This document shows, piece by piece, positions 1 through 64,000 of a stretch of DNA of 64,000 bases. The translations under genes and the position numbers were made by a program. Numbering within the stretch: position 1 is the stretch's first letter; each line of letters opens with the position of its first letter. This DNA is from Sphingopyxis italica (GTDB lineage Bacteria; Pseudomonadota; Alphaproteobacteria; Sphingomonadales; Sphingomonadaceae). The notes under the pieces are model-generated. The model made no database searches and was not told the origin of the DNA. It saw only the letters and a program-made list of their open reading frames with translations. The DNA lies in NCBI RefSeq assembly GCF_011926545.1, contig NZ_JAATIT010000001.1:1258469-1322468 (forward strand), written 5' to 3'.

Positions 1-1
1 A

Positions 2-799
2 ATCGCCGGCGCGGTGCGGTCAGGCGCCGCACGCATCGTGATCGACGTCGGCGGCGCGAGTAAATGGCGCGAGTTTCGCAATACGGTCAAGCTCGGTATC
101 GATCACATTATCGGCGGATATGACCATTTGATGTTCCTGCTCGCGCTCTTGCTGCCAGCGCCGCTGGCCGCAAGCGCTGGCCGCTGGGCAACAGTTCGCG
201 ACTGGCGCAGTACTGTTCGGTCGATTGTCAGCGTGGTCACCGCTTTTACGATCGGGCACAGTCTGAGCTTGATCGGCGCCACCTCGGGCGGCTGGCTGCT
301 ACCGGTACAACCGGTTGAAATCGCAATTGCAATGTCGGTGTTCATGTCGACGGCCCACGCGGTCCGCCCGTTGTTCCCCGGCTATGAGCCAGTGGTCGCG
401 GGTGGGTTCGGACTGATCCATGGTCTGGCGTTTGCAACCTTGGTTGCTGATCTGCATCTCGGCAGCGCAGTGGCGCCGCTAGCCTTGCTGGGATTCAACC
501 TCGGAATCGAAATCGTTCAGCTCGTTATCGTACTTGTAGCTATGCCGGCGCTCATTCTGCTCGCGCCATATCGATACTATCACCCCTTCCGTACCGGCCT
601 TGCGGTGGTCGGCATGGGGGCAGCGGTCGTATGGCTCATAAATCGCGCCTTCGGCGTTGGTGATGGCTTCATGCGAATAGCAGAACAAGCGATCGCAGCA
701 ATCGCCGTCATCCTTGCGGTCGTGTCGATTGCTCTCGTCGCCAGCCATTGGTTGCGGCGCTGCGTCCTTCGACTGCGTGCAGTTGGTCAGGGGCACTGA
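2..799 (+). CDS. HupE/UreJ-family membrane protein, 5' truncated by the window edge
   Basis: Integral membrane protein of the HupE/UreJ_2 type; members are linked to metal (often nickel) uptake, but the substrate cannot be told from this sequence. The frame is open to the left edge, so the true start is probably outside; an internal GTG at 14 is available. Counting from that GTG, the hallmark GIDHIIGGYDHLMF (residues 28-41) leads into the first of about six hydrophobic segments, and a second conserved stretch LIHGLAFA lies near residue 135. Family members usually carry an extra periplasmic N-terminal domain, which would lie upstream. It ends 427 bp before the parB-like gene and is probably not part of that unit. 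Confidence 0.75.
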   Translation: MAGAVRSGAARIVIDVGGASKWREFRNTVKLGIDHIIGGYDHLMFLLALLLPAPLAASAGRWATVRDWRSTVRSIVSVVTAFTIGHSLSLIGATSGGWLLPVQPVEIAIAMSVFMSTAHAVRPLFPGYEPVVAGGFGLIHGLAFATLVADLHLGSAVAPLALLGFNLGIEIVQLVIVLVAMPALILLAPYRYYHPFRTGLAVVGMGAAVVWLINRAFGVGDGFMRIAEQAIAAIAVILAVVSIALVASHWLRRCVLRLRAVGQGH

Positions 800-1226
800 G
801 GCAGCGCCTTCTGAATAGGAAACCACGTAGTGGTGACCTCGAAATCGAAGCCCAGTTCAGATGGTAACTGCGAAAGGGTTTGCGTCCCGCCTGCGGCGGC
901 CGCGCTCTATTCCGCTGCGCTCCACCGAGCCGCCGCTACGCGCCATCTCTTCGGCCTCGCCGTAACGATCGCTGACGCGGGGCCGGAGCTTGGCTCCGGC
1001 CCGAAGGTCATCGCGCTGACGCGCGCTGGCGATGGCCTCCGGCCGCGCGGTGTGGTCGTCGCTCTCCTCTGAGGCCCGCCCGGCAGGGCGCAACCCCTGC
1101 GGGGTCCTCCATTGCATTTCGGCCTGCGGTGCGCCCTGCCTTCATGGCGGACCTCTCCGGTCGCTCTCGCCGCCCACCCCGCTCAGCCGGGGCTGCGGTG
1201 GTTTGGAAGAGCAAAGGAGAGACATC
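800..1226 (+). promoter_or_regulatory. Long GC-rich, hairpin-rich leader upstream of the parB-like gene
   Basis: This 427-bp stretch has no convincing gene; the short open frames lack a ribosome site and family resemblance. It holds several perfect hairpins: a 10-bp stem at 980-989/993-1002 with a 3-base loop, a CCCCG/CGGGG stem near 1177-1192, and an ACCCC-TGC-GGGGT stem near 1095-1107. The stem at 980-1002 is not followed by a T-run, so it is not a classical terminator. A strong ribosome site (AAAGGAGAG, 1213-1221) closes the region. It may be a structured 5' leader or partition-site region; this is inference. Confidence 0.35.
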
Positions 1227-2981
1227 ATGGAACTCAAGCATATCGACATCGCCAACCTCTCGGTTTCGTCCGCCAACATGCGCGGGATTACCAAGAAGCC
1301 GGACCTCACCAATATCCTGCCATCGGTGCGGGCGCGCGGCATTCTGGTGCCGCTGATCGTCAGGCCGGGTGCGGAAGACGGCAGCTACGAGATCGTCGCG
1401 GGCAAACGGCGCTATCATGCGGCACTGACGGTCGCCGAGGAGCAGGAATGCATCGACCCGCTGCCCTGTGCGGTCGTGGAAGCAGGTGACGACGCGGCGG
1501 CGCTCGAAGCCTCGCTGATCGAGAACATTGCCCGTCTTGATCCCGACGAGGTCAATCGCTGTGAAGCCTTCACCCGGCTTGTTCGCGAGGGCCGGAGCGT
1601 CGAGGCGGTCGGTCTGACCTTTGGGCTGACCAGCTTGCAGGTGAAGCGAACCCTCGCCATCGGCAATCTGCTGCCACGCATCCGCAACCTCTATCGGGCC
1701 GAGAAGATTGATGTCGTCACCATGCGGCATCTGACCCTCGCCACCAAGGTGCAGCAGCGCGACTGGCTGGACCTTGTCGATTGCCCCGAGAAGCACGCCC
1801 CGACCGGCGCGCAGCTGAAAGCGTGGTTGTTCGGCGGCAGCGCGATTGCGACCAAGGCGGCGCTGTTCGACCTTGCCGATTACAAGGGCGAGATCATTTC
1901 CGACCTGTTCGGCGAGGATCGCTATTTTGCCAGTGCGGACGATTTCTGGACGGCGCAGATGGCGGCGATCGAGGATCGGGCCGACGTCTATCGCGAGGCG
2001 GGCTGGTCCGAGGTCGTCGCCATGGCGCGCGGGGATTATTTCAACAGCTGGGAGCATGACCGCTGCCCGAAAAAGAAGGGTGGCAAGGTTTTCGTGTCGG
2101 TCAGCCATCGCGGCGAGGTCGCCTTCCACGAGGGCTATATCACGATGAAGGAAGCCCGGCAGCGCGCCAGGGGTGAACCGGGTGCCGACACGCCAAAGCC
2201 CGTTCGTCCCGAGGTCAGTGCCGCGCTTGGCAACTATATCGATCTCCACCGCCATGCCGCCGTGCGCGCATCGATCTTGTCCGAACCGGGCGTGGCGCTG
2301 CGCTTGATGGTGGCCCATACCATCGTTGGGTCGCCGCTTTGGCGGATCGATGTCGAACGGCAGCGCGCCGCGAGCGATGCCGTTGCCGAGAGCGTCGAGG
2401 TGTCGGCCAGCGAGGCGGCGTTCGACGCGAAGCGCCGGGAGGTGCTTACCATGCTCGGCTTCGATCCCGAGACACCCACCGTGGTTGGTGGCTATGACGG
2501 CGAGCTTGGCATTGCCGGGCTGTTCGTCCGGTTGGCGACGCTCTCCGACGAGGCGGTGATGGGCATTCTTCCCGTCGTCATGGGAGAAACGCTTGCCGTT
2601 GCCAGCATCGAGGTCGATATGGTGGGGCAGCTGCTTGGCACCGACATGCAGACATCTTGGCAGGACGACGCGGTGTTGCCCGATCTGATCCGCGACAAGC
2701 AATTGCTCACCGCCATCGTCGGCGAGGTTGCGGGTGCCGATGTGGCGGAAGCCAATGCCGGGGCGACCGCCAAGGTGCAGCGCGCGATCCTCGTTGATTG
2801 CCTCACTGGCAGAAATGGCCGTGAACAGGTCAACGGGTGGCTCCCCAAATGGTTTGTCTTCCCGCCGTCGGGTTATACCGAGCGCGGCGGCATCGGCTGT
2901 GTCGAGCGGAGTGGGAACATCGCGAAGCTCGCCATCACGCCCGAGATCGTGGAGCAGCCGGAGATGCGCCAAGCCGCGTAA
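1227..2981 (+). CDS. ParB/RepB/Spo0J-family partition-like protein (584 aa)
   Basis: ParB-type DNA-binding protein of the long kind found on plasmids and integrative elements of alphaproteobacteria. The N-terminal ParB/sulfiredoxin fold carries GKRRYHA (residues 59-65) and the ENIARLDPDEVNR box (99-111), followed by a helix-turn-helix at about 121-150. The remaining ~430 residues are a C-terminal extension I do not recognise. The ATG at 1227 is chosen because AAAGGAGAG sits 6 bases upstream and the protein then begins right at the ParB fold, although the frame stays open upstream to 1032. No ParA gene is adjacent, so it may act as a regulator rather than in classical segregation. Two tandem terminators follow the stop. 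Confidence 0.85.
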   Translation: MELKHIDIANLSVSSANMRGITKKPDLTNILPSVRARGILVPLIVRPGAEDGSYEIVAGKRRYHAALTVAEEQECIDPLPCAVVEAGDDAAALEASLIENIARLDPDEVNRCEAFTRLVREGRSVEAVGLTFGLTSLQVKRTLAIGNLLPRIRNLYRAEKIDVVTMRHLTLATKVQQRDWLDLVDCPEKHAPTGAQLKAWLFGGSAIATKAALFDLADYKGEIISDLFGEDRYFASADDFWTAQMAAIEDRADVYREAGWSEVVAMARGDYFNSWEHDRCPKKKGGKVFVSVSHRGEVAFHEGYITMKEARQRARGEPGADTPKPVRPEVSAALGNYIDLHRHAAVRASILSEPGVALRLMVAHTIVGSPLWRIDVERQRAASDAVAESVEVSASEAAFDAKRREVLTMLGFDPETPTVVGGYDGELGIAGLFVRLATLSDEAVMGILPVVMGETLAVASIEVDMVGQLLGTDMQTSWQDDAVLPDLIRDKQLLTAIVGEVAGADVAEANAGATAKVQRAILVDCLTGRNGREQVNGWLPKWFVFPPSGYTERGGIGCVERSGNIAKLAITPEIVEQPEMRQAA

Positions 2982-2996
2982 TTACCAATCACTATC

Positions 2997-3030
2997 GGAG
3001 GAACGGCTTCGTCCGTTCCTCCAGATTTTT
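2997..3030 (+). terminator. Rho-independent terminator after the parB-like gene
   Basis: Perfect 10-bp stem GGAGGAACGG/CCGTTCCTCC (2997-3006 and 3013-3022) with a 6-base loop, followed by AGATTTTT. It lies 15 bp after the stop codon. Confidence 0.85.
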
Positions 3031-3057
3031 GCCCGGCGCAAAGCGCCGGGCATTTTG
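3031..3057 (+). terminator. Second tandem terminator hairpin
   Basis: Perfect 9-bp stem GCCCGGCGC/GCGCCGGGC (3031-3039 and 3043-3051) with an AAA loop, followed by ATTTTG. It directly abuts the first terminator. On the minus strand no T-run follows, so it is oriented for plus-strand transcripts. Confidence 0.7.
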
Positions 3058-3090
3058 TCCTTGTCAAAGCGAGCGAACTCGCTGCGATTC

Positions 3091-3645
3091 TCATTCACAC
3101 GACAGCAGCGGATAGCGAACGCGCCATCCCTTTTGAGCGGTCCGCTGCTCGAATATATGCCGCTTCTTTCCGAGGAACGATGGCGTCGGCACGAGCTTGG
3201 GTGCGAATAGATCGTCAAGCCCGAACGGAGCATTGATCTCCAATCCACCTTCCGGAGTCAGCCGCACCGCTATAGCCGTGGCTGTTTCCGGCCAGAAGCA
3301 CATGGCGTCCGCCACCGAGTCATATGGCCGGTCTCCATTTCGAGCGTGCATTCGCGCCTGATTCTTCACGGACCAATGGAAATTCGGCCGACAAGCTCGG
3401 AGCCTGCTTTCGATTTCCCGGTCGCGTTCTTCTTCGATTCGATGCCTGTCGAACCAGACGACATCGACATCAGCCGATGGCGAACGGATCTCCCGGCCAT
3501 GGAGATGGTCCCAAACCGCATCGCGGACGAAGCCCGCCCCGATCCAGCCATCGGGCAGCGCGAGTTCCCGGATCGCTTCGAGCGCCATCATTCGATGCCT
3601 GTCATCATTGATGACGTTCGAGAGGCGGGCGCTAAAATCCATCAT
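3091..3645 (-). CDS. Nucleotidyltransferase-family protein (COG3575-like, 184 aa)
   Basis: Resembles the NTP_transf_6 (COG3575/DUF925) group of small predicted nucleotidyltransferases. Visible signature: GAGFVRDAVWD (residues 36-46), then DVDVVWFD (59-66) carrying the paired acidic residues expected to bind metal. Substrate is unknown. Two adjacent ATG codons (3645 and 3642) give nearly the same protein; the ribosome site (AACGGG) is weak. It is divergent from the MNT-HEPN gene at 3753, so the two could share the 107-bp region between them. It is one of three nucleotidyltransferase-fold genes within 3 kb. Confidence 0.75.
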   Translation of the reverse strand: MMDFSARLSNVINDDRHRMMALEAIRELALPDGWIGAGFVRDAVWDHLHGREIRSPSADVDVVWFDRHRIEEERDREIESRLRACRPNFHWSVKNQARMHARNGDRPYDSVADAMCFWPETATAIAVRLTPEGGLEINAPFGLDDLFAPKLVPTPSFLGKKRHIFEQRTAQKGWRVRYPLLSCE

Positions 3646-3752
3646 CCCGTTATAGCGTCTACTGCCTCTGGAGGTCGAAATTATCGCGCCCGTTACCGCG
3701 CAGGTGCCGATAGGTCTTGCCAAGGGCCGGAGATTGGCTGAAGATTCCGGCA

Positions 3753-4673
3753 ATGCGCACCGACGTCGATCATCTACCTGCCACGAAGCAGCGCGAGCTT
3801 GAGCGCATCGTCGAAATCCTGTTCGACGAGTTCCGCGAGGCAACGGAAAATGCGACCGGGCGCCGCAAGGGCGCCCGCATATTAAAGGTCGTCCTGTTCG
3901 GTAGTCACGCGCGCGGCGATTGGGTCGATGCGCCGCTGTCGGCGAACCAGTATAAATCCGACTACGATATCCTCGCCATCGTCAGCCAAAAGGAGCTGAC
4001 CGACCGCGCCGCCTATTGGGCGAAAGCCGAGGAACGGCTGATCCGCGCCTATACGATCGAAAAGATGCTCCGGACCCCGGTCAATTTCATCGTGCATTCG
4101 CTACATGAGGTGAACGACGGGCTCGCGCACGGTCGCGTCTTCTTCATGGAGGTCGCAAAGGACGGTATCGCGCTCTACGAGGTCGATAGCAGCGAGCTCG
4201 CCACGCCACGTCCCAAAACGCCTAAACAAGCCTTGGCAACAGCGAAGGAGTATTTTGGGGAGTACTTACCTTCCGCCGAGCAATTCCTGATTCAAGGGAA
4301 GGAGGCCAATGCGCGCGGCTGGCATAAGAAAGCAGCATTTGAACTGCATCAGGCAACCGAACGCCTCTATCAGGGGCTGTTGCTCACCCTGACTTTCTAC
4401 ACGCCCTACAATCACAACATCGCGTTTCTGCGTGCGCTTGCCGAAGGACTCGACCGTCGCCTTCATAGCATCTGGCCCGAGGCCAATCGGAGCGAGCGCG
4501 CGATGTTCCAGAAATTGAAGGAAGCCTACACCAAGGCCCGCTACTCCAAGCACTACAAGATTAGCGAAGAAGAACTCACCTGGCTCGGCGAGCGCGTCGA
4601 GGAACTGGGCCGCGTCGTTCACCAGGTTTGCGCCGACAAGATCGCCGAACTCGAAAAGGCCGCGCGCGGATAA
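3753..4673 (+). CDS. MNT-HEPN fusion: nucleotidyltransferase plus HEPN-domain protein (306 aa)
   Basis: Two-domain protein joining a minimal nucleotidyltransferase domain to a HEPN domain. The MNT part shows the intact motif GSHARGDW (residues 50-57) and SDYD (69-72), the glycine/serine and metal-binding acidic residues. The C-terminal half (about 170-300) is all-helical HEPN with an ARYSKHY segment near residue 265. Separate MNT and HEPN genes often form toxin-antitoxin pairs in which MNT AMPylates the HEPN RNase; here both are on one chain, a known architecture whose role is less clear. The start at 3753 avoids the longer N-terminal extension from 3717, which has no ribosome site. Confidence 0.82.
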   Translation: MRTDVDHLPATKQRELERIVEILFDEFREATENATGRRKGARILKVVLFGSHARGDWVDAPLSANQYKSDYDILAIVSQKELTDRAAYWAKAEERLIRAYTIEKMLRTPVNFIVHSLHEVNDGLAHGRVFFMEVAKDGIALYEVDSSELATPRPKTPKQALATAKEYFGEYLPSAEQFLIQGKEANARGWHKKAAFELHQATERLYQGLLLTLTFYTPYNHNIAFLRALAEGLDRRLHSIWPEANRSERAMFQKLKEAYTKARYSKHYKISEEELTWLGERVEELGRVVHQVCADKIAELEKAARG

Positions 4674-4823
4674 GCGCCGCGCCGTGCGGACGGCACGGAC
4701 AAATTTGGGCAGTGAACAAGCTTCTCATTTCGGGAGGCCGGCCGACAGGTTGGAAAGGCAATGGATTGCGCCTGTCTCCTTTCGGGTGCTTATCTTCCAT
4801 CTCAGGCTATTCGAGGGAAGCCG

Positions 4824-5495
4824 ATGCAGGACGTTCTGGAAGGATATGCCACCGCCGCCACAGCGGACTTTATCGCTGCGTATGACGGGCTCTCACCGGA
4901 AAGCATATACGAGCACGTCATCGACCTTTTCCCAAGCCGGAATGCCAGAGTTGCGGATATCGGAGCCGGAACTGGCCGAGACGCAGCCTGGTTCGCCCTT
5001 AATGGGCACGACGTGCTCGCGGTCGAGCCAGTGCTGGAACTTCGCGAGGCAGGTCGGGCGCTTCACACCGCCGGAAATATCAAGTGGCTCGATGATCGTC
5101 TGCCACACCTTGGCGCGGTGCCGCCCTCGGCTTCGTTCGATCTGGTAACCTTATGCGCCGTATGGCAGCACTTAACCGACGAAGATAGGATGACGGCAAT
5201 GTCGCGCCTCGCAACGGTCATCGCACCGGGAGGCGTACTGATCATGTCGCTTCGGAATGGCCCCGGCGCTATAGGGCGCAGGGTATATCCGGTATCGCCC
5301 GACCTGACAGTCGAAATGGCAAAGGCAAGCGGCCTACGCCTCGTCCGCAGGCAGGAGGCCAACTCCGTGCAAGCGGAAAACCAAGCAATGGGTGTATCTT
5401 GGACGTGGCTCGCGTTCGAGAAGGTCCGCGAGCAGGACGCTGCACGACGGCATCTATCAAGCCCCTTCGCTTGGATTCCGAACAGCAGTTTATAA
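4824..5495 (+). CDS. SAM-dependent class I methyltransferase (223 aa)
   Basis: Small stand-alone methyltransferase with the SAM-binding motif I DIGAGTGRD (residues 45-53), motif II acidic residue in AVEP (67-70) and a post-motif LCAVWQHL typical of the Methyltransf_11/25 group. Substrate unknown; there is no DNA-recognition domain and no NPPY-type motif, so it is unlikely to be a DNA adenine methylase. The ATG at 4824 is preceded by GAGGGAAG, which decides it over an upstream ATG at 4761. It stands between two MNT genes in what looks like accessory cargo. Confidence 0.8.
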   Translation: MQDVLEGYATAATADFIAAYDGLSPESIYEHVIDLFPSRNARVADIGAGTGRDAAWFALNGHDVLAVEPVLELREAGRALHTAGNIKWLDDRLPHLGAVPPSASFDLVTLCAVWQHLTDEDRMTAMSRLATVIAPGGVLIMSLRNGPGAIGRRVYPVSPDLTVEMAKASGLRLVRRQEANSVQAENQAMGVSWTWLAFEKVREQDAARRHLSSPFAWIPNSSL

Positions 5496-5723
5496 GGCCA
5501 AATTTGCTTCCCAGCAGCGCCGCTTGTCGAAACTCCCCGATTCTGGCATAATCGCCGTCACGGGATGAAGTGACTGGCGGTCATCCCGAGGATAACCCTG
5601 CCAGGCATCATGTAGGTTCGGCCATTTCGGTCGGGCAGTTGCTGAACGCCGCAACAACGGCACAGCGGACACCGCTTGCACATCCGCGCATCAACGTGCG
5701 GACCGCCGCTGTGCGAGCTTACC

Positions 5724-6215
5724 ATGACCACACCAACGAACGACGTTTACGCGCGCGAAGTCGTGATGGCGCGCGTCGGCCATCTCATCCGCCGCAAGCA
5801 GCGCGAGATCGAACGGATCACGCGTATCCTGCGCGGCTTCTTCGCCCCATCTACAGTGCAAGCCCCTGAACCGGGCCAGATCAAACGCATCATTCTGATC
5901 GGCCCCTATGCGCGGCGATCTTGGTACGAAGACCGACGAACGATCGACTTTTCGGATTACGAGTTTTGGATCGTCGTCAACCATCCGCTGTTCACGGATG
6001 AACGATGCTGGCAGCGCGCCCGCGACGTCATCCGCAGCGAGCTTGGCGACCGCTGCGCGGTCGACCTCGAAATCTATGCCAAGTCCGACATTCGGGTCGC
6101 CAAGGCCGAGCGGGACACCTTCATCCTCGACCGGATCGAAGCAGGCATCACCCTCTATCGGTCGTCGCGCGATGCCGGTCTGGGTGATCACGACAGTCGG
6201 GGGATACGGCCATGA
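5724..6215 (+). CDS. Degenerate MNT-like nucleotidyltransferase protein without HEPN (163 aa)
   Basis: Paralogue of the MNT half of the 3753 protein, with no HEPN domain. The signature has drifted: GSHARGDW of the intact protein is GPYARRSW here (residues 60-67), losing the serine, while DFSDYEFW (75-82) keeps acidic residues at the metal-binding position. It may be catalytically weak or inactive, or act on another substrate. The stop overlaps the start of the next gene (ATGA at 6212-6215), so it is translationally coupled to the first ECF sigma factor. That coupling suggests a regulatory or sensing role; this is inference. Confidence 0.7.
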   Translation: MTTPTNDVYAREVVMARVGHLIRRKQREIERITRILRGFFAPSTVQAPEPGQIKRIILIGPYARRSWYEDRRTIDFSDYEFWIVVNHPLFTDERCWQRARDVIRSELGDRCAVDLEIYAKSDIRVAKAERDTFILDRIEAGITLYRSSRDAGLGDHDSRGIRP

Positions 6216-6724
6216 CCGCGCCCGGCTCTACCGCGGTCTCCTTCGACGCCTTCTATCGCGCCCAGCACGCGCGGGTGCTGGGCTATTTTCGGCGGAAGGC
6301 GGGGCGCGACGCGGCTCCCGATCTCGCACAGGAGGTCTTCACGCGGCTGCTGCGCAGCGGAGCACTCGAACGCGCAGAATGCCCCGAGGCCTATCTGACC
6401 CGGATCGCGCGTAATCTGCTGATCGACAACGCGCGGTGCAAGAGACCAAGGCCGACGGCGTTCTACTCGCTGGACGAGGAGCGCGACGCAGTGTCGTGCG
6501 CCGACCAGACATGGCGCATCGAAGCGGCGGACCTGTCCCACCTCTACCGGCGAACGGTGCGCGCCATGCCACCCAAAACTCGGCGCGTGTTTCTGATGCG
6601 CCGCGTGAGGCGCATGAGCTATAAAGAGATCGCCGCGTCGCTCGGCGTCAGTGTCGCGACCGTCGACTACCATATGGTGCAGGCTCTCGCGCTGTGCCGT
6701 GCTGCAGTTGCAGCACAATGGTGA
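6212..6724 (+). CDS. ECF-type RNA polymerase sigma factor, first of a tandem pair (170 aa)
   Basis: Extracytoplasmic-function sigma factor, FecI-like in length. Region 2 (about residues 12-80) includes FYRAQHARVLGYF and DLAQEVFTRLL; region 4 (about 113-165) includes MPPKTRRVFLMRR and the helix-turn-helix MSYKEIAASLGVSVATV. Start is ATGA-coupled to the upstream MNT-like gene, and the end overlaps the second sigma factor. No FecR-type anti-sigma or transducer gene is adjacent, so its control is not obvious. Confidence 0.88.
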   Translation: MTAPGSTAVSFDAFYRAQHARVLGYFRRKAGRDAAPDLAQEVFTRLLRSGALERAECPEAYLTRIARNLLIDNARCKRPRPTAFYSLDEERDAVSCADQTWRIEAADLSHLYRRTVRAMPPKTRRVFLMRRVRRMSYKEIAASLGVSVATVDYHMVQALALCRAAVAAQW

Positions 6725-7290
6725 CCGGGACATGCGACGGGCACGCGCCCGACACCGGCGCCGGCGAATTTGAGAGCGGTCCGGTCTCGCCCGGTTCGAC
6801 CGCCGCCTTCGCGGCCTTCTATCGCGAGGAGCAGGCTCGGCTGTTCCACTATTTCCGGAGGAAAGTCGGCCGCGAGGCCGCGCCCGATCTTGTGCAGGAA
6901 GCTTTCACGCGAATGTTCCGCAGCGGAGCCTATGGGAGAGTCGAGCAACCTCAAGCCTATCTGATGCGGACCGCCCATAATCTGCTCATCGAACGGGCGC
7001 GAACGTGGCACCGCAAACAATGCACGCTCTGTCCCCTCGATGAAGCGTGCGACGCTGCGGTGCTGCCAGACCAGGAACGTCAGTTTGAAGCGATGGAACT
7101 GCGGCGGGCATTTCGCAAGGCGCTGCTCGCCATGCCGCCCCGGACCCGGCGCATCTTCCTGATGCACCGGCTGCGCGGTCTCACCTATGCACAAATCGCA
7201 GACCAGCTCGGGCTCGGCATCAAGGCTGTCGAAAAACATATCGGGCGCGCGTTGAAGCGATGCCGTAAAGTTGCTGCGCGATTTGCTTGA
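6718..7290 (+). CDS. ECF-type RNA polymerase sigma factor, second of a tandem pair (190 aa)
   Basis: Clear paralogue of the preceding sigma factor, aligning almost without gaps over both regions (GSTAAFAAFYREEQARLF; DLVQEAFTRMFRSGA; MPPRTRRIFLMHRLRGLTY). Region 4 ends in IADQLGLGIKAVEKHI. An extra ~20-residue N-terminus precedes region 2. The start is either ATG 6718 or GTG 6721 within ATGGTGA, overlapping the end of the first sigma gene in both cases. Tandem overlapping ECF genes suggest a duplication kept for dosage or for distinct promoters. Confidence 0.85.
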   Translation: MVTGTCDGHAPDTGAGEFESGPVSPGSTAAFAAFYREEQARLFHYFRRKVGREAAPDLVQEAFTRMFRSGAYGRVEQPQAYLMRTAHNLLIERARTWHRKQCTLCPLDEACDAAVLPDQERQFEAMELRRAFRKALLAMPPRTRRIFLMHRLRGLTYAQIADQLGLGIKAVEKHIGRALKRCRKVAARFA

Positions 7291-7366
7291 TGCGCTCGCG
7301 ACATCGGTGCATGTCGCGGACCGGTGACTTGCTTTCGTGCGCAAAACAGCATCGACGGAGATGAAA

Positions 7367-7804
7367 ATGGAAGATCAGGAAACGCTCGTCACGCTGACGG
7401 CTGACATCGTCGCTGCGCATGTGAGCAACAACAGCGTCGCCATATCGGATATTCCGCTCATCATCCGCTCGGTGCATGACGCGCTCGCCGGACTGGGGAC
7501 GAACGTAGAACCCGAAGTCAAACAGGAGCCTGCAGTGTCGATCCGCGCGTCGGTGAAGCCCGATTACATCGTGTGCCTCGAAGACGGGAAGAAGCTCAAG
7601 ATGCTGCGCCGTCACCTGATGACGCATTACGGCATGACGCCCGACGATTATCGCGCCAAGTGGAACCTGCCGAAGGATTATCCGATGGTCGCGCCGAACT
7701 ACGCAGAGAAGCGCCGCGCGCTTGCATTGGAAATCGGCCTTGGAACCAAGGGGCGCGGCGGTGGGCGCAAGAAGACCGTCACGCGCCGAACGACCGCGAA
7801 ATAA
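7367..7804 (+). CDS. MucR/Ros-family zinc-finger transcriptional regulator (145 aa)
   Basis: DNA-binding regulator of the Ros/MucR family. The zinc finger has the family spacing C-x2-D-x9-H-x3-H (C70, D73, H83, H87), followed by [23 protein letters not shown] and a basic tail. Family members silence AT-rich targets and control exopolysaccharide, motility or, in Ti-plasmid relatives, vir and transfer genes. The ATG at 7367 is preferred because ACGGAG (7355-7360) ends 6 bases upstream; ATG 7361 would touch it. It is convergent with the small gene/traD/traC unit and could control conjugation genes; this is inference. Confidence 0.9.
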
Positions 7805-7807
7805 CTC

Positions 7808-7975
7808 TCAGGCCTCGCCGTCGGCTTGGCTATCGAGCGCGACGGCGATCATCGCCGCGAGCGTTTCTTCGGCGCGGACGCGCGCGACCGGATCTTTTGT
7901 ATCAAGGTCTCGCCGTATCCATTGCGGCGCGCGCTCCACCACGCGAAGAATGGCGTCGGTAAGTTCTTGTGTCAT
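7808..7975 (-). CDS. Small protein at the end of the traC-traD operon (55 aa)
   Basis: Below usual length cut-offs but well supported: its ATG overlaps the traD stop as ATGA (7972-7975) and the frame runs 55 codons to TGA at 7808. It begins MTQELTDAILRVVERAPQW, continues IRRDLDTKDPVARVRAEE and ends in a TLAAMIAVALD helix, an acidic, helical composition typical of a real protein. It reminds me of small sphingomonad proteins annotated DUF6771, but I could not check. It is convergent with mucR, with only 3 bp between the stops. Role unknown; the position suggests an accessory transfer or regulatory function. Confidence 0.72.
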   Translation of the reverse strand: MTQELTDAILRVVERAPQWIRRDLDTKDPVARVRAEETLAAMIAVALDSQADGEA

Positions 7976-8250
7976 CGCGGGCCTATGGCAGGCGGGTCGA
8001 TGTCGGGCAATGTGTCAGCATCGAACGCCCGCCGCCCTTTGCGCTTCCAGAGAGCCGATGCACGCGCGCCATCTTCGCTCCGCAGCTTGTCGGCCATCCA
8101 GAGAAACGCTCCATAGAGCATCGCGCGATCATCGTCCGCGAGATCGACGAGTTCCGCCTTCACGACAAGGCCGCCGAGTTCGATCAGTTGGCGCGTGCGT
8201 TCGCGGCGCTTGATCTGCCAATCGCGCACGCCGGTCCGCGCCTGCGCCAT
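7972..8250 (-). CDS. traD: Conjugal transfer protein TraD, Ti-plasmid type (92 aa)
   Basis: Small mobilisation protein of the Ti/RepABC-plasmid TraD family (not the F-plasmid coupling protein). Signature: RRERTRQLIELGGLVVKAEL followed by DDDRAMLYGAFLWMADKL. The ATG at 8250 lies 1 bp after the traC stop, which suggests reinitiation; upstream in-frame ATGs (8268, 8289) would overlap traC. The stop overlaps the next small gene as ATGA. It belongs to the leftward unit that diverges from traA at the oriT-like region. Confidence 0.82.
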   Translation of the reverse strand: MAQARTGVRDWQIKRRERTRQLIELGGLVVKAELVDLADDDRAMLYGAFLWMADKLRSEDGARASALWKRKGRRAFDADTLPDIDPPAIGPR

Positions 8251-8251
8251 T

Positions 8252-8557
8252 TCAAGCCGATGCCGCATGGCTGTCAGGCGCCGCGTCATTCGCTGCGCCG
8301 CGATTAGTTCCCGTTGCAGCTTTGCGTGCGCCGCGCTGAAAGAAGCCCGCGCCCGCCTTGCGCCAGCCCTCCTTCGCGTTTGCATCCTTCGTTGTCACGG
8401 CGCCAAGCAATGCCCCCGCGAGCATCTCAGCTTCGAGCGCGTCGGCACCAGTGGCAATGACGAGTTCGCCAAGCTGGCGAACACGGCGTTCCTTGAGGGT
8501 CTTCGCTTTGGCTTCGAGCGCCTTCAGTTCCGAATCGATATCGCGGGGTTTGCGCAT
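8252..8557 (-). CDS. traC: Conjugal transfer protein TraC, Ti-plasmid type (101 aa)
   Basis: Small transfer protein of the Ti-plasmid TraC family, thought to act with the relaxase at oriT. Sequence begins MRKPRDIDSELKALEAKAK and contains the conserved RRVRQLGELVIATGADAL, then GWRKAGAGFFQ. GGAGA 8 bases upstream of the ATG at 8557 fixes the start; the frame extends further upstream without a ribosome site. First gene of the minus-strand transfer unit; the 172-bp gap to traA holds the oriT-like site. Confidence 0.85.
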   Translation of the reverse strand: MRKPRDIDSELKALEAKAKTLKERRVRQLGELVIATGADALEAEMLAGALLGAVTTKDANAKEGWRKAGAGFFQRGARKAATGTNRGAANDAAPDSHAASA

Positions 8558-8670
8558 GTCGCATCTCCATGATGGTGTGATGCATCCATCATAAAGACGC
8601 GCCTTCCGATGCGCAGCAAGGTGATCGGGACAGCCTGGCACAGCCTAGTCCCTCCGCGGATTTTTCCGTG

Positions 8671-8700
8671 TGAGGGCGCGCTTATACGTCGTGCCGACGT
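8671..8700 (-). other. Putative origin of transfer (oriT), Q-type/Ti-like nic region
   Basis: Read on the minus strand, a perfect 6-bp inverted repeat ACGTCG-GCA-CGACGT (8700-8686) is followed by TA and then TAAGCGCGCCCTCA (8684-8671). This matches the layout of RSF1010/pTi nic regions, an inverted repeat followed by a TAAGTGCGCCCT-like core, with one changed base in the core. A further imperfect repeat (CCTC...GAGG, 8651-8675) adjoins. It lies between divergent traC and traA, where Ti-type oriT is found. The assignment is by motif resemblance and position. Confidence 0.75.
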
Positions 8701-8729
8701 GCTCTTTGAAGTGTAGATGGATTGCCGTC

Positions 8730-11700
8730 ATGGCGATCTATCACTTCTCCGTCAAAGTCATCAGCCGCGCCGCCGGACGGAGTGCGGTTGCGGCGGCCGC
8801 CTATCGTTCGGCCGATCGACTGCACGATGAGCGGCTCGACCGCGACCACGATTTCTCGAACAAGTCGGGCGTCGTGTATAGCGAAGTGCTGCTACCCGAA
8901 GGTGCGCCCGAACGCCTCTCCGATCGCGCGACACTCTGGAACGAGGTCGAGGCGACCGAGAAGCGGAAGGACGCGCAGCTCTCTCGCGAGGTTGAGTTCG
9001 CCATCCCGCGCGAGATGACCCAGCAGCAGGGCATTGAGCTTGCCCGCGACTTCGTAAGCCAAGAATTTGTCGAACGCGGCATGATCGCCGACCTCAATGT
9101 CCATTGGGACATCGGCGCCGACGGTCTCGCCAAACCTCACGCCCATGTCATGCTCACCATGCGCGAGGTGGGCGAAGATGGTTTTGGCGCGAAGGTGCGC
9201 GACTGGAACCGCACCGAACTTGTCGAGCAATGGCGTGAGCGTTGGGCGGATCAAGTCAATCGGCGGCTTGCCGAACTCGACATCGATGCGCGCATCGATC
9301 ACCGCAGTCTGGAAGCGCAGGGCATCGCCCTCGAACCGCAGGATAAGATCGGTCCCGCCGCATCGCGCATGGGGGAGCGCGGTCTCGAAGTCGAACGGAT
9401 CGAAGATCATCGCGCGGTCGCGCAGCGCAACGGCGAACGCATCATTGCGGAACCTCGCGTCGCGCTCGATGCGATCACCCACCATCAGGCGACGTTCACG
9501 CAGCGCGATATGGCAATGTTCGTGCATCGTCATAGCGACGGGAAGGATCAGTTTGATGCCGTGATGTCGGCAGTCAAAGCATCGCCCGACATGATCGCGC
9601 TTGGCAAGGATGGACGCGGCGAAGATCGGTTCACCAGCCGCGAGATGATCGAGACCGAGCAACGGCTGGACCGCGCAGTGGAAAGGCTCAGCGACGGGCG
9701 GGGCTTTGGTCTCCCGGCAGCGTCGCTGCAAAGTGGGCTCGACGCCGCCGGGAGTGGTGGCCTGGTGCTCGGGAAAGAGCAGCGGGCCGCGCTGGTACAT
9801 ATCACCGATGAGAGGCGGCTTGCAATCGTCGTGGGCTATGCCGGGACCGGTAAAAGCGCCATGTTGGGCGTCGCGCGCGACATATGGGAGTCGGCTGACC
9901 TCAATGTGCGCGGTGCAGCGCTGTCGGGCATCGCCGCCGAGGGTCTGGAAAACGGCTCCGGCATCGCCTCGCGCACGATCGCCAGCATGGAACATGGCTG
10001 GGCGCAGGGTCGCGATTTGCTGACCGCGCGCGATGTTCTCGTCATCGACGAAGCGGGCATGGTCGGCACGCGCCAGATGGAACGCGTGCTGGGTCACGCC
10101 GCCGATGCCGGAGCCAAGGTCGTACTGGTCGGCGACCCGCAGCAGTTGCAGGCGATCGAGGCGGGCGCGGCGTTCCGGGCGATCCACGAACGGCATGGCG
10201 GCGTCGAGATCACCGAGGTGCGCCGCCAGCATGAAGGCTGGCAGCAGGAGGCCACCCGGCATCTCGCGACCGGGCGGGCTGGCGAGGCGATCGGCGCCTA
10301 TTCCGACAGGGAAATGCTGCACGCCGCCGATACGCGCGAGGCGGCGCGCGACCACCTTATCGAGCGCTGGGATCGCGACCGGCAGGCGAATCCGGACGCC
10401 AGCCGGATCATTCTCACCCATACCAATGCCGAGGTGCGCGAACTCAACGAAGCGGCGCGCGGAGCGCTGCGCGCCAGCGGTGATCTTGGCGACAACGTTC
10501 GCATCAAAACCGAACGCGGCGAACGGGATTTTGCCGCCGGCGACCGCATCATGTTCCTGCGCAACGAGCGCAGTCTGGAGGTGAAAAATGGCACGCTCGG
10601 GACGGTCGAGCGGGTCAGCGAGCAGCGCATGGCGGTGCGTACCGATAACGGGCGCAATGTCGCGTTTGACGTCAAAGACTATCGCGATTTCGATCATGGC
10701 TATGCCGCCACGATCCACAAGGCGCAGGGCATGACGGTGGACCGGACGCATGTGCTGGCGACGCCGGGCATGGATCGTCACAGTGCCTATGTCGCGCTGT
10801 CGCGTCATCGTGACGGCGTGGCGCTCCATTATGGCCGCGATGACTTCAAGGATCGGGGTAAGCTTGTTAGCACCCTGTCGCGCGACCGGCCCAAGGATAT
10901 GGCGCAGGATTACGCCAAGGCCGATCCCGAGCGCACCTTTGCCGAACGGCGCGGCATCAGCTTCGGCGAGCGTGTCGCGGGAATCGTCAAGGCCGTGCCG
11001 GAGAAAGCGCGCGGCATGTTCGATGGCTTGCGTCTCGCGATCGGCAGGACGGAGCGCGGAGCGGCAGCGCCCGAACGCGAACGCTCGATCTTCGCCGACT
11101 TCCGGCCAGCGCGCCGACCGCACGAACCGGAACGAAGTAACCAGTTCGCCCGCGACCAGCAATCCATGCGCGCCGGTGGTGTTCGCGGCGCGGTGGAGCG
11201 CTACGCAAAGGCGCTCGACGCCGTGCAGCAGACCCGCGCGCAGGGGCTCGACCCGATGCCGCACCAGCGCACAGCGCTGGACCGGGCAAAGGAATCGCTC
11301 GACGCGATCCGGCCAAATGCTTCCACCGATCTTGGCGCCGCCTTCAAGCGCCAGCCCGAGCTTGTCCGCGAGGCTGCTGGCGGGCGCGGCCAGTCCGCGC
11401 TCCAGGCGATGCAGCTTGAGGCGGAAATCCGCATCGATCCGTTCCAGCGCGCCGACCGCTTCGTCGAGGGCTGGCAGCAGTTGCAGCGCCAGCGCGAAGA
11501 GCTGGTCCGCGATGGCGATCTACGCGGCGCGAAGCGTGTCGCGCAGAGCATGGCGGGCATGGCGAAGAGCCTCGCGCGCGACGCCCAGCTTGAATCGGTG
11601 CTCGACGGACGCAGCCGCGAACTCGGCCTCGAGATCAGCCGCGACATGGCGCGCAGCCTGTCGCGCGACCTCGCCAACTCCATCCCCTCCGATCAGATCC

Positions 11701-11735
11701 GCGACCTCGGCCGCGACATGGGTATCGGTCATTAG
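8730..11735 (+). CDS. traA: Ti-type conjugative relaxase/helicase TraA (1001 aa)
   Basis: Relaxase that nicks at oriT and unwinds DNA for transfer. The N-terminal MobA/MobL domain starts MAIYHFSVKVISRAAGRSAV and has the metal-binding HAHVML at residues 137-142. The central RecD/Pif1-like helicase has Walker A GYAGTGKS (about 369-376), Walker B DEAGMVG (440-446) and VGDPQQLQAIEAG; a late helicase motif IHKAQGMTVDRT is also intact. The C-terminal ~270 residues are charged and helical. Start at 8730 because the family begins with this MAIYHFS sequence. Length is close to the family norm and no disruption is visible. Confidence 0.95.
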   Translation: MAIYHFSVKVISRAAGRSAVAAAAYRSADRLHDERLDRDHDFSNKSGVVYSEVLLPEGAPERLSDRATLWNEVEATEKRKDAQLSREVEFAIPREMTQQQGIELARDFVSQEFVERGMIADLNVHWDIGADGLAKPHAHVMLTMREVGEDGFGAKVRDWNRTELVEQWRERWADQVNRRLAELDIDARIDHRSLEAQGIALEPQDKIGPAASRMGERGLEVERIEDHRAVAQRNGERIIAEPRVALDAITHHQATFTQRDMAMFVHRHSDGKDQFDAVMSAVKASPDMIALGKDGRGEDRFTSREMIETEQRLDRAVERLSDGRGFGLPAASLQSGLDAAGSGGLVLGKEQRAALVHITDERRLAIVVGYAGTGKSAMLGVARDIWESADLNVRGAALSGIAAEGLENGSGIASRTIASMEHGWAQGRDLLTARDVLVIDEAGMVGTRQMERVLGHAADAGAKVVLVGDPQQLQAIEAGAAFRAIHERHGGVEITEVRRQHEGWQQEATRHLATGRAGEAIGAYSDREMLHAADTREAARDHLIERWDRDRQANPDASRIILTHTNAEVRELNEAARGALRASGDLGDNVRIKTERGERDFAAGDRIMFLRNERSLEVKNGTLGTVERVSEQRMAVRTDNGRNVAFDVKDYRDFDHGYAATIHKAQGMTVDRTHVLATPGMDRHSAYVALSRHRDGVALHYGRDDFKDRGKLVSTLSRDRPKDMAQDYAKADPERTFAERRGISFGERVAGIVKAVPEKARGMFDGLRLAIGRTERGAAAPERERSIFADFRPARRPHEPERSNQFARDQQSMRAGGVRGAVERYAKALDAVQQTRAQGLDPMPHQRTALDRAKESLDAIRPNASTDLGAAFKRQPELVREAAGGRGQSALQAMQLEAEIRIDPFQRADRFVEGWQQLQRQREELVRDGDLRGAKRVAQSMAGMAKSLARDAQLESVLDGRSRELGLEISRDMARSLSRDLANSIPSDQIRDLGRDMGIGH

Positions 11736-11750
11736 CCAGGAGAAGATGAC

Positions 11751-12497
11751 ATGGACGAACAACAATTGCCGTCGAAAGCACCAAAGCCGGAACCCCGACA
11801 GGAAAACGCGGCGGAAGCTTTCGCGCGGCTCGACGATCGGGTGGCGGGACTCGACGAGCGCATCGCCCTCATGGTCCGCGCCGTCGAGCATATGGCGGCC
11901 GAACGGCTGAACATCGAGATCCCCGACTATAACCCTACGCTGGAAAAGACGAACGCCTATCTCGCCGGGATCACCATGCGGTTGAAGGCGATCGAGGATG
12001 CACCCGCGCTGGACATGACCCCGGAGGATATGGGGGAGCGCATTGCCGCAGCGGCGCAGAAAGCCCGCGAGGGCGACCGGGCTGGCGTCCAGCAGGTCCA
12101 GCAGAGTCAGGTGGACGCTGTTCAGGCATTGCATCGGATCATCGGCAACGCCCACACGCGGGAGCAGCAGCGCGAGCATATATGGTGGGGCATCGGCTGC
12201 GGAGTTCTTGCCGGTTGCCTGCTCTGGGCGATCTTGCCCGGCGTGGTCGCGCGCATCATGCCGGTCAGCTGGCACTGGCCCGAACGCATCGCCGCACGAA
12301 CCGTGCGCGAGCCGACGCTGTGGGAGGCCGGAGCCCGGATCATGCGTGCCGGTCGCCCAGATGCATGGCAGGCCATCGTCGATGCCGCCGAGATGCGCCG
12401 CGACAACCGCGATGCCATCGACGCCTGCGAGCAGCAGGCCGTCAAGGCTAAGCAACCGGTGCGATGCACAATCAGGATAGGGAATCGGCAGCTTTGA
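11751..12497 (+). CDS. DUF6118-like membrane-anchored protein (248 aa)
   Basis: Follows traA by 15 bp with an AGGAGAAG ribosome site, so probably co-transcribed. The N-terminal ~140 residues are acidic and helical (coiled-coil prone, AFARLDDRVAGLDERIALM); one membrane segment lies near residues 144-166 (IWWGIGCGVLAGCLLWAILP); the C-terminal domain ends with two cysteines. It resembles proteins annotated DUF6118 found directly downstream of sphingomonad traA genes. Function unknown; the recurrent pairing suggests a transfer-related role. Confidence 0.72.
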   Translation: MDEQQLPSKAPKPEPRQENAAEAFARLDDRVAGLDERIALMVRAVEHMAAERLNIEIPDYNPTLEKTNAYLAGITMRLKAIEDAPALDMTPEDMGERIAAAAQKAREGDRAGVQQVQQSQVDAVQALHRIIGNAHTREQQREHIWWGIGCGVLAGCLLWAILPGVVARIMPVSWHWPERIAARTVREPTLWEAGARIMRAGRPDAWQAIVDAAEMRRDNRDAIDACEQQAVKAKQPVRCTIRIGNRQL

Positions 12498-12706
12498 CCG
12501 GAGCGAGCGGGGCAGCCCCCAGCGAAGCCGACCTAGCGCTACGGCGCAATATTAGAAGCGCGCGATCAGTCGGCTTTGCAACACGCTAACTGACGAGCTT
12601 GAGTCGCGACATGGGATCGTTGAGCGGGCGGAATTCACCGTCAGGCGGACGCTTCGCCTACCCTAAAAACAGTCGCCAGCAGGCTGCGCCGCCGGAATAT
12701 GGCGTG

Positions 12707-13033
12707 CTACGGGCATGGCCATGCCTCCTTTAGCGCCCGTTCAGCGCCCGCCACCATATGAACGCTCAGGAAATAGCTATTCCGCTCCGCCCAGCGTAGG
12801 TATGCCGCGCGCAGCGCCGCCCGGTCGTAGCGTGGAGCACCGCATTCTGCTTCTCGTGCACCAATCATCATGTCGAGCACGCCTTGCAGATAGGCGCCGC
12901 ATCGCGGCTCATTCGCTTGGCAGCTTGCGAACAGTACCGAGCCTGTTGCTGAAGCGGGTTCTGTTTGACCGACCGCGCTACCTGGCAGGGCGGCCAAGAC
13001 AGCGCAGAACAATATCAATCGCCTTGGCCTCAT
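12707..13033 (-). CDS. Rap1a/Tai-like small secreted protein (108 aa)
   Basis: Signal peptide (about residues 1-23) followed by a four-cysteine domain: C38, C45, C64 and C107. The pattern (C-x6-C-GAYLQGVLD, then a cysteine, then ...ALKEAWPCP at the end) matches the Rap1a/Tai immunity-protein family, which neutralises type VI amidase effectors in the periplasm. No effector or T6SS gene is nearby, so an orphan immunity or a different role is possible. ATG 13033 has a good GGGAGAGGAA ribosome site. Confidence 0.6.
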   Translation of the reverse strand: MRPRRLILFCAVLAALPGSAVGQTEPASATGSVLFASCQANEPRCGAYLQGVLDMMIGAREAECGAPRYDRAALRAAYLRWAERNSYFLSVHMVAGAERALKEAWPCP

Positions 13034-13110
13034 TTTCCTCTCCCGTCTCGTGACATTGCATTCGAGGTAAGTGGGCCGGCCCGCCGACAGCCGACCCGCC
13101 GAGATTTTCA

Positions 13111-13440
13111 TCATTCGCGGCCGAGCACCTGGCCTTCAGGCGTGACGAACAGTTCGATCGTCTTGCCGTCACTGTTCTTGCCCTTGATTTCATAGAGCGT
13201 GCTTCCGTCCGCCTTTCGAGTGACTTGCTCCGCTTTGCTTATTGACGCGAGTTGCGCACGTGCGGCGTTCATCGCGGCCTGAGGCACCTGATCGAGCGGG
13301 ATATCTCTTTCGCTGTGCTCGCCGATGATCCGGTTCTCGTTCGCCTCGTGGTTTTGCGCGATCGCGACACCGGCAATCGCCAGCGCGGCCGCGCCGACGC
13401 CCGCGACGACAGTGAGAGTTCGTTTGCTAGCCATGTTCAT
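13111..13440 (-). CDS. Exported PepSY-like protein (109 aa)
   Basis: Signal peptide to about residue 29 (VVAGVGAAALAIAGVAIAQ), then a PepSY-like domain: MNAARAQLASISKAEQVTRK, ADGSTLYEIKGKNSDGKTIE, and LFVTPEGQVLG. Such domains are proposed to bind or inhibit periplasmic enzymes or peptides. AGGAAGTGGA just upstream favours ATG 13440 over the in-frame ATG at 13434. Same strand as the flanking DUF1259 and Rap1a-like genes; probably a small exported-protein cluster. Confidence 0.7.
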   Translation of the reverse strand: MNMASKRTLTVVAGVGAAALAIAGVAIAQNHEANENRIIGEHSERDIPLDQVPQAAMNAARAQLASISKAEQVTRKADGSTLYEIKGKNSDGKTIELFVTPEGQVLGRE

Positions 13441-13509
13441 TCCACTTCCTGGATGAGGGCCGTGGGTCGAGCGGGCGGCGGTCACGGCCCAATGAGCCGT
13501 CGTCCGGTT

Positions 13510-14400
13510 TCAACTCCTCTGATTGTTCATCCTGTCGAGCGCCGCGCGCAGCCCACGGGCGAGTTTGGCTGCGTCGTCGTTGGCCCAGAAGTGCATGAAG
13601 AACAACCGCGGCTCGTCGTTCAGCATGTGATTATGCAGCGCGGTGACTTCGATCCCGTTCGCTCGCAGCGCGCGCAGGACTGGATCGACCTCGCTTGCGA
13701 CTAGTACGAAGTCGCCAGTGATCGCAGCTCGACCGTTCCCGGTCGGCTGAAAGTTGATCGCGGTCGCCGTGCCCATCGTCGGCGGAGTCTCCATGCCGCC
13801 GTCCATCAGCCGCTCGACGCGCGGAAAGCTGTATTGGAGGACGCCGCCGGCGGTCTTGCCCTCACCGCCCATCAATCGGTTGAGCGTGGCCGTGTCGAGA
13901 TCGAGTGCCGATGCGGTTGCGCTGACCGAGGGCGATTGCGGCGCGGTGAGCGGGGTCCGACTGGCTGACAGTGCCTGCCGGAGCGCGGCCGCGAGCTTCA
14001 CCGGGTCTCCGTGGCCGGCGATGTGCATGTACATGGTCGCGGGCGACGAGCGGAGCAGATGATTGTGGAGTGCGGTGATCGTGAAACCGCTTGCGAGCAG
14101 GCGGCTCATAACGGGGTTCACCTCGTCGTGCGTCAGCACGAGATCGCCCATCACCATCGCCTCGTCGCCCATCGGCTGAAACGCCGCCCAGGAACCGAGC
14201 GCGAGGGAGGGCTTGATCGTCACCCCATCCAGCGTGACGCTTAGGTCCGAACGCGGGAAGCTGTAGCGGTGAACGCCCCCCGCCTGTTCAGCCCCCGCTC
14301 GTCCTATCGCCCGGTCGACCGCCGACCAGTCCAGCGCTGCCCATGCCGGGCTTGCAAGCAGGAGGCTGGCGAATCCCAAGGCGAGGGCCTTTTTCAGCAT
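13510..14400 (-). CDS. DUF1259 (LppY/LpqO-like) secreted protein with two repeats (296 aa)
   Basis: Signal peptide (ALGFASLLLASPAWA) followed by two homologous halves. Each half runs from a GG(V)xxYSFPR segment to a xALHNHxL motif (TALHNHLL and TALHNHML) and a MHxxxxxD end. The paired HNH motifs suggest metal binding; the biochemical role is not established. This family is often seen beside chromate-resistance genes, as here: chrB starts 177 bp away on the opposite strand, so the two likely share a control region. Confidence 0.82.
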   Translation of the reverse strand: MLKKALALGFASLLLASPAWAALDWSAVDRAIGRAGAEQAGGVHRYSFPRSDLSVTLDGVTIKPSLALGSWAAFQPMGDEAMVMGDLVLTHDEVNPVMSRLLASGFTITALHNHLLRSSPATMYMHIAGHGDPVKLAAALRQALSASRTPLTAPQSPSVSATASALDLDTATLNRLMGGEGKTAGGVLQYSFPRVERLMDGGMETPPTMGTATAINFQPTGNGRAAITGDFVLVASEVDPVLRALRANGIEVTALHNHMLNDEPRLFFMHFWANDDAAKLARGLRAALDRMNNQRS

Positions 14401-14533
14401 AATTGATCCTTTATCAGCGCATTCGGCACGGAAAGCCTCCCGTCATGCGAGCGCGCCGCCGGCGAGCCGCGACAAACCCAGCATCGCGCGCCGGTTTCTT
14501 TCTTCGCGATAAGCAGTCCTATGCTCATGGGAC

Positions 14534-14566
14534 TTGTGATGCAACCCTTACACTCGTAGACTAGTG
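14534..14566 (+). promoter_or_regulatory. Candidate chrB promoter and operator
   Basis: TTGTGA (14534-14539) and TAGACT (14557-14562) are spaced by 17 bases, a plausible promoter for chrB, which starts at 14578. Overlapping the -10 box is an interrupted palindrome CACTcGTagACtAGTG (14551-14566) with 6 of 8 base pairs symmetric. It is a candidate site for ChrB autoregulation; inferred from position and symmetry only. Confidence 0.4.
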
Positions 14567-14577
14567 ACGATACAACT

Positions 14578-15528
14578 ATGATAAACACACAAGTTTCCCC
14601 TTGGTTGCTCCTGATCCCGCAGCTTCCGGCCAAGCCTGCCTATTTGCGGGTGAAGGTGTGGCGGCGCTTGCAGGCGATCGGGGCCGCGCCGCTCAAGAAT
14701 GCCGTCCATGCGCTTCCCAATCGCGAGGATACGCGCGCGCTGTTCGAAGAGCTGCATCGCGAGATCACCGAGAATGGCGGCGAGGCGCTGATCCTCGAAG
14801 CGCGGCTCGCCAGCGGCATGGGCGATGCGGAGCTGCGCGGACTGTTCGACGCCGCGCGTGACGCCGACTACGAGGAGTTGACGCGCGAGGCGCGCGAGCT
14901 GTGTGAGGGCGAGTACGTCGCGGCGGCGGATGTGGGCCGCCTGCGCAAGCGCCTGAACGAGATCGCCGCCATCGACTTTTTCGGTGCCCACGGCCAGCAG
15001 GCGACTGAGGCCGCCATTGCCGAGGCAGAACGCCGCTCTCACCAACATCCCGATGTGAGCGGCCCGGGTGCGCCCGAGCTGACGCCGGCCGAACTAAAAC
15101 GCCGCGTTTGGGTGACGCGCCGCCATGTCCATGTCGATCGCATCGCCTCCGCTTGGCTCATTCGCCGCTTTATCGACCCAGAGGCGAGCCTCAAGTTCGT
15201 CGATGGCAAAGGCTATGCGCCGGAGCCTGACGAACTCAGGTTCGACATGGCGGACGCGGAGTTCACCCACGAGGGCGACCGCTGCACCTTCGAGGCCTTG
15301 GTGTTCCGCACCGGTCTCGAGGCCGATCCGGCGCTGCGGGCGCTCGGCGAAATTGTTCACGACCTGGATATTGCCGACGCCCGGTTCGAGCGCCCGGAGA
15401 CGCCGGGAGTGAGCGCACTTATCGCCGGCATCTGTGCCGGCACCGACGACGACGAGGAGCGGATCGCGCGCGGATCGACCGCGCTCGACGGCTTCTATGC
15501 TCACTTCACCCGGCGAAAAGAGGATTAA
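14578..15528 (+). CDS. chrB: Chromate resistance protein ChrB (316 aa)
   Basis: Regulator and accessory protein of chromate resistance. The N-terminal domain begins with WLLLIPQLPAKPAYLRVKVW, and the C-terminal ChrB domain shows WVTRRHVHVDRIASAWLIRR, then RFIDPEA and GDRCTFEAL. The combination is the full two-domain ChrB. It is followed after 2 bp by chrA, so the two are co-transcribed. In described systems ChrB senses chromate and controls the operon. No strong ribosome site is visible at ATG 14578, only 12 bases downstream of the putative operator. Confidence 0.92.
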   Translation: MINTQVSPWLLLIPQLPAKPAYLRVKVWRRLQAIGAAPLKNAVHALPNREDTRALFEELHREITENGGEALILEARLASGMGDAELRGLFDAARDADYEELTREARELCEGEYVAAADVGRLRKRLNEIAAIDFFGAHGQQATEAAIAEAERRSHQHPDVSGPGAPELTPAELKRRVWVTRRHVHVDRIASAWLIRRFIDPEASLKFVDGKGYAPEPDELRFDMADAEFTHEGDRCTFEALVFRTGLEADPALRALGEIVHDLDIADARFERPETPGVSALIAGICAGTDDDEERIARGSTALDGFYAHFTRRKED

Positions 15529-15530
15529 AG

Positions 15531-16928
15531 ATGGAGGCCAGCGCACGCGCTGAAATCGCAGTCGAGTCGCCGCACGAGCACGGCGTCAGCTTTGGCGCGG
15601 CGATGCGCGTCTGGAGCCGGATCGCGCTGCTCAGCTTCGGGGGACCGGCGGGCCAGATAGCGGTGATGCATCGCATCCTGGTCGAGGAGAAGCGCTGGAT
15701 CGGCGAGGAGAGGTTCCTCCACGCGCTCAACTATTGCATGCTCCTGCCCGGCCCCGAAGCGCAGCAGCTTGCGATCTACATAGGCTGGCTGCTCCACAAG
15801 ACCAAGGGCGGCCTGGTTGCCGGCGCGCTGTTCGTGCTGCCCGGCTTCCTCGCCATTCTCGCTCTCAGCTACATCTATGTGCTGCTCGGCCAGGTGCCGT
15901 TGGTCGAGGGCCTGTTCTTCGGATTGAAGGCGGCGGTGCTGGCAGTCGTGCTGCAGGCAGTGGTGCGGGTCGGCTCGCGTGCCTTGAAGAACAACGTCAT
16001 GCGCGGTCTTGCCGCGCTGGCGTTCGTCGCGATTTTCGTTCTCGACGTGCCTTTCCCGCTGATCGTGCTCGCCGCCGCGCTGATCGGCTTCTTCGGTGGC
16101 CGCGCTGGTTACGCCGCATTCAGGGGCGGCGGCGGACACGGTCCCGCCGGTGCCGAGATAATCCACGACCGCGACACCGCGCTTGGCGAGGGCCTCCCCG
16201 ATCATGCGCGGCCGAACCTTTCCTGGTCGCTGCGCATCTCCGGCGTTCTGCTTGTGCTCTGGCTGGCACCGGTCGCAGCGCTACTGATCGCGTTCGGTGC
16301 GGATGACGTATTCAGCCGCATCGCCATCTTCTTCAGCCAGATGGCGGTAGTGACCTTCGGCGGCGCCTATGCGGTGCTCGCCTATGTCGCTCAGGAGGCG
16401 GTCGAGACCTATGGCTGGCTCCAGCCCGGCGAGATGCTTGATGGGCTCGGCATGGCCGAGACTACGCCGGGTCCGCTGATCATGGTGACGCAGTTCGTCG
16501 GCTTTCTGGCAGCCTTCCGCGAGGCCACCGGACTGCCGCCGCTCATCGCCGCGACGTTGGGCGCGATTCTCACCACCTGGGTCACTTTCCTGCCCTGCTT
16601 CCTGTGGATCTTCGCCGGCGCGCCGTTCATCGAACGCCTGCGCGGCAACCGCGCATTGTCGGCCGCGCTTTCGGCGATCACCGCCGCAGTGGTGGGTGTC
16701 ATTCTCAATCTGGCAGTCTGGTTCGGGATTCACACCTTGTTCGGGCAAGTCCGCGAAGTGCCGTTCGCGGCCGGCGCCATCGATCTCCCAGTCCTGACGT
16801 CCGTCGACTGGCCCGCGTTAGCGCTGGCGGTGGGTGCGATCCTCGCCATGTTCCGGTTCAAGGCCGGCATGCTGCCGGTGCTCGGCGTCTGCTCCGTCCT
16901 CGGGGCCGCATATGTAATGATCATCTGA
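15531..16928 (+). CDS. chrA: Chromate efflux transporter ChrA (465 aa)
   Basis: CHR-family inner-membrane transporter that expels chromate using the proton gradient. It is the long bidomain form: two homologous halves, each with the signature (LLSFGGPAGQIAVMHR in the first, VVTFGGAYAVLAYV in the second) and the NYCMLLPGPEAQQLAIYIGW / MAETTPGPLIMVTQFVGF segments. About 10-12 hydrophobic segments. GAGGATTAAAG precedes ATG 15531 and overlaps the end of chrB, so expression is tightly linked. Confidence 0.95.
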   Translation: MEASARAEIAVESPHEHGVSFGAAMRVWSRIALLSFGGPAGQIAVMHRILVEEKRWIGEERFLHALNYCMLLPGPEAQQLAIYIGWLLHKTKGGLVAGALFVLPGFLAILALSYIYVLLGQVPLVEGLFFGLKAAVLAVVLQAVVRVGSRALKNNVMRGLAALAFVAIFVLDVPFPLIVLAAALIGFFGGRAGYAAFRGGGGHGPAGAEIIHDRDTALGEGLPDHARPNLSWSLRISGVLLVLWLAPVAALLIAFGADDVFSRIAIFFSQMAVVTFGGAYAVLAYVAQEAVETYGWLQPGEMLDGLGMAETTPGPLIMVTQFVGFLAAFREATGLPPLIAATLGAILTTWVTFLPCFLWIFAGAPFIERLRGNRALSAALSAITAAVVGVILNLAVWFGIHTLFGQVREVPFAAGAIDLPVLTSVDWPALALAVGAILAMFRFKAGMLPVLGVCSVLGAAYVMII

Positions 16929-16940
16929 AGGGAGTGACGT

Positions 16941-17672
16941 GTGACGATCGACCAATTTTCCCGACGCAGTGCAATCGCAACTCTTGGCATTGGAGCCGCA
17001 GCCATGACTATGAACGAAGCCTCGGCGCAGACGCCGACCGCAGCGCCGACGAATGTCCTCGCATTCGCCGGCAATCATCAGATCAAGCCGCTCAGGTTCG
17101 ATCCCGCCAGGCTCCACGGCCTCTCCGAAAGGCTGATCACATCGCACCACGAGAACAATTATGCCGGCTCGGTCAAGGCGTTGAATATGATCGAAACACG
17201 CCTTGCCGCCGCGCTCGCTGACCCGGACCTACCGCCGGTGGTCTATGGCGGCCTCAAGCGCGAGGAGCTGCACCGCACCGGCTCGGTCGTGCTCCATGAA
17301 ATCTATTTCGACGGGCTGGGCGGCAACGGTCAAGCAGCCGGCTCGATCCGCGACGCGCTGGGCGCGGCGTTCGGCTCGTTCGACCGCTGGGAGACCGACT
17401 TCCGCCGCACCGGCATGAGTCTTGCCGGCGGATCAGGTTGGTGCGTGCTCGTCTACAATCTCCACACCCGCTCGCTGCACAACCATTGGGCGTGGGATCA
17501 TATGCACGGCGCAATCGCCGGCGTGCCGCTGCTGGCGCTCGATATGTACGAGCATAGTTTTCACATGGATTACGGCACCGCCGCCGCCAAATACGTCGAC
17601 GCCTTCTTCCGCAACATCGACTGGGAAGTGGTCGACCGCCGCTATGCCGCGGCTTTGCGCGGCGGCGGCTGA
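16941..17672 (+). CDS. Exported Fe/Mn-type superoxide dismutase (243 aa)
   Basis: Superoxide dismutase fold with an added Tat-like signal (FSRRSAIATLGIGAAAMTM...ASA, residues 6-29), so the enzyme is probably periplasmic. Family landmarks: SHHENNYAGSVKALN, LHEIYFDGLGGNG, SGWCVLVYN, and LDMYEHSFHMDYG in place of the usual D-V-W-E-H-A-Y metal-ligand motif. The usual WEH tryptophan is changed, so metal preference is uncertain. GTG 16941 is preceded by AAGGGAG. It follows chrA by 12 bp and probably protects against superoxide formed in chromate reduction; such chr-linked dismutases are known. Confidence 0.85.
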   Translation: MTIDQFSRRSAIATLGIGAAAMTMNEASAQTPTAAPTNVLAFAGNHQIKPLRFDPARLHGLSERLITSHHENNYAGSVKALNMIETRLAAALADPDLPPVVYGGLKREELHRTGSVVLHEIYFDGLGGNGQAAGSIRDALGAAFGSFDRWETDFRRTGMSLAGGSGWCVLVYNLHTRSLHNHWAWDHMHGAIAGVPLLALDMYEHSFHMDYGTAAAKYVDAFFRNIDWEVVDRRYAAALRGGG

Positions 17673-17743
17673 CCCGTCCGCCGAGGATCAACACCCACTT
17701 CTGCGCGACACCTGAGTTGGCGACCACAAAGGGGGCAGGTCCG

Positions 17744-18838
17744 ATGGGAGATGCAACAGTGACATCCGGCCCGAACATCGCTCTTCTTTGGCGCGGACAA
17801 GCGGCCGAGTGGACGCATCGCTTTCATGAAGCTCGGCAGTGGCCGATCGTTCAAGCCTTGCGGTCGTTCGGGGCGACCACAAGGCCTGTACTGTACAGAG
17901 ACGAAGCGGTTCGCGACATTCGTGACGAGTTGCTGTCGTTCGACGCGGTGCTGGTCTGGGTGAATCCGTTGGACATTTCAGGCGACCGCTCGGTGCTCGA
18001 CCCGATGCTGCGCGAAGTCGCGGCGTGCGGCGTTGTCGTCAGCGCGCATCCCGACGTGATCGCCAAAATCGGCGTCAAGGACGTGCTCTACACAACACGG
18101 TCCATGGAATGGGGCAGCGATGTCGCTAGATACGTGGACGCTGAAGGCCTTCGTGCATATTTTCCGCAACGTCTTGTCGGAGGTCCGCGCGTGCTGAAGC
18201 CGAACTACGGGAACGGCGGCAGGAATGTGTGGCGTGTCCAACTGGCCGGAGCGGGAGACGATCCTGCTTTGGAAACGTGGGTGGAAGTTCAAGAGGCCCG
18301 TCAAGGAAGCAAATCGGAGCGCATCAGCCTAGCCGAATGCTTGGATAGGTGGGTGCCGTTTCTGAACGGCGGCGGCGTGCTGATCGATCAGGCTTATCAG
18401 CCGCAGTCGTCCAAGGGCATGGCCCGCTGCTACGTGAGCGGGCACCGTGTGGTGGGCTTTGGGCACAACCTGATCACTGCGCTGATGACGCCAACGTCCG
18501 TTGATACAATGTCGTCACCCCCACAGCCGATGGGCCGCGTCATGTTCGGACCGGAGGTAACGCGCTTCGCAGCCTTACGCAAAGCGATGGAGGATCGCTG
18601 GATTCCGGAGATGCAAAGTTTGCTGTCGATCGCCGACCACGATCTTCCGCTTCTTTGGGACGCCGACTTCCTGTTTCGCGCTCGTAAAAGCGCCAACGAT
18701 AGTCCGTACGTGCTTTGCGAAATCAACGCCAGTTCGGTTGCACCATTTCCACCAAGTGCTGTCCAGCCAGTCGCCGCGGCGGCCGTCGGTCGCGCTCTGG
18801 CTGGTCGTTTGCGGAAGGAGACCTCCAATCCGCATTGA
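17744..18838 (+). CDS. Cj0069-like ATP-grasp-type protein (364 aa)
   Basis: Resembles the Cj0069 family, distantly related to ATP-grasp ligases. Visible features: VGGPRVLKPNYGNGGRNVWRV (about residues 145-165) as the likely nucleotide-binding segment, an acidic DADFLFRAR, and VLCEINASSVAPFPPSA near the end, comparable to the E-x-N metal-binding motif of ATP-grasp enzymes. Substrate unknown. GGGGGCAGG sets ATG 17744. It lies 71 bp after the dismutase gene and may be cargo of the same accessory block. Confidence 0.65.
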   Translation: MGDATVTSGPNIALLWRGQAAEWTHRFHEARQWPIVQALRSFGATTRPVLYRDEAVRDIRDELLSFDAVLVWVNPLDISGDRSVLDPMLREVAACGVVVSAHPDVIAKIGVKDVLYTTRSMEWGSDVARYVDAEGLRAYFPQRLVGGPRVLKPNYGNGGRNVWRVQLAGAGDDPALETWVEVQEARQGSKSERISLAECLDRWVPFLNGGGVLIDQAYQPQSSKGMARCYVSGHRVVGFGHNLITALMTPTSVDTMSSPPQPMGRVMFGPEVTRFAALRKAMEDRWIPEMQSLLSIADHDLPLLWDADFLFRARKSANDSPYVLCEINASSVAPFPPSAVQPVAAAAVGRALAGRLRKETSNPH

Positions 18839-18960
18839 TATGATTCAAGCAATTCAAGAGACGTGACATTGGTCGTAAGCATAGTTGCCTATCGATCAGG
18901 CAAGCCCAAGGGTGAGCGAGGCTGGGTGAAACTTCGGAAGCCAACCTGAGAACCAATGCT

Positions 18961-19302
18961 TTAAATGGCAATCTCTAAGGAATTATAACATAGGTGTTCC
19001 CGTGAACCCGAGACAACCGATGTTATAACTCGGCCGTGGTCGGGTTTCGGGGTTCCGTTGACGAAATCAAGGATGCCCATGAGCGAGCCGTGGAGCGTGG
19101 CATGAATCTCGCCGCGCCGTTCGCCGGGCGAGAGGATGATCTTGCCGACGAGCGAACGGATATCGCTTGAGGCATCGAGCCGCGTTTCGGGATCGCGGAG
19201 CGTCGCGGTGAGCCGCGCGACCTTGCGCTTGTAGATTTCGGCGATGCCCGGATGAGCATCGGGAATATCGGCGGGCGCTTCGGCAATACGAAGGGACCGC
19301 AC
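18961..19302 (-). pseudogene. C-terminal remnant of a large serine recombinase
   Basis: An open frame of 113 codons that corresponds only to the end of a site-specific serine recombinase: AEAPADIPDAHPGIAEIYKR, then LTATLRDPETRLDASSDIRS, LVGKIILSPG and GEIHATLHGSLMGIL, a typical recombinase tail. The catalytic and DNA-binding domains are missing: 8 bp upstream begins the stop end of the dehydrogenase gene. The last codons (YNSLEIAI then stop) are repeated 11 kb away at 29997-30040. This marks the left boundary of the 19-30 kb block. Confidence 0.75.
18963..19006. repeat. Left copy of 44-bp direct repeat, with an inverted repeat (candidate att site)
   Basis: Identical at 35 of 44 positions, without gaps, to 29997-30040, in the same orientation. 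Here it also forms the left arm of an imperfect palindrome: 18980-18997 (GAATTATAACATAGGTGT) against 19013-19031 read on the other strand (GAGTTATAACATCGGTTGT), centred on CCCGTGAACCCG. Dyad symmetry with a short asymmetric core is what serine-recombinase attachment sites look like. It overlaps the 3' end of the recombinase remnant. Confidence 0.55.
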
Positions 19303-19310
19303 TCGCCGAC

Positions 19311-20354
19311 TCAGCGTCCGATCATCTCCCGCGCCATCCGTTCGGCCGCGATTTCCGGTGCGACATTATAGGCATCGGCGTGATCGAAGATGCCGAGCAG
19401 CCGGTCGTGGATCGCCTCAATCGCTTGATCGAGCGATGGCGCGTGCGGCGTCTCGCGTCCCGGCAATGCGGCCGCGCCGAGAATTCCGCTTATGATTCCC
19501 CCGGCATTGATGACATAATCGGGGGCGAACAATATTTTCCGTTCCGCAAGGGCCGCCCCGGCCTCTGCCGAAGCCAGCTGATTGTTGGCCGAGCCGGCAA
19601 CCGCCTTTGCCTTCAGGTCCGGCACCGTCGCCTCCGAAATCACGCCGCCGAGAGCACAGGGCACGAAAATATCGCAATCGACGGCATGGATGTCATTGCA
19701 AGGCACGGCGCGGGCATCGAACGCGGCCACCGCCAATTTCACCCGCTCCTCGCGCACGTCCGCGACGATCAACCTGGCGCCTTGCGCATGCAGGCGTTCG
19801 GCCACACCCCAGCCGACGGCGCCAAGGCCTTGCAGGGCGAATTGCGCGCCGGCGAAACTGTCGGTGCCGAGCGCCCTTTTCAGAACGGCGCGCAATCCAT
19901 GAACGACGCCTTCCGCGGTCGGGATGGACGGGTCGATGCCCTTGGAGGTTCCGCCCACATATTTGGTCACCTCGGCGATCCGGTCCATGTCGGCGACCGT
20001 CATGCCGACATCCTCTCCGGTCGCGAAGTGATTGCCGATTCGATCGATGAAGCGGCCATAGGCGTGCAGCAGTTCGGGCGATTTCAGCTGGTGAGGGTCG
20101 CCGATGATGACCGCTTTGCCGCCCCCGACCGGAAGGCCGGCGAGCGCAGACTTGTACGACATGGCCCGGGATAGGCGAAGCGCATCGTCCAGCGCATCGG
20201 AATCGCTCGAATAGACCTTGAAGCGTGTTCCGCCCGCGGCCGGCCCAAGCGCCGTCGAATGGATCGCCACGATCGCCTTCAATCCGGTCTTCTCGTCGGT
20301 GAAGACGCAGACCTGCTCGTGACCGTCGAATTCCGCGGACTCCCAAACGCTCAT
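19311..20354 (-). CDS. Leu/Phe/Val-type amino-acid dehydrogenase (347 aa)
   Basis: NAD(P)-dependent oxidative deamination of a hydrophobic amino acid to its 2-oxo acid, by family. Glu/Leu/Phe/Val dehydrogenase fold with the dimerisation/catalytic half (MSYKSALAGLPVGGGKAVII, lysines 68 and 80) and GEDVGMTVADMD, then a Rossmann half with LQGLGAVGWGVAERL. Length suits leucine or phenylalanine dehydrogenase rather than glutamate dehydrogenase. ATG 20354 has GGGAGA 6 bases upstream. Divergent from the YkvI-like transporter, with a shared AT-rich control region. Confidence 0.9.
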   Translation of the reverse strand: MSVWESAEFDGHEQVCVFTDEKTGLKAIVAIHSTALGPAAGGTRFKVYSSDSDALDDALRLSRAMSYKSALAGLPVGGGKAVIIGDPHQLKSPELLHAYGRFIDRIGNHFATGEDVGMTVADMDRIAEVTKYVGGTSKGIDPSIPTAEGVVHGLRAVLKRALGTDSFAGAQFALQGLGAVGWGVAERLHAQGARLIVADVREERVKLAVAAFDARAVPCNDIHAVDCDIFVPCALGGVISEATVPDLKAKAVAGSANNQLASAEAGAALAERKILFAPDYVINAGGIISGILGAAALPGRETPHAPSLDQAIEAIHDRLLGIFDHADAYNVAPEIAAERMAREMIGR

Positions 20355-20380
20355 CAAAATTCTCCCGACCTGTAAACGAT

Positions 20381-20420
20381 ATTCCAATTCACCAATCTAT
20401 TGCCAAATCAGAAATATTTC
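20381..20420. promoter_or_regulatory. Candidate operator region between dehydrogenase and transporter
   Basis: An AT-rich island in a GC-rich background. It contains ATTCCAATTC (20381-20390) and the perfect palindrome GAAATATTTC (20411-20420). Closely similar elements occur before the TonB receptor: TTCCAATTTGGAA (21651-21663) and GGAAATATATTCC (21642-21654). Shared operators for the XRE-cupin regulator at 27024 are a reasonable guess; not tested. Confidence 0.4.
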
Positions 20421-20471
20421 GTCTACAGGAAATTTCGCAAGAGGAAAACGCGCTAAAGCTCGGAGGGCACG

Positions 20472-21611
20472 ATGACCCAGAATGACTGGTTTCGCCGGAT
20501 ATGGCTTCCCGGACTGGCTTTCAAAGCAGCAGTGATCGGCGGCGGCTATGCCACCGGGCGTGAGCTCGCGACCTTTTTCGTCCCGAGCGGGCCGGTCGGC
20601 GGCTTGTGGGGCTTGCTCGCTGCAACCGCGATCTGGAGCGCGGTTGCGGCTTTGACCTTCGCCTTTGCCGTCCACACGCGAGCGCGAGACTATCGCACCT
20701 TCTTCCGCCATCTGCTCGGACGCTTCTGGTGGATTTTCGAGGTGGCCTATCTCATCGCGATTCTTGTCATTCTTGCTGCGTTCGCCGCGGCAGCGGGTTC
20801 AATCGGCGCGAGCTTGTTCGGTTGGCCGGAAATCGGCGGCGCCCTGCTATTCATGGCCGCCACGACCTTCTTCGCATCCCGGGGGAACGAGTGGGTCGAG
20901 CCGCTCTTCAAATATGTCTCGGTCCTCCTCTATGGCACCTACGCAATCTTCCTTATTCTCGCGCTCAGCCGCTTCGGCGATCGCATCGCTGCAACCTTCG
21001 CCGCCTCTCATCCCCCGGACGGCTGGCTGACCGGCGGCGTGACCTATGCGAGTTACAATATCATCGGCGCCATCGTGATCCTTCCCGTCCTGCGCCACCT
21101 GCACTCGCGCCGCGACGCCGTCATCGCCGGCCTTCTGGCAGGGCCGCTGGCGATGCTCCCGGCTGTGCTCTTCTTTTTGCCGATGCTCGCCTTTTTTCCG
21201 GGTATCGAGTCGGTCGAATTGCCTTCCGATTTTCTGCTCGAGCGGCTGAATCTGCCCTGGTTCCGGGTCGTGTTTCAGCTCATGGTTTTCGCCGCCCTGC
21301 TCGAAAGCGGCGTGGGAGGCGTCCACGCCGTCAATGAACGTATCGCGCAGAGTTGGACGGCCCGGCGAGGCGGCGACTTTCCAATGCCCAAACGGGCCGC
21401 CGTCGCAGCCGCCATCCTCGCCCTCGCGGTGTTCGTCGCCGGCCAGTTCGGTCTCGTCGCGCTTGTGGCCGAGGGTTATCGCTGGCTCGCCTATCTATTC
21501 CTGCTGATCTACGTCCTCCCGCTTTCGACCCTTGGGCTGCGACACATGTTGCGCGTGCGGCGCGCCGAGCCGCTCGCGACCATCATTCCCGCCACCGATG
21601 CGGGCAGTTGA
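20472..21611 (+). CDS. YkvI-like inner-membrane transporter of the APC/LeuT-fold type (379 aa)
   Basis: About ten hydrophobic segments and an N-terminal WLPGLAFKAAVIGGGYATGRE typical of YkvI-type membrane proteins, which are predicted secondary transporters related to amino-acid/sodium symporters. The unwound GGGYATGRE in the first segment is the likely substrate site. Substrate is unknown; neighbours point to an amino acid. ATG 20472 follows CGGAGGG. Transcribed divergently from the dehydrogenase and followed 86 bp later by the TonB receptor. Confidence 0.75.
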   Translation: MTQNDWFRRIWLPGLAFKAAVIGGGYATGRELATFFVPSGPVGGLWGLLAATAIWSAVAALTFAFAVHTRARDYRTFFRHLLGRFWWIFEVAYLIAILVILAAFAAAAGSIGASLFGWPEIGGALLFMAATTFFASRGNEWVEPLFKYVSVLLYGTYAIFLILALSRFGDRIAATFAASHPPDGWLTGGVTYASYNIIGAIVILPVLRHLHSRRDAVIAGLLAGPLAMLPAVLFFLPMLAFFPGIESVELPSDFLLERLNLPWFRVVFQLMVFAALLESGVGGVHAVNERIAQSWTARRGGDFPMPKRAAVAAAILALAVFVAGQFGLVALVAEGYRWLAYLFLLIYVLPLSTLGLRHMLRVRRAEPLATIIPATDAGS

Positions 21612-21641
21612 CTTTCCCGTATCAGCAATATTATCTAATAA

Positions 21642-21663
21642 GGAAATATATTCCAATTTGGAA
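21642..21663. promoter_or_regulatory. Candidate operator upstream of the TonB receptor
   Basis: Perfect 13-bp palindrome TTCCAA-T-TTGGAA (21651-21663) overlapping a near-palindrome GGAAATATATTCC (21642-21654). The surrounding 60 bp are strongly AT-rich. The same half-site TTCCAA occurs upstream of the dehydrogenase/transporter pair and of the ThDP enzyme. Confidence 0.45.
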
Positions 21664-21697
21664 ATTACAAAAAAATAATGTGGGAAGGGATGCCGAG

Positions 21698-23905
21698 ATG
21701 GACAAGAAAAAAGGACTTTCGTTTCGCGGCGGGCGGGTTGCCGCTTTTGGTGCGGCAGCGGTTTTGGGAGCGACCGGGCACGCGCCCGCGGGCGCCCAGA
21801 CGACCGACACGGCGCAGGCCAGGGCCAGTGTCGATACCGAAATCATCGTGACGGCCACGCGGCGCGAGGCCCGCCTGCTCGACGTGCCCATCAGCATCCA
21901 GGCCGTCACCGGCGAGGAACTGGCCCGGATCGGCGCGGTCAATTTTTCGGATTATGCGCGCGGCATCGCCGGCGTGTCCTTCCTCGACAACGGCCCCGGC
22001 AGGAACCAGATTTTCATCCGCGGCGTGTCCGCCGGGGCGGAAGTCGATACGGGCACCGAAGCGACCGTCGGTCTCTACATAGATGAGACGCCGGTCGGCG
22101 AAGGCTCGTCGCAACCCGATATCCGCCTTTACGACATCGACCGGGTCGAGGTGTTGCGCGGGCCGCAAGGCACGTTGTTCGGCAGCGGCTCGCTTGGCGG
22201 AACGTTGCGCGTGCTGACCAACCAGCCGCGGTTCGACCAAATCGCCGGCTATCTGCAACTGACCGGCTCGGTCACGGACCATGGCGGCGCCAACGGTGCG
22301 GCAAACGGCTGGATCAATATTCCGCTGTCGGACAAGGTCGCGGTGCGCGCCGCCGCCTATGGAATCCGCAATGCGGGATTCATCGACGACCTCGGCGGAG
22401 AGAAGAATATCAACGAGGAAAAGACCTACGGCGGCCGGCTCGCCGTGCGGTTCCAGCCCGTCGAAGACCTGAACGTCACATTGACGGGCATGTATCAGGA
22501 TACGCGGATCGGTGCGCTGGACCAGGCCACCGATACATTTCCGGACCTGATCCAGGATCGCAGCGCGGATACCCCTTATCGGGACCGAATCGCGACCGCC
22601 AATCTGCGTATCGACCTCGACCTGGGGTTCGGGACGCTGACATCGTCAAGCTCCTACTTCGATCGCCGCCGCCGCTTCAGCAACGACATCGACCATTTTC
22701 TCGGTCTCCTCAATTTCGTGGGGGCGATCCCCTTTTCGCTCGGGGATTCGCGCCTGTCCTATCCGTCCACGTCAAAAGTCCAGGAAATCCGACTGGCCTC
22801 GAACGGCGACGGACCGTTCCGCTGGGTCGTCGGCGGCTTCTATCTCGACCGCGACGACAAGGTGGGGCAGACGATCAATCCGCTTGGCGTGCCGCCCCAG
22901 GCCCGGACGGGCGACAATATCTATTATGAGGATGATCGTTTCGGCGCGAAGCAACTCGCCGGATTCACCGAACTCAGTTATGATCTGACCGACCGGCTCA
23001 CCGCGACAGCAGGGGCGCGTGTGTCGCGCACCAGGCGCAGCGAAGTCCGCGTCACCGACGGTCCCTTCCTCGGCGGATTTTCGCGGGTGAGCGGGCGGTT
23101 TAGCGAAACCTCCACGACGCCCAAATTCAATCTCTCCTACAAGCCCGCGGACTCCGCACTTCTCTATGTTCAGGCCGCAAAAGGCTTTCGTATTGGGGGC
23201 AACAACGCCGGCTTGCCGCCCTGCGGCATCGGCTGCACGATCGATGTCGGGCCGGCCTTCGATTCCGACTCGCTGTGGAATTATGAAGTCGGCGCCAAGT
23301 TTTCGGTCCTCGATCGCGCTCTGACCGTAACGGCAGCCGCTTTCCGCATCGACTGGAAGAATATCCAACTCAATGTCGAGCGCGGGGACGGTTTCAATGG
23401 CTTTCTGAACGCCGGCACAGCGCGTATCGAGGGGGCGGAACTCGAAATCAACGCCCGCATCGGCGATCATTGGCGCTTCGGTGGGCAAGCCACCTATACC
23501 GACGCGACGCTCCGCAGCGTCGCTCCGGGTGTTCCCGCGACCCCCGGGCAGCGCCTGCCGCAGGTAGCGCGATGGAATGCCGCAGCTCACCTCGAATATG
23601 GACGGCCTGTCGGCGGTGATGGATACGCTTATATTCGCGGTGACGTCCAATATGTCGGGCCGCGCGTGAATTCGATATCGGCGGCCCCCTTGCCGATCGA
23701 CGATTATGCACTGTTCAATTTGAAGCTCGGATTGAACAGTGGCTCCTACGAGTTTTCGCTGTTCGGGAAAAATCTGCTCGACAAGCAGGCCCAGCTTGGT
23801 CGCACCCGGCTCGACGGCGTGCTGAGAGGGGTGCCGGTGTCGCTCGATCGGATTTCGGTAAATGTCCCGCGCACGATCGGCTTGTCGGTCGCGCGCTCCT
23901 TCTAG
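21698..23905 (+). CDS. TonB-dependent outer-membrane receptor (735 aa)
   Basis: Signal peptide (to AGAQ, about residue 34), a TonB-box-like EIIVTATRR, a plug domain (LLDVPISIQAVTGEEL; ... FIRGVSAG; VEVLRGPQGTLFGSGSLGGT) and a beta-barrel ending in aromatic-terminated strands (VPRTIGLSVARSF). It imports a scarce substrate across the outer membrane with TonB/ExbB/ExbD energy; a tonB-exbB-exbD operon lies at 37-39.7 kb. The neighbouring peptidases suggest peptides, but sequence alone does not show the ligand. ATG 21698 is preceded by GGAAGGGA. Confidence 0.9.
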   Translation: MDKKKGLSFRGGRVAAFGAAAVLGATGHAPAGAQTTDTAQARASVDTEIIVTATRREARLLDVPISIQAVTGEELARIGAVNFSDYARGIAGVSFLDNGPGRNQIFIRGVSAGAEVDTGTEATVGLYIDETPVGEGSSQPDIRLYDIDRVEVLRGPQGTLFGSGSLGGTLRVLTNQPRFDQIAGYLQLTGSVTDHGGANGAANGWINIPLSDKVAVRAAAYGIRNAGFIDDLGGEKNINEEKTYGGRLAVRFQPVEDLNVTLTGMYQDTRIGALDQATDTFPDLIQDRSADTPYRDRIATANLRIDLDLGFGTLTSSSSYFDRRRRFSNDIDHFLGLLNFVGAIPFSLGDSRLSYPSTSKVQEIRLASNGDGPFRWVVGGFYLDRDDKVGQTINPLGVPPQARTGDNIYYEDDRFGAKQLAGFTELSYDLTDRLTATAGARVSRTRRSEVRVTDGPFLGGFSRVSGRFSETSTTPKFNLSYKPADSALLYVQAAKGFRIGGNNAGLPPCGIGCTIDVGPAFDSDSLWNYEVGAKFSVLDRALTVTAAAFRIDWKNIQLNVERGDGFNGFLNAGTARIEGAELEINARIGDHWRFGGQATYTDATLRSVAPGVPATPGQRLPQVARWNAAAHLEYGRPVGGDGYAYIRGDVQYVGPRVNSISAAPLPIDDYALFNLKLGLNSGSYEFSLFGKNLLDKQAQLGRTRLDGVLRGVPVSLDRISVNVPRTIGLSVARSF

Positions 23906-23952
23906 AGGCGGCGCACGCCGACCGCGTCGCGGGCGAGGCGGTAACCAATCGC

Positions 23953-25137
23953 ATGGAGAAGATGATGATCAAATCGAGTGAATGGTTCCGCCGTGCCGCC
24001 GGCCATGCCGCCATGACGGCCTTGCTGGCCAGCCCGCTGGTGGGCGCCGCCGCGGCGCAGGAGGCGCCGCAGGCTCCCGTCGCCGCGCCCGATGCGCGCG
24101 CAATCATCGCCGACGCCCGCAGGATCATGGCGCCGCGCGGGATCGAGGAAAATTATGCGGTCGAAATCGGCGGCATAAAGCAGTGGGTCTCGGTGCGTGG
24201 CCGTGACAGCCGCAATCCGATCCTTTTGTTCATCCACGGCGGTCCCGCCACCACCGAAATGCCGGTGAGCTGGCTCTATCAAAGCTCGTGGGAGGATTAC
24301 TTCACCGTGGTGCAATGGGACCAGCGTGGTGCCGGAAAAAGCTGGACTGCCAACGAGGATCCCGCGGCGATCGCCGAAGGCATCTCGATCGAGCGGATGA
24401 CGCAGGATGGCGTGGAACTCGTCGACTACCTGCGAAAGAAATACGACAAGCGCAAAATCTTTGTTCTGGGTCATAGCTGGGGCACGGTTATCGGCCTGAA
24501 TGTCGCGCTTCGCCACCCGGACTGGCTGCATGCCTATATCGGCATGGGACAGGTGATCAACGGACAGGAGAATGAAGAACTCGGTTATGCCTTCGCCCTT
24601 CGCGAGGCGCGCCGGACCAAAAACGCTCAGGCGATAAAGGAATTGGAGGCGATCGCGCCCTATCCCAATCCCTCCGCGCCGACCTTCTTCGAGCAGGTCC
24701 TGACCCAGCGCAAATGGGTGATTTACTTCGGCGGACTGACGGCGGGACGCAGCGACTTTTCCTATGATACCAATGCCCGCCTGCTGGCGCCCGAATATAG
24801 TGATGCCGACCTCGCCGCCGCGCGTTACGCCGGGCTGAGCCTCGTGGCGCTGATACCGGGTCTGACGCAACTCGATTATCGCAAGGTGCATCGCCTCGAC
24901 ACGCCGCTCTTCATCGTGGCGGGGCGCCGCGATTTCGAGACCCCGTCGGCGCTGGCGGCCGATTGGTTTTCCTCGGTGCAGGCGCCCTACAAGCGCTTGT
25001 TCTGGTTCGAGCATTCAGCGCATATGATGCAGCTCGAGCAACCCGGAAAGCTGCTGATGCATCTGGTGAACGATGTGCGTCCCATTGCGGCCAGAGCGGG
25101 CGATGTCGCGCCGGGCGACGCGCCGGGCGTGGACTGA
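23953..25137 (+). CDS. Secreted S33-type alpha/beta hydrolase, proline-iminopeptidase-like (394 aa)
   Basis: Alpha/beta hydrolase with the oxyanion segment FIHGGPATTEM, the WDQRGAGKS motif of proline iminopeptidases, nucleophile elbow GHSWGT, and a C-terminal Asp (AGRRDFETP) and His (EHSAHMM). A signal peptide (to AAAQ) places it in the periplasm or outside. Predicted to release N-terminal proline or similar residues from peptides. Start may be ATG 23953 or one of ATG 23962/23965, which follow GGAGAAG. Lies 47 bp after the TonB receptor. Confidence 0.82.
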   Translation: MEKMMIKSSEWFRRAAGHAAMTALLASPLVGAAAAQEAPQAPVAAPDARAIIADARRIMAPRGIEENYAVEIGGIKQWVSVRGRDSRNPILLFIHGGPATTEMPVSWLYQSSWEDYFTVVQWDQRGAGKSWTANEDPAAIAEGISIERMTQDGVELVDYLRKKYDKRKIFVLGHSWGTVIGLNVALRHPDWLHAYIGMGQVINGQENEELGYAFALREARRTKNAQAIKELEAIAPYPNPSAPTFFEQVLTQRKWVIYFGGLTAGRSDFSYDTNARLLAPEYSDADLAAARYAGLSLVALIPGLTQLDYRKVHRLDTPLFIVAGRRDFETPSALAADWFSSVQAPYKRLFWFEHSAHMMQLEQPGKLLMHLVNDVRPIAARAGDVAPGDAPGVD

Positions 25138-25144
25138 CCGCATC

Positions 25145-27013
25145 ATGCCAGCGCCGCTTCCGCTTCGCCGCCGTGAACTGCTTGCCGGTGCGGCTTGCCT
25201 CGTCCCCTCGCCGCTCTGGGCGGCGGACGGCGAGGCCGCGCCCGCGCAGCGGCTGGACCGCGTTCTTGCGTCCATCCTGTCGGACATGCTCGCCGATTCA
25301 CCGGAGGCGGCGACGCGCTACGGCCTCGACGTCGGTTCGCATACCGCGCTTCGGGCGCGGCTCGACGACCGCTCGCCCGCCGCGGCGACGCACCGGAGGG
25401 ACAGGCTCCGTTCGCAGCTTCAGGCGCTGCGGTCGATCGATGCCGAAGCGCTCGATCATCGCGACCTCATCGATCTGCGGGCTGTTGCAACGACGCTCGG
25501 GCACCGCAGCGCAGTCGCCGATGCGTTCGCCTATGGCGACGCCGCTCAGGCCCGGCCCTATGTCGTCAGCCACCTCCACGGCGCTTATGTCGATGTTCCG
25601 GAATTCCTTAGTTCAAAACATCCGGTCGGCGATGCGGCCGACGCCCACGCTTATCTCGACCGCGTAGACGCGCTCGGCGGCGTCCTGCGGGGCGAGACGG
25701 CCCATATCAGGCGTGACGCCGGGCTGGGCGTCGTACCGCCGCCCTTCGTCCTCGACCGCATGACGCGGCAAATGACTTGGCTTCGTGACCAGTCGGTCGC
25801 CGATACGCCGGTGCTGGCATCCTTCGCGCGCAAGCTGCGGATTGCCGGCTTGCCGGACCATTACGCGGCGACGGCGAACACGCTATGGCGCGAGAAAGCC
25901 CTGCCCGCCCTCGACGAGCAGATTTCTGCGCTTCGCGCCTTGAAGGCGCCTGCACAGGGCGACGGCGTCGGTCGCTTGCCGAAGGGCGATGCCTATTATG
26001 CCGCCAGTCTCCAGCTTCATATCACGGCCAGGCCCGACATCGCCGATTTTCACCGGACGGGAATCGAGGCGACCGCCGCTATGGCGGCACAGTTGCGGGC
26101 ACTCCTCACCAAGCTTGGCTATGCGGCCGACACGATCTCGAAGCAGATTCTGGCCTTCCTGACCGATCCGGTGCACCTGTATCCCAATACCGATGCGGGC
26201 CGCGCGACGCTGATCGAAGATATGACGGCCCGGTTGGACACGATGCGCACGCGCTTGCCGCGCTACTTTCGAACGTTGCCGCGGATTCCGTTTGAAATTC
26301 GGCGGGTGCCCGAGTTTCTCGAGAGCGGGGCGCCGATCGCCTATTATGAAGACCCCGCGCTCGACGGCTCGCGCCCCGGCACATTCTATCTCAATCTTGG
26401 CGATACATCTAATGTCCCCCGGTGGATGCTGCCGACAACGGCTTTTCACGAAGCGATCCCCGGCCACCATCTGCAGCAGGTGGTTTTGCAGGAAAGTTCG
26501 CCGGTGCGGACGATCCGCAAGATATTGTGGTCGTCGGGCTATGGCGAGGGTTGGGGCCTTTATGCCGAGCAGCTCGCGGACGAGCTTGGGATGTATGACG
26601 AGGATCCGGTGGGGCGGGTGGGTTATCTTCTTGCGACGCTGCTGCGCGCCGCGCGAATGGTCGCCGATACCGGCATCCACGCCTTGCGCTGGAGCAGGGA
26701 GCAAGCCGCGACGTGGATGATCGATAATGGCGTCCCGCCGCCGATCGCCGCGAACGAGGTGGAACGATATTGCGTCTGGCCGGGGCAAGCGTGCAGCTAT
26801 CTTGTCGGCAAGCGCCACTGGACCGACCTGCGTGCGAGGGCAGAGAAAACCCTTGGACCGCGGTTCGATATACGCGATTTCCATGCCACGACGCTTTCCG
26901 TCGGCGCGGTGCCGCTTTCCGTGCTTGAGCAGGTCGTCGATCGCTTCATAGTGAAAACCGGCAAGCCGGGCGGGAACGGCACGCGCACCAACGTCCGCAG
27001 CCAGTCAAGATAA
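25145..27013 (+). CDS. DUF885-family predicted metallopeptidase, exported (622 aa)
   Basis: DUF885 protein with an N-terminal Tat-like signal (LRRRELLAGAACLVPSPLWA). The likely zinc motif HEAIPGHH is at residues 435-442, with a downstream glutamate in GYGEGWGLYAEQ. Family members are uncharacterised but related to thermolysin/M3-like gluzincins. Starts 7 bp after the hydrolase stop; ATG 25145 avoids overlap and gives a proper signal sequence, though the ribosome site is weak. Predicted second exported peptidase of the cluster. Confidence 0.82.
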   Translation: MPAPLPLRRRELLAGAACLVPSPLWAADGEAAPAQRLDRVLASILSDMLADSPEAATRYGLDVGSHTALRARLDDRSPAAATHRRDRLRSQLQALRSIDAEALDHRDLIDLRAVATTLGHRSAVADAFAYGDAAQARPYVVSHLHGAYVDVPEFLSSKHPVGDAADAHAYLDRVDALGGVLRGETAHIRRDAGLGVVPPPFVLDRMTRQMTWLRDQSVADTPVLASFARKLRIAGLPDHYAATANTLWREKALPALDEQISALRALKAPAQGDGVGRLPKGDAYYAASLQLHITARPDIADFHRTGIEATAAMAAQLRALLTKLGYAADTISKQILAFLTDPVHLYPNTDAGRATLIEDMTARLDTMRTRLPRYFRTLPRIPFEIRRVPEFLESGAPIAYYEDPALDGSRPGTFYLNLGDTSNVPRWMLPTTAFHEAIPGHHLQQVVLQESSPVRTIRKILWSSGYGEGWGLYAEQLADELGMYDEDPVGRVGYLLATLLRAARMVADTGIHALRWSREQAATWMIDNGVPPPIAANEVERYCVWPGQACSYLVGKRHWTDLRARAEKTLGPRFDIRDFHATTLSVGAVPLSVLEQVVDRFIVKTGKPGGNGTRTNVRSQSR

Positions 27014-27023
27014 AGAGGGACTC

Positions 27024-27692
27024 ATGACGAAGGATATCGAAACCATCTTCAAGTCGGCGGCGCGCGCAAGCCCCGACCCTCAATTGCTCCGACCCGGTCA
27101 GGCGCTGCGCGGTTTTCGGACCGAGCAGGGCTTGACGCTGGCCGAAGTCAGTCAGCGGACCGGCCTGACGGCCTCGACATTGTCGAAGATCGAAAACGGC
27201 AAGATGGAATTGACGGTCGACAAGCTCATTCGCATCAGCCTTGCCCTCGAAGTGAATGTGGCGGACATTTTCGGCTCGCCCCGCGGGCAGTTCACGAGCG
27301 GGGAGAAGGCGCGGCGTCGCAGCATTACGCGGGCCTCCGAGGGGCAGGCGATCAGGTCGAAAAATGGTGAGTACCGGTATCAGGCTTTCGATCTCCTCAG
27401 CAAGGAAATGACGCCGATGGTCGCCGACGTCGAAGCGCGCAGTATCGAGGAGTTCGGAGAGTTCCATCGGCATCCGGGCGAGGAATATGTCCACGTGCTG
27501 GAAGGAAGGCTTGTCTTTTATTCCGATACATATGCGCCGGCCTATCTCGACGCAGGCGATTCCATCTATTTCGACAGCGATATGGGGCACGCCTATGTGA
27601 ACGCGGGCGACGAACGCTGCCGAATATTGTCAATATTTTCTACGCTGGATTCCCAAGTGTTGCCTCTGGTTGAGAGCCGGACAAAGCCTTGA
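27024..27692 (+). CDS. XRE-family regulator with C-terminal cupin sensor domain (222 aa)
   Basis: Helix-turn-helix of the XRE type (LRGFRTEQGLTLAEVSQRTG, LTASTLSKIENGKM; about residues 29-82) joined to a cupin domain (about 140-215) with HRHPGEEYVHVLEGRL and a late GDSIYFDSDMGHAY, the usual histidine/glutamate metal pocket. Such regulators sense small metabolites and control nearby catabolic genes. AGAGGGA precedes ATG 27024. As the only regulator in the 19-30 kb block it probably binds the palindromes noted upstream of the transporter and receptor. Confidence 0.88.
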   Translation: MTKDIETIFKSAARASPDPQLLRPGQALRGFRTEQGLTLAEVSQRTGLTASTLSKIENGKMELTVDKLIRISLALEVNVADIFGSPRGQFTSGEKARRRSITRASEGQAIRSKNGEYRYQAFDLLSKEMTPMVADVEARSIEEFGEFHRHPGEEYVHVLEGRLVFYSDTYAPAYLDAGDSIYFDSDMGHAYVNAGDERCRILSIFSTLDSQVLPLVESRTKP

Positions 27693-27778
27693 GTCCGGGC
27701 GGCACAGCCCAGAGCCCCATTTTCCAAGCATTTCATGTCGTCGCGTTAAGCGGCGAGGCGCATTACAGGAAGAAATTC

Positions 27779-27871
27779 ATGAACCCGGCAATTTCGATCG
27801 TCCATCACGGCGCAGCAGACAGTGGCGCGAAAACCCGTCCGGCAGGATGTCGCCCGGAGCAAGGCTGGTGA
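27779..27871 (+). CDS. Putative 30-aa leader ORF coupled to the ThDP enzyme
   Basis: ATG 27779 has a textbook ribosome site (AGGAAG, 27767-27772, 6-base spacer). The frame runs 30 codons (starts MNPAISIVHHGAADSG, ends RPEQGW) and its TGA overlaps the GTG start of the next gene as GTGA (27868-27871). The arrangement suggests translational coupling or a regulatory leader peptide. No obvious run of a single amino acid is present, so classical attenuation is not indicated. Confidence 0.45.
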   Translation: MNPAISIVHHGAADSGAKTRPAGCRPEQGW

Positions 27872-29412
27872 ACGGGGCGCGGGCATTGCTCGAGACGTTG
27901 AAAGCCAGCGGAGTCGAGGTCTGTTTCGCCAATCCGGGCACCTCGGAAATGCAGCTTGTCGCCGCATTGGACGAGGTCGACGGCATCCGGGCCGTGCTGG
28001 GACTGTTCGAAGGGGTCGTGACCGGCGCCGCCGACGGATATGGACGGATGGCCGACAAACCCGCGGTCACGCTGCTGCATCTGGGGCCCGGGCTGGCCAA
28101 CGGGCTCGCCAACCTGCACAATGCCCGCCGCGGTGGATCGCCGATCGTGAACCTCGTCGGCGACCACGCGGACTATCATCTTTATCTTAACTCACCGCTG
28201 ACGTCCGACATCGAAGGGCTCGCCCGCCCTGTATCCGACTGGGTGCACCGTGCGACATCCGCCGACGATCTCGCCGAGGCGGGCGCGGCCGCGGTGGCAA
28301 TCGCGCATGAGGGAGCCGGGCGCATCGCGACGGTGATCGTTCCGGCCAACCATGCCTGGAGCGGCGATGCCATATCTGCACCGCCGCGTCCGACGGACGC
28401 GCGCGCCACGGTCGCTCCTGACGTCATCGAGCGGGCTGCGGACGCCCTGCGGAACGCCAGGATGCCCTGCCTGTTCGTCGGCGGCCGGGCGTTGCGCGAA
28501 GACGCGATGCTGGCAGCCGGGCGGGTCGCGACCGCAACCGGCGCACGTATCGTCTGCGAAACCTTCGCCACGCGGCATCAACGTGGTGCCGGCAGGGTAG
28601 CGGTAGAGAAACTTCCCTATTTCGGGGAGGAAGCCCAAGCCTTCCTCGCGGAATTCGACGCCATTGTCTATTGCGGAGCGGACGCTCCTGTGTCCTTTTT
28701 CGCCTATCCTGGGAAACCGAGTATCCTGGCTCCGGATACGGCCTTGTCCGTTCGCCTCGCATCGAAACGGCAAAACCATCTTCATGCTCTCTCGGCGCTA
28801 GCCGACGCGTTGGGAGCACCGGCAGAAACCGACCGCCTGCAGCGAGCGGGCACACCGCCAGTGGAGGAGGGCAAGCTTACTCCGGTGAATGCTGGCGCGA
28901 TCATTGCGGAAATGCTGCCCGACGACGCCATCGTCAGCGACGAAGGGGCGACGTCGAGCTTCGCGGCATTCGCCCAGTCGGCGGGCGCTGCGCGCCACGA
29001 CTGGCTGCAATTGACAGGGGGCGCCATAGGCCAGGGCCTGCCGGTCGCTATCGGCGCGGCGATCGCCTGCCCCAACCGCAAGGTCATCGCGCTTCAGGCC
29101 GATGGATCGGCGATGTACACCAACCAGGCGCTATGGACCATGGCGCGCGAGCGCCTCGATATCGTCACTATATTATTCAATAATCGGTCCTACGCGATCC
29201 TGAACATCGAAATGACGCGCGTCGGTGCGCAGACACCCGGACCGAAAGCCAAAGCCATGCTCAATCTCCGGGAACCGGATATCCAGTGGCGCACTTTGGC
29301 CGAATCGATGGGCGTCGAGGCTACAACGGCGACGACGACAGAAGAGTTTCGTGCATCGTTGGGAAGGGCGCTGGCGCGAAAAGGGCCAGTGCTGATTGAA
29401 GCAATGATATAG
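27868..29412 (+). CDS. ThDP-dependent acetolactate-synthase/benzoylformate-decarboxylase-like enzyme (514 aa)
   Basis: Three-domain thiamin-diphosphate enzyme: N-terminal PYR domain with CFANPGTSEMQLVAALD and the family glutamate in LFEGVVTGAADGYGRM, and C-terminal PP domain with the cofactor motif ADGSAMYTNQALWTMA...NN (about residues 411-440). It belongs to the acetolactate-synthase-large-subunit-like group whose members often act as 2-oxo-acid decarboxylases. With the amino-acid dehydrogenase it could process 2-oxo acids. GTG 27868 is chosen because homologues begin NGARALLETL here and it is coupled to the upstream mini-ORF; ATG 27847 is an alternative. Confidence 0.82.
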   Translation: MNGARALLETLKASGVEVCFANPGTSEMQLVAALDEVDGIRAVLGLFEGVVTGAADGYGRMADKPAVTLLHLGPGLANGLANLHNARRGGSPIVNLVGDHADYHLYLNSPLTSDIEGLARPVSDWVHRATSADDLAEAGAAAVAIAHEGAGRIATVIVPANHAWSGDAISAPPRPTDARATVAPDVIERAADALRNARMPCLFVGGRALREDAMLAAGRVATATGARIVCETFATRHQRGAGRVAVEKLPYFGEEAQAFLAEFDAIVYCGADAPVSFFAYPGKPSILAPDTALSVRLASKRQNHLHALSALADALGAPAETDRLQRAGTPPVEEGKLTPVNAGAIIAEMLPDDAIVSDEGATSSFAAFAQSAGAARHDWLQLTGGAIGQGLPVAIGAAIACPNRKVIALQADGSAMYTNQALWTMARERLDIVTILFNNRSYAILNIEMTRVGAQTPGPKAKAMLNLREPDIQWRTLAESMGVEATTATTTEEFRASLGRALARKGPVLIEAMI

Positions 29413-29565
29413 GGGGCTTCCGTTCGTTCAAATTAGCATTTTCCGACAGGATTTGACCCTCTAAATGCCGTAATGGTCCGGTGTCTCAGACGGCAGCCAG
29501 CATGGGCTTCTGTCTTTCAGAATGATGGTGTTGAAACGGGGGCCAAATGATCGGCCCCGAGCATT

Positions 29566-29690
29566 ATGAGAAGAACAGCCGTGGACTATTATGCGGGAAT
29601 CGATGCCTGTCGCAAAGAAAGCAGCGCGTGTGTTGTTGATGCCGAGGAGAAGGTGCGCGTGAGATCAACGTCACCAGCGAACCTACTACG
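29566..29690 (+). pseudogene. N-terminal remnant of an IS110-family transposase
   Basis: Translation from ATG 29566 gives MRRTAVDYYAGIDACRKESS then ACVVDAEEKVR, matching the start of IS110 transposases, including the first DEDD aspartate (AGID). After about 31 codons the frame breaks; shifting frame restores REINVTSEP, also IS110-like, indicating a one-base indel. The rest of the transposase is missing. It is a scar of an old insertion, not an active element. Confidence 0.65.
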
Positions 29691-29996
29691 CTTGGCGTCG
29701 CCGGTTTCGAGTTGGTGTTGCTGAAGCCGATCGACAATATCCCGCCCGCCAACACCGAAGAACGATGCTATGCCATGCGGGACGACCCATGGCTGCGTAA
29801 CTCAATCCCAATGGCTTCCGGCAGCCTCGGGGTGGTTCACCGTTGCCAATCCGTCCTATTTCAGGCGTTACCAATCCTCCCAACAAAGTTTCTATACGCT
29901 GGCGTGTCGCGTTAAATTGCGACCGACATGCGTGTGCTGCCGAGAATGCTGAAACTGAAGCGCGAAACCGCCGTTCTCTGGCCTCTCAAGAGGTTC

Positions 29997-30040
29997 AAAT
30001 GGTGATCGCCAACGAGTTATAACAATGGTGTGCCCGTGAA
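29997..30040. repeat. Right copy of 44-bp direct repeat (recombinase 3' end / candidate att site)
   Basis: Matches 18963-19006 at 35 of 44 positions in the same orientation. Read on the minus strand it encodes SRAHHCYNSLAITI and a stop, paralogous to SREHLCYNSLEIAI and stop in the recombinase remnant. Most mismatches preserve the reading frame, so this is a diverged homologue rather than a recent duplication. To the right of CCCGTGAA the two copies share nothing. Confidence 0.6.
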
Positions 30041-30084
30041 AGCGGGAATGACGAGAATTTGCAGATAGAAATGGAGAAACGCCC

Positions 30085-30516
30085 ATGCCCTCCCCCATCC
30101 GTATCCTCACCCTCGCCGCGCTGCTCGCCCTCGCGCCCGCCGCCGCAGCAGCAGCACCGGCGGCCAACCCCGCCCCGCTCCAGCAACTGCGCATCTACGA
30201 AATCCCGCGCGCCAACGAGGGCGTGTTTCACGACCGTTTCCGCGATCACGCGCTGCGCATCATGGCGCGCCACGGCTTCGCGGTGCGCTCGATCTGGCGC
30301 AGCGAGCATGAGGGCAAGGTCGAATTCGTCTATCTGCTCGACTGGCCCGATGCCGCTACGATGAAAGCGGCGTGGGCCGCCTTCATGGCCGATCCCGAAT
30401 GGGCGGCGATCAAGAAGGAAACGGGCGCGCGCCACGGCCGCTTCGTCGACGCGATTTCGGACCGCACGCTCGAACCCGTGCCTTACTCGCCCGACCGCGC
30501 CGGCGCGGGCGGCTAG
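30085..30516 (+). CDS. Exported NIPSNAP-family protein (143 aa)
   Basis: Signal peptide (LTLAALLALAPAAAAAAPA) followed by one NIPSNAP domain, a ferredoxin-like dimeric alpha/beta barrel: LQQLRIYEIPRANEGVFHDR, LRIMARHGFAVRSIW and VYLLDWPDAATMKAAWAAFM. The molecular role of bacterial members is unclear. TGGAGAAAC before ATG 30085. First gene right of the putative island boundary. Confidence 0.8.
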   Translation: MPSPIRILTLAALLALAPAAAAAAPAANPAPLQQLRIYEIPRANEGVFHDRFRDHALRIMARHGFAVRSIWRSEHEGKVEFVYLLDWPDAATMKAAWAAFMADPEWAAIKKETGARHGRFVDAISDRTLEPVPYSPDRAGAGG

Positions 30517-30639
30517 GGGGCCGGAGCGGGGAAGGGGGTGGACGGAACCGGGAGACGCCTTCGCGGGTCTATCATGCAGAGGGGCCATTCGCATGCCCCG
30601 CCACTTGGCCCGGCACGCGATCCGAATGGAGTGATGTCG

Positions 30640-31092
30640 ATGAACAAGCTCATGATCCTGCCCCTCGCCGCCGCGACCGCGCTCGCCGGCTGCGCCTCGA
30701 CCGGCGGTTATGGCGGCGGCTATGACGACGGTGGTTACGGCTATTACGACCGCAGCTATTACGACCAATATGGCCGCTACGACTGGGACCGCCCCGATCC
30801 GCGCCACGACGGCTATTATGCCGATAATTATTATCGCAACGACCGCCGTTACCGCGAGCGCCGCCTGTCGAACAACGACCGCATCTATCGCGGGCGCGAC
30901 GGCAAATATTATTGCCGCCGCAACGATGGCTCGACCGGGCTGATCGTCGGCGGCGTCATCGGCGGCATCGCGGGCAATGTCATCGCACCGGGCGATTCGA
31001 AGACGCTTGGCACCGTGCTCGGCGCGGTCGGCGGCGCGGTCGCCGGGCGCGCGATCGAACGCAGCGGCAACGACGATGTGCGCTGCCGCTGA
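30640..31092 (+). CDS. Glycine-zipper (17-kDa-antigen-like) lipoprotein (150 aa)
   Basis: Lipobox ALAGC with the acylated cysteine at residue 18, then a Tyr/Asp/Arg-rich linker (GGYGGGYDDGGYGYYDRSYY) and a glycine-zipper membrane segment (LIVGGVIGGIAGNVIA, then GTVLGAVGGAVAGRAI). Related to the 17-kDa surface antigen/2TM glycine-zipper outer-membrane proteins. GGAG at 30628 fits ATG 30640 (8-base spacer) better than ATG 30634. Confidence 0.8.
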   Translation: MNKLMILPLAAATALAGCASTGGYGGGYDDGGYGYYDRSYYDQYGRYDWDRPDPRHDGYYADNYYRNDRRYRERRLSNNDRIYRGRDGKYYCRRNDGSTGLIVGGVIGGIAGNVIAPGDSKTLGTVLGAVGGAVAGRAIERSGNDDVRCR

Positions 31093-31186
31093 GCTGCGGG
31101 CTCCCGCTTAGGGTGTGCGATCCCGCGCATCTCCGGATGCTGAACGGCGCGATCGGCCGGGCGCGCCGGGAAGGGAGTGACTGCGA

Positions 31187-31585
31187 CTAGGCCTTCTTCG
31201 TCCGCGCTGGCTTTTCAATGTTCGCCTCGACCGCGGCGCGGATCAGCGCCTTGAACGCCGCCTCGTCGATCGTATCGCCCTCGAACAGGTCGATCGCGCG
31301 CCGGGTGTTGCCGTCGAGGCTCGAATTGAACAACGCTTTCGGATCGGCGAGCGCCGCGCCCTTGGCAAAGGTCAGCTTGACCTTATCCTTGTACGTCTCG
31401 CCGGTGCAGAGGATGCCCGCGTGGTCCCACACCGGCACGCCCGCGGGATTGCTGGGCTTCTGCCACTTGACCGTTTCTTCGACGTCGGGATCGGCAGCGT
31501 GGATCAGCGCGCGCAGCCTTGCCAGCATGTCGCCGCGCCAGTCGCCGAGACCCGCTATCTTCGCATCGATCAGTTCCGCCGCCAT
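31187..31585 (-). CDS. DUF1801-domain protein A (132 aa)
   Basis: DUF1801 (YdhG-like) domain: LRALIHAADPDVEETVKWQK and GILCTGETYKDKVKLTFAKG. The function of the family is not known. Last gene of a tight minus-strand trio (dioxygenase, DUF1801 B, DUF1801 A) with 10-bp gaps; GAGGA precedes the ATG. Paralogous to its upstream neighbour. Confidence 0.82.
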   Translation of the reverse strand: MAAELIDAKIAGLGDWRGDMLARLRALIHAADPDVEETVKWQKPSNPAGVPVWDHAGILCTGETYKDKVKLTFAKGAALADPKALFNSSLDGNTRRAIDLFEGDTIDEAAFKALIRAAVEANIEKPARTKKA

Positions 31586-31595
31586 AGTCTAGTCC

Positions 31596-32024
31596 TCACA
31601 TCTTCTCGCCGGGCAGCGCCGCGGCCTGCTTTACCCAGTCGGCGAACGCCGCCTCGCCGACCGTGTCATCCTCATGGATATGGAAATAGCGCGTATCGCC
31701 GCTTTTCGACGCGACCGGCGGCACCGGATCGAGCGACTGGCCGCGAAAGAAGGCGACCTTGATATATTTGTCGAAGCAATGGATGCTCAGGAACCAGTGC
31801 GTCGGCTCGTCCCCCTGCCCCGCCGCACCATAGAAGGGCGAGTTCCATTTGACCGCCTTTGCCACCCCCGGCACAGCCTTCTCGATCAACCTGTCGAGCC
31901 GCGCCCATGCCGCCGACTTCCACCCCGGCATCGCCGCGATATAGGCCTGCACCGGCGCGTCGCCATAGCCTTTGGCGATCTGCGGATTGCCGCCCGACAG
32001 CAGCACGACCTTCTTGTCGCTCAT
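31596..32024 (-). CDS. DUF1801-domain protein B (142 aa)
   Basis: Second DUF1801 protein: LDRLIEKAVPGVAKAVKWNS, FYGAAGQGDEPTHWFLSIHC and KYIKVAFFRGQSL. It shares the VKW and KVxFxxG landmarks with the downstream paralogue, but the rest is well diverged. It begins 10 bp after the dioxygenase stop. Confidence 0.82.
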   Translation of the reverse strand: MSDKKVVLLSGGNPQIAKGYGDAPVQAYIAAMPGWKSAAWARLDRLIEKAVPGVAKAVKWNSPFYGAAGQGDEPTHWFLSIHCFDKYIKVAFFRGQSLDPVPPVASKSGDTRYFHIHEDDTVGEAAFADWVKQAAALPGEKM

Positions 32025-32034
32025 CGCGGGGCCC

Positions 32035-32892
32035 TCAGCGTTCGTCGCGATAGAAGGGCCGGTCGCCCGCGATCGTCACCCGCTCCATCCGCCGCACCGC
32101 CGGGAAATAGTCCGACGCCGCGTAATGCTGCGCGGCGCGATTGTCCCAAAAGACGATCGACCCCGCGCGCCAGCGGAACCGGCACTGGATTTCGGGGACG
32201 GCCGCCTGGGCATAGAGATGCGCGAGCAGTCCCTCGCTCTCCTTTGCCGACAATCCCTCGATATGGCTCGTGAAAGCGGTGTTAACGTAGAGCGCCTGTT
32301 CGCCCGTCTCGGGATGGGTGCGCACCACGGGGTGAAGCTGCGGCGGATATTGTTCGTGCAGTTCGTGCGCGCTCTTGCCCAGTCTTTTGGCAAAGACGCG
32401 CGCGATGTCGTGCACGGCGCTCAGCGAACGGCACCAATCCCGCATCGCGGGCGACAGGCCGCGAAACGCCGCTGCCATATCGGCGAACAGCGTGTCGCCG
32501 CCGACCTCGGGCACCTCGATGGCGCGCAGGATCGATCCCAGCGACGGTTCGGCGCGCCAGGTGACGTCCGAATGCCAGAAATTCTCGCGCCCGCGCGACT
32601 CGGGCCCGTGCGCGATGTGCAGAACCTCGCGGTTCGCCTGATCCTGCGGCGTTGCGGGGTGGATTTCGAGCGGGCCGAATCGCCGCGCAAAGGCGATATG
32701 CTGCTCGGCCGTGATGAACTGGTCGCGAAAGAAGACGACTTTATACGCGAGCAGCGCGGCGCGAATTTCAGCGATCGTCGCGTCGTCCTGTTCGCAGGCA
32801 AGGTCGATCCCCGAAATTTCGGCGCCGATCCCGGGAGTCAGCGGCGCGAATTTCAGACGGACAAAGCTGTGCGGCGCCGCGACGGTTTCCAT
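32035..32892 (-). CDS. TauD/TfdA-family 2-oxoglutarate-dependent dioxygenase (285 aa)
   Basis: Non-haem iron dioxygenase with the iron triad visible: FWHSDVTW (His-x-Asp) and the distal histidine in DNRAAQHYAASDY, followed by RRMERVTI carrying the 2-oxoglutarate-binding arginine. Typical length. Substrate could be taurine, another sulfonate or an alkyl sulfate; no sulfonate transport genes are adjacent, so it is left open. First gene of the trio with the two DUF1801 genes. Confidence 0.88.
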   Translation of the reverse strand: METVAAPHSFVRLKFAPLTPGIGAEISGIDLACEQDDATIAEIRAALLAYKVVFFRDQFITAEQHIAFARRFGPLEIHPATPQDQANREVLHIAHGPESRGRENFWHSDVTWRAEPSLGSILRAIEVPEVGGDTLFADMAAAFRGLSPAMRDWCRSLSAVHDIARVFAKRLGKSAHELHEQYPPQLHPVVRTHPETGEQALYVNTAFTSHIEGLSAKESEGLLAHLYAQAAVPEIQCRFRWRAGSIVFWDNRAAQHYAASDYFPAVRRMERVTIAGDRPFYRDER

Positions 32893-33062
32893 GGCATTCC
32901 TCTTCGATCGTTGGTCGTCAAGGGAAGTTGGGACGCGGGGATGCGGCGAGTCAAGTCGGGGCGTGAACCTTTTGCCGCGTCACCTGTTATCACCGGCAGG
33001 GATGCGCCGATGCCGGGCGGCGGTATCCCCGGCTGTGCGCCCGGCCAATGGGAGGAATCCTC

Positions 33063-33266
33063 ATGTCTGTTGCCAAGGTCACCGAAATCATCGCCGCATC
33101 GACCGTCAGTGTCGAGGACGCTGTGCGCCAGGGCGTCAAACGCGCGTCGAAAACCATCAACGGGATTCAGGCTGTGTGGGTCAAGGACATCAAGGCTGCG
33201 GTCGCGGAGGGCGACATCACCGAATGGCGCTGCACGCTGAAACTCACCTTCGTCATCAAGGATTGA
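33063..33266 (+). CDS. Dodecin-family flavin-binding protein (67 aa)
   Basis: Complete dodecin, a 67-residue subunit that assembles as a dodecamer storing flavin. Recognised from VAKVTEIIAASTVSVEDAV, the KTINGIQAVWVKD segment whose Trp stacks on flavin, and the final KLTFVIKD strand. GGAGGA lies 5 bases before ATG 33063. Confidence 0.92.
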   Translation: MSVAKVTEIIAASTVSVEDAVRQGVKRASKTINGIQAVWVKDIKAAVAEGDITEWRCTLKLTFVIKD

Positions 33267-33371
33267 GACGGCGGGCGGGCCGGCACCGCCGCCGGCCCGA
33301 TCGTCCAACGCCAGCCGGTCGGGTCGTCAACCGCCTTCGCGGTGCCGTGACGACGGCGCGATGCTGCTGCG

Positions 33372-34283
33372 TCAGGCCGTGCCTGCGACCTCCGCCGTCG
33401 CCGCGCGCTCGATCGCCGGGCGCCAGCATGGATTGACCGGCAGCAGGAAAATTTCATCGAGCACATGTTCGATCTCGTCGGCGGTCAGATACCGCCGGTC
33501 GATGCGTCCGTCGACGAGCCGCGTCGTCAGCCGGTTGTCGCGCAGGCCATAGCGCGCCTCGGCCGTCGTCCGCGCCGCGATCAGCTGATGGCGGAAATGC
33601 GAATCGGGATGCGCCGACGTGTACCAATTGCCGAGCTCATAATCGATCGCCGGCGCCGCTGCGTCCTCGATCCGGTAGAGCGTCCGCCATTGGTCCTCGA
33701 TCAAGGCGGCGACCTGCCATTCGTCGCGGCGGCGAACGACGCGATAGCTTTCGTGCCGCGTCGGCTGCGAATCCTCGCGGTCCATCGCCAGCGGCTGCGG
33801 CGGCACCGCGGCGCCAAAGCCGACGTCGGCGAGCCACGGGCGCCCGTCGATCGTCACGCGCACCACCATGTGCGAGCGGGGTGTCGGCGGCGCATCGTCG
33901 GGCAGCATCCAGCGCACCCGCCCGATCAGTCCCTCGGCCGCGAAGCCGATCGCCTGCAAGACGCGAAGGAACAAGCCGTTCTGCTCGAAGCAATAGCCGC
34001 CGCGCCGCTGGCCGATCAGCTTCGCATCGATCGCGTCGGCGCCGATGTCGATCCCGGCGCCGGTCAGCGCGTCGATCGCCTCAAAGGGAATGGCCGCGAT
34101 ATGCGCGGCCTGGAGCGCGGCGAGCACATCCCATGTCGGCGCCACGGCGCCGCTATAACCGATGCGCGCGAGATAGCGCGGCAGGAACGCGGCGGCGGCG
34201 TCCGGGGACGCCTCGCCGGTATCGGCCGGATCGGTGGGGGGCGCGGGATAGTGCAACATGGACAAGGCTCCGTTCGAGTTCAT
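33372..34283 (-). CDS. Arylamine N-acetyltransferase (303 aa)
   Basis: NAT enzyme transferring acetyl from acetyl-CoA to arylamines or hydrazines. Catalytic triad is complete: Cys98 in RRGGYCFEQN, His138 in SHMVVRV, Asp153 in LADVGFGA. Longer than average because of an N-terminal tail of about 30 residues. ATG 34283 (AAGGTGGGCAG upstream) and ATG 34259 (CGGAG upstream) are both possible; the second would remove 8 residues. Confidence 0.92.
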   Translation of the reverse strand: MNSNGALSMLHYPAPPTDPADTGEASPDAAAAFLPRYLARIGYSGAVAPTWDVLAALQAAHIAAIPFEAIDALTGAGIDIGADAIDAKLIGQRRGGYCFEQNGLFLRVLQAIGFAAEGLIGRVRWMLPDDAPPTPRSHMVVRVTIDGRPWLADVGFGAAVPPQPLAMDREDSQPTRHESYRVVRRRDEWQVAALIEDQWRTLYRIEDAAAPAIDYELGNWYTSAHPDSHFRHQLIAARTTAEARYGLRDNRLTTRLVDGRIDRRYLTADEIEHVLDEIFLLPVNPCWRPAIERAATAEVAGTA

Positions 34284-34445
34284 CTGCCCACCTTATGAAA
34301 GCTCAACCGCGGTTGAGATCAAGCGCGAATCCGGTCCGCATGCCCGATTCCCGAAACGCCCCCTGGCAACTTAGGCCTTGCGGCGCCGCATAGGCCGCGC
34401 ACACCATGCCATATATTGGCTATGCGCGTCCCGGGGGGAGGAATT

Positions 34446-34895
34446 ATGCGAGGCATGACGGCAATGCTGCTGTTTATCGGGATGATTCCACCGGCCATCG
34501 CCGCCGAGGCGCAAGGCGACATCGCCGACCTCACCGCCTTCGCCGACGCTTTCGACGCGGCGCAGATCGCGCAGGATCGCGCCGCGCTGGGTCGCATGGT
34601 CGCCGACGACCTCGTTTTCATTGATGGCAGCGGCAAGCGTTATGGCAAGGCCTCCTTCATCGATGGCTGGACCGGCCCCGATGATGATTACGATCCGGTG
34701 ACGCTGACGGACCGGGTCATCCTGCCGCTCGGCAAGGACGCCGGCCTCGCGAGCGCCGAAGCGATCCTGTCCGGCCGCGCGGCGGGCAAGCCCTTCCGCG
34801 TCCGCATCCGCTTCACCGACATCTTCCGGCGCCATGGCGATCGCTGGCAGGCGAGCTATATCCACGTCACCCGGATGCCGATCGGGGACGACTAG
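34446..34895 (+). CDS. Exported SnoaL/DUF4440-like protein (149 aa)
   Basis: Signal peptide (MRGMTAMLLFIGMIPPAIAA) and an NTF2-like cone fold: LTAFADAFDAAQIAQDRAAL, LVFIDGSGKRYGKASFIDG and WQASYIHVTRMP. Fits the DUF4440/SnoaL-like group, whose substrates vary. GGGGAGGA directly precedes ATG 34446. Confidence 0.75.
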   Translation: MRGMTAMLLFIGMIPPAIAAEAQGDIADLTAFADAFDAAQIAQDRAALGRMVADDLVFIDGSGKRYGKASFIDGWTGPDDDYDPVTLTDRVILPLGKDAGLASAEAILSGRAAGKPFRVRIRFTDIFRRHGDRWQASYIHVTRMPIGDD

Positions 34896-35056
34896 CTCCT
34901 TCTCGATCGTCATCCCGGCGAAAGGCGGGATCTCGCCGGTGCTCGGGGCGCAGCGATGAGGTCATGCGTCAGAAAGCGCGCTCGGGCAGGAACGATTCGA
35001 CTCCCGCGACCCGCGAGAACATAATAGGAACATTGATCCGATTCGGAGGAGCCGCC

Positions 35057-35641
35057 ATGTCGCCCATGTTCCGCTATTTTCTGGGGTTTCAGCTGGCCGC
35101 CGACCGCGCCGGCTGGCTCGCACGCCAATTGCCGCCGGTTTCGGGCGATCTGTTCGCGGGGCTGAAGCCGCAAAATTATCATCTCACCCTCTGCACGATC
35201 GACGAGACGTCGGTTCCGCATCCCTTCCTGCGGCAACGCGTCGCCAAGGCCTTCGAAGCCGGCCTGCCCGCCGCCGGTTCCATTCCCTTCGGCCGCATCG
35301 TCAGCCGCGATGCCGGGGCGGAACTCGTCACGGCCGGGAGCATCGCCGCCGTTCGCCAGCTTTATGAGGGCCTCGTCGCGCTGCTCGCGCCGCACGGGAT
35401 CGCGCCCTGGTATCGCCAGTCGGGGCTCCGTCCGCATATCACGCTCGGCTATGGCCGACATGCGTTCGACCCGGTGCCGGTCGCGTGGAACTGGACGCCG
35501 CGCGACCTCGTCCTGATCGAAAGCCATGTCGGCCACAGCCGCCACCGCGTCCTGCAACGCTGGCAACTGCCCGCGCCCGCGCAGGGCGCCTTCGACTTCA
35601 TGGACGACGCGCTACCGCCGCCGCTGCGTTACGCGGCTTAG
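35057..35641 (+). CDS. 2'-5' RNA ligase / RNA 2',3'-cyclic phosphodiesterase-like protein (194 aa)
   Basis: 2H-phosphoesterase family with both catalytic tetrapeptides: HLTL (residues 42-45) and HITL in RPHITLGYG. Bacterial members open 2',3'-cyclic RNA ends. CGGAGGA sets ATG 35057. Convergent with the OsmC gene, the two stop codons overlapping at 35638-35641. Confidence 0.85.
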   Translation: MSPMFRYFLGFQLAADRAGWLARQLPPVSGDLFAGLKPQNYHLTLCTIDETSVPHPFLRQRVAKAFEAGLPAAGSIPFGRIVSRDAGAELVTAGSIAAVRQLYEGLVALLAPHGIAPWYRQSGLRPHITLGYGRHAFDPVPVAWNWTPRDLVLIESHVGHSRHRVLQRWQLPAPAQGAFDFMDDALPPPLRYAA

Positions 35642-36066
35642 GCTTCGAGACTGTGCTCGAGCGTGATCTCGCAGTCGAGCAGCTTCGACACCGGGCAATT
35701 CTTCTCGGCTTCCTCGGCGATCTTGGCGAATTCGTCGGCTGCGATCCCCGGCACCTTGCCGGTCAGCGTCAGCGCCGATTTGGTGATCGTGAAGCCGCCG
35801 TCCTGCTGTTCGAGCGTCACCGCGGCGCTCGTTTCGAGCGAGTCGCCCGAATAGCCCGCGCGCGCGAGGCCGAAGGACAGCGCCATGGTGAAGCAGGCCG
35901 CATGCGCCGCAGCGATCAGCTCCTCGGGATTGGTCCCGGGCTGCCCCTCGAAGCGCGTCCCGAAGCCATAGGGCTGCTTGTCGAGTACGCCCGACTTGGT
36001 CGTGATCGATCCCTTGCCCTCCTTGCCGAAACCTTCGTAGCGGGCCGATGCGCGATTGACGGTCAT
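35638..36066 (-). CDS. OsmC-family peroxiredoxin (142 aa)
   Basis: Thiol peroxidase for organic hydroperoxides. The two catalytic cysteines are present: Cys58 in AAHAACFTMALS and Cys124 in EKNCPVSKLL, with the preceding PGTNPEELIA loop. AGGAGA lies upstream of ATG 36066; the open frame further upstream has no ribosome site. Typical length. Confidence 0.93.
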   Translation of the reverse strand: MTVNRASARYEGFGKEGKGSITTKSGVLDKQPYGFGTRFEGQPGTNPEELIAAAHAACFTMALSFGLARAGYSGDSLETSAAVTLEQQDGGFTITKSALTLTGKVPGIAADEFAKIAEEAEKNCPVSKLLDCEITLEHSLEA

Positions 36067-36139
36067 GCGATTTCTCCTGGGTTTGATGGATGGGTTTGTC
36101 GAGCGTGGAAATGGAAAAGGCCCCGGGACTCGGGAGTCC

Positions 36140-36343
36140 TCATGCGGCGAGCAGCCTACCCCTCGCACCCACCCGCTGCCATGCCTTTTCGTGAAAGAAG
36201 AAGGCGACCGCATTGATGCACGGCTCGATGATCGCGATCCCGCCCGCGAGGGCGACCGATCCGGTCATCACATAAGCGACGCTGAATCCGATCGTCAGAT
36301 GGATCGACAGATAGGTGAAGGTCTTGATCAGGTCGGTGGGCAT
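36140..36343 (-). CDS. DUF2061 membrane protein (67 aa)
   Basis: Small protein with two hydrophobic segments (SIHLTIGFSVAYVMTGSVAL and AGGIAIIEPCINAVAFFFHE). The layout, including FFFHEKAWQRV near the C-terminus, is characteristic of DUF2061. Function unknown. Located 73 bp upstream of osmC on the same strand. Confidence 0.8.
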   Translation of the reverse strand: MPTDLIKTFTYLSIHLTIGFSVAYVMTGSVALAGGIAIIEPCINAVAFFFHEKAWQRVGARGRLLAA

Positions 36344-36416
36344 GGCCCGTCTCCAGCAGCTGGGAACCCGGCGAAGTTAAGATCGGTTCGCAACAAGCGC
36401 CAGCGAGGGCTTTCGC

Positions 36417-36764
36417 TCAGTCTGATCGATTTTTCCGCGTTACGCCCGCCCGGTCGAGTTCGGGCCCGAGCCGCCCGCCGAGCCACATCGCCCACATCTT
36501 GAAGTCCGCGGCGAGACTCCACAGCGGATAGGTGAAGGTCGCGGGCCGGTTCTTCTCGACCCCGAAATGCGCAACCCAGGCAAAGAAATAGCCCGCAACC
36601 GGCAGCGCGACCAGCCAGCCCCAGCGGCCGCTGACCGCCGCCGCGACCGCGATCGCCACCACCAGGCTGGTCCCGACATAATGCAGCGCGCGCGTCGACG
36701 CCTTGCTGTGCTCGCGCAGGTAAAAGGGCCAGAACTCGGCAAAGCTGGTGTAGAGCCGCGGCAT
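36417..36764 (-). CDS. Mpo1/DUF962-like membrane protein (115 aa)
   Basis: DUF962 (YGL010w/Mpo1-like) family, related to a yeast alpha-oxidation dioxygenase. Shows FAEFWPFYLREHSKASTRAL, HYVGTSLVVA, and AWVAHFGVEKNRPATF, with conserved histidines between two or three membrane segments. ATG 36764 fits homologues, though no ribosome site is clear. Confidence 0.8.
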   Translation of the reverse strand: MPRLYTSFAEFWPFYLREHSKASTRALHYVGTSLVVAIAVAAAVSGRWGWLVALPVAGYFFAWVAHFGVEKNRPATFTYPLWSLAADFKMWAMWLGGRLGPELDRAGVTRKNRSD

Positions 36765-36864
36765 GATGCGAAGGATGCTGCGCCCCACGCGCGGCGTCAA
36801 GGCGGGCGCTAGTGTTGGACCGCTCCGGTAGTCGGCATTGGGGTGGAGAGCTGTCGTATAGTTT

Positions 36865-36968
36865 CGTCATGCTGAACTTGTTTCAGCATCCAAGGCCTGA
36901 CCTCCGATCCCGCGCAGCGCCGAAGGAAATGGCTGGGCCATTGACCCTGAAACAAGTTCAGGGTGACG
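36865..36968. repeat. REPIN-like element, copy 1
   Basis: Two inverted REP-like palindromes, TGCTGAA-CTTGT-TTCAGCA and CCCTGAA-ACAAG-TTCAGGG, face each other 50 bp apart between CGTCA and TGACG ends. The reverse complement of the whole element occurs at 50029-50131, and similarity continues into both flanks (for example GTCGGxxTTGGGGTGG on the left). It fills most of the 317-bp gap between the Mpo1-like gene and exbD. Confidence 0.8.
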
Positions 36969-37015
36969 AAATATGGAATGTCTTGTTTCGGTCGTTTCCA
37001 CCCGGTGCACATCGG

Positions 37016-37049
37016 CAAAAGAAAAGGGCCGCGAATTGCTCCGCGGCCC
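37016..37049 (-). terminator. Terminator of the tonB-exbB-exbD-exbD operon
   Basis: Perfect 8-bp stem GGGCCGCG/CGCGGCCC (37026-37033 and 37042-37049) with an 8-base loop. On the minus strand it is followed by TTTTCTTTT (37025-37017). It sits 33 bp downstream of the last exbD stop. Confidence 0.85.
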
Positions 37050-37081
37050 ATCTCTTTTCGCCTGACGGCCCCGATCAGAGA

Positions 37082-37507
37082 TCAGAAGACGCGGGCATAT
37101 TGTTCGTTGCCGACGAAACCCAACTTGCCGACGCCGCTGCGCTTGATGACCGCCATGACATTGTCGACGACGATATAGCGCGCATAGGGGTCGGGCTGGA
37201 CCTGCAGTTCAGGTTCGACCGGCATCGCCTTGGTCTGTTCCAGATATTGCGCCAGCTGCGCAAGGTCGACCGGCGTTCCGTTCCAGGTGATCGTCCCTGC
37301 GGGGTCGATCATCACCTTGTTCTTCTCGGGGTCGACATTGCTTTGGCTGTCGGTCGGGATCGGCAGGTCGATCTTCACCGCGTGGGTCTGGACCGGGATG
37401 GTGATGATGAACATGATGAGGAGCACGAGCATGACGTCGATCAACGGCGTCGTGTTCATGTCCATCATCGGTTCGTTTTCGTCCCGATCTCCAACTGCCA
37501 TGGACAT
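37082..37507 (-). CDS. exbD: ExbD/TolR-family protein, second copy (141 aa)
   Basis: Stator-type subunit of the TonB energy complex: a short cytoplasmic N-terminus, one membrane helix with the proton-linked aspartate in NTTPLIDVMLVLLIMFI, and a periplasmic domain ending VMAVIKRSGVGKLGFVGN. Last gene of the operon, followed by a terminator. Two ExbD copies in one operon are common in sphingomonads and relatives. Confidence 0.92.
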   Translation of the reverse strand: MSMAVGDRDENEPMMDMNTTPLIDVMLVLLIMFIITIPVQTHAVKIDLPIPTDSQSNVDPEKNKVMIDPAGTITWNGTPVDLAQLAQYLEQTKAMPVEPELQVQPDPYARYIVVDNVMAVIKRSGVGKLGFVGNEQYARVF

Positions 37508-37542
37508 GCGATTATTCCTTCGTTCCTAAACGGAAGATCGCC

Positions 37543-38064
37543 TTAGAGGCGACCCACCGTGCCCGAGCCAGGAGCAGGTTCGGAAATGAACCCGATCTTC
37601 TGGAAGCCGGCATATTGCATCGTATAGATCACGCCGCCGATGCACTGGTACGGCGTGTTCACGTCGCCGCGGATGTGCACTTCGGGGAAGTTCTCTTCGG
37701 TGATGTTCTGCACGCCGCCGATATCTTCGATCAGCTTTTCAAGCTTGGCCTGCCCGCGTTCGAGCAGTTGTTTCGAATCGACCGGGGCCTGGCCCCAATA
37801 GACTTCGCAGGCACTGCTGTCGGCATTGGGCTCGCCATCACCGTCGGTGTCGGCCGAACGGATCGACAGCAGCACATTTTCAGGCTTCGTCGTCGTCGGC
37901 TCGAAGGCCACGTCGGGCAGCTTGAGGTTCACCGTCTCCAGCACCACGGGAACCGTGATGAGGAAGATGATGAGCAACACAAGCATGATGTCCACGAGCG
38001 GGGTCGTGTTGATTTCGGACATCGGGGCGTCTTCACCGCCACTGTCGCCTACACTCATCGCCAT
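37543..38064 (-). CDS. exbD: ExbD/TolR-family protein, first copy (173 aa)
   Basis: Same architecture as the downstream copy (NTTPLVDIMLVLLIIFLITV membrane segment with the key Asp). It has a longer periplasmic domain that includes an acidic insert (SADTDGDGEPNADSSACE) and two cysteines. The difference suggests the two ExbD proteins are not interchangeable. Lies 35 bp before the second exbD. Confidence 0.92.
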   Translation of the reverse strand: MAMSVGDSGGEDAPMSEINTTPLVDIMLVLLIIFLITVPVVLETVNLKLPDVAFEPTTTKPENVLLSIRSADTDGDGEPNADSSACEVYWGQAPVDSKQLLERGQAKLEKLIEDIGGVQNITEENFPEVHIRGDVNTPYQCIGGVIYTMQYAGFQKIGFISEPAPGSGTVGRL

Positions 38065-38187
38065 AGGATTAGCATCCTGTCACAAAATTACTGTCACGGA
38101 CTTGGGGTGGCAAGCCAGCGGCCTGCGTCCTAGTCCAGCGGACCCCGCCCTTCGCCATGCGGCGGGGGGCGGGGATCCAGGAACCAA

Positions 38188-39003
38188 TCAGGCCTTCTTC
38201 GGCGCCGCGGCCGGAGCAGCGGCCTTCGCCGGAGCGAGCGACGCCGGCTTCACCTGGCCGTTCGACATGATCGAGCCGAGAACGTCGTTCGAGAAGGTCG
38301 AGAGACGGCGGGCAATCGACTTGTTGCGGCTCTGGAGCCAGTTGAAGGCGAGCACCGCGGGAACCGCCACGATCAGACCGATGGCGGTCATGATCAGAGC
38401 TTCACCGACCGGACCGGCGACGGTATCGATCGAGGCCTGGCCCGACGCACCGATCTTCACCAGCGCGCGAAGAATACCGATAACCGTACCGAACAGGCCG
38501 ACGAACGGCGCGGTCGAACCGACGGTCGCGAGGAAGGCGAGGCCGCCGTTGAGCTTCGAGTTGATGTGGTTCTGCGAACGCTCGAGCGTGCCGTGCATCC
38601 AGTCATGGGCTTCGACGGGATCGGTCAGCTTGTTATGCTCTTCGTTGGCGCGCAGGCCGTCTTCGACGACCTGGCGATAGGCGCTGTTCTTTTCCAGCTT
38701 CGAAGCGCCGTCGGCGAGCGTCGGCGCGCGCCAGAAATTGGCGTCGACCGCCTTGCCCTGGCCGATGACCTTGTTCTGCTCGAACAGCTTGGTGAACAGG
38801 ATATAGAGCGTGCCGACGAACATGATCAGCAGGACGAGGAAGGTGACCTGCGACACGATGCCGCCTTCGCAGAGCGCGGGGACGAGGCCGTAGGGGTTCT
38901 GGCCCTCTTCCTTCACGCACATCGATGCGGGCATCAGGCTCATGCCTGCGTCGTGAGCGGCGGCCGGCGCCGCAGCGGCGGCATTTGCGATCAGATTAAA
39001 CAT
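38188..39003 (-). CDS. exbB: ExbB/TolQ-type proton channel protein (271 aa)
   Basis: MotA/TolQ/ExbB channel: three membrane segments, with the conserved GGLAFLATVGSTAPFVGLFG and TVIGILRAL, then IGEALIMTAIGL-type sequence (VGEALIMTAIGLIVAVPAVL). It uses the proton gradient to drive TonB. The N-terminal 50 residues include two cysteines and an Ala-rich lead, typical for this group. Between tonB and the first exbD. Confidence 0.93.
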   Translation of the reverse strand: MFNLIANAAAAAPAAAHDAGMSLMPASMCVKEEGQNPYGLVPALCEGGIVSQVTFLVLLIMFVGTLYILFTKLFEQNKVIGQGKAVDANFWRAPTLADGASKLEKNSAYRQVVEDGLRANEEHNKLTDPVEAHDWMHGTLERSQNHINSKLNGGLAFLATVGSTAPFVGLFGTVIGILRALVKIGASGQASIDTVAGPVGEALIMTAIGLIVAVPAVLAFNWLQSRNKSIARRLSTFSNDVLGSIMSNGQVKPASLAPAKAAAPAAAPKKA

Positions 39004-39058
39004 ATAGGAAATTCCCTCTCAAAATATTCAAAATCGAAAACAGGTGGTCCGGCGCCGA

Positions 39059-39715
39059 TCAGCGCGGAATCTGCCAACGGATACGGTTGCTGTAGGTGCC
39101 GCCCGTCGGATTGCCCGCACGGTCCTTGCCCGGATTGAACCGGCCGCGGCGCGTGATGAGCTTGCAGGTTTCGGCATCCAGATCGGCGTGACCGCTCGAC
39201 GACGTGATGTCGCACGAGGTCACGCGGCCCTCGACATTATAGGTCACGCGGAAACCCGCCGTGCCTTCGCGTTCCTCGCGCATGGCGCGCGCCGGATAGT
39301 CGTCGTTCGTCGCCCAGCGGCCCGGATTGCCACGCGGCGTACCGGCCTTGCTGAGGTCGGGCGTCGGCGGCGGAGCCGGCGGGGCCGGCGGCGTGAAGAC
39401 GGGCGGCGGCGGCGTCGGCGGCGCCTTCGGCACCGACTGGACCGTATTGGTCGTCACCGGCGGCGGAATCGGCGACGGCGGCGTCACGACCGGCGGCGGC
39501 GGCGGCAGCTGATTGTCCGGCGGCGGCGGCGGCGGGGGCTCCTCCGGCGGCGGCGGCTCTTCGACGTCCACCACATCCAATTTTTCGGCGATTTTCTTGA
39601 CGATGCTGATATTCAGGCCGTTGACCAGGCCATAGCCCAGCACTGCCGTAAACAGACCAACCAAGACAATCGCCACTACCCTGTTTTTAGGGTCGACATT
39701 ATCACCATAAGCCAT
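39059..39715 (-). CDS. tonB: TonB energy-transducing protein (218 aa)
   Basis: N-terminal membrane anchor (VVAIVLVGLFTAVLGYGLV), a long proline-rich spacer (about residues 53-118) that spans the periplasm, and a C-terminal TonB domain (YPARAMREEREGTAGFRVTY and VEGRVTSCDITSSSGHADLD). It contacts the TonB box of receptors such as the one at 21698. First gene of the energy-transduction operon. Confidence 0.93.
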   Translation of the reverse strand: MAYGDNVDPKNRVVAIVLVGLFTAVLGYGLVNGLNISIVKKIAEKLDVVDVEEPPPPEEPPPPPPPDNQLPPPPPVVTPPSPIPPPVTTNTVQSVPKAPPTPPPPVFTPPAPPAPPPTPDLSKAGTPRGNPGRWATNDDYPARAMREEREGTAGFRVTYNVEGRVTSCDITSSSGHADLDAETCKLITRRGRFNPGKDRAGNPTGGTYSNRIRWQIPR

Positions 39716-39984
39716 TCAGGGACGACGCTCCTTGCTAGATCATCCTGACACCAATTCCCAACCACCGGGACGGTTGCCAAATGCCCGGATGATTTCCGAT
39801 GCGTTTTCACAGACCCGACGGCGCTACATCCGGCTTATTATGTTTTCGCCGGACGCTTCGCGGCCCGTCCTATCGCGGTGGCGGCACATTCGCAAACCCT
39901 TTATCAGCGGTTAATGTGCCTTGTCCCATGATGGGGATTCAGGCGCCGATACCGGTGTCACAGATGATGGAAAGTAGATCGATC

Positions 39985-40866
39985 ATGCGCCTCCCTCACC
40001 CGGCCGCTATCGCCGGCATATTGACCTTGAGCTTTGGAATCCCAAGCGTTTCCGCGATGCAGGCGCCAGCGGGCGCCGCGGCGGCAAGCCCGTACACCTA
40101 TGCCGACATCGCCGATCTGGCGACCGAAGCGCCGATCGTGCTGCACGCGCGCATCCACCGGGCGACCGACCTGAAACCCGAGCGCGCGCCCGGAGTCGCG
40201 GCAGGTCACGTCCGATTCTATGTCGAAGCCGACGTCGTCAGCCTGATTCGCGGCCGTGGACCGCTCGCCGCGCGAATCTCCTATCTCGTCGATTTGCCGG
40301 TCGATGCGAAGGGCAAGGCGCCGAAGCTCAAAAGGAAGCAGCCGGTGCTGATCTTCGCCGGCCCCGTCGCGGGTTCGGCGGCGGGTACCAACAGCACCGG
40401 CAGCGTCCGCTTGATCGCCCCCGATGCCCAGCTGCCGTGGGATCCGGCGACCGAGGCGCAATTGCGCGCGATCCTGACCGAGCTGGTCGAGCCCGGCGCC
40501 CCGCCCGCGATCACCGGCGTCGCCAACGGCTTCCACGTCCCGGGCACGCTTCCCGGCGAGGGTGAGACGCAATTGTTCCTGAATACCGAGACCGGCGATC
40601 CCGTGTCGCTCACCGTGCTGACCGCCGCCGACGGGTCGCGGCGCTGGGCCGCGGCGTTCGGCGAGATCGTCGACGGTTCGGCGGCGGTGCCCGCGCGCGA
40701 TACGCTCGCCTGGTATCGTCTCGCCTGCGGCCTGCCGCGCCAGCTGCCGCTGAACAAGCTCGCGGGCACCCCGCCCGAGGACCGGCGCAAGGCGGCGTCG
40801 GACTATGGCGTCATCCTCGGCGCGCTCGGCGAATGCACGCGCACGCGGACGCCGCCGGTCGATTGA
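39985..40866 (+). CDS. Exported protein of unknown function (293 aa)
   Basis: Not recognised. Signal peptide (IAGILTLSFGIPSVSA), then a mostly beta-rich, Ala/Pro-rich soluble domain. Landmarks: TEAPIVLHARIHRATDLKPE, a predicted lysine-rich loop (DAKGKAPKLKRKQPVLIF), and a C-terminal helix region with two cysteines (ACGLPRQLPLN and LGECTRTR). ATG 39985 is preferred: GGAAAG lies upstream and the signal peptide begins there. The gene is probably real because codon use fits its neighbours over nearly 300 codons. Confidence 0.6.
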   Translation: MRLPHPAAIAGILTLSFGIPSVSAMQAPAGAAAASPYTYADIADLATEAPIVLHARIHRATDLKPERAPGVAAGHVRFYVEADVVSLIRGRGPLAARISYLVDLPVDAKGKAPKLKRKQPVLIFAGPVAGSAAGTNSTGSVRLIAPDAQLPWDPATEAQLRAILTELVEPGAPPAITGVANGFHVPGTLPGEGETQLFLNTETGDPVSLTVLTAADGSRRWAAAFGEIVDGSAAVPARDTLAWYRLACGLPRQLPLNKLAGTPPEDRRKAASDYGVILGALGECTRTRTPPVD

Positions 40867-40998
40867 TAGATCATCTTCGCCTGACGGCGAAGACGGCATC
40901 GCGCAGCGGAAACAGAAAAGCTTCCTTGTTTCGCGGGGAAAAGCCGATAGGGCGCTCGCGATGACGGGGCGAGGCTCCGTGCTTAAATGGAGTCCCGC

Positions 40999-42330
40999 AT
41001 GTCCCCCTATTCCGCCCCGACCGCCCCCCGCCCGCCGCTGCGCGTCGCGCTCGCGGGGATCGGCGTCGTCGGCGGCGGGGTCGTCCGGCTGCTCGAGACC
41101 AACCGCGAGCTGATCGCGCGGCGGGCGGGGCGGCCGATCGAGATCGTCGCGGTGTCGGCGCGCGACCGGCACAAGGACCGCGGCGTCGACCTTTCGCGCT
41201 ATCGCTGGGAAGACGATATGGACGCGATCGTCGCCGCCGACGATGTCGATGTCGTCGTCGAGATGATCGGCGGCGCCGACGGCCCGGCGCTGACGCTCGC
41301 GCGCCACGCGCTCGGCGCGGGCAAGGCGCTCGTCACCGCGAACAAGGCGATGATCGCGCATCACGGGCTCGATCTCGCGCGGCTCGCCGAGCAGAAGGAC
41401 ACGCCGCTCAAATATGAAGCCGCGGTCGCGGGCGGTATTCCGGTGATCAAGGCGATCCGCGAAGGCGCCTCGGCGAACGAGATTGCGCGCGTCTATGGCA
41501 TCCTCAACGGCACCTGCAATTATATCCTGACGCAAATGGAACGAAACGGCGCGAGCTTCGCCGACGCGCTCGCCGCCGCGCAGGCGGAGGGCTATGCCGA
41601 GGCCGATCCGAGTTTCGACGTCGACGGCATCGACGCCGCGCATAAATTGGCGATTCTCGCCGCGCTCTGCTTCGGCACAAGGCTCGACATCGGCGCGGTG
41701 ACCGCCGACGGGATTCGCGGGCTGATCGCCGCCGACATTCGCGAGGCCGAAGCCTTGGGGCATCGCGTCCGCCTGATCGGCATGGCCGAACGCGATGGCA
41801 CCGACAAGGGCGGCGGCCTCTATCAGCATGTCCAGCCGTGCCTCGTCCCCGCCGACCATCCGCTCGCCTATGTCCCCGGCGCGCTGAACGCCGTGGTTGC
41901 CGAGGGCAATTTCGTCGGCCGCCTCTTCTTCGAGGGCGCGGGCGCGGGCGCGGGGCCGACCGCTTCCGCCATCGTCGCCGATATCATCGACATCGCGCGC
42001 GACGAATATGGCCCCGCCTTCGCGATGCCCGTCGACGTGCTCGACGCGGCGCCCGCCGCCGATGCCGGCGCGCGCGTCGGCAAACATTATGTCCGCCTGA
42101 TCGTCGAGGACCGCATCGGTGTCCTCGCCGAAATCGCGGCGGCGATGCGCGACGCCGGCGTCTCGATCGAAAGCCTGATCCAGCGCGGCAGCGAGGACGG
42201 CAACGGCGTCGTCATCGTGCTCGTCACCCACGAAGGGCCCGCGCGCGCGATCCACGCCGCACTCGATATGCTGGGCGCGTCGGACCATGTCGTCGGCGCG
42301 CCGATGCACATGCCCATTTTGGCGCTTTAG
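40999..42330 (+). CDS. hom: Homoserine dehydrogenase (443 aa)
   Basis: Reduces aspartate semialdehyde to homoserine for threonine, methionine and isoleucine synthesis. N-terminal Rossmann motif GIGVVGGGVVRLL, the catalytic-domain signature LNGTCNYILTQMERNG (around residue 165-180), YAEADPSFDVDGIDAAHKLA, and a C-terminal ACT domain (IGVLAEIAAAMRDAGVSIES) for feedback control. GGAG 6 bases upstream favours ATG 40999 over ATG 40987. Convergent with the next gene; stops overlap. Confidence 0.95.
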   Translation: MSPYSAPTAPRPPLRVALAGIGVVGGGVVRLLETNRELIARRAGRPIEIVAVSARDRHKDRGVDLSRYRWEDDMDAIVAADDVDVVVEMIGGADGPALTLARHALGAGKALVTANKAMIAHHGLDLARLAEQKDTPLKYEAAVAGGIPVIKAIREGASANEIARVYGILNGTCNYILTQMERNGASFADALAAAQAEGYAEADPSFDVDGIDAAHKLAILAALCFGTRLDIGAVTADGIRGLIAADIREAEALGHRVRLIGMAERDGTDKGGGLYQHVQPCLVPADHPLAYVPGALNAVVAEGNFVGRLFFEGAGAGAGPTASAIVADIIDIARDEYGPAFAMPVDVLDAAPAADAGARVGKHYVRLIVEDRIGVLAEIAAAMRDAGVSIESLIQRGSEDGNGVVIVLVTHEGPARAIHAALDMLGASDHVVGAPMHMPILAL

Positions 42331-42818
42331 GGCTCCCCTTCCGCCGGTGGCGGCGGATTGCCCGTTTCGGGATCGGTCCGCTCCTTCGCCATTTCATAAA
42401 GCGCATTATATTCGGGGCCCGGCGGATAACCGCCGCCGATCGAGATCCAATTATAGGGCAACTTGTCCATCGTCATCGCCTGCGCCTCGGCGCGGGGCAG
42501 CTTGGGCGGCGCCTCGCGACCCACCCCCGCGATCGCGCGCAATTCGGGGGTCAGGCGGTGGCGCTCGGTGTCGGTGCCGCACACGTTGATCGAGCCGTCC
42601 TCGGCGGGTTTGCAGCGCCGGATCGGGTCGATCATCTCCTTCGCATTGGCGGCCGCCGTTTCGGCGTCGCGCGGCGGCGGCGGCGCGGGCGGTCCCTGCA
42701 CCTGCGCGGCGGCCGGCGCCGTTGCGGCCATCGCCCCGGTCATCACGGCGACACGGCTCAGGGTGAAAGCGGCACCGAATCGGGCGAAGCGTTCTCGACA
42801 AGTGGCGCGGGCGACCAT
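42327..42818 (-). CDS. Pro-rich exported protein of unknown function (163 aa or shorter)
   Basis: Not recognised. Likely signal sequence (VAVMTGAMAATAPAAAQ), then a Pro-rich stretch, a two-cysteine segment (RRCKPAEDGSINVCGTD) and a Pro-rich tail. The true start may be one of the internal ATGs (for example that of MTGAMAATAP). Lies divergent from glpX and overlaps the hom stop, a common position for real small genes. Moderate support. Confidence 0.5.
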   Translation of the reverse strand: MVARATCRERFARFGAAFTLSRVAVMTGAMAATAPAAAQVQGPPAPPPPRDAETAAANAKEMIDPIRRCKPAEDGSINVCGTDTERHRLTPELRAIAGVGREAPPKLPRAEAQAMTMDKLPYNWISIGGGYPPGPEYNALYEMAKERTDPETGNPPPPAEGEP

Positions 42819-42879
42819 ATGGCGCGCACCATGCCCGACCGGGGCGCCAAGGCAAGATCAAAGACGGAGAGCGCGAAAG

Positions 42880-43851
42880 ATGACGGATACCGGCAGCAAC
42901 CTCGACCGGGTGCTCGTGCTCGAAATGGTGCGCGTCACCGAAGCCGCGGCGATCGCCGCCGCGAAGCTGATCGGCCGCGGCGACGAAAAGGCCGCCGATG
43001 CCGCCGCGGTCGAAGCGATGCGCACCGCCTTCAACACCCTCTATATGGACGGCACGATCGTCATCGGCGAGGGCGAGCGCGACGAGGCGCCGATGCTCTA
43101 TATCGGCGAAAAGGTCGGCAACGCGCCGGGCAAGGGCCCCAAGATCGACATCGCGGTCGACCCATTGGAAGGCACGACGATCACCGCCAAGGCCGGCCCC
43201 AACGCGCTCGCGGTGCTCGCGATCGCCGAGGAAGGCTGTCTGCTCAACGCCCCCGACGTCTATATGGACAAGCTCGCGGTCGGCGCCGGCTATTCGCCGG
43301 GCGTCGTCGGTTTCGACAAGAGCGTGCGCGAGAATGTCGAGGCGGTGGCGCGCGAAAAGGGCTGCAAGCCCGAACAGATCATCGTCTGCGTGCTCGACCG
43401 CCCGCGCCACGAGGCGATCATCGCCGAGCTGCGCGCGATCGGTTGCGGCGTCGCGCTGATCCCCGACGGCGACGTCGCCGGCGTGATCGCGACGACCAAC
43501 CCCGATACCAATATCGACATCTATATGGGATCGGGCGGCGCGCCCGAGGGCGTGCTCGCCGCGGCGGCGCTGCGCTGCGTCGGCGGCCAGTTCAAGGGCC
43601 GCCTGCTGTTCCGCAACGACGACGAACGGCTGCGCGCGAAAAAATGGGGCATCGACGATCTCGACCGCATCTACGACCTCGAAGATCTCGCCAAGGGCGA
43701 CGTGATCTTTGCCGCGACGGGTGTGACCGACGGATCGCTGCTGCGCGGCGTCAAGCGCCGCCGCGACGGCGTGATGACCACCGAAACGGTGGTGATGCGC
43801 GCCTCGTCGGGCACCGTGCGCTGGGTCAAGGGCGAACATCGCGCGCATTGA
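42880..43851 (+). CDS. glpX: Class II fructose-1,6-bisphosphatase GlpX (323 aa)
   Basis: Gluconeogenic phosphatase. Metal-binding motif in VDPLEGTTITAKAGPNALAV and the earlier GTIVIGEGERDEAPMLYIGE; both match the GlpX family. ACGGAGA lies about 9 bases before ATG 42880. Length is standard. Followed by a rho-independent terminator. Located next to hom, a frequent neighbour in sphingomonads. Confidence 0.95.
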   Translation: MTDTGSNLDRVLVLEMVRVTEAAAIAAAKLIGRGDEKAADAAAVEAMRTAFNTLYMDGTIVIGEGERDEAPMLYIGEKVGNAPGKGPKIDIAVDPLEGTTITAKAGPNALAVLAIAEEGCLLNAPDVYMDKLAVGAGYSPGVVGFDKSVRENVEAVAREKGCKPEQIIVCVLDRPRHEAIIAELRAIGCGVALIPDGDVAGVIATTNPDTNIDIYMGSGGAPEGVLAAAALRCVGGQFKGRLLFRNDDERLRAKKWGIDDLDRIYDLEDLAKGDVIFAATGVTDGSLLRGVKRRRDGVMTTETVVMRASSGTVRWVKGEHRAH

Positions 43852-43863
43852 GGACAGGCTGAC

Positions 43864-43890
43864 AGCGGCCGTTCGCGGCCGCTAGCTTTT
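43864..43890 (+). terminator. Terminator after glpX
   Basis: 7-bp stem AGCGGCC/GGCCGCT (43864-43870 and 43877-43883), 6-base loop, then AGCTTTT. Thirteen bp after the glpX stop. Confidence 0.7.
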
Positions 43891-43897
43891 CCAAACC

Positions 43898-43978
43898 CGT
43901 TCGCATCGAGCGAAGTCGAGATGCCCCTCGGGCTAGGCGCTGCACCGGCGGGTGTCTCGACTTCGCTCGACACGAACG
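43898..43978. repeat. REPIN-like inverted repeat, second family
   Basis: Arms of 28 bp (43898-43925 and 43951-43978) are inverted copies matching at about 24 positions. The core of each arm reads TCGAGCGAAGTCGAGA. The right flank (AACTCACCCCCCAAAACTGA, then CATCCC) resembles the flank of the REPIN at 50.1 kb (AATTCACCACCCCAAAACCG), so unrelated palindromes sit in a common context. Probably dispersed in the genome. Confidence 0.7.
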
Positions 43979-44023
43979 GAAACTGGGGGCGTCTGGAACT
44001 CACCCCCCAAAACTGACATCCCC

Positions 44024-44491
44024 TCAAACCCGCTCGCGCATCCCCTTCAGCAACCCCCGCCAATATTCCCCCAGCCGCCGCTGGAACAGCATCAGCTCGA
44101 ACCCGTGCCGCGCGGTGTGGTTTTGCGGGATGGCGTCCCAGCCGCGATGCTCGACGGTCACGCGCGTTTCGCCGCCCACCGCCTCGAAGCGCACATCGAC
44201 CTCGGTCGCCTGATCCTCCCGAAAACTCGGCAGGCGCCAGGCGAAGGTCAGCCGTTCGCCCGGCAGCCAGTGGCGCACCGCGCCGATCTCCCACTCCGCG
44301 CCATCGTCGAAGCGCGTGATGAGCCGCCCGTCCGGCCCTGCCGGGTCGAATCGCAACACACCGTCGCCTGCACGCGAAAGCTGGAACAGCGGATGGCTCC
44401 GCCACCATGTCCCGATGTCGCGGGTGAAGGCGGTGAACGCCGCCTCAGGCGTCGCCGCGACGCGCAGCGCGACGATCACCGCCGCGCTCAT
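44024..44491 (-). CDS. SRPBCC (AHSA1-like) protein (155 aa)
   Basis: START/Bet v1-like ligand-binding fold: VALRVAATPEAAFTAFTRDI, GTWWRSHPLF, LTFAWRLPSFREDQATEVDV and TVEHRGWDAIP. Members often partner with an ArsR-type regulator, and here its ATG overlaps the ArsR-like stop (ATGA at 44488-44491). Ligand unknown. Confidence 0.85.
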   Translation of the reverse strand: MSAAVIVALRVAATPEAAFTAFTRDIGTWWRSHPLFQLSRAGDGVLRFDPAGPDGRLITRFDDGAEWEIGAVRHWLPGERLTFAWRLPSFREDQATEVDVRFEAVGGETRVTVEHRGWDAIPQNHTARHGFELMLFQRRLGEYWRGLLKGMRERV

Positions 44492-44814
44492 ACGCCGCCC
44501 TCGACATGGCGCTTGAAGCTCGCGAGCTGGTCCGACCACAATGCCTCGGTCTCGGCGATCCATTGTTTGAGTTCGGCGGTCGCGCCGTCCTTCAATCGAT
44601 AGATGCGCACGCGCGCGTCGAAGGTCGGATGCCCGTCCTCGACCAGCCCGCCTTCCTTCAGCGCCCGCAAATGCCGGCTCATCGCGGGCGGCGCGAGCCC
44701 GAGCGCGCCCGCGAGCTCGCCGGCGCTGCGCGGCCGCTCGCCGAGAAGCTCGATCGCGCGCCGCCGTTTCGGATCGGCGAGCGCGCCCAGCATCCGGTCG
44801 AGCGCCGCGCTCAA
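44488..44814 (-). CDS. ArsR-family regulator with probable TTG start (108 aa)
   Basis: Winged-helix ArsR regulator: LGALADPKRRRAIELLGERP, RSAGELAGALGLAPPAMSRH and LRALKEGGLVEDG. Lacks a clear metal-binding cysteine motif, as usual for the SRPBCC-associated branch. The TTG at 44814 overlaps the stop of the VOC gene (TTGA) and yields the expected lead SAALDRMLGALADP; ATG 44793 would trim 7 residues. Middle gene of a coupled trio. Confidence 0.82.
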   Translation of the reverse strand: MSAALDRMLGALADPKRRRAIELLGERPRSAGELAGALGLAPPAMSRHLRALKEGGLVEDGHPTFDARVRIYRLKDGATAELKQWIAETEALWSDQLASFKRHVEGGV

Positions 44815-45284
44815 TCGTCGAGCCGCGTCCGGGTCGTGAAACCGCCCGCAGCGTCCCAATCGTCGGCGGTCTTCTCTTCGACCGTTACGCCGAATGTCCA
44901 GATATGCCCCTCGGGGTCCTTCGCGCGGTAGGTGCGGTCGCCGTAGAATTGCGTCGAGGGTTCGGCGATGACGTCCGCCCCCGCCGCGCGCGCCTTTGCG
45001 CAATGCGCGTCGATATCCTCGCCGCGGCCGAGCTGGACGTGCACCGTCTGCGTGTTCTTGCCGCCGAGGTTCGCGGGACTGCGATGGTCGTCCGACCATT
45101 CATTGCCGACCATGATCGACGAATTGCCATATTCCATCTCGCTGTGTGCGAGATTGCCCTGATCGTCGAGCAGCACGAAGGCCGGCTCGAACCCGAACGC
45201 CGCCTCCAGCCAGCGGAACGCCGCCTTCGCGTCCTTGTAGCAGACGGCGCTCGCAAGCCCCTTGGAACGCGGATGATCGGCCAT
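44811..45284 (-). CDS. VOC-superfamily (glyoxalase/PhnB-like) protein (157 aa)
   Basis: Glyoxalase/bleomycin-resistance fold of the PhnB-like type: ASAVCYKDAKAAFRWLEAAF, GFEPAFVLLDDQ, HVQLGRGEDIDAHCAKARAA and KDPEGHIWTFGVTVEE. First of the VOC-ArsR-SRPBCC trio, a common set whose stress or substrate is usually unknown. Stop overlaps the next start. Confidence 0.88.
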   Translation of the reverse strand: MADHPRSKGLASAVCYKDAKAAFRWLEAAFGFEPAFVLLDDQGNLAHSEMEYGNSSIMVGNEWSDDHRSPANLGGKNTQTVHVQLGRGEDIDAHCAKARAAGADVIAEPSTQFYGDRTYRAKDPEGHIWTFGVTVEEKTADDWDAAGGFTTRTRLDD

Positions 45285-45383
45285 GTCTCGTCCCCCGATT
45301 CGCTATTTGATTTCCACTTCATAGAATATTTTCACATAAACGAAAATAAATCCTTTGCGCGGCGATTATGCTAGGCGCAGCGG

Positions 45384-46313
45384 ATGACCGACAACCTCCG
45401 CAATCATATCAACGAGGCGATGACGCGGGCGGCGGACCATCTCGGAAAAGGCCGCGTCGCCGACTATATCCCCGCGCTCGCCAAGGTCGATCCCAACAAG
45501 CTCGGCTTCGCGCTCGCGCTCCCCGACGGCACCGTCCATAGCTCGGGTGACGCCGACGAGCCCTTTTCGATCCAGTCGGTGTCGAAGGTCTTCACGCTCG
45601 CGCTCGCGCTCCGCCGCGTCGGCAGTTCGCTGTGGGACAGCGTCGGGCGCGAGCCGTCGGGGTCGGCGTTCAATTCGATCGTCCAATTGGAAAGCGAACA
45701 GGGCATCCCGCGCAATCCGCTGATCAATGCGGGCGCGCTCGCGACCACCGACCGGCTGATCGACGGGCGCAGCGGCGATGCGGTCGCGGAAGAGATCGTC
45801 GATTTCATGCGCGCCCGCGCGGGCGACGACAGCGTCGAAATCGACTTCGACGTCGCCTTTTCCGAATCCGAAACCGGCGCGCGCAACCGCAGCCTCGCGC
45901 ATTTCATGGACGCCTTCGGCAATTTGACGCACCCGGTCGAAACCGTCGTCGGCGTCTATTTCCGTCAGTGCGCGATCGCGATGTCGTGCCGCCAGCTCGC
46001 CCGCGCCGGCCTCTTCCTCGCGATGGAAGGCCGCGATCCGCTCAGCGGCGAACAATTGATCGAACCGCACCGCGCGCGGCGCATCAACGCGATCATGATG
46101 CTGTGCGGCCACTACGACAACAGCGGCGAGTTCGCCTTCCGCGTCGGCCTGCCGGGCAAGAGCGGCGTCGGCGGCGGCATCCTCTGCGTCGCGCCGGGAC
46201 AGGGATCGATCGCGGTCTGGTCGCCGGGGCTGAATGAGGCGGGAACGTCACTGGCCGGCGCCGCCGCGCTCGAACATTTCGCTTATGCCGCCGGCTGGTC
46301 GGTGTTCGACTGA
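45384..46313 (+). CDS. glsA: Glutaminase (309 aa)
   Basis: Serine-dependent beta-lactamase-like glutaminase converting glutamine to glutamate. Catalytic S-x-x-K in [16 protein letters not shown] (Ser65, Lys68). Further family motifs: [34 protein letters not shown] and [19 protein letters not shown]. Length typical. No ribosome site stands out before ATG 45384. Confidence 0.95.
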
Positions 46314-46316
46314 GCC

Positions 46317-46748
46317 TCAGTCGTCGGCGAGCAAAGCCAGCTTCACCCGCGCGATTCCGCTGCGCTGCATGCCGATCTCGCGCGCTGCGGCGTGGCTGAC
46401 GTCGATCACGCGGCCGCGCGAAAAGGGGCCGCGGTCGTTGATGCGGACGACCACGCTGTCGCCGTTCGACATGTTGGTGACGCGCACCTTGCTGCCGAAG
46501 GGCAGCGTGCGGTGCGCCGCGGTCAACTCGCCGGGATCGAAACGCTCGCCGTTCGCGGTGCGATTGCCGGCGAGTTCATTGCCGTAATAGCTCGCCATTC
46601 CGCCATCGATTTCGGTTTCCATGTCGGCAGCGTCGGCCAGGGGAATCGCGCTGGCCGCGACCGCCGAAATGGCAGCCGTGTCGGTGTCCTGAGCCGCGGC
46701 CGACGCGACGAGCATCAACGGCATCACCAAGGTAACAAGCGCCCGCAT
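46317..46748 (-). CDS. rlpA: RlpA-family septal-ring lytic transglycosylase-like protein (143 aa)
   Basis: Signal peptide ([17 protein letters not shown]), then a double-psi beta-barrel: [36 protein letters not shown] and [20 protein letters not shown] with the catalytic aspartate. No SPOR domain, so this is the short form. GGGAGGA before ATG 46748. Acts on peptidoglycan in the periplasm. Confidence 0.9.
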
Positions 46749-46879
46749 GGCATCCTCCCTTTTCGGTGAGAGCGCCAAAAGCAGCGGCGGCCTGCCGAAA
46801 CAAGCCGCCGCGCGTTAAACTGAACAGATTTTGCGCCCGGAAGTGCGAATCGGCGCGATTCTAAGGAACCGATCCGAAG

Positions 46880-49519
<2,640 letters not shown>

Positions 49520-49533
49520 CTAGTTTCGCAGGC

Positions 49534-49968
49534 ATGAAACAAGGTCTCGCTCCCCCCCTCGCCGCTCTCGTCGCCCTCTCGCTTGCCGCGTGCAGCCAGC
49601 CCGCTCCGCCCGCCGACAACGCCCCCGTCGTCGCGGGCGAACCTATCGCGACGCGCGCGGTGATGATCGGCACCGAAGGGCCGACCCTGCCCGCCTGTTC
49701 GAGCATCAGCCGCGTCAAGACGGGCGGCACCGACGTCTATTGGGGGCCGGACGAGACGCGCGCGGTCAAGGCGAAGCTCGCCGGCGGTGCGAGCGTGTCG
49801 CTATGCGAAGCGGCCGAGAACGACGCCTGGTTCGGCGTCGTCTTCGCCGCGCCCGGTACCGACCCCGACATGTGCGGCGTCGGCAAGTCGGTCCAGAATC
49901 CGCGCGAATATCAGGGTCCATGCCGATGGGGCTGGATCAAGGGCGGCACGGTACAGCTGGGCGGCTAG
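49534..49968 (+). CDS. Small lipoprotein of unknown function (144 aa)
   Basis: Lipobox LSLAAC with the acylated cysteine at residue 20. The mature part has five cysteines (for example PACSS, SLCEAAEND, PDMCGVG, GPCRWGW), suggesting disulfides, and ends WIKGGTVQLGG. I do not recognise the family. Divergent from gyrB by about 107 bp; ATG 49534 gives a clean lipoprotein signal. Confidence 0.65.
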   Translation: MKQGLAPPLAALVALSLAACSQPAPPADNAPVVAGEPIATRAVMIGTEGPTLPACSSISRVKTGGTDVYWGPDETRAVKAKLAGGASVSLCEAAENDAWFGVVFAAPGTDPDMCGVGKSVQNPREYQGPCRWGWIKGGTVQLGG

Positions 49969-50028
49969 GTGCCGGCCGCAACGGGCCGCCGATGACCGAT
50001 TTCCGCCGGAACACGACATTCCTTATCT

Positions 50029-50131
50029 CGTCACCCTGAACTTGTTTCAGGGTCCATGGCCTGCCGTTTCCTTCGGCGCAGCACCATATTCGAGTCCCGG
50101 CCATGGATGCTGAAACAAGTTCAGCATGACG
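50029..50131. repeat. REPIN-like element, copy 2 (inverted relative to copy 1)
   Basis: Reverse complement of 36865-36968: CCCTGAA-CTTGT-TTCAGGG on the left, TGCTGAA-ACAAG-TTCAGCA on the right. The intervening sequence also matches copy 1 in part (CCTTCGGCGC against GCGCCGAAGG). It fills most of the 204-bp convergent gap between the lipoprotein genes at 49534 and 50670. Confidence 0.8.
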
Positions 50132-50172
50132 AAGGTTGAAGGGCAATTCACCACCCCAAAACCGACATCCCA

Positions 50173-50670
50173 CTACCCCCGGCAATCCTCGATCACCCGG
50201 CCAATCTCCGACTGCACCGGCAATGTCAGCGCGCCGCCGCCCGGCGCCTCCAGCGCGAAGCGGCCGCGGCTGAAGGCGATGCGGTCGAGCCGCGGGTCGC
50301 GGGTCGGAAGGTTCGCGCTGCCGCCGTCGAAGCGGAGCTGGTCGGTGCCCGCGCTCGTGCGCAGGCTGACATTGCCATCGAGCGCGGAGGTCATGCGAAT
50401 GCCGCCGCCGCTGCACGCCATCGTCAGCAGCGCATTGGCGCTGCCCGTCGGCACGAAAGCGGCGGTGCGGCTGGCGGTGTCGTAACGCCACGCGCCGCGA
50501 TCGACCGCGCGATCTTCCCACCCGGCCGTCGGGGTCGGCAGCGGCGCGGGCGCCGGCGCGGGAGCGACCGGCTGCGGCGCGGGGGGCGGCGCCGCGGGCT
50601 GGGGGATCGCGGCGCACCCCGCGACGACCAGCATCAGCGCCCCTGCCGCCGCATAGCGAAACCCGGACAT
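50173..50670 (-). CDS. Lipoprotein of unknown function (165 aa)
   Basis: Lipobox LVVAGCAA, a Pro/Ala-rich linker (about residues 25-50), then a beta-rich domain (DRGAWRYDTASRTAAFVPTG; LRTSAGTDQLRFDGGSANLP) ending in a cysteine (EDCRG). ATG 50670 is chosen because GAGG lies 6 bases upstream; ATG 50676 would abut it. Last gene of the long minus-strand operon. Confidence 0.65.
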   Translation of the reverse strand: MSGFRYAAAGALMLVVAGCAAIPQPAAPPPAPQPVAPAPAPAPLPTPTAGWEDRAVDRGAWRYDTASRTAAFVPTGSANALLTMACSGGGIRMTSALDGNVSLRTSAGTDQLRFDGGSANLPTRDPRLDRIAFSRGRFALEAPGGGALTLPVQSEIGRVIEDCRG

Positions 50671-50678
50671 TTTCATCC

Positions 50679-51365
50679 TCAAAACCCCTGCCAATCAATC
50701 ACTTCACCCAGCGGGGCGCGCGGCACCGGCCACCGGTTCACCGCCGCGCCCTCGTCGGCATAGCCGATCGCGAGCCCGGTGAACAAAATCTGCCCGTCGT
50801 CCAGCCCCAGCGTGCGCCGGACGGTCTCACCATACATCGCCCAGCATTCCTGCGGGCAGCTGGCGAGGCCATGTTCGACGAGCAGCAGCATCACCGACTG
50901 CAGCCACATGCCCATGTCCGACCATTGCGGCGGCCCCATGATGCGCGAGCAATGGAGGAAAAGCATCACCGGTGCGTCGAAACCCCGGTAATTGTCCATG
51001 AACCGAGCGAGCCGCCCCCGCTTGTCCTCGCGCGGGATGCCAAGCGACGCGTACAGCGCCTCGCCGACCCCGAAACGGCGGTCGGTCCAGGGTTCGGTCA
51101 GTTCGCGGGGGTAGATGTCATATTCGGGCTGCTGCCCTTCGCGCCCCATCGCGATCCGCGCGGCGACTTCATCCTTCACCGCCTGCCAGGGTTCGCCGGT
51201 CAGCACCGTCACCTGCCAGGGCTGAAGGTTGCCGCCCGATGGCGCGCGCTGCGCCGCCGCGAAAATCTCTTTCAGCAGCGCCGGATCGACCGGCTGGCCC
51301 GTAAAGGCGCGCACCGATCGGCGCTTGTGCAGAGCTTCGGTAACGCTTCGATCAGTCGCTGGCAT
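50679..51365 (-). CDS. Nitroreductase-family FMN oxidoreductase (228 aa)
   Basis: Nitroreductase fold: the FMN-binding RRSVRAFTGQPVD and AAAQRAPSGGNLQPWQVTVL, with a later GLASCPQECWAMY and FTGLAIGYAD. Likely NAD(P)H-dependent reduction of nitro or quinone compounds; natural substrate unknown. Its start overlaps the RDD gene stop by 14 bp, tying it to the upstream membrane-protein operon. Confidence 0.88.
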   Translation of the reverse strand: MPATDRSVTEALHKRRSVRAFTGQPVDPALLKEIFAAAQRAPSGGNLQPWQVTVLTGEPWQAVKDEVAARIAMGREGQQPEYDIYPRELTEPWTDRRFGVGEALYASLGIPREDKRGRLARFMDNYRGFDAPVMLFLHCSRIMGPPQWSDMGMWLQSVMLLLVEHGLASCPQECWAMYGETVRRTLGLDDGQILFTGLAIGYADEGAAVNRWPVPRAPLGEVIDWQGF

Positions 51366-52218
51366 ATTTATCCTCTCGCCGCTTGCCGAACAGCAATTTG
51401 CGTTCGAGCCGGGCTTTCAGCTGGCGGTAATAGGAAAGCAGGAAGACGTCATCCTCTTCGGCGATCGCGCGCCCGATCTTGGCGCGGATCGCGTCGGCGA
51501 CCTCGCGCATCGCGCGCGGATCGCGGCCGCGGAGCACCTGTTCGAGTTCCTGCAGCTCGAAAATGCCATAGACGGCGAGTTCGGTCTCAGTGAAGAGCAT
51601 CGCATCACCGGCGGCATCGACAGCGATATCGGCGTCGAGTTTCACGCGCTGCGCCATCACCACCCAGGTTCCCGCGATCAGGTCGCCCATCCGCATCCGG
51701 TCGCGGTTGAACAGCAGGAAGAGGCTGAGCGTCAGCGACCAGAGCACGCCCGCGAGCATGATCCAGCCCGAGACCATATCCTCGGACGCGCCCGCGCCGA
51801 GCATCATCAGCGGCAGGAACAGCTCAAGCTCGCGGATCAGATTGCGCGCGACCACCGCGTCGGCGGTGAGCCGGCCGCCATCGCGCGCGACGACACGGAT
51901 ACCCATCAGCCTTTTGCCTGGCGTCGCGGCGCGCTGGCCGAGCTCGAAGCCGACGAACCAGAAGGTGCGCAACACGAAGGCGCCGAGCATCCACACGACG
52001 ACGGTGACGTCGGACCGCGAGGCGAGCCCGACCCACAGCATGAACAGCGAAAAGAGGAACAGCGCCAGCGCGATCAGTATCAGGTCGACGAGCAGCGCGC
52101 CGAAGCGCAGCCCCGCGCTCGCGATCCTGAGTTCGAGGTCGACACCCTCGGGCGTCACGAACGGGCGGATCTTCTTCGCTTTCGCGGCGCGCTGTTTGGC
52201 GTTGGCGGCGGCGGTCAT
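51352..52218 (-). CDS. RDD-family membrane protein (288 aa)
   Basis: RDD domain with about four to five membrane segments: LRIASAGLRFGALLVDLILI, GKRLMGIRVVARDGGRLTAD and FNRDRMRMGDLIAGTWVVMA. A soluble, charged C-terminal tail of about 80 residues follows. Start ATG 52218 overlaps the SpoIIM-like stop (ATGA). RDD proteins may be transporters; the role in this operon is unknown. Confidence 0.88.
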   Translation of the reverse strand: MTAAANAKQRAAKAKKIRPFVTPEGVDLELRIASAGLRFGALLVDLILIALALFLFSLFMLWVGLASRSDVTVVVWMLGAFVLRTFWFVGFELGQRAATPGKRLMGIRVVARDGGRLTADAVVARNLIRELELFLPLMMLGAGASEDMVSGWIMLAGVLWSLTLSLFLLFNRDRMRMGDLIAGTWVVMAQRVKLDADIAVDAAGDAMLFTETELAVYGIFELQELEQVLRGRDPRAMREVADAIRAKIGRAIAEEDDVFLLSYYRQLKARLERKLLFGKRREDKYASD

Positions 52219-53267
52219 GTCACATCCTCGCGCCGCGGGATGTAATAATAGGCGAGCCAGAAGAGCAGCATCAGCGTGCCGATCGCATAGCGGAGCATCG
52301 TGTCGGCGATGAGCTGACGCCCGAAACCTTCGAGCAGCCCGGCGGCGAACAGCATCAGGATCACGCCGACCATCACCTTGCCCGCCGTTCGCCCCGCCGC
52401 CGACGCCGCCTGCAACCGCCCGCGCGCGCCGGGAAAGACGACCGCGGTGCCGATGCGAAGGCCCGCGGCGCCCGACAAAGCGGCGGCGAACAATTCGGTG
52501 GTGCCGTGGATGAACAGCCAGCCGCCGAAATCGAAGCCGAGCCCCTTGGCGGAAAAGACCGCCATCATCGCGCCGAGCCCGATCCCCTGATAATATTCGA
52601 GCATCAGCGTCGGCACGCCGAAGGCGAAGCCGAGCGCGAAGGACAGGATCGACACGCGGCTGTTGTGCGTGAACAAATAGGTCGCAAAGACGTGGAGCCC
52701 GCTTTCGCCCTTCTCCGCCGCTGCCTTGCCATGCCCCAGCGTCGTTTGCAGATATTCGGCGGTCGCGCGCGGGTCGCGCCCCCCCGACATCTCCTCGTCG
52801 ACGAAGTTGAAATACCATTCGGGGTTGCTCGATACGAGCGAATAGCTGGTCAGCGCGCCGAGCAGGATGACCAGCGCGATGATCAGCGTCTCCTTCCACA
52901 CCGACCGCACCGCGGCGGGCCAGTCATAGAGGAAAAAGCGGCGGAGACGGTTCCAGCGGCTTTCGCGCACCCCATAGACGAGGAAATAGCCGCGGATCGA
53001 CAGCGCCTCGAGATGATCCAGCAACGCCTTGTCGAGGCTCGTCGCGCGCGCGATCGACAGCGACGACAGCGTCGCGCGATAGAGCAGGGGAAGCTGAAGC
53101 AGCTCGTCGCTGGTCAGCGCCTTCGCGCCCTTCTTCTCGAGCTTGGTCAGCAAAAAGTCGAAGGCGATCCAGTCGGCCTCGCGCTCGGCGCGAAAACGGC
53201 TGGTCGAGAAGTTCGGCGCGTCGATCGTGCGGGTGGGGATGGCAGTCGGGATCACAAACTGCATCAT
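52215..53267 (-). CDS. Stage II sporulation protein M-like membrane protein (350 aa)
   Basis: SpoIIM/DUF95 family with a soluble N-terminal ~110 residues and about five to six membrane segments, including the conserved THNSRVSILSFALGFAFGVP and WLFIHGTTELFAAALSGAAG. Non-sporulating bacteria carry these next to RDD and MoxR genes. ATGA overlaps on both sides with the DUF58 and RDD genes. Confidence 0.88.
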   Translation of the reverse strand: MMQFVIPTAIPTRTIDAPNFSTSRFRAEREADWIAFDFLLTKLEKKGAKALTSDELLQLPLLYRATLSSLSIARATSLDKALLDHLEALSIRGYFLVYGVRESRWNRLRRFFLYDWPAAVRSVWKETLIIALVILLGALTSYSLVSSNPEWYFNFVDEEMSGGRDPRATAEYLQTTLGHGKAAAEKGESGLHVFATYLFTHNSRVSILSFALGFAFGVPTLMLEYYQGIGLGAMMAVFSAKGLGFDFGGWLFIHGTTELFAAALSGAAGLRIGTAVVFPGARGRLQAASAAGRTAGKVMVGVILMLFAAGLLEGFGRQLIADTMLRYAIGTLMLLFWLAYYYIPRREDVT

Positions 53268-54580
53268 AGGCTACCTTGGCGCTTGATGCCGAGATAGGCC
53301 TCGACCGCGCTCGCCCCCATCGCGTCCGCGGGAACTTCGATTACATCCGCGCCCAAACGCTGGAGCCGTGCGATCACCAGCTGCCGGTCGCGCAGCATCG
53401 CCGCGGCGACGTTCGACCGCGTCACGTCGGCGCCGGTCTCGGGCCGCCGCCGTTCTTCGCTCTCGACCTCCTCGTCGCGGATCACGACGAAGAGCAGACG
53501 ATGCTTCTGCGCCAGCCGCCCGGCGGCGCGGATCATCAGGTCGGCGCTCGTCGCGTCGGTGAATTCGGTGAAAAGGATGATCAGCGAACGGCGGTTGAGC
53601 TGCGCGCTGAGCGTCGTCAGCGCGAGGGTGAAATTGCTCTCGACATGGGCATAGTCGATCAGGCTCGCGGCGCGCTGCAGCGCCGGGAAATCCTGCGTGT
53701 GCATATAGGCCGGGGTCAGCGTCTGCGGCTTCGCGGCGAAGGAGAAGAAGCTGATCCGGTCGTTCAGTTTCAACCCGACATAGGCGAGCAGCAGCGCCGC
53801 CGACACCGCGCGGTCGACGCGCGGCATGCCGCCGACCGGCTCCGCCATCGTCCGCCCGCTGTCGATCGCGAGGACGACGCGGTTGTCGCGTTCGACGCGA
53901 TATTCCTTGGCGAGCAATTTGACGTGGCGCGCCGAGGCGTTCCAGTCGATCGCGCGCCGATCCATCCCCGGCTGATATTCGGCGAGCGATTCAAACTCGG
54001 CGCCTTCACCGCGAAAACGCTGCTGGCGGAGGCCGAACCAGCTGTTGCGCTGAAAGAGCCGGCTGCCCTCATCGGTCACCGCGCGCAGGCTCGGCACGAC
54101 GTTGATCATGCCGTCGATCGGAAATTTTCGCTGTTTCCAGACGAGCCCGAGCGGCCCCGCCCAGCGGACCCACAATGCCTCGATTTGCGCCTGCCCGCGC
54201 CGCGATGCGGTGAGCGCGAGCGTGCGGACGAGCGTGTCGCCCGTGCCGACGCGGCGCATATCGCCCGCAAGCCGCCCGCCTTCGGCGAGCCGTTCGTCGA
54301 GCGCGAGCGCGAGTTCGGCGCGCGGCGGGACACCGCGGCCGCTTGCGGTGAGCAACAGGTCAAAGGGATCGCCGACCCCGACCTGATGCGGGAAACGCGC
54401 GTCGAGCATCAAGTGACGCGGATTCGCGCCGGCGACGGTGTCGAGGATCAGGCAGCCGATGATCACGCCGATCCAGCCAGGCGCGACCAGCCACAACTCG
54501 GGCCGGATCAGCCCGAGCGCGAGCGCCATCGGCGCGCCCGCGAGCAACAAGTAGATCGCGCGCCGCGTCGGGTAGATCAC
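53264..54580 (-). CDS. DUF58 protein (438 aa)
   Basis: Two N-terminal membrane helices, then a domain ending in the DUF58 signature (FESLAEYQPGMDRRAIDWNA, SARHVKLLAKEYRVERDN), then a von Willebrand A-like region (VVLAIDSGRTM with the MIDAS-type D-x-S). Paired with MoxR ATPases in most bacteria. Starts within the moxR stop (ATGA). Confidence 0.92.
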   Translation of the reverse strand: MIYPTRRAIYLLLAGAPMALALGLIRPELWLVAPGWIGVIIGCLILDTVAGANPRHLMLDARFPHQVGVGDPFDLLLTASGRGVPPRAELALALDERLAEGGRLAGDMRRVGTGDTLVRTLALTASRRGQAQIEALWVRWAGPLGLVWKQRKFPIDGMINVVPSLRAVTDEGSRLFQRNSWFGLRQQRFRGEGAEFESLAEYQPGMDRRAIDWNASARHVKLLAKEYRVERDNRVVLAIDSGRTMAEPVGGMPRVDRAVSAALLLAYVGLKLNDRISFFSFAAKPQTLTPAYMHTQDFPALQRAASLIDYAHVESNFTLALTTLSAQLNRRSLIILFTEFTDATSADLMIRAAGRLAQKHRLLFVVIRDEEVESEERRRPETGADVTRSNVAAAMLRDRQLVIARLQRLGADVIEVPADAMGASAVEAYLGIKRQGSL

Positions 54581-55554
54581 CGCGGCACCTCTTCGCGTTC
54601 GAGCAGCGCCGCGACGACCTGTTCGACATTGCGTCCCTCGATCTCGGCGGCGGCCGACAGGATGACGCGGTGGCGAAGCACCCCGGCGGCGAGGCGCTGG
54701 ATGTCGTCGGGAATCACATAGTCACGTCCGTCGAGCGCCGCCGCCGCGCACGCCGCGCGTGCCAGCAAGGTCGCGGCGCGCGGGCTGGCGCCACATTCAA
54801 GGTCGGCGCTCTCGCGCGTCGCGCGCACCAGCCGGACGATATAGTCGACGATCTCTTCGGCGAGCCGCACGGTCGCGATGATGTCGATCGCTTCGCCGAT
54901 CCCCGTGGCGTCGGCGACCTGCGTCACCCCGAAATCGCCGACCGCGGGGCTTTTGAAGCGCCCGCCATGGTCGGCGACGATCCGCCGTTCCTCGTCGGCG
55001 TCGGGATAATCGACGACCAGCTTGAACAGGAAACGGTCGAGCTGCGCTTCGGGCAGCGGATAGACACCCTGCTGCTCGATCGGATTCTGCGTCGCGAGCA
55101 CGGTGAAGCGCGGGCTCATCACATGCGACTCGCCGCCCACCGTGACGCGTCGTTCCTGCATCGCCTCGAGCAGCGCGGCCTGTGTCTTCGGCGGAGTGCG
55201 GTTGATTTCGTCGGCGAGCAACAGCTCGGTGAAGATCGGCCCCTTGGTGAGGGTGAAGCTCGACGTCTGGAAGTTGAACAGGTTCGACCCCAAAATGTCG
55301 CCGGGCATCAGGTCGGGGGTGAACTGGATGCGCCCGAAATCGAGCCCCGTCGCGCGCGCGAACGCTTGCGCGAGCAGCGTCTTCGCCGTCCCCGGCGGCC
55401 CTTCGAGCAGGACGTGCCCGCCCGCGAGCAGCGCGATCGTTACCATGCGCGTCAGCGGCCCCTGTCCGAACACGGCCTTGGCGACCTCGCCCTCGATCGC
55501 GGCACCGAGCGCCTGGACGCTTTCGACCCCTTTGCCGACGGGATTAGCTGTCAC
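54577..55554 (-). CDS. MoxR-family AAA ATPase (325 aa)
   Basis: AAA+ chaperone-like ATPase: Walker A GPPGTAKTLLAQAFA, Walker B LLADEINRTPPKTQAALLEA, sensor 1 ATQNPIEQQGVYPLPEAQLD and sensor 2 SPRAATLLARA. MoxR proteins help mature metal- or VWA-containing complexes. GTG 55554 with AGGA 8 bases upstream overlaps the DUF4350 stop by 11 bp. Core of the operon. Confidence 0.93.
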   Translation of the reverse strand: MTANPVGKGVESVQALGAAIEGEVAKAVFGQGPLTRMVTIALLAGGHVLLEGPPGTAKTLLAQAFARATGLDFGRIQFTPDLMPGDILGSNLFNFQTSSFTLTKGPIFTELLLADEINRTPPKTQAALLEAMQERRVTVGGESHVMSPRFTVLATQNPIEQQGVYPLPEAQLDRFLFKLVVDYPDADEERRIVADHGGRFKSPAVGDFGVTQVADATGIGEAIDIIATVRLAEEIVDYIVRLVRATRESADLECGASPRAATLLARAACAAAALDGRDYVIPDDIQRLAAGVLRHRVILSAAAEIEGRNVEQVVAALLEREEVPR

Positions 55555-56782
55555 GGAGTAGATCCTTCCTGATGTCGTGCAGTGCCTGTGCGTCCGCAAC
55601 GAATTCGTGGGTGTTGCGCGCGAGCGGCAGGCGCCGCGCGAGCGAAGAGAAAAGGTCGCCGCCGCCGCGCAGATGCTTGTCGATCCATACGGCGGTTTCG
55701 GCATCGTCGAGCCCTGCGGGCGCGTGCAAGCGTCTTGCGATCGCGGTGCGTTGGCTCTTCACATAGGCGTCGGCGCCATCGAGTTCGCGCCGCGCCTGCC
55801 GGATCAGATCGGCGCTGTTCGCGATCAGCGCCGCCTTCGAAACCGGGATCGCGCGGCCGGGCTTCAGCGCCGGGCCGAAGCGCATCCACGCCTGCCACAG
55901 CGCCAGCAGTCCCGCCGCGAGCAGGCAGAGCGTGATGCCGATGAAGGGCGGGACGAAGGCGAAGCGGAGCAGCGAACGCTGACCGCCGAAGCCGTTGAGT
56001 GTCACGTCGAAGGCGAGCCCGTCGGCATCGGCATAGTCGGCGACGGCGTCGATCAGCATCGCGCCGCCGACCGCCCCGTCGCGCGAGGCGAAGGCGAGGT
56101 TGTTGATGAGGTCGGGGTCGGCAAGAATGTAAAGATCGCGGTCGCCGACCTGCGCCAGCACCGCGCCGCCGCCCGGCCCGGCAATCAGCGTTTCGAGATT
56201 GTCGCCCGAAATCGTCTGGACATTGCCGGGCAACCAAGCGGTGAAGCTGTGCCCGGCAAGCCGCGCTGGCACCTGTTGCGCCTTGCTCGGCGCAGCCTCG
56301 ATCGCGACCTTTCCGAAATGCGCGGGCGGCAGCATCGCGACCGGCGGGCGGGCGGGAAAACCGACACTGACCCAACCCGGCTTCTGCGTCTGGCCCGGCA
56401 CGGCCATCGTCTGCCATTTGGGCAGCACGATCAGAGCAGGCCCCCGACGCCCGGCGTCGAGCAGTTCGGCGATCTCGGGCGCACGGGTGCGGTGCGTCGG
56501 GGTCAGCACCAGCAGCGGCTCATATTCCTCATAGCGCGTCGTCTCGACGCGGCGGCGAAGCTCGACCTCGGCGCCCGCCCGCTCGGCAAGGTCGACGATC
56601 CCGGCATAGCCCGGCGCCGCCTTCGACAGCGCATGGCCGCCGCCGTCGTTGCCGCTGCTGAGCTGCGGACCGAGGGCGATGAGCGCCCATAGCGCGATGA
56701 AGGCGATCACGCCGATCGCGACGACACCGACGATCAACCGCGGGTTGAAGCCATGATCGTTGGCGGCGGCGGCGTCGCTCAT
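55544..56782 (-). CDS. DUF4350-domain membrane protein (412 aa)
   Basis: Membrane helix near the N-terminus (LIVGVVAIGVIAFIALWALI), a DUF4350 periplasmic domain (about residues 40-270; GYAGIVDLAERAGAEVELRR), a second helix (PPFIGITLCLLAAGLLALW) and a cytoplasmic tail. Such proteins are fixed partners of DUF4129 and MoxR genes. ATG 56782 overlaps the DUF4129 stop (ATGA). The 11-bp overlap with moxR suggests coupled translation. Confidence 0.85.
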   Translation of the reverse strand: MSDAAAANDHGFNPRLIVGVVAIGVIAFIALWALIALGPQLSSGNDGGGHALSKAAPGYAGIVDLAERAGAEVELRRRVETTRYEEYEPLLVLTPTHRTRAPEIAELLDAGRRGPALIVLPKWQTMAVPGQTQKPGWVSVGFPARPPVAMLPPAHFGKVAIEAAPSKAQQVPARLAGHSFTAWLPGNVQTISGDNLETLIAGPGGGAVLAQVGDRDLYILADPDLINNLAFASRDGAVGGAMLIDAVADYADADGLAFDVTLNGFGGQRSLLRFAFVPPFIGITLCLLAAGLLALWQAWMRFGPALKPGRAIPVSKAALIANSADLIRQARRELDGADAYVKSQRTAIARRLHAPAGLDDAETAVWIDKHLRGGGDLFSSLARRLPLARNTHEFVADAQALHDIRKDLLRDS

Positions 56783-57504
56783 GCGCGCGCCCAATTCTTC
56801 GGCACCGTCAGCTCGGCATAGGCGGCGCGGCATTGCTCCCACGCCCTCGCATCAATCGACCGCCCGCCGAACAGGCTGATCTCGACCGCGCGCGCGATGC
56901 GGCTGAACGCGCCGCGCGCGGCCGGCGGCAAGTCGTGCGCCTCGGCAAGGTCGCGCGAGGTCATGGCAGGTTTGACGAGACCCGGACGTCTGCCCTCGAT
57001 GTCCTCGACGCTGCGATAGAGCAATAGATGCGCGGCTTCGGCAAAGCGCCCCTCGGCGGCAAGCGCATCGGCCTCGGCGAGCAGCGCGCGCGCCGCCCCA
57101 GCCTCGGCTTTTCCAATATGGTCGTCGGCGTCTTCATCGCCGCGTTTGCGGCCGAAGCGCAGATTATCGACCCACCGCGCAAAGGCGGGGACGAAATGAT
57201 AGAGGAGGAACAGCAGGATGAGCGCGACCGCCACCCACATCAGCGGCTTCGCCGCGGGCGCGCTCCATTCGAAGAAATTGCCGATCGCGTTGAAGAGCGA
57301 CTTCAGCCACTCGGGTGTCGGAGGCGGCGGCGGCGGTGGCGGCGGAAAGGCGGTCTGGATCTCGCCGCCGGCGATCGTCTGGCTATAGCCCGGATCGACG
57401 AGTTCGGGATCGAGCAGCCAGCCCCCGCCCCTGTCGGCGCTCAATGCGTCGGCGCTCGATGTGTCGGCAGCGGCCGACGCCTGGGCGATCCACATGGATA
57501 TCAT
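56779..57504 (-). CDS. DUF4129-domain membrane protein (241 aa)
   Basis: First gene of the MoxR operon. Single membrane helix (PLMWVAVALILLFLLYHFVP) preceded by a Pro run (PPPPPPPPPTPEWLKSLF) and followed by the DUF4129 soluble domain with EAAHLLLYRSVEDIEGRRPG, MTSRDLAE and CRAAYAELT. Start ATG 57504 (or 57495). Divergent from the oxo-acid dehydrogenase gene, with a 178-bp shared promoter region. Confidence 0.85.
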   Translation of the reverse strand: MISMWIAQASAAADTSSADALSADRGGGWLLDPELVDPGYSQTIAGGEIQTAFPPPPPPPPPTPEWLKSLFNAIGNFFEWSAPAAKPLMWVAVALILLFLLYHFVPAFARWVDNLRFGRKRGDEDADDHIGKAEAGAARALLAEADALAAEGRFAEAAHLLLYRSVEDIEGRRPGLVKPAMTSRDLAEAHDLPPAARGAFSRIARAVEISLFGGRSIDARAWEQCRAAYAELTVPKNWARA

Positions 57505-57682
57505 GTTGAAAAGATGATCTCGCCCCGCTCGGTCATTGCCGATCTTGGTAGCGCGAGCGTGCGCGAGAAGGCAAGAGAGGAGGGCAAGAGATGCTTGCGC
57601 GCCGGACTGCCCCGTTCTAGCGCGCGGCAAAACGGCCCTGTGGTTACGATTGCAACCAAAGGCCGCGCGACAGGAGAGACAG

Positions 57683-59884
57683 GTGGACGCGGCGCAGGCG
57701 GTACATGAAAAATTCCTCGCGGCACTGGCAGGGGGCGTTCTGCCCGATCGCGCCGACACGCCCGACCCCGCCGCCGCCGGCCTGTCGCGCGCCGAAGCGA
57801 CCGATATCTTCCTGTCGCAGTTGACCAGCCGCCAGATGGACCGGCTGTCGCGCCATCTGCAGGCGCGGGGCGAGGGGTTCTATACGATCGGCTCGTCGGG
57901 GCATGAGGGCAATGCCGCGGTCGCGGCGGCGCTGCGCGTCACCGACATGGCGTTCCTCCACTATCGCTCGAACGCCTTTCAGCTTCATCGGTCGCGCCAG
58001 CTTCCCGGCGGTACCCCGACGTGGGACATGCTGCTGAGCTTCGCCGCCTCGTCCGAAGATCCGATCTCGGGCGGGCGGCATAAGGTGATCGGGTCGAAGC
58101 CGCTCAATATCCCGCCGCAAACCTCGACGATCGCCTCGCATCTGCCCAAGGCGGTCGGCGCGGCTTTCTCGATCGGAATCGCGCGCCGGCTCGGCATGAC
58201 CGGGCTGCCGCTGCCCGATGATGCTGTCGTGCTGACGAGCTTCGGCGACGCCTCGGCAAACCATTCGACCGCGCAGGGCGCCTTCAACACCGCGGGCTGG
58301 GCGGCGTTCCAGGGCTCACCGATGCCGCTCATTTTCCTCTGCGAAGACAATGGTATCGGCATTTCGACGCGCACGCCGACGGGCTGGATCGAGGCGCAAT
58401 TCCGCCACCGCGCGGGGCTGCACTATATCAAATGCGACGGCACCGACCTCGTCTCGGCCTATGCCGGCGCCGCCGAGGCGGCCGAGTATGCGCGGCGCAC
58501 CCGCAAGCCGGTTTTCCTGCACATGGCGACGGTGCGTCTCTATGGTCACGCCGGGTCGGACGTGCAGGGCGCGTACCTCCCTAAGGCGCTGATCGAGGCC
58601 GACGAGGCGCGCGACCCGCTGCTCGCGGGTGCCGCGCTGATGACCGAACATGGCTGGATGAGCGCGGGCGAGATCGCCGAAGCCTATGAGGAGATCGGCG
58701 CGACCTTGGCGCGGCAGGCGGAGGCGGCGATCCAGCGGCCCAAAATCACCACTCCGAAGCATGTGATGGACAGCCTGATCCCGCCGAAACGCGAGGTGGC
58801 GCGGCCTAACACCCCGACCGACGAAGACCGCAAGGCGATGTTCGGCAGCGATGCCGGCGCGATGGACAAACCCCAGCATATGGCGCGGCTTTTGAGCTGG
58901 GCGCTCGCCGATCTGATGCTCACGCATAAGGAAATCGCCGTCATGGGCGAGGATGTCGGGCCAAAGGGCGGCGTCTACAATGTCACCGCCAAGCTTCATC
59001 AGCGTTTCGGATCGGCGCGCGTCGTCAACACCCTGCTCGACGAACAGGCGATTCTCGGGCTCGCGATCGGCATGGCGCATAACGGCTTCCTGCCGATGCC
59101 CGAAATCCAGTTCCTCGCCTATGTCCACAATGCCGAAGACCAGATTCGCGGCGAGGCGGCGACGCTCAGCTTCTTCTCCGACGGGCAATTTACCAACCCG
59201 ATGGTGCTGCGCATCGCCGGGCTCGGGTACCAGAAGGGCTTCGGCGGCCATTTCCACAACGACAACAGCCTCGCCGTCTTCCGCGACATTCCGGGCGTGA
59301 TCCTCGCGGTGCCGTCGAACGGGCGCGATGCGACCCAGATGCTGCGCGAATGCGTGCGGCTCGCGCGCGAGGAGCAGCGCGTGATCGTCTTCGTCGAGCC
59401 GATCGCGCTTTATATGACGCGCGACCTCCACGAAGAAGGCGACGGCCTGTGGACCAGCGTCTATGAAGCGCCCGGCGACGGCACGCCGATCCACTTCGGC
59501 GACGTCGGGGTGCATGGGCAGGGCACCGACCTCGCGATCGTCACCTACGGCAACGGTTATTATCTCTCGCGGCAGGCCGAGAAGCTGCTTGCAGCCGACG
59601 GCGTGAAGGCGCGCGTGATCGACCTGCGCTGGCTCGGTCCGGTCGACGAGGACAAGCTTGTCGCCGCGGTGGGTGACGCCAAACGCATCCTGATCGTCGA
59701 CGAATGCCGCATCACCGGATCGCAGAGCGAGGCGCTGATGGCGACTTTCGTCGAGCGCACGCCGGTCAAGAAGCTGAAGCGTATCGCCGCCGACGACAGC
59801 TTCATCCCCTTGGGCCGCGCTGCGACGCTGACCTTGCCGAGCCGCGATTCGATCTATGCGGCCGCCAGCGAGCTGCTGACATGA
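57683..59884 (+). CDS. Fused 2-oxo-acid dehydrogenase E1 (alpha plus beta), ThDP-dependent (733 aa)
   Basis: Decarboxylating component of a branched-chain 2-oxo-acid (or acetoin/pyruvate-type) dehydrogenase with both subunits on one chain. Alpha half: LTSFGDASANHSTAQGAFNT and LCEDNGIGIS (ThDP motif, about residues 184-235). Beta half from about 395: VMGEDVGPKGGVYNVTAKLH, LLDEQAILGLAIGMA and FVEPIALYM. GTG 57683 has CAGGAGAGAC upstream. No E2 or E3 gene is in the window, so it must work with subunits encoded elsewhere or do something else. Confidence 0.88.
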   Translation: MDAAQAVHEKFLAALAGGVLPDRADTPDPAAAGLSRAEATDIFLSQLTSRQMDRLSRHLQARGEGFYTIGSSGHEGNAAVAAALRVTDMAFLHYRSNAFQLHRSRQLPGGTPTWDMLLSFAASSEDPISGGRHKVIGSKPLNIPPQTSTIASHLPKAVGAAFSIGIARRLGMTGLPLPDDAVVLTSFGDASANHSTAQGAFNTAGWAAFQGSPMPLIFLCEDNGIGISTRTPTGWIEAQFRHRAGLHYIKCDGTDLVSAYAGAAEAAEYARRTRKPVFLHMATVRLYGHAGSDVQGAYLPKALIEADEARDPLLAGAALMTEHGWMSAGEIAEAYEEIGATLARQAEAAIQRPKITTPKHVMDSLIPPKREVARPNTPTDEDRKAMFGSDAGAMDKPQHMARLLSWALADLMLTHKEIAVMGEDVGPKGGVYNVTAKLHQRFGSARVVNTLLDEQAILGLAIGMAHNGFLPMPEIQFLAYVHNAEDQIRGEAATLSFFSDGQFTNPMVLRIAGLGYQKGFGGHFHNDNSLAVFRDIPGVILAVPSNGRDATQMLRECVRLAREEQRVIVFVEPIALYMTRDLHEEGDGLWTSVYEAPGDGTPIHFGDVGVHGQGTDLAIVTYGNGYYLSRQAEKLLAADGVKARVIDLRWLGPVDEDKLVAAVGDAKRILIVDECRITGSQSEALMATFVERTPVKKLKRIAADDSFIPLGRAATLTLPSRDSIYAAASELLT

Positions 59885-60930
59885 GCGCGCGCAAGACCGC
59901 GCTGGTCGTCGCGCCGGGGCGCGGTACCTATGGTAAGGGCGAGCTAGGCAGCATCGCGCGGCTGCACGGCGCGCACTTTGGCGACCTTATCGCGAATTTC
60001 GATGCGCAGCGCCGCGACCGCAGTCAGCCGACCGTCACCGAACTCGACGGCGCCGACCGCTTCAGCGTCGCGACGCATATGCGCGGCGACGTCGCGGCGC
60101 CGCTGATCTACACCGCGACCGCGCTCGACTATCTGAGTATCGACCGCGACAAATATGACGTGGTCGCCGCCCTCGGCAATTCAATGGGCTGGTACAGCGC
60201 GCTGGCGCTCGGCGGGGCGGTTTCGGTTGAGGACGGCTTCCGCATATCGAACGCGATGGGCCTCAACAGCCAGACGCACGGCCCCGGCGGACAGATATTG
60301 CTGCAAGTCGTCGACGAGGATTGGCGCCCGGTTCCGGGCCTCCGCGCCGCGCTGCTCGATCTCGTCGCCGCGATCGACGCGCGGCCCGATCACGCCCTCG
60401 CGCTCTCGATCGACCTTGCCGGAATGCTGGTGCTTGCCGGCAATGAGGAGGGCCTCGCCGCGCTGCTTGCCGAAGCGCCGGCGACGCCGGGGCGCGACCC
60501 CCTACGCCTCGCCGGTCACGGTCCCTTCCACACGCCCCTGATGTTCGGCAGTTCGGACAAGGCGAAAGCCGAACTGCCCGCCTCGCTGTTCGGCCGTCCC
60601 GCGCTGCCTCTCGTTGATGGCCGCGGCCATATCTGGCGCCGCTTCTCCAGCGATCCTGCCGAGATTGGAGATTACAGCTTCGGCCACCAGATCCTCGCGC
60701 CCTATGATTTCGCCCTCTCGGTGGAGGTGGCGGTCAAGGAGTTCGCCCCCGACGTGATCATCCTGCCCGGCCCCGGCGACACGCTCGGCGGCGCGATCGC
60801 GCAATCGCTGATCGGCATCGGCTGGCGGGGCCTTGCTGGCAAGGCGGATTTCATGGCGCGGCAGGCGTCGGACCCGATCCTCCTATCGATGGGCCGCGCC
60901 GATCAGCGCGCGCTTGTCGTCCAGTCATAG
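59881..60930 (+). CDS. ACP S-malonyltransferase (FabD)-like acyltransferase (349 aa)
   Basis: Acyltransferase of the FabD/AT type: nucleophile elbow GNSMGW (Ser101; usual GHSxG has His where Asn100 is here), GHGPFHTPLM with catalytic His217, and KEFAPDVIILPGPG near the end. ATG overlaps the E1 stop as ATGA, so the two are made together. This suggests handling of an acyl-CoA produced through E1. Main fabD is expected elsewhere; this is likely a specialised copy. A strong terminator follows. Confidence 0.82.
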   Translation: MSARKTALVVAPGRGTYGKGELGSIARLHGAHFGDLIANFDAQRRDRSQPTVTELDGADRFSVATHMRGDVAAPLIYTATALDYLSIDRDKYDVVAALGNSMGWYSALALGGAVSVEDGFRISNAMGLNSQTHGPGGQILLQVVDEDWRPVPGLRAALLDLVAAIDARPDHALALSIDLAGMLVLAGNEEGLAALLAEAPATPGRDPLRLAGHGPFHTPLMFGSSDKAKAELPASLFGRPALPLVDGRGHIWRRFSSDPAEIGDYSFGHQILAPYDFALSVEVAVKEFAPDVIILPGPGDTLGGAIAQSLIGIGWRGLAGKADFMARQASDPILLSMGRADQRALVVQS

Positions 60931-60945
60931 ACGCCGGACAACATA

Positions 60946-60985
60946 GGGCCGGCAGAGAGGAACGTCTCTGCCGGCCCTGTTGTTT
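60946..60985 (+). terminator. Terminator after the E1-acyltransferase operon
   Basis: Perfect 13-bp stem GGGCCGGCAGAGA/TCTCTGCCGGCCC (60946-60958 and 60965-60977), 6-base loop, then TGTTGTTT. Sixteen bp past the stop. Confidence 0.85.
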
Positions 60986-61114
60986 GCCCGGGATCAGGTG
61001 GGGTTGACCCCGGGCGGATGAACGGCAGCGCCAATGGGGACCAACTCAAGGGCGGTAGACCGTTCATTTTCCTTATAGGCGCACCGCGCGGTGCTTGGCC
61101 GGGTTCCCGCGCGA

Positions 61115-61768
61115 TCATGCACCGAAACGGACCCGATCAACCGGCGCGGCGCGCGCATGTTCGGCGGTGAACTGCAACCGCAGCAGTTCGGCGACATTGC
61201 CCGCGCCTGCGCGTCGCATGATATTCGCGCGGTGTACTTCGACCGTGCGCGGACTGAGCGCGAGTTGCCGCGCGATCGCCTTGTTGCCGAGCCCGGCGGC
61301 AATCGCGTCCAATATGTCGCGCTCGCGCGGGGTCAGCGCCGCCAATCGCGCCTCGGCCTCGCGGCGCCGGACGAACGCGCCTTGCGCCGCGCGCCAGTCG
61401 ACAAGTGCGATATCGATCGTGCGCCGGACGAGGCGCGGATCGAGCGGCGCGGGCAGCAAATCCCGCGCGCCGCCGCGCAGAATGGCGCGCGATTCGGCGA
61501 TGCTGAGCTGCTCGGCGGCGACGAAGGCAAAAATGGCGGGATGCCGGGCGATCCGCTCGAGCAGCGCCGCGCCGTCGGTCCGCCCCGGCTGGCGCCAGCG
61601 AAAGAGCAGGATAGCGCACAGATCGCCGCCCTCCGCCTCGATCCATGCGTCCGCGCTCGCAAAGCTGCGCACGACCCGCTCGCCTCCCGCCGCAAGCGCA
61701 CGAAAACACGCCGCCCGTTCGACGGGATCGGGCAGGATCAGATGGATATGGCCCCCGCTTTCGGTCAC
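61115..61768 (-). CDS. FixJ/NarL-like LuxR-type regulator with degenerate receiver (217 aa)
   Basis: C-terminal LuxR helix-turn-helix is intact: LTPRERDILDAIAAGLGNKA, IARQLALSPRTVEVHRANIM. The N-terminal half has a receiver-like layout, but the phospho-acceptor Asp position reads CAILLFRWRQPG and the conserved Lys position reads DLLPAPLDP, where ordinary receivers have KP. Phosphorylation by a histidine kinase is therefore unlikely. Neighbouring kduI could be a target; this is inference. Confidence 0.8.
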   Translation of the reverse strand: MTESGGHIHLILPDPVERAACFRALAAGGERVVRSFASADAWIEAEGGDLCAILLFRWRQPGRTDGAALLERIARHPAIFAFVAAEQLSIAESRAILRGGARDLLPAPLDPRLVRRTIDIALVDWRAAQGAFVRRREAEARLAALTPRERDILDAIAAGLGNKAIARQLALSPRTVEVHRANIMRRAGAGNVAELLRLQFTAEHARAAPVDRVRFGA

Positions 61769-61863
61769 GCTGCGATGCTGCGCCCCGAGTAACCGGACGG
61801 ACAGCGCGAAAGGGTCGAAGGCGGCGCCATTTCGGCGCGTTTTCTGGAAAATTCGAGGGCAAT

Positions 61864-62706
61864 TTAGCGGAGCTGGCAGATGTCGAGGAGGTTCATGTCG
61901 TCATAGTCCTGATTCTCCCCGGCCATCACCCAGATGAATGCGTAGGCGCTGGTTCCCACGCCCATGTGGATCGACCAGGGCGGGGAAATCACCGCCTCGC
62001 CATTCGCCATGACGATATGGCGGGTGGCGTCGCCCTGCCCCATGAAGTGCATCACCCGGCCTTGCTCGGGATCGTCGAGATCGAAATAGAAATACACCTC
62101 GCTCCGGCGTTCATGCACGTGCGGCGGCATCGTGTTCCACACGCTTCCCGGCTTGAGGATCGTGAGGCCCATCGCCAGTTGCGCGCTGTCGCACACGCCC
62201 GGGATGACGAGCTGGTGGATCGTCCGGTCGTTGGCCGTCTCCAGGCTGCCGCGCTCGAGCATCTTCGCGTTGGCGAGCGGCAGTTTGCGCGTGTCGAAGG
62301 CGCGATGGGCGGGGGATGAAGCCAGATAGAAACGCGCGCCATCGCCGGAGAAGGCGACGTCTTTCGCACCCATCGTGACGTACAGGCTGTCTTTCGCGCC
62401 CAGCGTGAACGGCTCGCCATCGACGGTCACGGTGCCTTCGGCGCGCCCGACATTGACGATGCCCAGTTCGCGCCGCTCGAGGAACGGGTGGCCGGCGGCC
62501 GAAGCGGGCTCCGATTGATCGGGCAGCCGGACGCTCCCGCTCTCGACCAGCACCCCGCCGATCGCCAGCCGATCGGCATGCGTATAGTTGAGCACGCATT
62601 GGTTCGGGCGGAACAAATTCTGAATAAGATAGCGGTCGCGCAGTTCATCATTGGACACGCACGCCATCATGTCCGGATGGGTGGCGTAATAGGTTCGATC
62701 GAACAT
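61864..62706 (-). CDS. kduI: 5-dehydro-4-deoxy-D-glucuronate isomerase KduI (280 aa)
   Basis: Cupin-fold isomerase acting on 4-deoxy-L-threo-5-hexosulose uronate in pectin and related uronate breakdown. Metal-binding stretch in [20 protein letters not shown] (His-x-His and Glu), and the family C-terminus [26 protein letters not shown] precedes ATG 62706. Length standard. Next to the partial gene on its left flank, probably the same catabolic locus. Confidence 0.95.
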
Positions 62707-62812
62707 GACTGCTCCGAAAAAAGACCGGGCGGGCGGCGCCGCCCGGGTCAAAAGGGCCGCGTGCAGCCGTCAGAGCGCGAAGCGCCGACGACCGCACGGG
62801 CAGGGGGGAGGG

Positions 62813-64000
62813 CTATTTCGTTTTCCGGAAGACCGGCGGCGTGAACGCACCGTTCGTCGCGACGTCCCACACCTCGATGCGCGCCCATTTGCGGCCGCTG
62901 AGGTCGACGCGCTTCTCGATCGTGCGGCTTCCGAAGGGGGCGGCGCCGGTCAGGTCGATGCGATCGCGATAGACCTTGCTGCCATCGCCGCTGACGATCT
63001 CGGCGAAGGCGGGCGGGAAGGTCCATTCGATCTTCGCGCGCACCACGCTATTGCGTCCGAACGCGGCTTCGTCGCCGCTCTTGGCGCCGCCGATCGTGAA
63101 TTCGGGAATCAGCACTTCGCCGGTGGTGGTGAAGAACTTGCCGCCGCGCAGCGCGTCGAGCACGCTCTGCCAGCCATCGGAATAGCGCGGCAATGGCCCG
63201 TCGAGTTTGAGATAGTTGATGTTCATATGCGCATAGAGTTCGCTCTCGTCGGAGATCTGGAACACGTCGACCTCGCCGGGGGCGAACTTGCGCTCGGACG
63301 GTTTCGTCGCCCAGTTGTTCATGTCGTCGAGCGTGTCGAGCACCCGCCAGCCGAGGCGCGGCTGCGAATAGTCCACCGGCATATTCTTCCACGCACCGCC
63401 GAGGAAGCGGTCGCTCTTGAAGAAGGCGGTGTCCTTGTGCTTGTCGGGGAAGCCCGTCGATCCCTTGATCCGCGGGTGCGCGGTCCACATCAGGCCGTTC
63501 TCGTCCTGCATCAGCTTCAGGACGTCCGCCTGCGAACCGACATGATAGATTTTGCCGAGCTTGGGATCATTTTCGACGAAGGGCTGCCCCTCCTTGCGGT
63601 CGAGCGTCCAATAGACCGGCTTGGGAAAGAAGCTGATCCAGTGCCCGCCGAGATGGGCGTTGGGCTCCTCGCCGGGAAGCAGCAGCAGCTTGTCGTCGGA
63701 TAGCCGCGCGGTCTCGGCGTGCATCGTCTTGAGCAAGGTCAGCCGGTCGCCGGCACGATCGAGCGCCTCGCGCCCGAGGTGAAGCTCGGCGAGGTGGACG
63801 ATCTCGACGTTCATATCCTTGAAGCGCTTGACGAAATCCGGGGACTCGAGCCCGTCGGGAACGCCCGTCGATTGCTGGAAGCGCTGCGTATTCAGAAAGT
63901 CTTCGGTGTGCTCGACATGATAATGGCTGGTGAAAGTGCGGTGCCCGTCGAGCGCCTTGAAGCGGTCGCCGCGCGTATAGGCGAGTGCGGCCTTGGTGAC
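62813..64000 (-). CDS. Predicted PHP/CehA-like metallohydrolase, 5' truncated by the window edge
   Basis: Frame is open from the right edge (first codon at 64000) to the stop at 62813, at least 395 residues, so the start lies outside. Features: SHYHVEHTEDFLN near the left end, PDFVKRFKDMNVEIVHLAEL, LLPGEEPNAHLGGHWISFFP, WTAHPRIKGS and a C-terminal beta-rich domain. Repeated His/Glu/Asp motifs suggest a polymerase-and-histidinol-phosphatase-like metal site. An internal ATG at 63814 is probably not the start, because the upstream frame is clearly protein-like. Same strand as kduI and 107 bp upstream of it. Confidence 0.55.
   Translation of the reverse strand, partial: VTKAALAYTRGDRFKALDGHRTFTSHYHVEHTEDFLNTQRFQQSTGVPDGLESPDFVKRFKDMNVEIVHLAELHLGREALDRAGDRLTLLKTMHAETARLSDDKLLLLPGEEPNAHLGGHWISFFPKPVYWTLDRKEGQPFVENDPKLGKIYHVGSQADVLKLMQDENGLMWTAHPRIKGSTGFPDKHKDTAFFKSDRFLGGAWKNMPVDYSQPRLGWRVLDTLDDMNNWATKPSERKFAPGEVDVFQISDESELYAHMNINYLKLDGPLPRYSDGWQSVLDALRGGKFFTTTGEVLIPEFTIGGAKSGDEAAFGRNSVVRAKIEWTFPPAFAEIVSGDGSKVYRDRIDLTGAAPFGSRTIEKRVDLSGRKWARIEVWDVATNGAFTPPVFRKTK

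Follow-up and report, generated by a model that had tools for sequence, protein, structure and literature searches.

What are the two copies of a 44-bp sequence that enclose an 11-kb block of catabolic genes in Sphingopyxis italica? Within the window, the 64,000-nucleotide stretch of DNA analysed here, positions 18963-19006 and 29997-30040 form ungapped direct repeats that are identical at 35 of 44 positions, and the next-best match to either copy, in 124 kb searched on both strands, reaches 26/44. The left copy takes part in a dyad, TTATAAC...GTTATAA, spanning 18983-19029. A sequence-only reading had noticed the repeats and the dyad, both of which are genuine, and had taken the two copies for ends of a serine recombinase gene and for the attL and attR sites of one element. 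We find instead that each repeat is the distal attachment arm of a different large-serine-recombinase (LSR) element, and that these two elements, A and B, lie in tandem in this Sphingopyxis-group genome. The block between them, element B, is very probably the inner, decayed member of this two-element tandem, which was inserted in a palindrome of REP type and whose LSR gene has a reading frame that runs through the crossover.

The two copies differ in what is attached to them. At the left copy a recombinase gene does end: an open reading frame there codes for an LSR C-terminus, which is all that is left of the LSR of element B, and the recombinase of the block is truncated, as had been supposed. 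Pfam returned no hit for this remnant, which matches, over residues 4-103 and at 76%, an intact LSR 27 kb leftward. A genome search that took the C-terminal 113 aa as its query found only two places, neither of them at the right copy, and we therefore reject the right copy as a recombinase gene end. It is readable as HHCYNSLAITI followed by a stop because it is a distal attachment arm, coding for an LSR tail only once it is joined to an LSR; the CYNSLxIxI peptide, for its part, is true recombinase coding sequence. The left copy is not a simple element end either, but the A-B junction, with an attP-like structure. The divergence of the copies, earlier ascribed to an old event or to attL/attR hybrids, fits two elements with different arms, and the arms of other elements vary likewise. 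The palindrome alone was rejected as the origin of the direct repeats, which are made of arm sequence.

Table 1. Positions of the features of the tandem insert, in window coordinates unless the locus L003 is named (A, B: elements; P, P': recombinase-side and distal arms).
Feature	Position	Strand	Basis or remark
Element A, right-hand 19.0 kb	1-19004		arm geometry and empty site
Intact 579-aa LSR of A	L003:11402-13141	-	domain search
AlpA-family gene of A	L003:13320-13547	-	domain search
ParB-domain protein, backbone	1032-2981	+	in 7/11 inserts compared
TraD-family conjugal transfer protein	8252-8641	-	in 8/11 inserts
MobA/MobL (TraA-type, MobQ) relaxase-helicase, backbone	8670-11735	+	in 8/11 inserts
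DUF6118 protein, backbone	11751-12497	+	in 8/11 inserts
Cargo and distal end of A	11809-19006		93% identical over 7.2 kb to G034 inner element
Distal (P') arm of A	18963-19004	+	minus strand from core reads SREHLCYNSLEIAI, then stop
Inferred central crossover dinucleotide AA, A-B junction	19005-19006		dyad centre; host- versus element-derived variation
Element B, cargo-only (cis-mobilizable-type)	19005-30040		11,034 bp from crossover to crossover
Recombinase-side (P) arm of B	19007-19029	-	arm comparison
Truncated LSR of B	18961-19302	-	frame continues across junction into distal-arm tail of A
Glu/Leu/Phe/Val-type dehydrogenase (cargo)	19311-20387	-	domain search
Putative membrane transporter (cargo)	20472-21611	+	no Pfam/NCBIfam match
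TonB-dependent receptor (cargo)	21353-23905	+	start codon uncertain
S33 alpha/beta hydrolase, proline-iminopeptidase-like (cargo)	23953-25137	+	
DUF885 protein (cargo)	25073-27013	+	
XRE-cupin regulator (cargo)	27024-27692	+	
ThDP enzyme, acetolactate-synthase-like (cargo)	27670-29412	+	
Distal (P') arm of B	29997-30038	+	minus strand from core reads SRAHHCYNSLAITI, then stop
Inferred crossover dinucleotide AA, right end of insert	30039-30040		arm/host variation
Host right half of target palindrome	30041-30056		left half is L003:11400-11414
NIPSNAP-family gene, chromosomal right flank	30085-30516	+	adjoins Arr-family gene in 8 related genomes

The insert as a whole, A plus B, measures 38,626 bp. 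Its left end lies 8.6 kb beyond the left edge of the window, at contig position C1:1249881 (L003:11413), where the 27,592 bp of element A begin. The block identified earlier does lie between serine-recombinase attachment sites, with arms at both of its ends, but its boundaries told only part of the story, since a second element, which starts outside the window, abuts it on the left. When the outer flanks of the insert are joined they form a palindrome, with CGTCATTCCCGCGAA and AGCGGGAATGACG on the two sides of the joint. In 11 inserts the dinucleotide AA separates host-derived variation on one side from element-derived variation on the other, and from this variation of arms and hosts we infer that the crossover takes place at AA.

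The genes that flank the insert, of the Arr and NIPSNAP families, are adjacent in 8 related genomes that lack it. An empty site of the kind that the sequence-only reading had proposed to look for exists, but it belongs to the whole 38.6-kb insert and not to the 11-kb block alone. Only one of these genomes, G052, has the target palindrome between the flanking genes, as a doublet whose right flank matches that of the window over 37 nt; G002 has a related palindrome doublet there, a different inverted repeat stands at this place in G031 and G051, and no inverted repeat was seen in the four others. A strict form of the palindrome pattern occurs in 7 copies in the insert's own genome and is present in 38 of 60 genomes; whether copies are intergenic was looked at for the arr-NIPSNAP site alone. 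The target is a short, interspersed, multi-copy palindrome of REP type. A tRNA was rejected as the target in the window, where ARAGORN found none; tRNA targets occur only in distant relatives.

The same end structure recurs in the genus. LSR matches, four of them weak, are found in 23 of the 60 genomes, which are a sample from a larger group. Searching these genomes for an arm joined to a palindrome yields 56 places, as compared with 2 for the reversed control of the same pattern: 28 are recombinase-side arms, 26 are distal arms, and two, both in G052, are doubtful (one, with core AC, reads SPEHRRNNSLDVAI and a stop; the other does not fit). Pairing the arms that lie on the same contig less than 60 kb apart produces 12 two-ended inserts, every one of them in the expected order and orientation. 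Sixteen of the 28 recombinase-side arms and 14 of the 26 distal arms have no partner in this list, possibly owing to contig breaks, decay or missed partners. Extrachromosomal forms of the element were rejected: no plasmid or phage record contains an LSR of at least 60% identity, and the best identity in viral contigs is 55%.

Reconstructed from joined element ends, or read at tandem junctions, the attP lies inside the 3' end of the LSR gene. Since the gene spans the joining point, the last residues of the LSR appear to be exchanged at each insertion, the 3' end of the coding gene being lost upon integration. At 17 of 22 non-tandem ends the integrated LSR stops at the TGA of the host palindrome, 10 nt past the core, its C-terminus being SGSRE or SGSPG; at the other five, where the host half is degenerate, the reading frame continues into unrelated, host-derived tails. 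(Of the 30 loci taken in, an arm was recognised in these 22 and in 3 tandem ones; the remaining five, L025-L029, do not enter the count.) In the circular form, by contrast, the frame would continue into the element's own P' arm and is predicted to end 11 residues later, in a sequence like CYNSLEIAI coded on the distal arm: the two stop positions, +10 and +43, are 11 codons apart, and the predicted tail is SGSR-x-H-x-CYNSLE-I/V-AI and a stop. Of 29 Sphingopyxis distal arms, 25 carry such a tail in full, namely 17 of the 20 that were read first (19 distinct, two identical arms making one row) and 8 of the 9 in a later check set. The four arms without full tail or stop are those of G037, G011:C18, G046:C65 and G057; the genome G037 and the contigs G011:C18 and G046:C65 have no LSR match, and the LSR of the G057 element is broken. 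The tail ends in hydrophobic residues (...LEIAI) and is not ssrA-like by eye.

How a serine integrase that has no recognised directionality factor distinguishes integration from excision is an open question. We suggest, tentatively, that integration rewrites the LSR, so that a tailed enzyme would be made from the circle and a shorter, host-finished one from the integrated element, and that this exchange is a built-in means of switching the enzyme's activity, direction or stability, a reading we consider possible if somewhat less than probable. Under it the finish would be supplied by the palindrome's stop codon here, and by tRNA-Met sequence in more distant relatives, where tRNA-Met is found at 14 of 30 loci (30 of 80 LSR loci having been taken in). 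The chances seem to us evenly balanced that the exchange is a tolerated by-product: the tail would matter for the protein of the circular form only, and any host stop would do to finish the integrated gene. The five run-on ends favour this explanation, as do the distant relatives, in which many different tails follow the same motif and tRNA-derived GFEP tails stand at 20 of 68 loci (L144-L211), but the constant place of the stop in 17/22 ends argues against it. The inner LSRs of tandems, which have regained a tail in frame from their neighbour, are truncated in 3 of 3 cases, which also tells against a mere by-product, although decay before accretion would explain this equally well.

An unlikely alternative is that the tail is no functional part of the LSR, the arm being conserved because the LSR or an excision factor binds its DNA, with the reading frame incidental. 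Conservation is in part at the DNA level, as the inner portion of every arm forms a mirror-like half-site in which CYNS can often be read on the P side as well. Beyond GTTATAAC, however, about half of the codon differences are synonymous in this frame only, the share being 0.51 there, with 0.16 and 0.17 for the remaining frames (16 distinct complete tails from the first 19 distinct arms, 3 incomplete and 9 later arms being left out). When the columns were shuffled, none of 1000 trials reached the in-frame synonymous share, and none of 1000 kept an open tail with its stop; moreover, the stop alternates between TAA and TGA at a fixed position, and 8 of the 9 arms read later fit. A 39.1-kb Sphingobium element (G082), with the distal tail SQEHLCRNFLRTEI and a stop, keeps both tail length and stop despite a differing half-site; this is one element, with an imperfect host half, and random sequence gives such an open tail and stop in 2.5% of cases. 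The arm-plus-palindrome pattern had listed no distal end in Sphingobium; this one was found by looser matching, and the same looser search found no distal arm in a second Sphingobium genome (G086). In Novosphingobium the distal tail reads SREHLCHKSLEITI and a stop.

In the intact LSR of element A, whose length is in the range usual for LSRs (500-600 aa), Resolvase, Recombinase and Zn-ribbon domains are combined, and its gene ends within the palindrome half. With its own integrase, att sites and relaxase, element A has these features of an integrative and mobilizable element (IME); no type IV secretion protein was found among the proteins scanned, which represent part of its ORFs. The relaxase, TraD, a sigma factor and DUF6118 are common to 8 of 11 inserts. 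Homology between element A and the inner element of G034, the genome of S. bauzanensis DSM 22271, where that element sits at another site, stops at the crossover. Like a cis-mobilizable element, element B retains both att sites but no intact integrase, its LSR being truncated, and no transfer protein is present among the eight of its proteins scanned. Its dehydrogenase, TonB receptor, S33 hydrolase, DUF885 protein, XRE-cupin regulator and ThDP enzyme share the common theme that had been recognised in the block, and a putative transporter lies among them.

Could a single element span the 38.6 kb, with an internal site that is a duplicated end, created by rearrangement (for example, homologous recombination between elements) and not by accretion? 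That only one LSR is intact and that there is one set of outer flanks agree with such an origin, but the internal site is a complete P'-AA-P with a second LSR C-terminus, the distal end of A adjoins a host palindrome half in G034, as does a near-identical arm in G031, and the tandem layout is repeated with other contents in G034 and G028. Tandems make up 3 of the 11 inserts examined, each with an intact outer and a truncated inner LSR, and we consider a single element very improbable. It is barely credible that the 11-kb cargo descends vertically as a normal operon and has arms on both sides through chance. G039 does have a colinear version of most of it, 67-71% identical, and a scan of 16 kb there showed neither arm nor palindrome. 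Yet both arms structurally match the ends of elements from other genomes, the 8 relatives lack the region between the flanking genes, an empty site that contradicts this origin, and the best match in the 79 other genomes of the genus is 68% over 2 kb. The same genes without the repeats, which the sequence-only reading had named as evidence against itself, do therefore exist in part: the cargo gene set also occurs outside such elements, and the attachment-site evidence is not undone by this.

The tandem of two elements would account together for what can be read in the sequences: the ends on both sides, the structure of the flanks, the empty site, the tandem itself, the alternative pair of 3' ends and the conservation of the tail as coding sequence. 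Each element would possess, besides a recombinase-side arm P (GTTATAAC n3 GGTG...CGGG, in the sense of the LSR), a distal arm P' of mirror-like sequence. Recombination of attP (P'-AA-P) with the host palindrome (CGTCATTCCCGCG-AA-AGCGGGAATGACG) by the LSR would leave one end as a host half plus P and the opposite end as P' plus a host half. An element that arrived with a functional LSR would have recombined with the end of a resident element, giving the order host-P_A...P'_A-P_B...P'_B-host. Element B, keeping both ends and its genes for peptide and amino-acid use but its LSR only as the C-terminal part, would then be movable only by the LSR of another element, such as A.

Several known systems share parts of this arrangement. 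In IMEs with accretion of cis-mobilizable elements (CIMEs), as described in passages of PMC5704250, integrase and relaxase likewise occur together, a decayed neighbour retains both att sites, and tandems arise by recombination at an existing att; here, in contrast, an LSR does the integrating, insertion is into a multi-copy palindrome and not into a gene, and the crossover falls within the integrase gene. The ssrA islands of Dehalococcoides (CcrB-type serine recombinase) are also tandem serine-recombinase islands at one locus, with a ParB-domain gene near the recombinase, and some of them, lacking an integration module, have been proposed to be cis-mobilizable (PMC3146451); their target is the single-copy ssrA, they have a second, small serine recombinase, and the portions of that account consulted mention no exchange of a recombinase C-terminus. 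In mycobacteriophages with integration-dependent immunity, attP lies in a coding gene that loses its 3' end on integration, and tandem insertion via attP x attL/attR is described in parts of PMC9934374; there it is a repressor that is split and loses an ssrA-like degradation tag, whereas here it is the recombinase itself. Archaeal suicidal tyrosine integrases of the SSV type have the recombination site within the integrase gene (PMC8371274, in excerpt), but in those a tyrosine recombinase is split into two pseudogenes, while here a serine recombinase exchanges its extreme C-terminus alone (14 codons versus 3). Related multi-targeting LSRs use many chromosomal sites (PMC10083194, in excerpt); in the present case a single palindrome, in its many copies, provides the sites. 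Among the matches listed in the open-licence PMC literature, there is neither a palindrome-targeted LSR nor an LSR whose C-terminus changes on integration, and the two papers that mention both 'extragenic palindromic' and 'serine recombinase' concern, to judge from their titles and abstracts, IS110-family elements.

These elements add a palindrome-targeting family of LSRs, with predicted attB and attP. They indicate that a catabolic block can persist as a cargo-only element, its attachment sites kept, beside a relative with an intact LSR. They would also provide a defined bacterial case in which the C-terminus of an integrase depends on the integrated state of its element, and the two-form enzyme that the att site itself appears to encode is directly testable.

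Two 44-bp direct repeats, which the sequence-only reading took as the bounds of an 11-kb catabolic island (18963-30040), are present as claimed: they are identical at 35 of 44 positions without gaps, the left one lies within a dyad, and the next best match to either, over both strands of 124 kb of the same contig, is 26/44. The minus-strand ORF at the left repeat encodes the C-terminal part of a large serine recombinase (LSR); a whole-genome search with its 113 residues hit one other place, C1:1249870, where an intact 579-aa LSR lies. The end of the intact LSR enters the sequence CGTCATTCCCGCGAA and the right-hand repeat enters AGCGGGAATGACGAG; joining the outer flanks of the insert yields the palindrome CGTCATTCCCGCGAA-AGCGGGAATGACG.

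The left flank is an Arr-family gene (whose product is matched in 33 of 60 genus genomes, the host being G000), the right flank is a NIPSNAP-family gene, and in the host they lie 38.7 kb apart. The proposed search for an empty site succeeded: the two genes are neighbours in eight further genomes of the genus (G002, counted although its Arr match is split in two pieces, G006, G014, G024, G028, G031, G051 and G052). G038 has the NIPSNAP gene, and no Arr match was found there. Since the flanking genes are adjacent in relatives and the flanks join to a palindrome, the insert measures 38,626 bp. The gap in G052 contains the host-type palindrome as a doublet, with a right flank equal to the host's over 37 nt. 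By eye, a related CGTCAT...ATGACG doublet stands in the G002 gap and an inverted repeat of another kind in those of G031 and G051; no inverted repeat was seen in the gaps of G006, G014, G024 and G028.

The left repeat belongs to a junction in which an AA is common to a distal attachment arm (P') on one side and a recombinase-side arm (P) on the other, and this divides the insert into two elements, A and B. The proposed block is element B. The right-end 7.2 kb of element A has a 93% identical counterpart in G034, where it forms the end of an element at a different place; the homology ends at the crossover, which is independent sequence support for the right boundary of A. Element A resembles an integrative and mobilizable element (IME) and element B a cis-mobilizable one (CIME).

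Features of the insert and its flank (bare coordinates, window; L003, extracted region including sequence left of the window)
Feature	Position	Strand	Description
Insert	C1:1249881 to window 30039		elements A and B
Element A	window 1-19004 plus 8.6 kb further left		27,592 bp
Element B	19005-30040		11,034 bp
Arr-family gene	L003:10959-11384		left flank, outside element; rifampin ADP-ribosyltransferase, PF12120
Intact LSR	L003:11402-13141	-	579 aa; Resolvase, Recombinase, zinc-ribbon domains
Nucleotidyltransferase gene next to HEPN-domain gene	3091-4673	-, +
Element A cargo	14578-17672		ChrB, chromate transporter, iron superoxide dismutase
LSR C-terminus ORF	18961-19302	-	113 aa
P'-AA-P junction	18963-19029
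Left-repeat dyad	18983-19029

The LSR C-terminus is matched in 23 of the 60 genomes, weakly in four of them (G022, G025, G036, G058). An arm-plus-palindrome pattern occurs at 56 places, against 2 for a reversed control; 28 are recombinase-side, 26 distal and 2 doubtful. Twelve pairs of arms lie no more than 60 kb apart on one contig, all 12 in the expected order and orientation; 16 of the recombinase-side arms and 14 of the distal ones are listed without a partner. Eleven of the paired inserts (2.6 to 39.9 kb; the twelfth is in G050) were examined in full. In them the AA separates host-like variation, on the side of the host, from arm-like variation on that of the element, and we therefore place the crossover at this dinucleotide. 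Relaxase, TraD-family protein, sigma factor and DUF6118 form a backbone common to 8 of the 11, and the HEPN-domain gene is shared by 7. Three of the 11 (G000, G034, G028) are tandems, each with an intact outer LSR (open frames of 583, 548 and 610 aa, respectively) and a truncated inner one (134, 375 and 128 aa), as had been proposed for the block's recombinase. One two-ended element (2.6 kb, G046:C55:49653-52321, locus L124) holds little beyond a shortened LSR frame and is a minimal remnant of the family.

The recombinase gene runs across its own crossover. Among 22 non-tandem LSR ends with a recognised arm, 17 have as integrated stop a TGA within the host palindrome, 10 nt beyond the central dinucleotide; in the other five (L017, L018, L019, L024, L033) the host half is degenerate and the frame continues. 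When the ends of each insert are joined in silico, 10 of 11 gain a longer tail of uniform length, ending like CYNSLEIAI, with its stop 33 nt (11 codons) beyond the integrated one; the exception, in G057, has a broken LSR. In the three tandems this join brings together outer ends that belong to separate elements, so natural junctions are the better evidence there: in all three (L001, L009, L035) the inner LSR frame enters its neighbour's arm, acquires such a tail and ends 43 nt past the core. The motif CYNSLxIxI, previously read as a recombinase end, is indeed LSR tail sequence, but at the right repeat it is a distal-arm tail that lies away from its own LSR in the chromosome. The exchange of tails on integration could be either a switch or a tolerated by-product.

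A complete tail with stop was found in 17 of the 20 distal arms of a first reading (two of them identical, hence 19 distinct sequences) and in 8 of the 9 remaining distal arms of the list, read later; that is, in 25 of 29. Tails are incomplete in G037, G011:C18, G046:C65 and the G057 element, whose LSR is broken; no LSR match was found in the G037 genome or on the two contigs named. One doubtful pattern match reads SPEHRRNNSLDVAI and a stop, and the other misfits. Among 16 distinct complete tails, beyond the GTTATAAC half-site, the synonymous share of pairwise codon differences is 0.51 in the tail frame, compared with 0.16 and 0.17 for the two alternative frames, and none of 1000 column shuffles equalled the tail-frame share; the stop varies between TAA and TGA. 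An arm from Novosphingobium reads SREHLCHKSLEITI and a stop. A 39.1-kb Sphingobium element with a different half-site has the tail SQEHLCRNFLRTEI, sharing 8 of 14 residues and the stop position with element A (the chance of such an open tail with stop is 2.5%); no distal arm was found in a second Sphingobium genome. Selection on the tail coding sequence would imply recurrent circular or tandem states, since the distal arm is apart from its own LSR while an element is alone in the chromosome. No other indirect evidence speaks as strongly for the mobility of these elements.

Element B encodes a dehydrogenase, a putative transporter, a TonB receptor, an S33 hydrolase, a DUF885 protein, an XRE-cupin regulator and a ThDP enzyme, families that fit peptide or amino-acid use. 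Whether relatives carry these genes without the repeats had been posed as a refuting check: G039 has a colinear copy of most of the set (67-71% identity), and no arm or palindrome was found in the 16 kb scanned. Thus the cargo set is not unique to LSR elements. Element B also holds a short remnant (29577-29670, +) reading DYYAGIDACRKESSACVVDAEEKVRV, which we take to resemble the start of an IS110-type transposase. To the right of the insert, two neighbouring small genes at 31187-32024 (-), within which a 30-bp stretch is repeated at 83%, are possibly a tandem duplication.

In the mechanism we propose, the LSR of a circular element would join its own attP to a copy of the palindrome, and a second element would insert at the end of a resident one. 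Use of a resident element's end is described for tandem prophages (PMC9934374) and for IME/CIME accretion (PMC5704250), and there are known tandem serine-recombinase islands with cargo-only members (PMC3146451). Lacking a working LSR, element B would depend on another element's enzyme to leave or move, or would be carried with element A. An AlpA-family gene (PF05930) adjoining the LSR is, by position, a candidate directionality factor. Genes known to be split by attP include phage repressor genes (PMC9934374), a pleolipovirus ORF (PMC7911831) and archaeal tyrosine integrases, a kind that one review describes as restricted to archaea (PMC8371274). Among the matches listed from the open-licence literature, we found no report of an LSR family targeted to such palindromes, nor of integration exchanging the C-terminus of an LSR.

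Among LSRs of greater distance (54-59% identity), gene ends run into the antisense of tRNA-Met(CAT). A GFEP-type tail occurs in 20 of 68 loci, and of 30 loci given to ARAGORN, 14 have tRNA-Met where the LSR gene ends; tails of the form GFEP[AT]TFRL and stop fall inside the tRNA-Met(CAT) antisense in L176, L182, L190, L204-L209 and others. Other loci have different tails behind the same VVAG motif, some of them recurring, such as NHLYRTKFIWKKS (two loci, with a close variant in a third). These recombinase-gene ends suggest that the wider family, too, may exchange its LSR C-terminus at the target.
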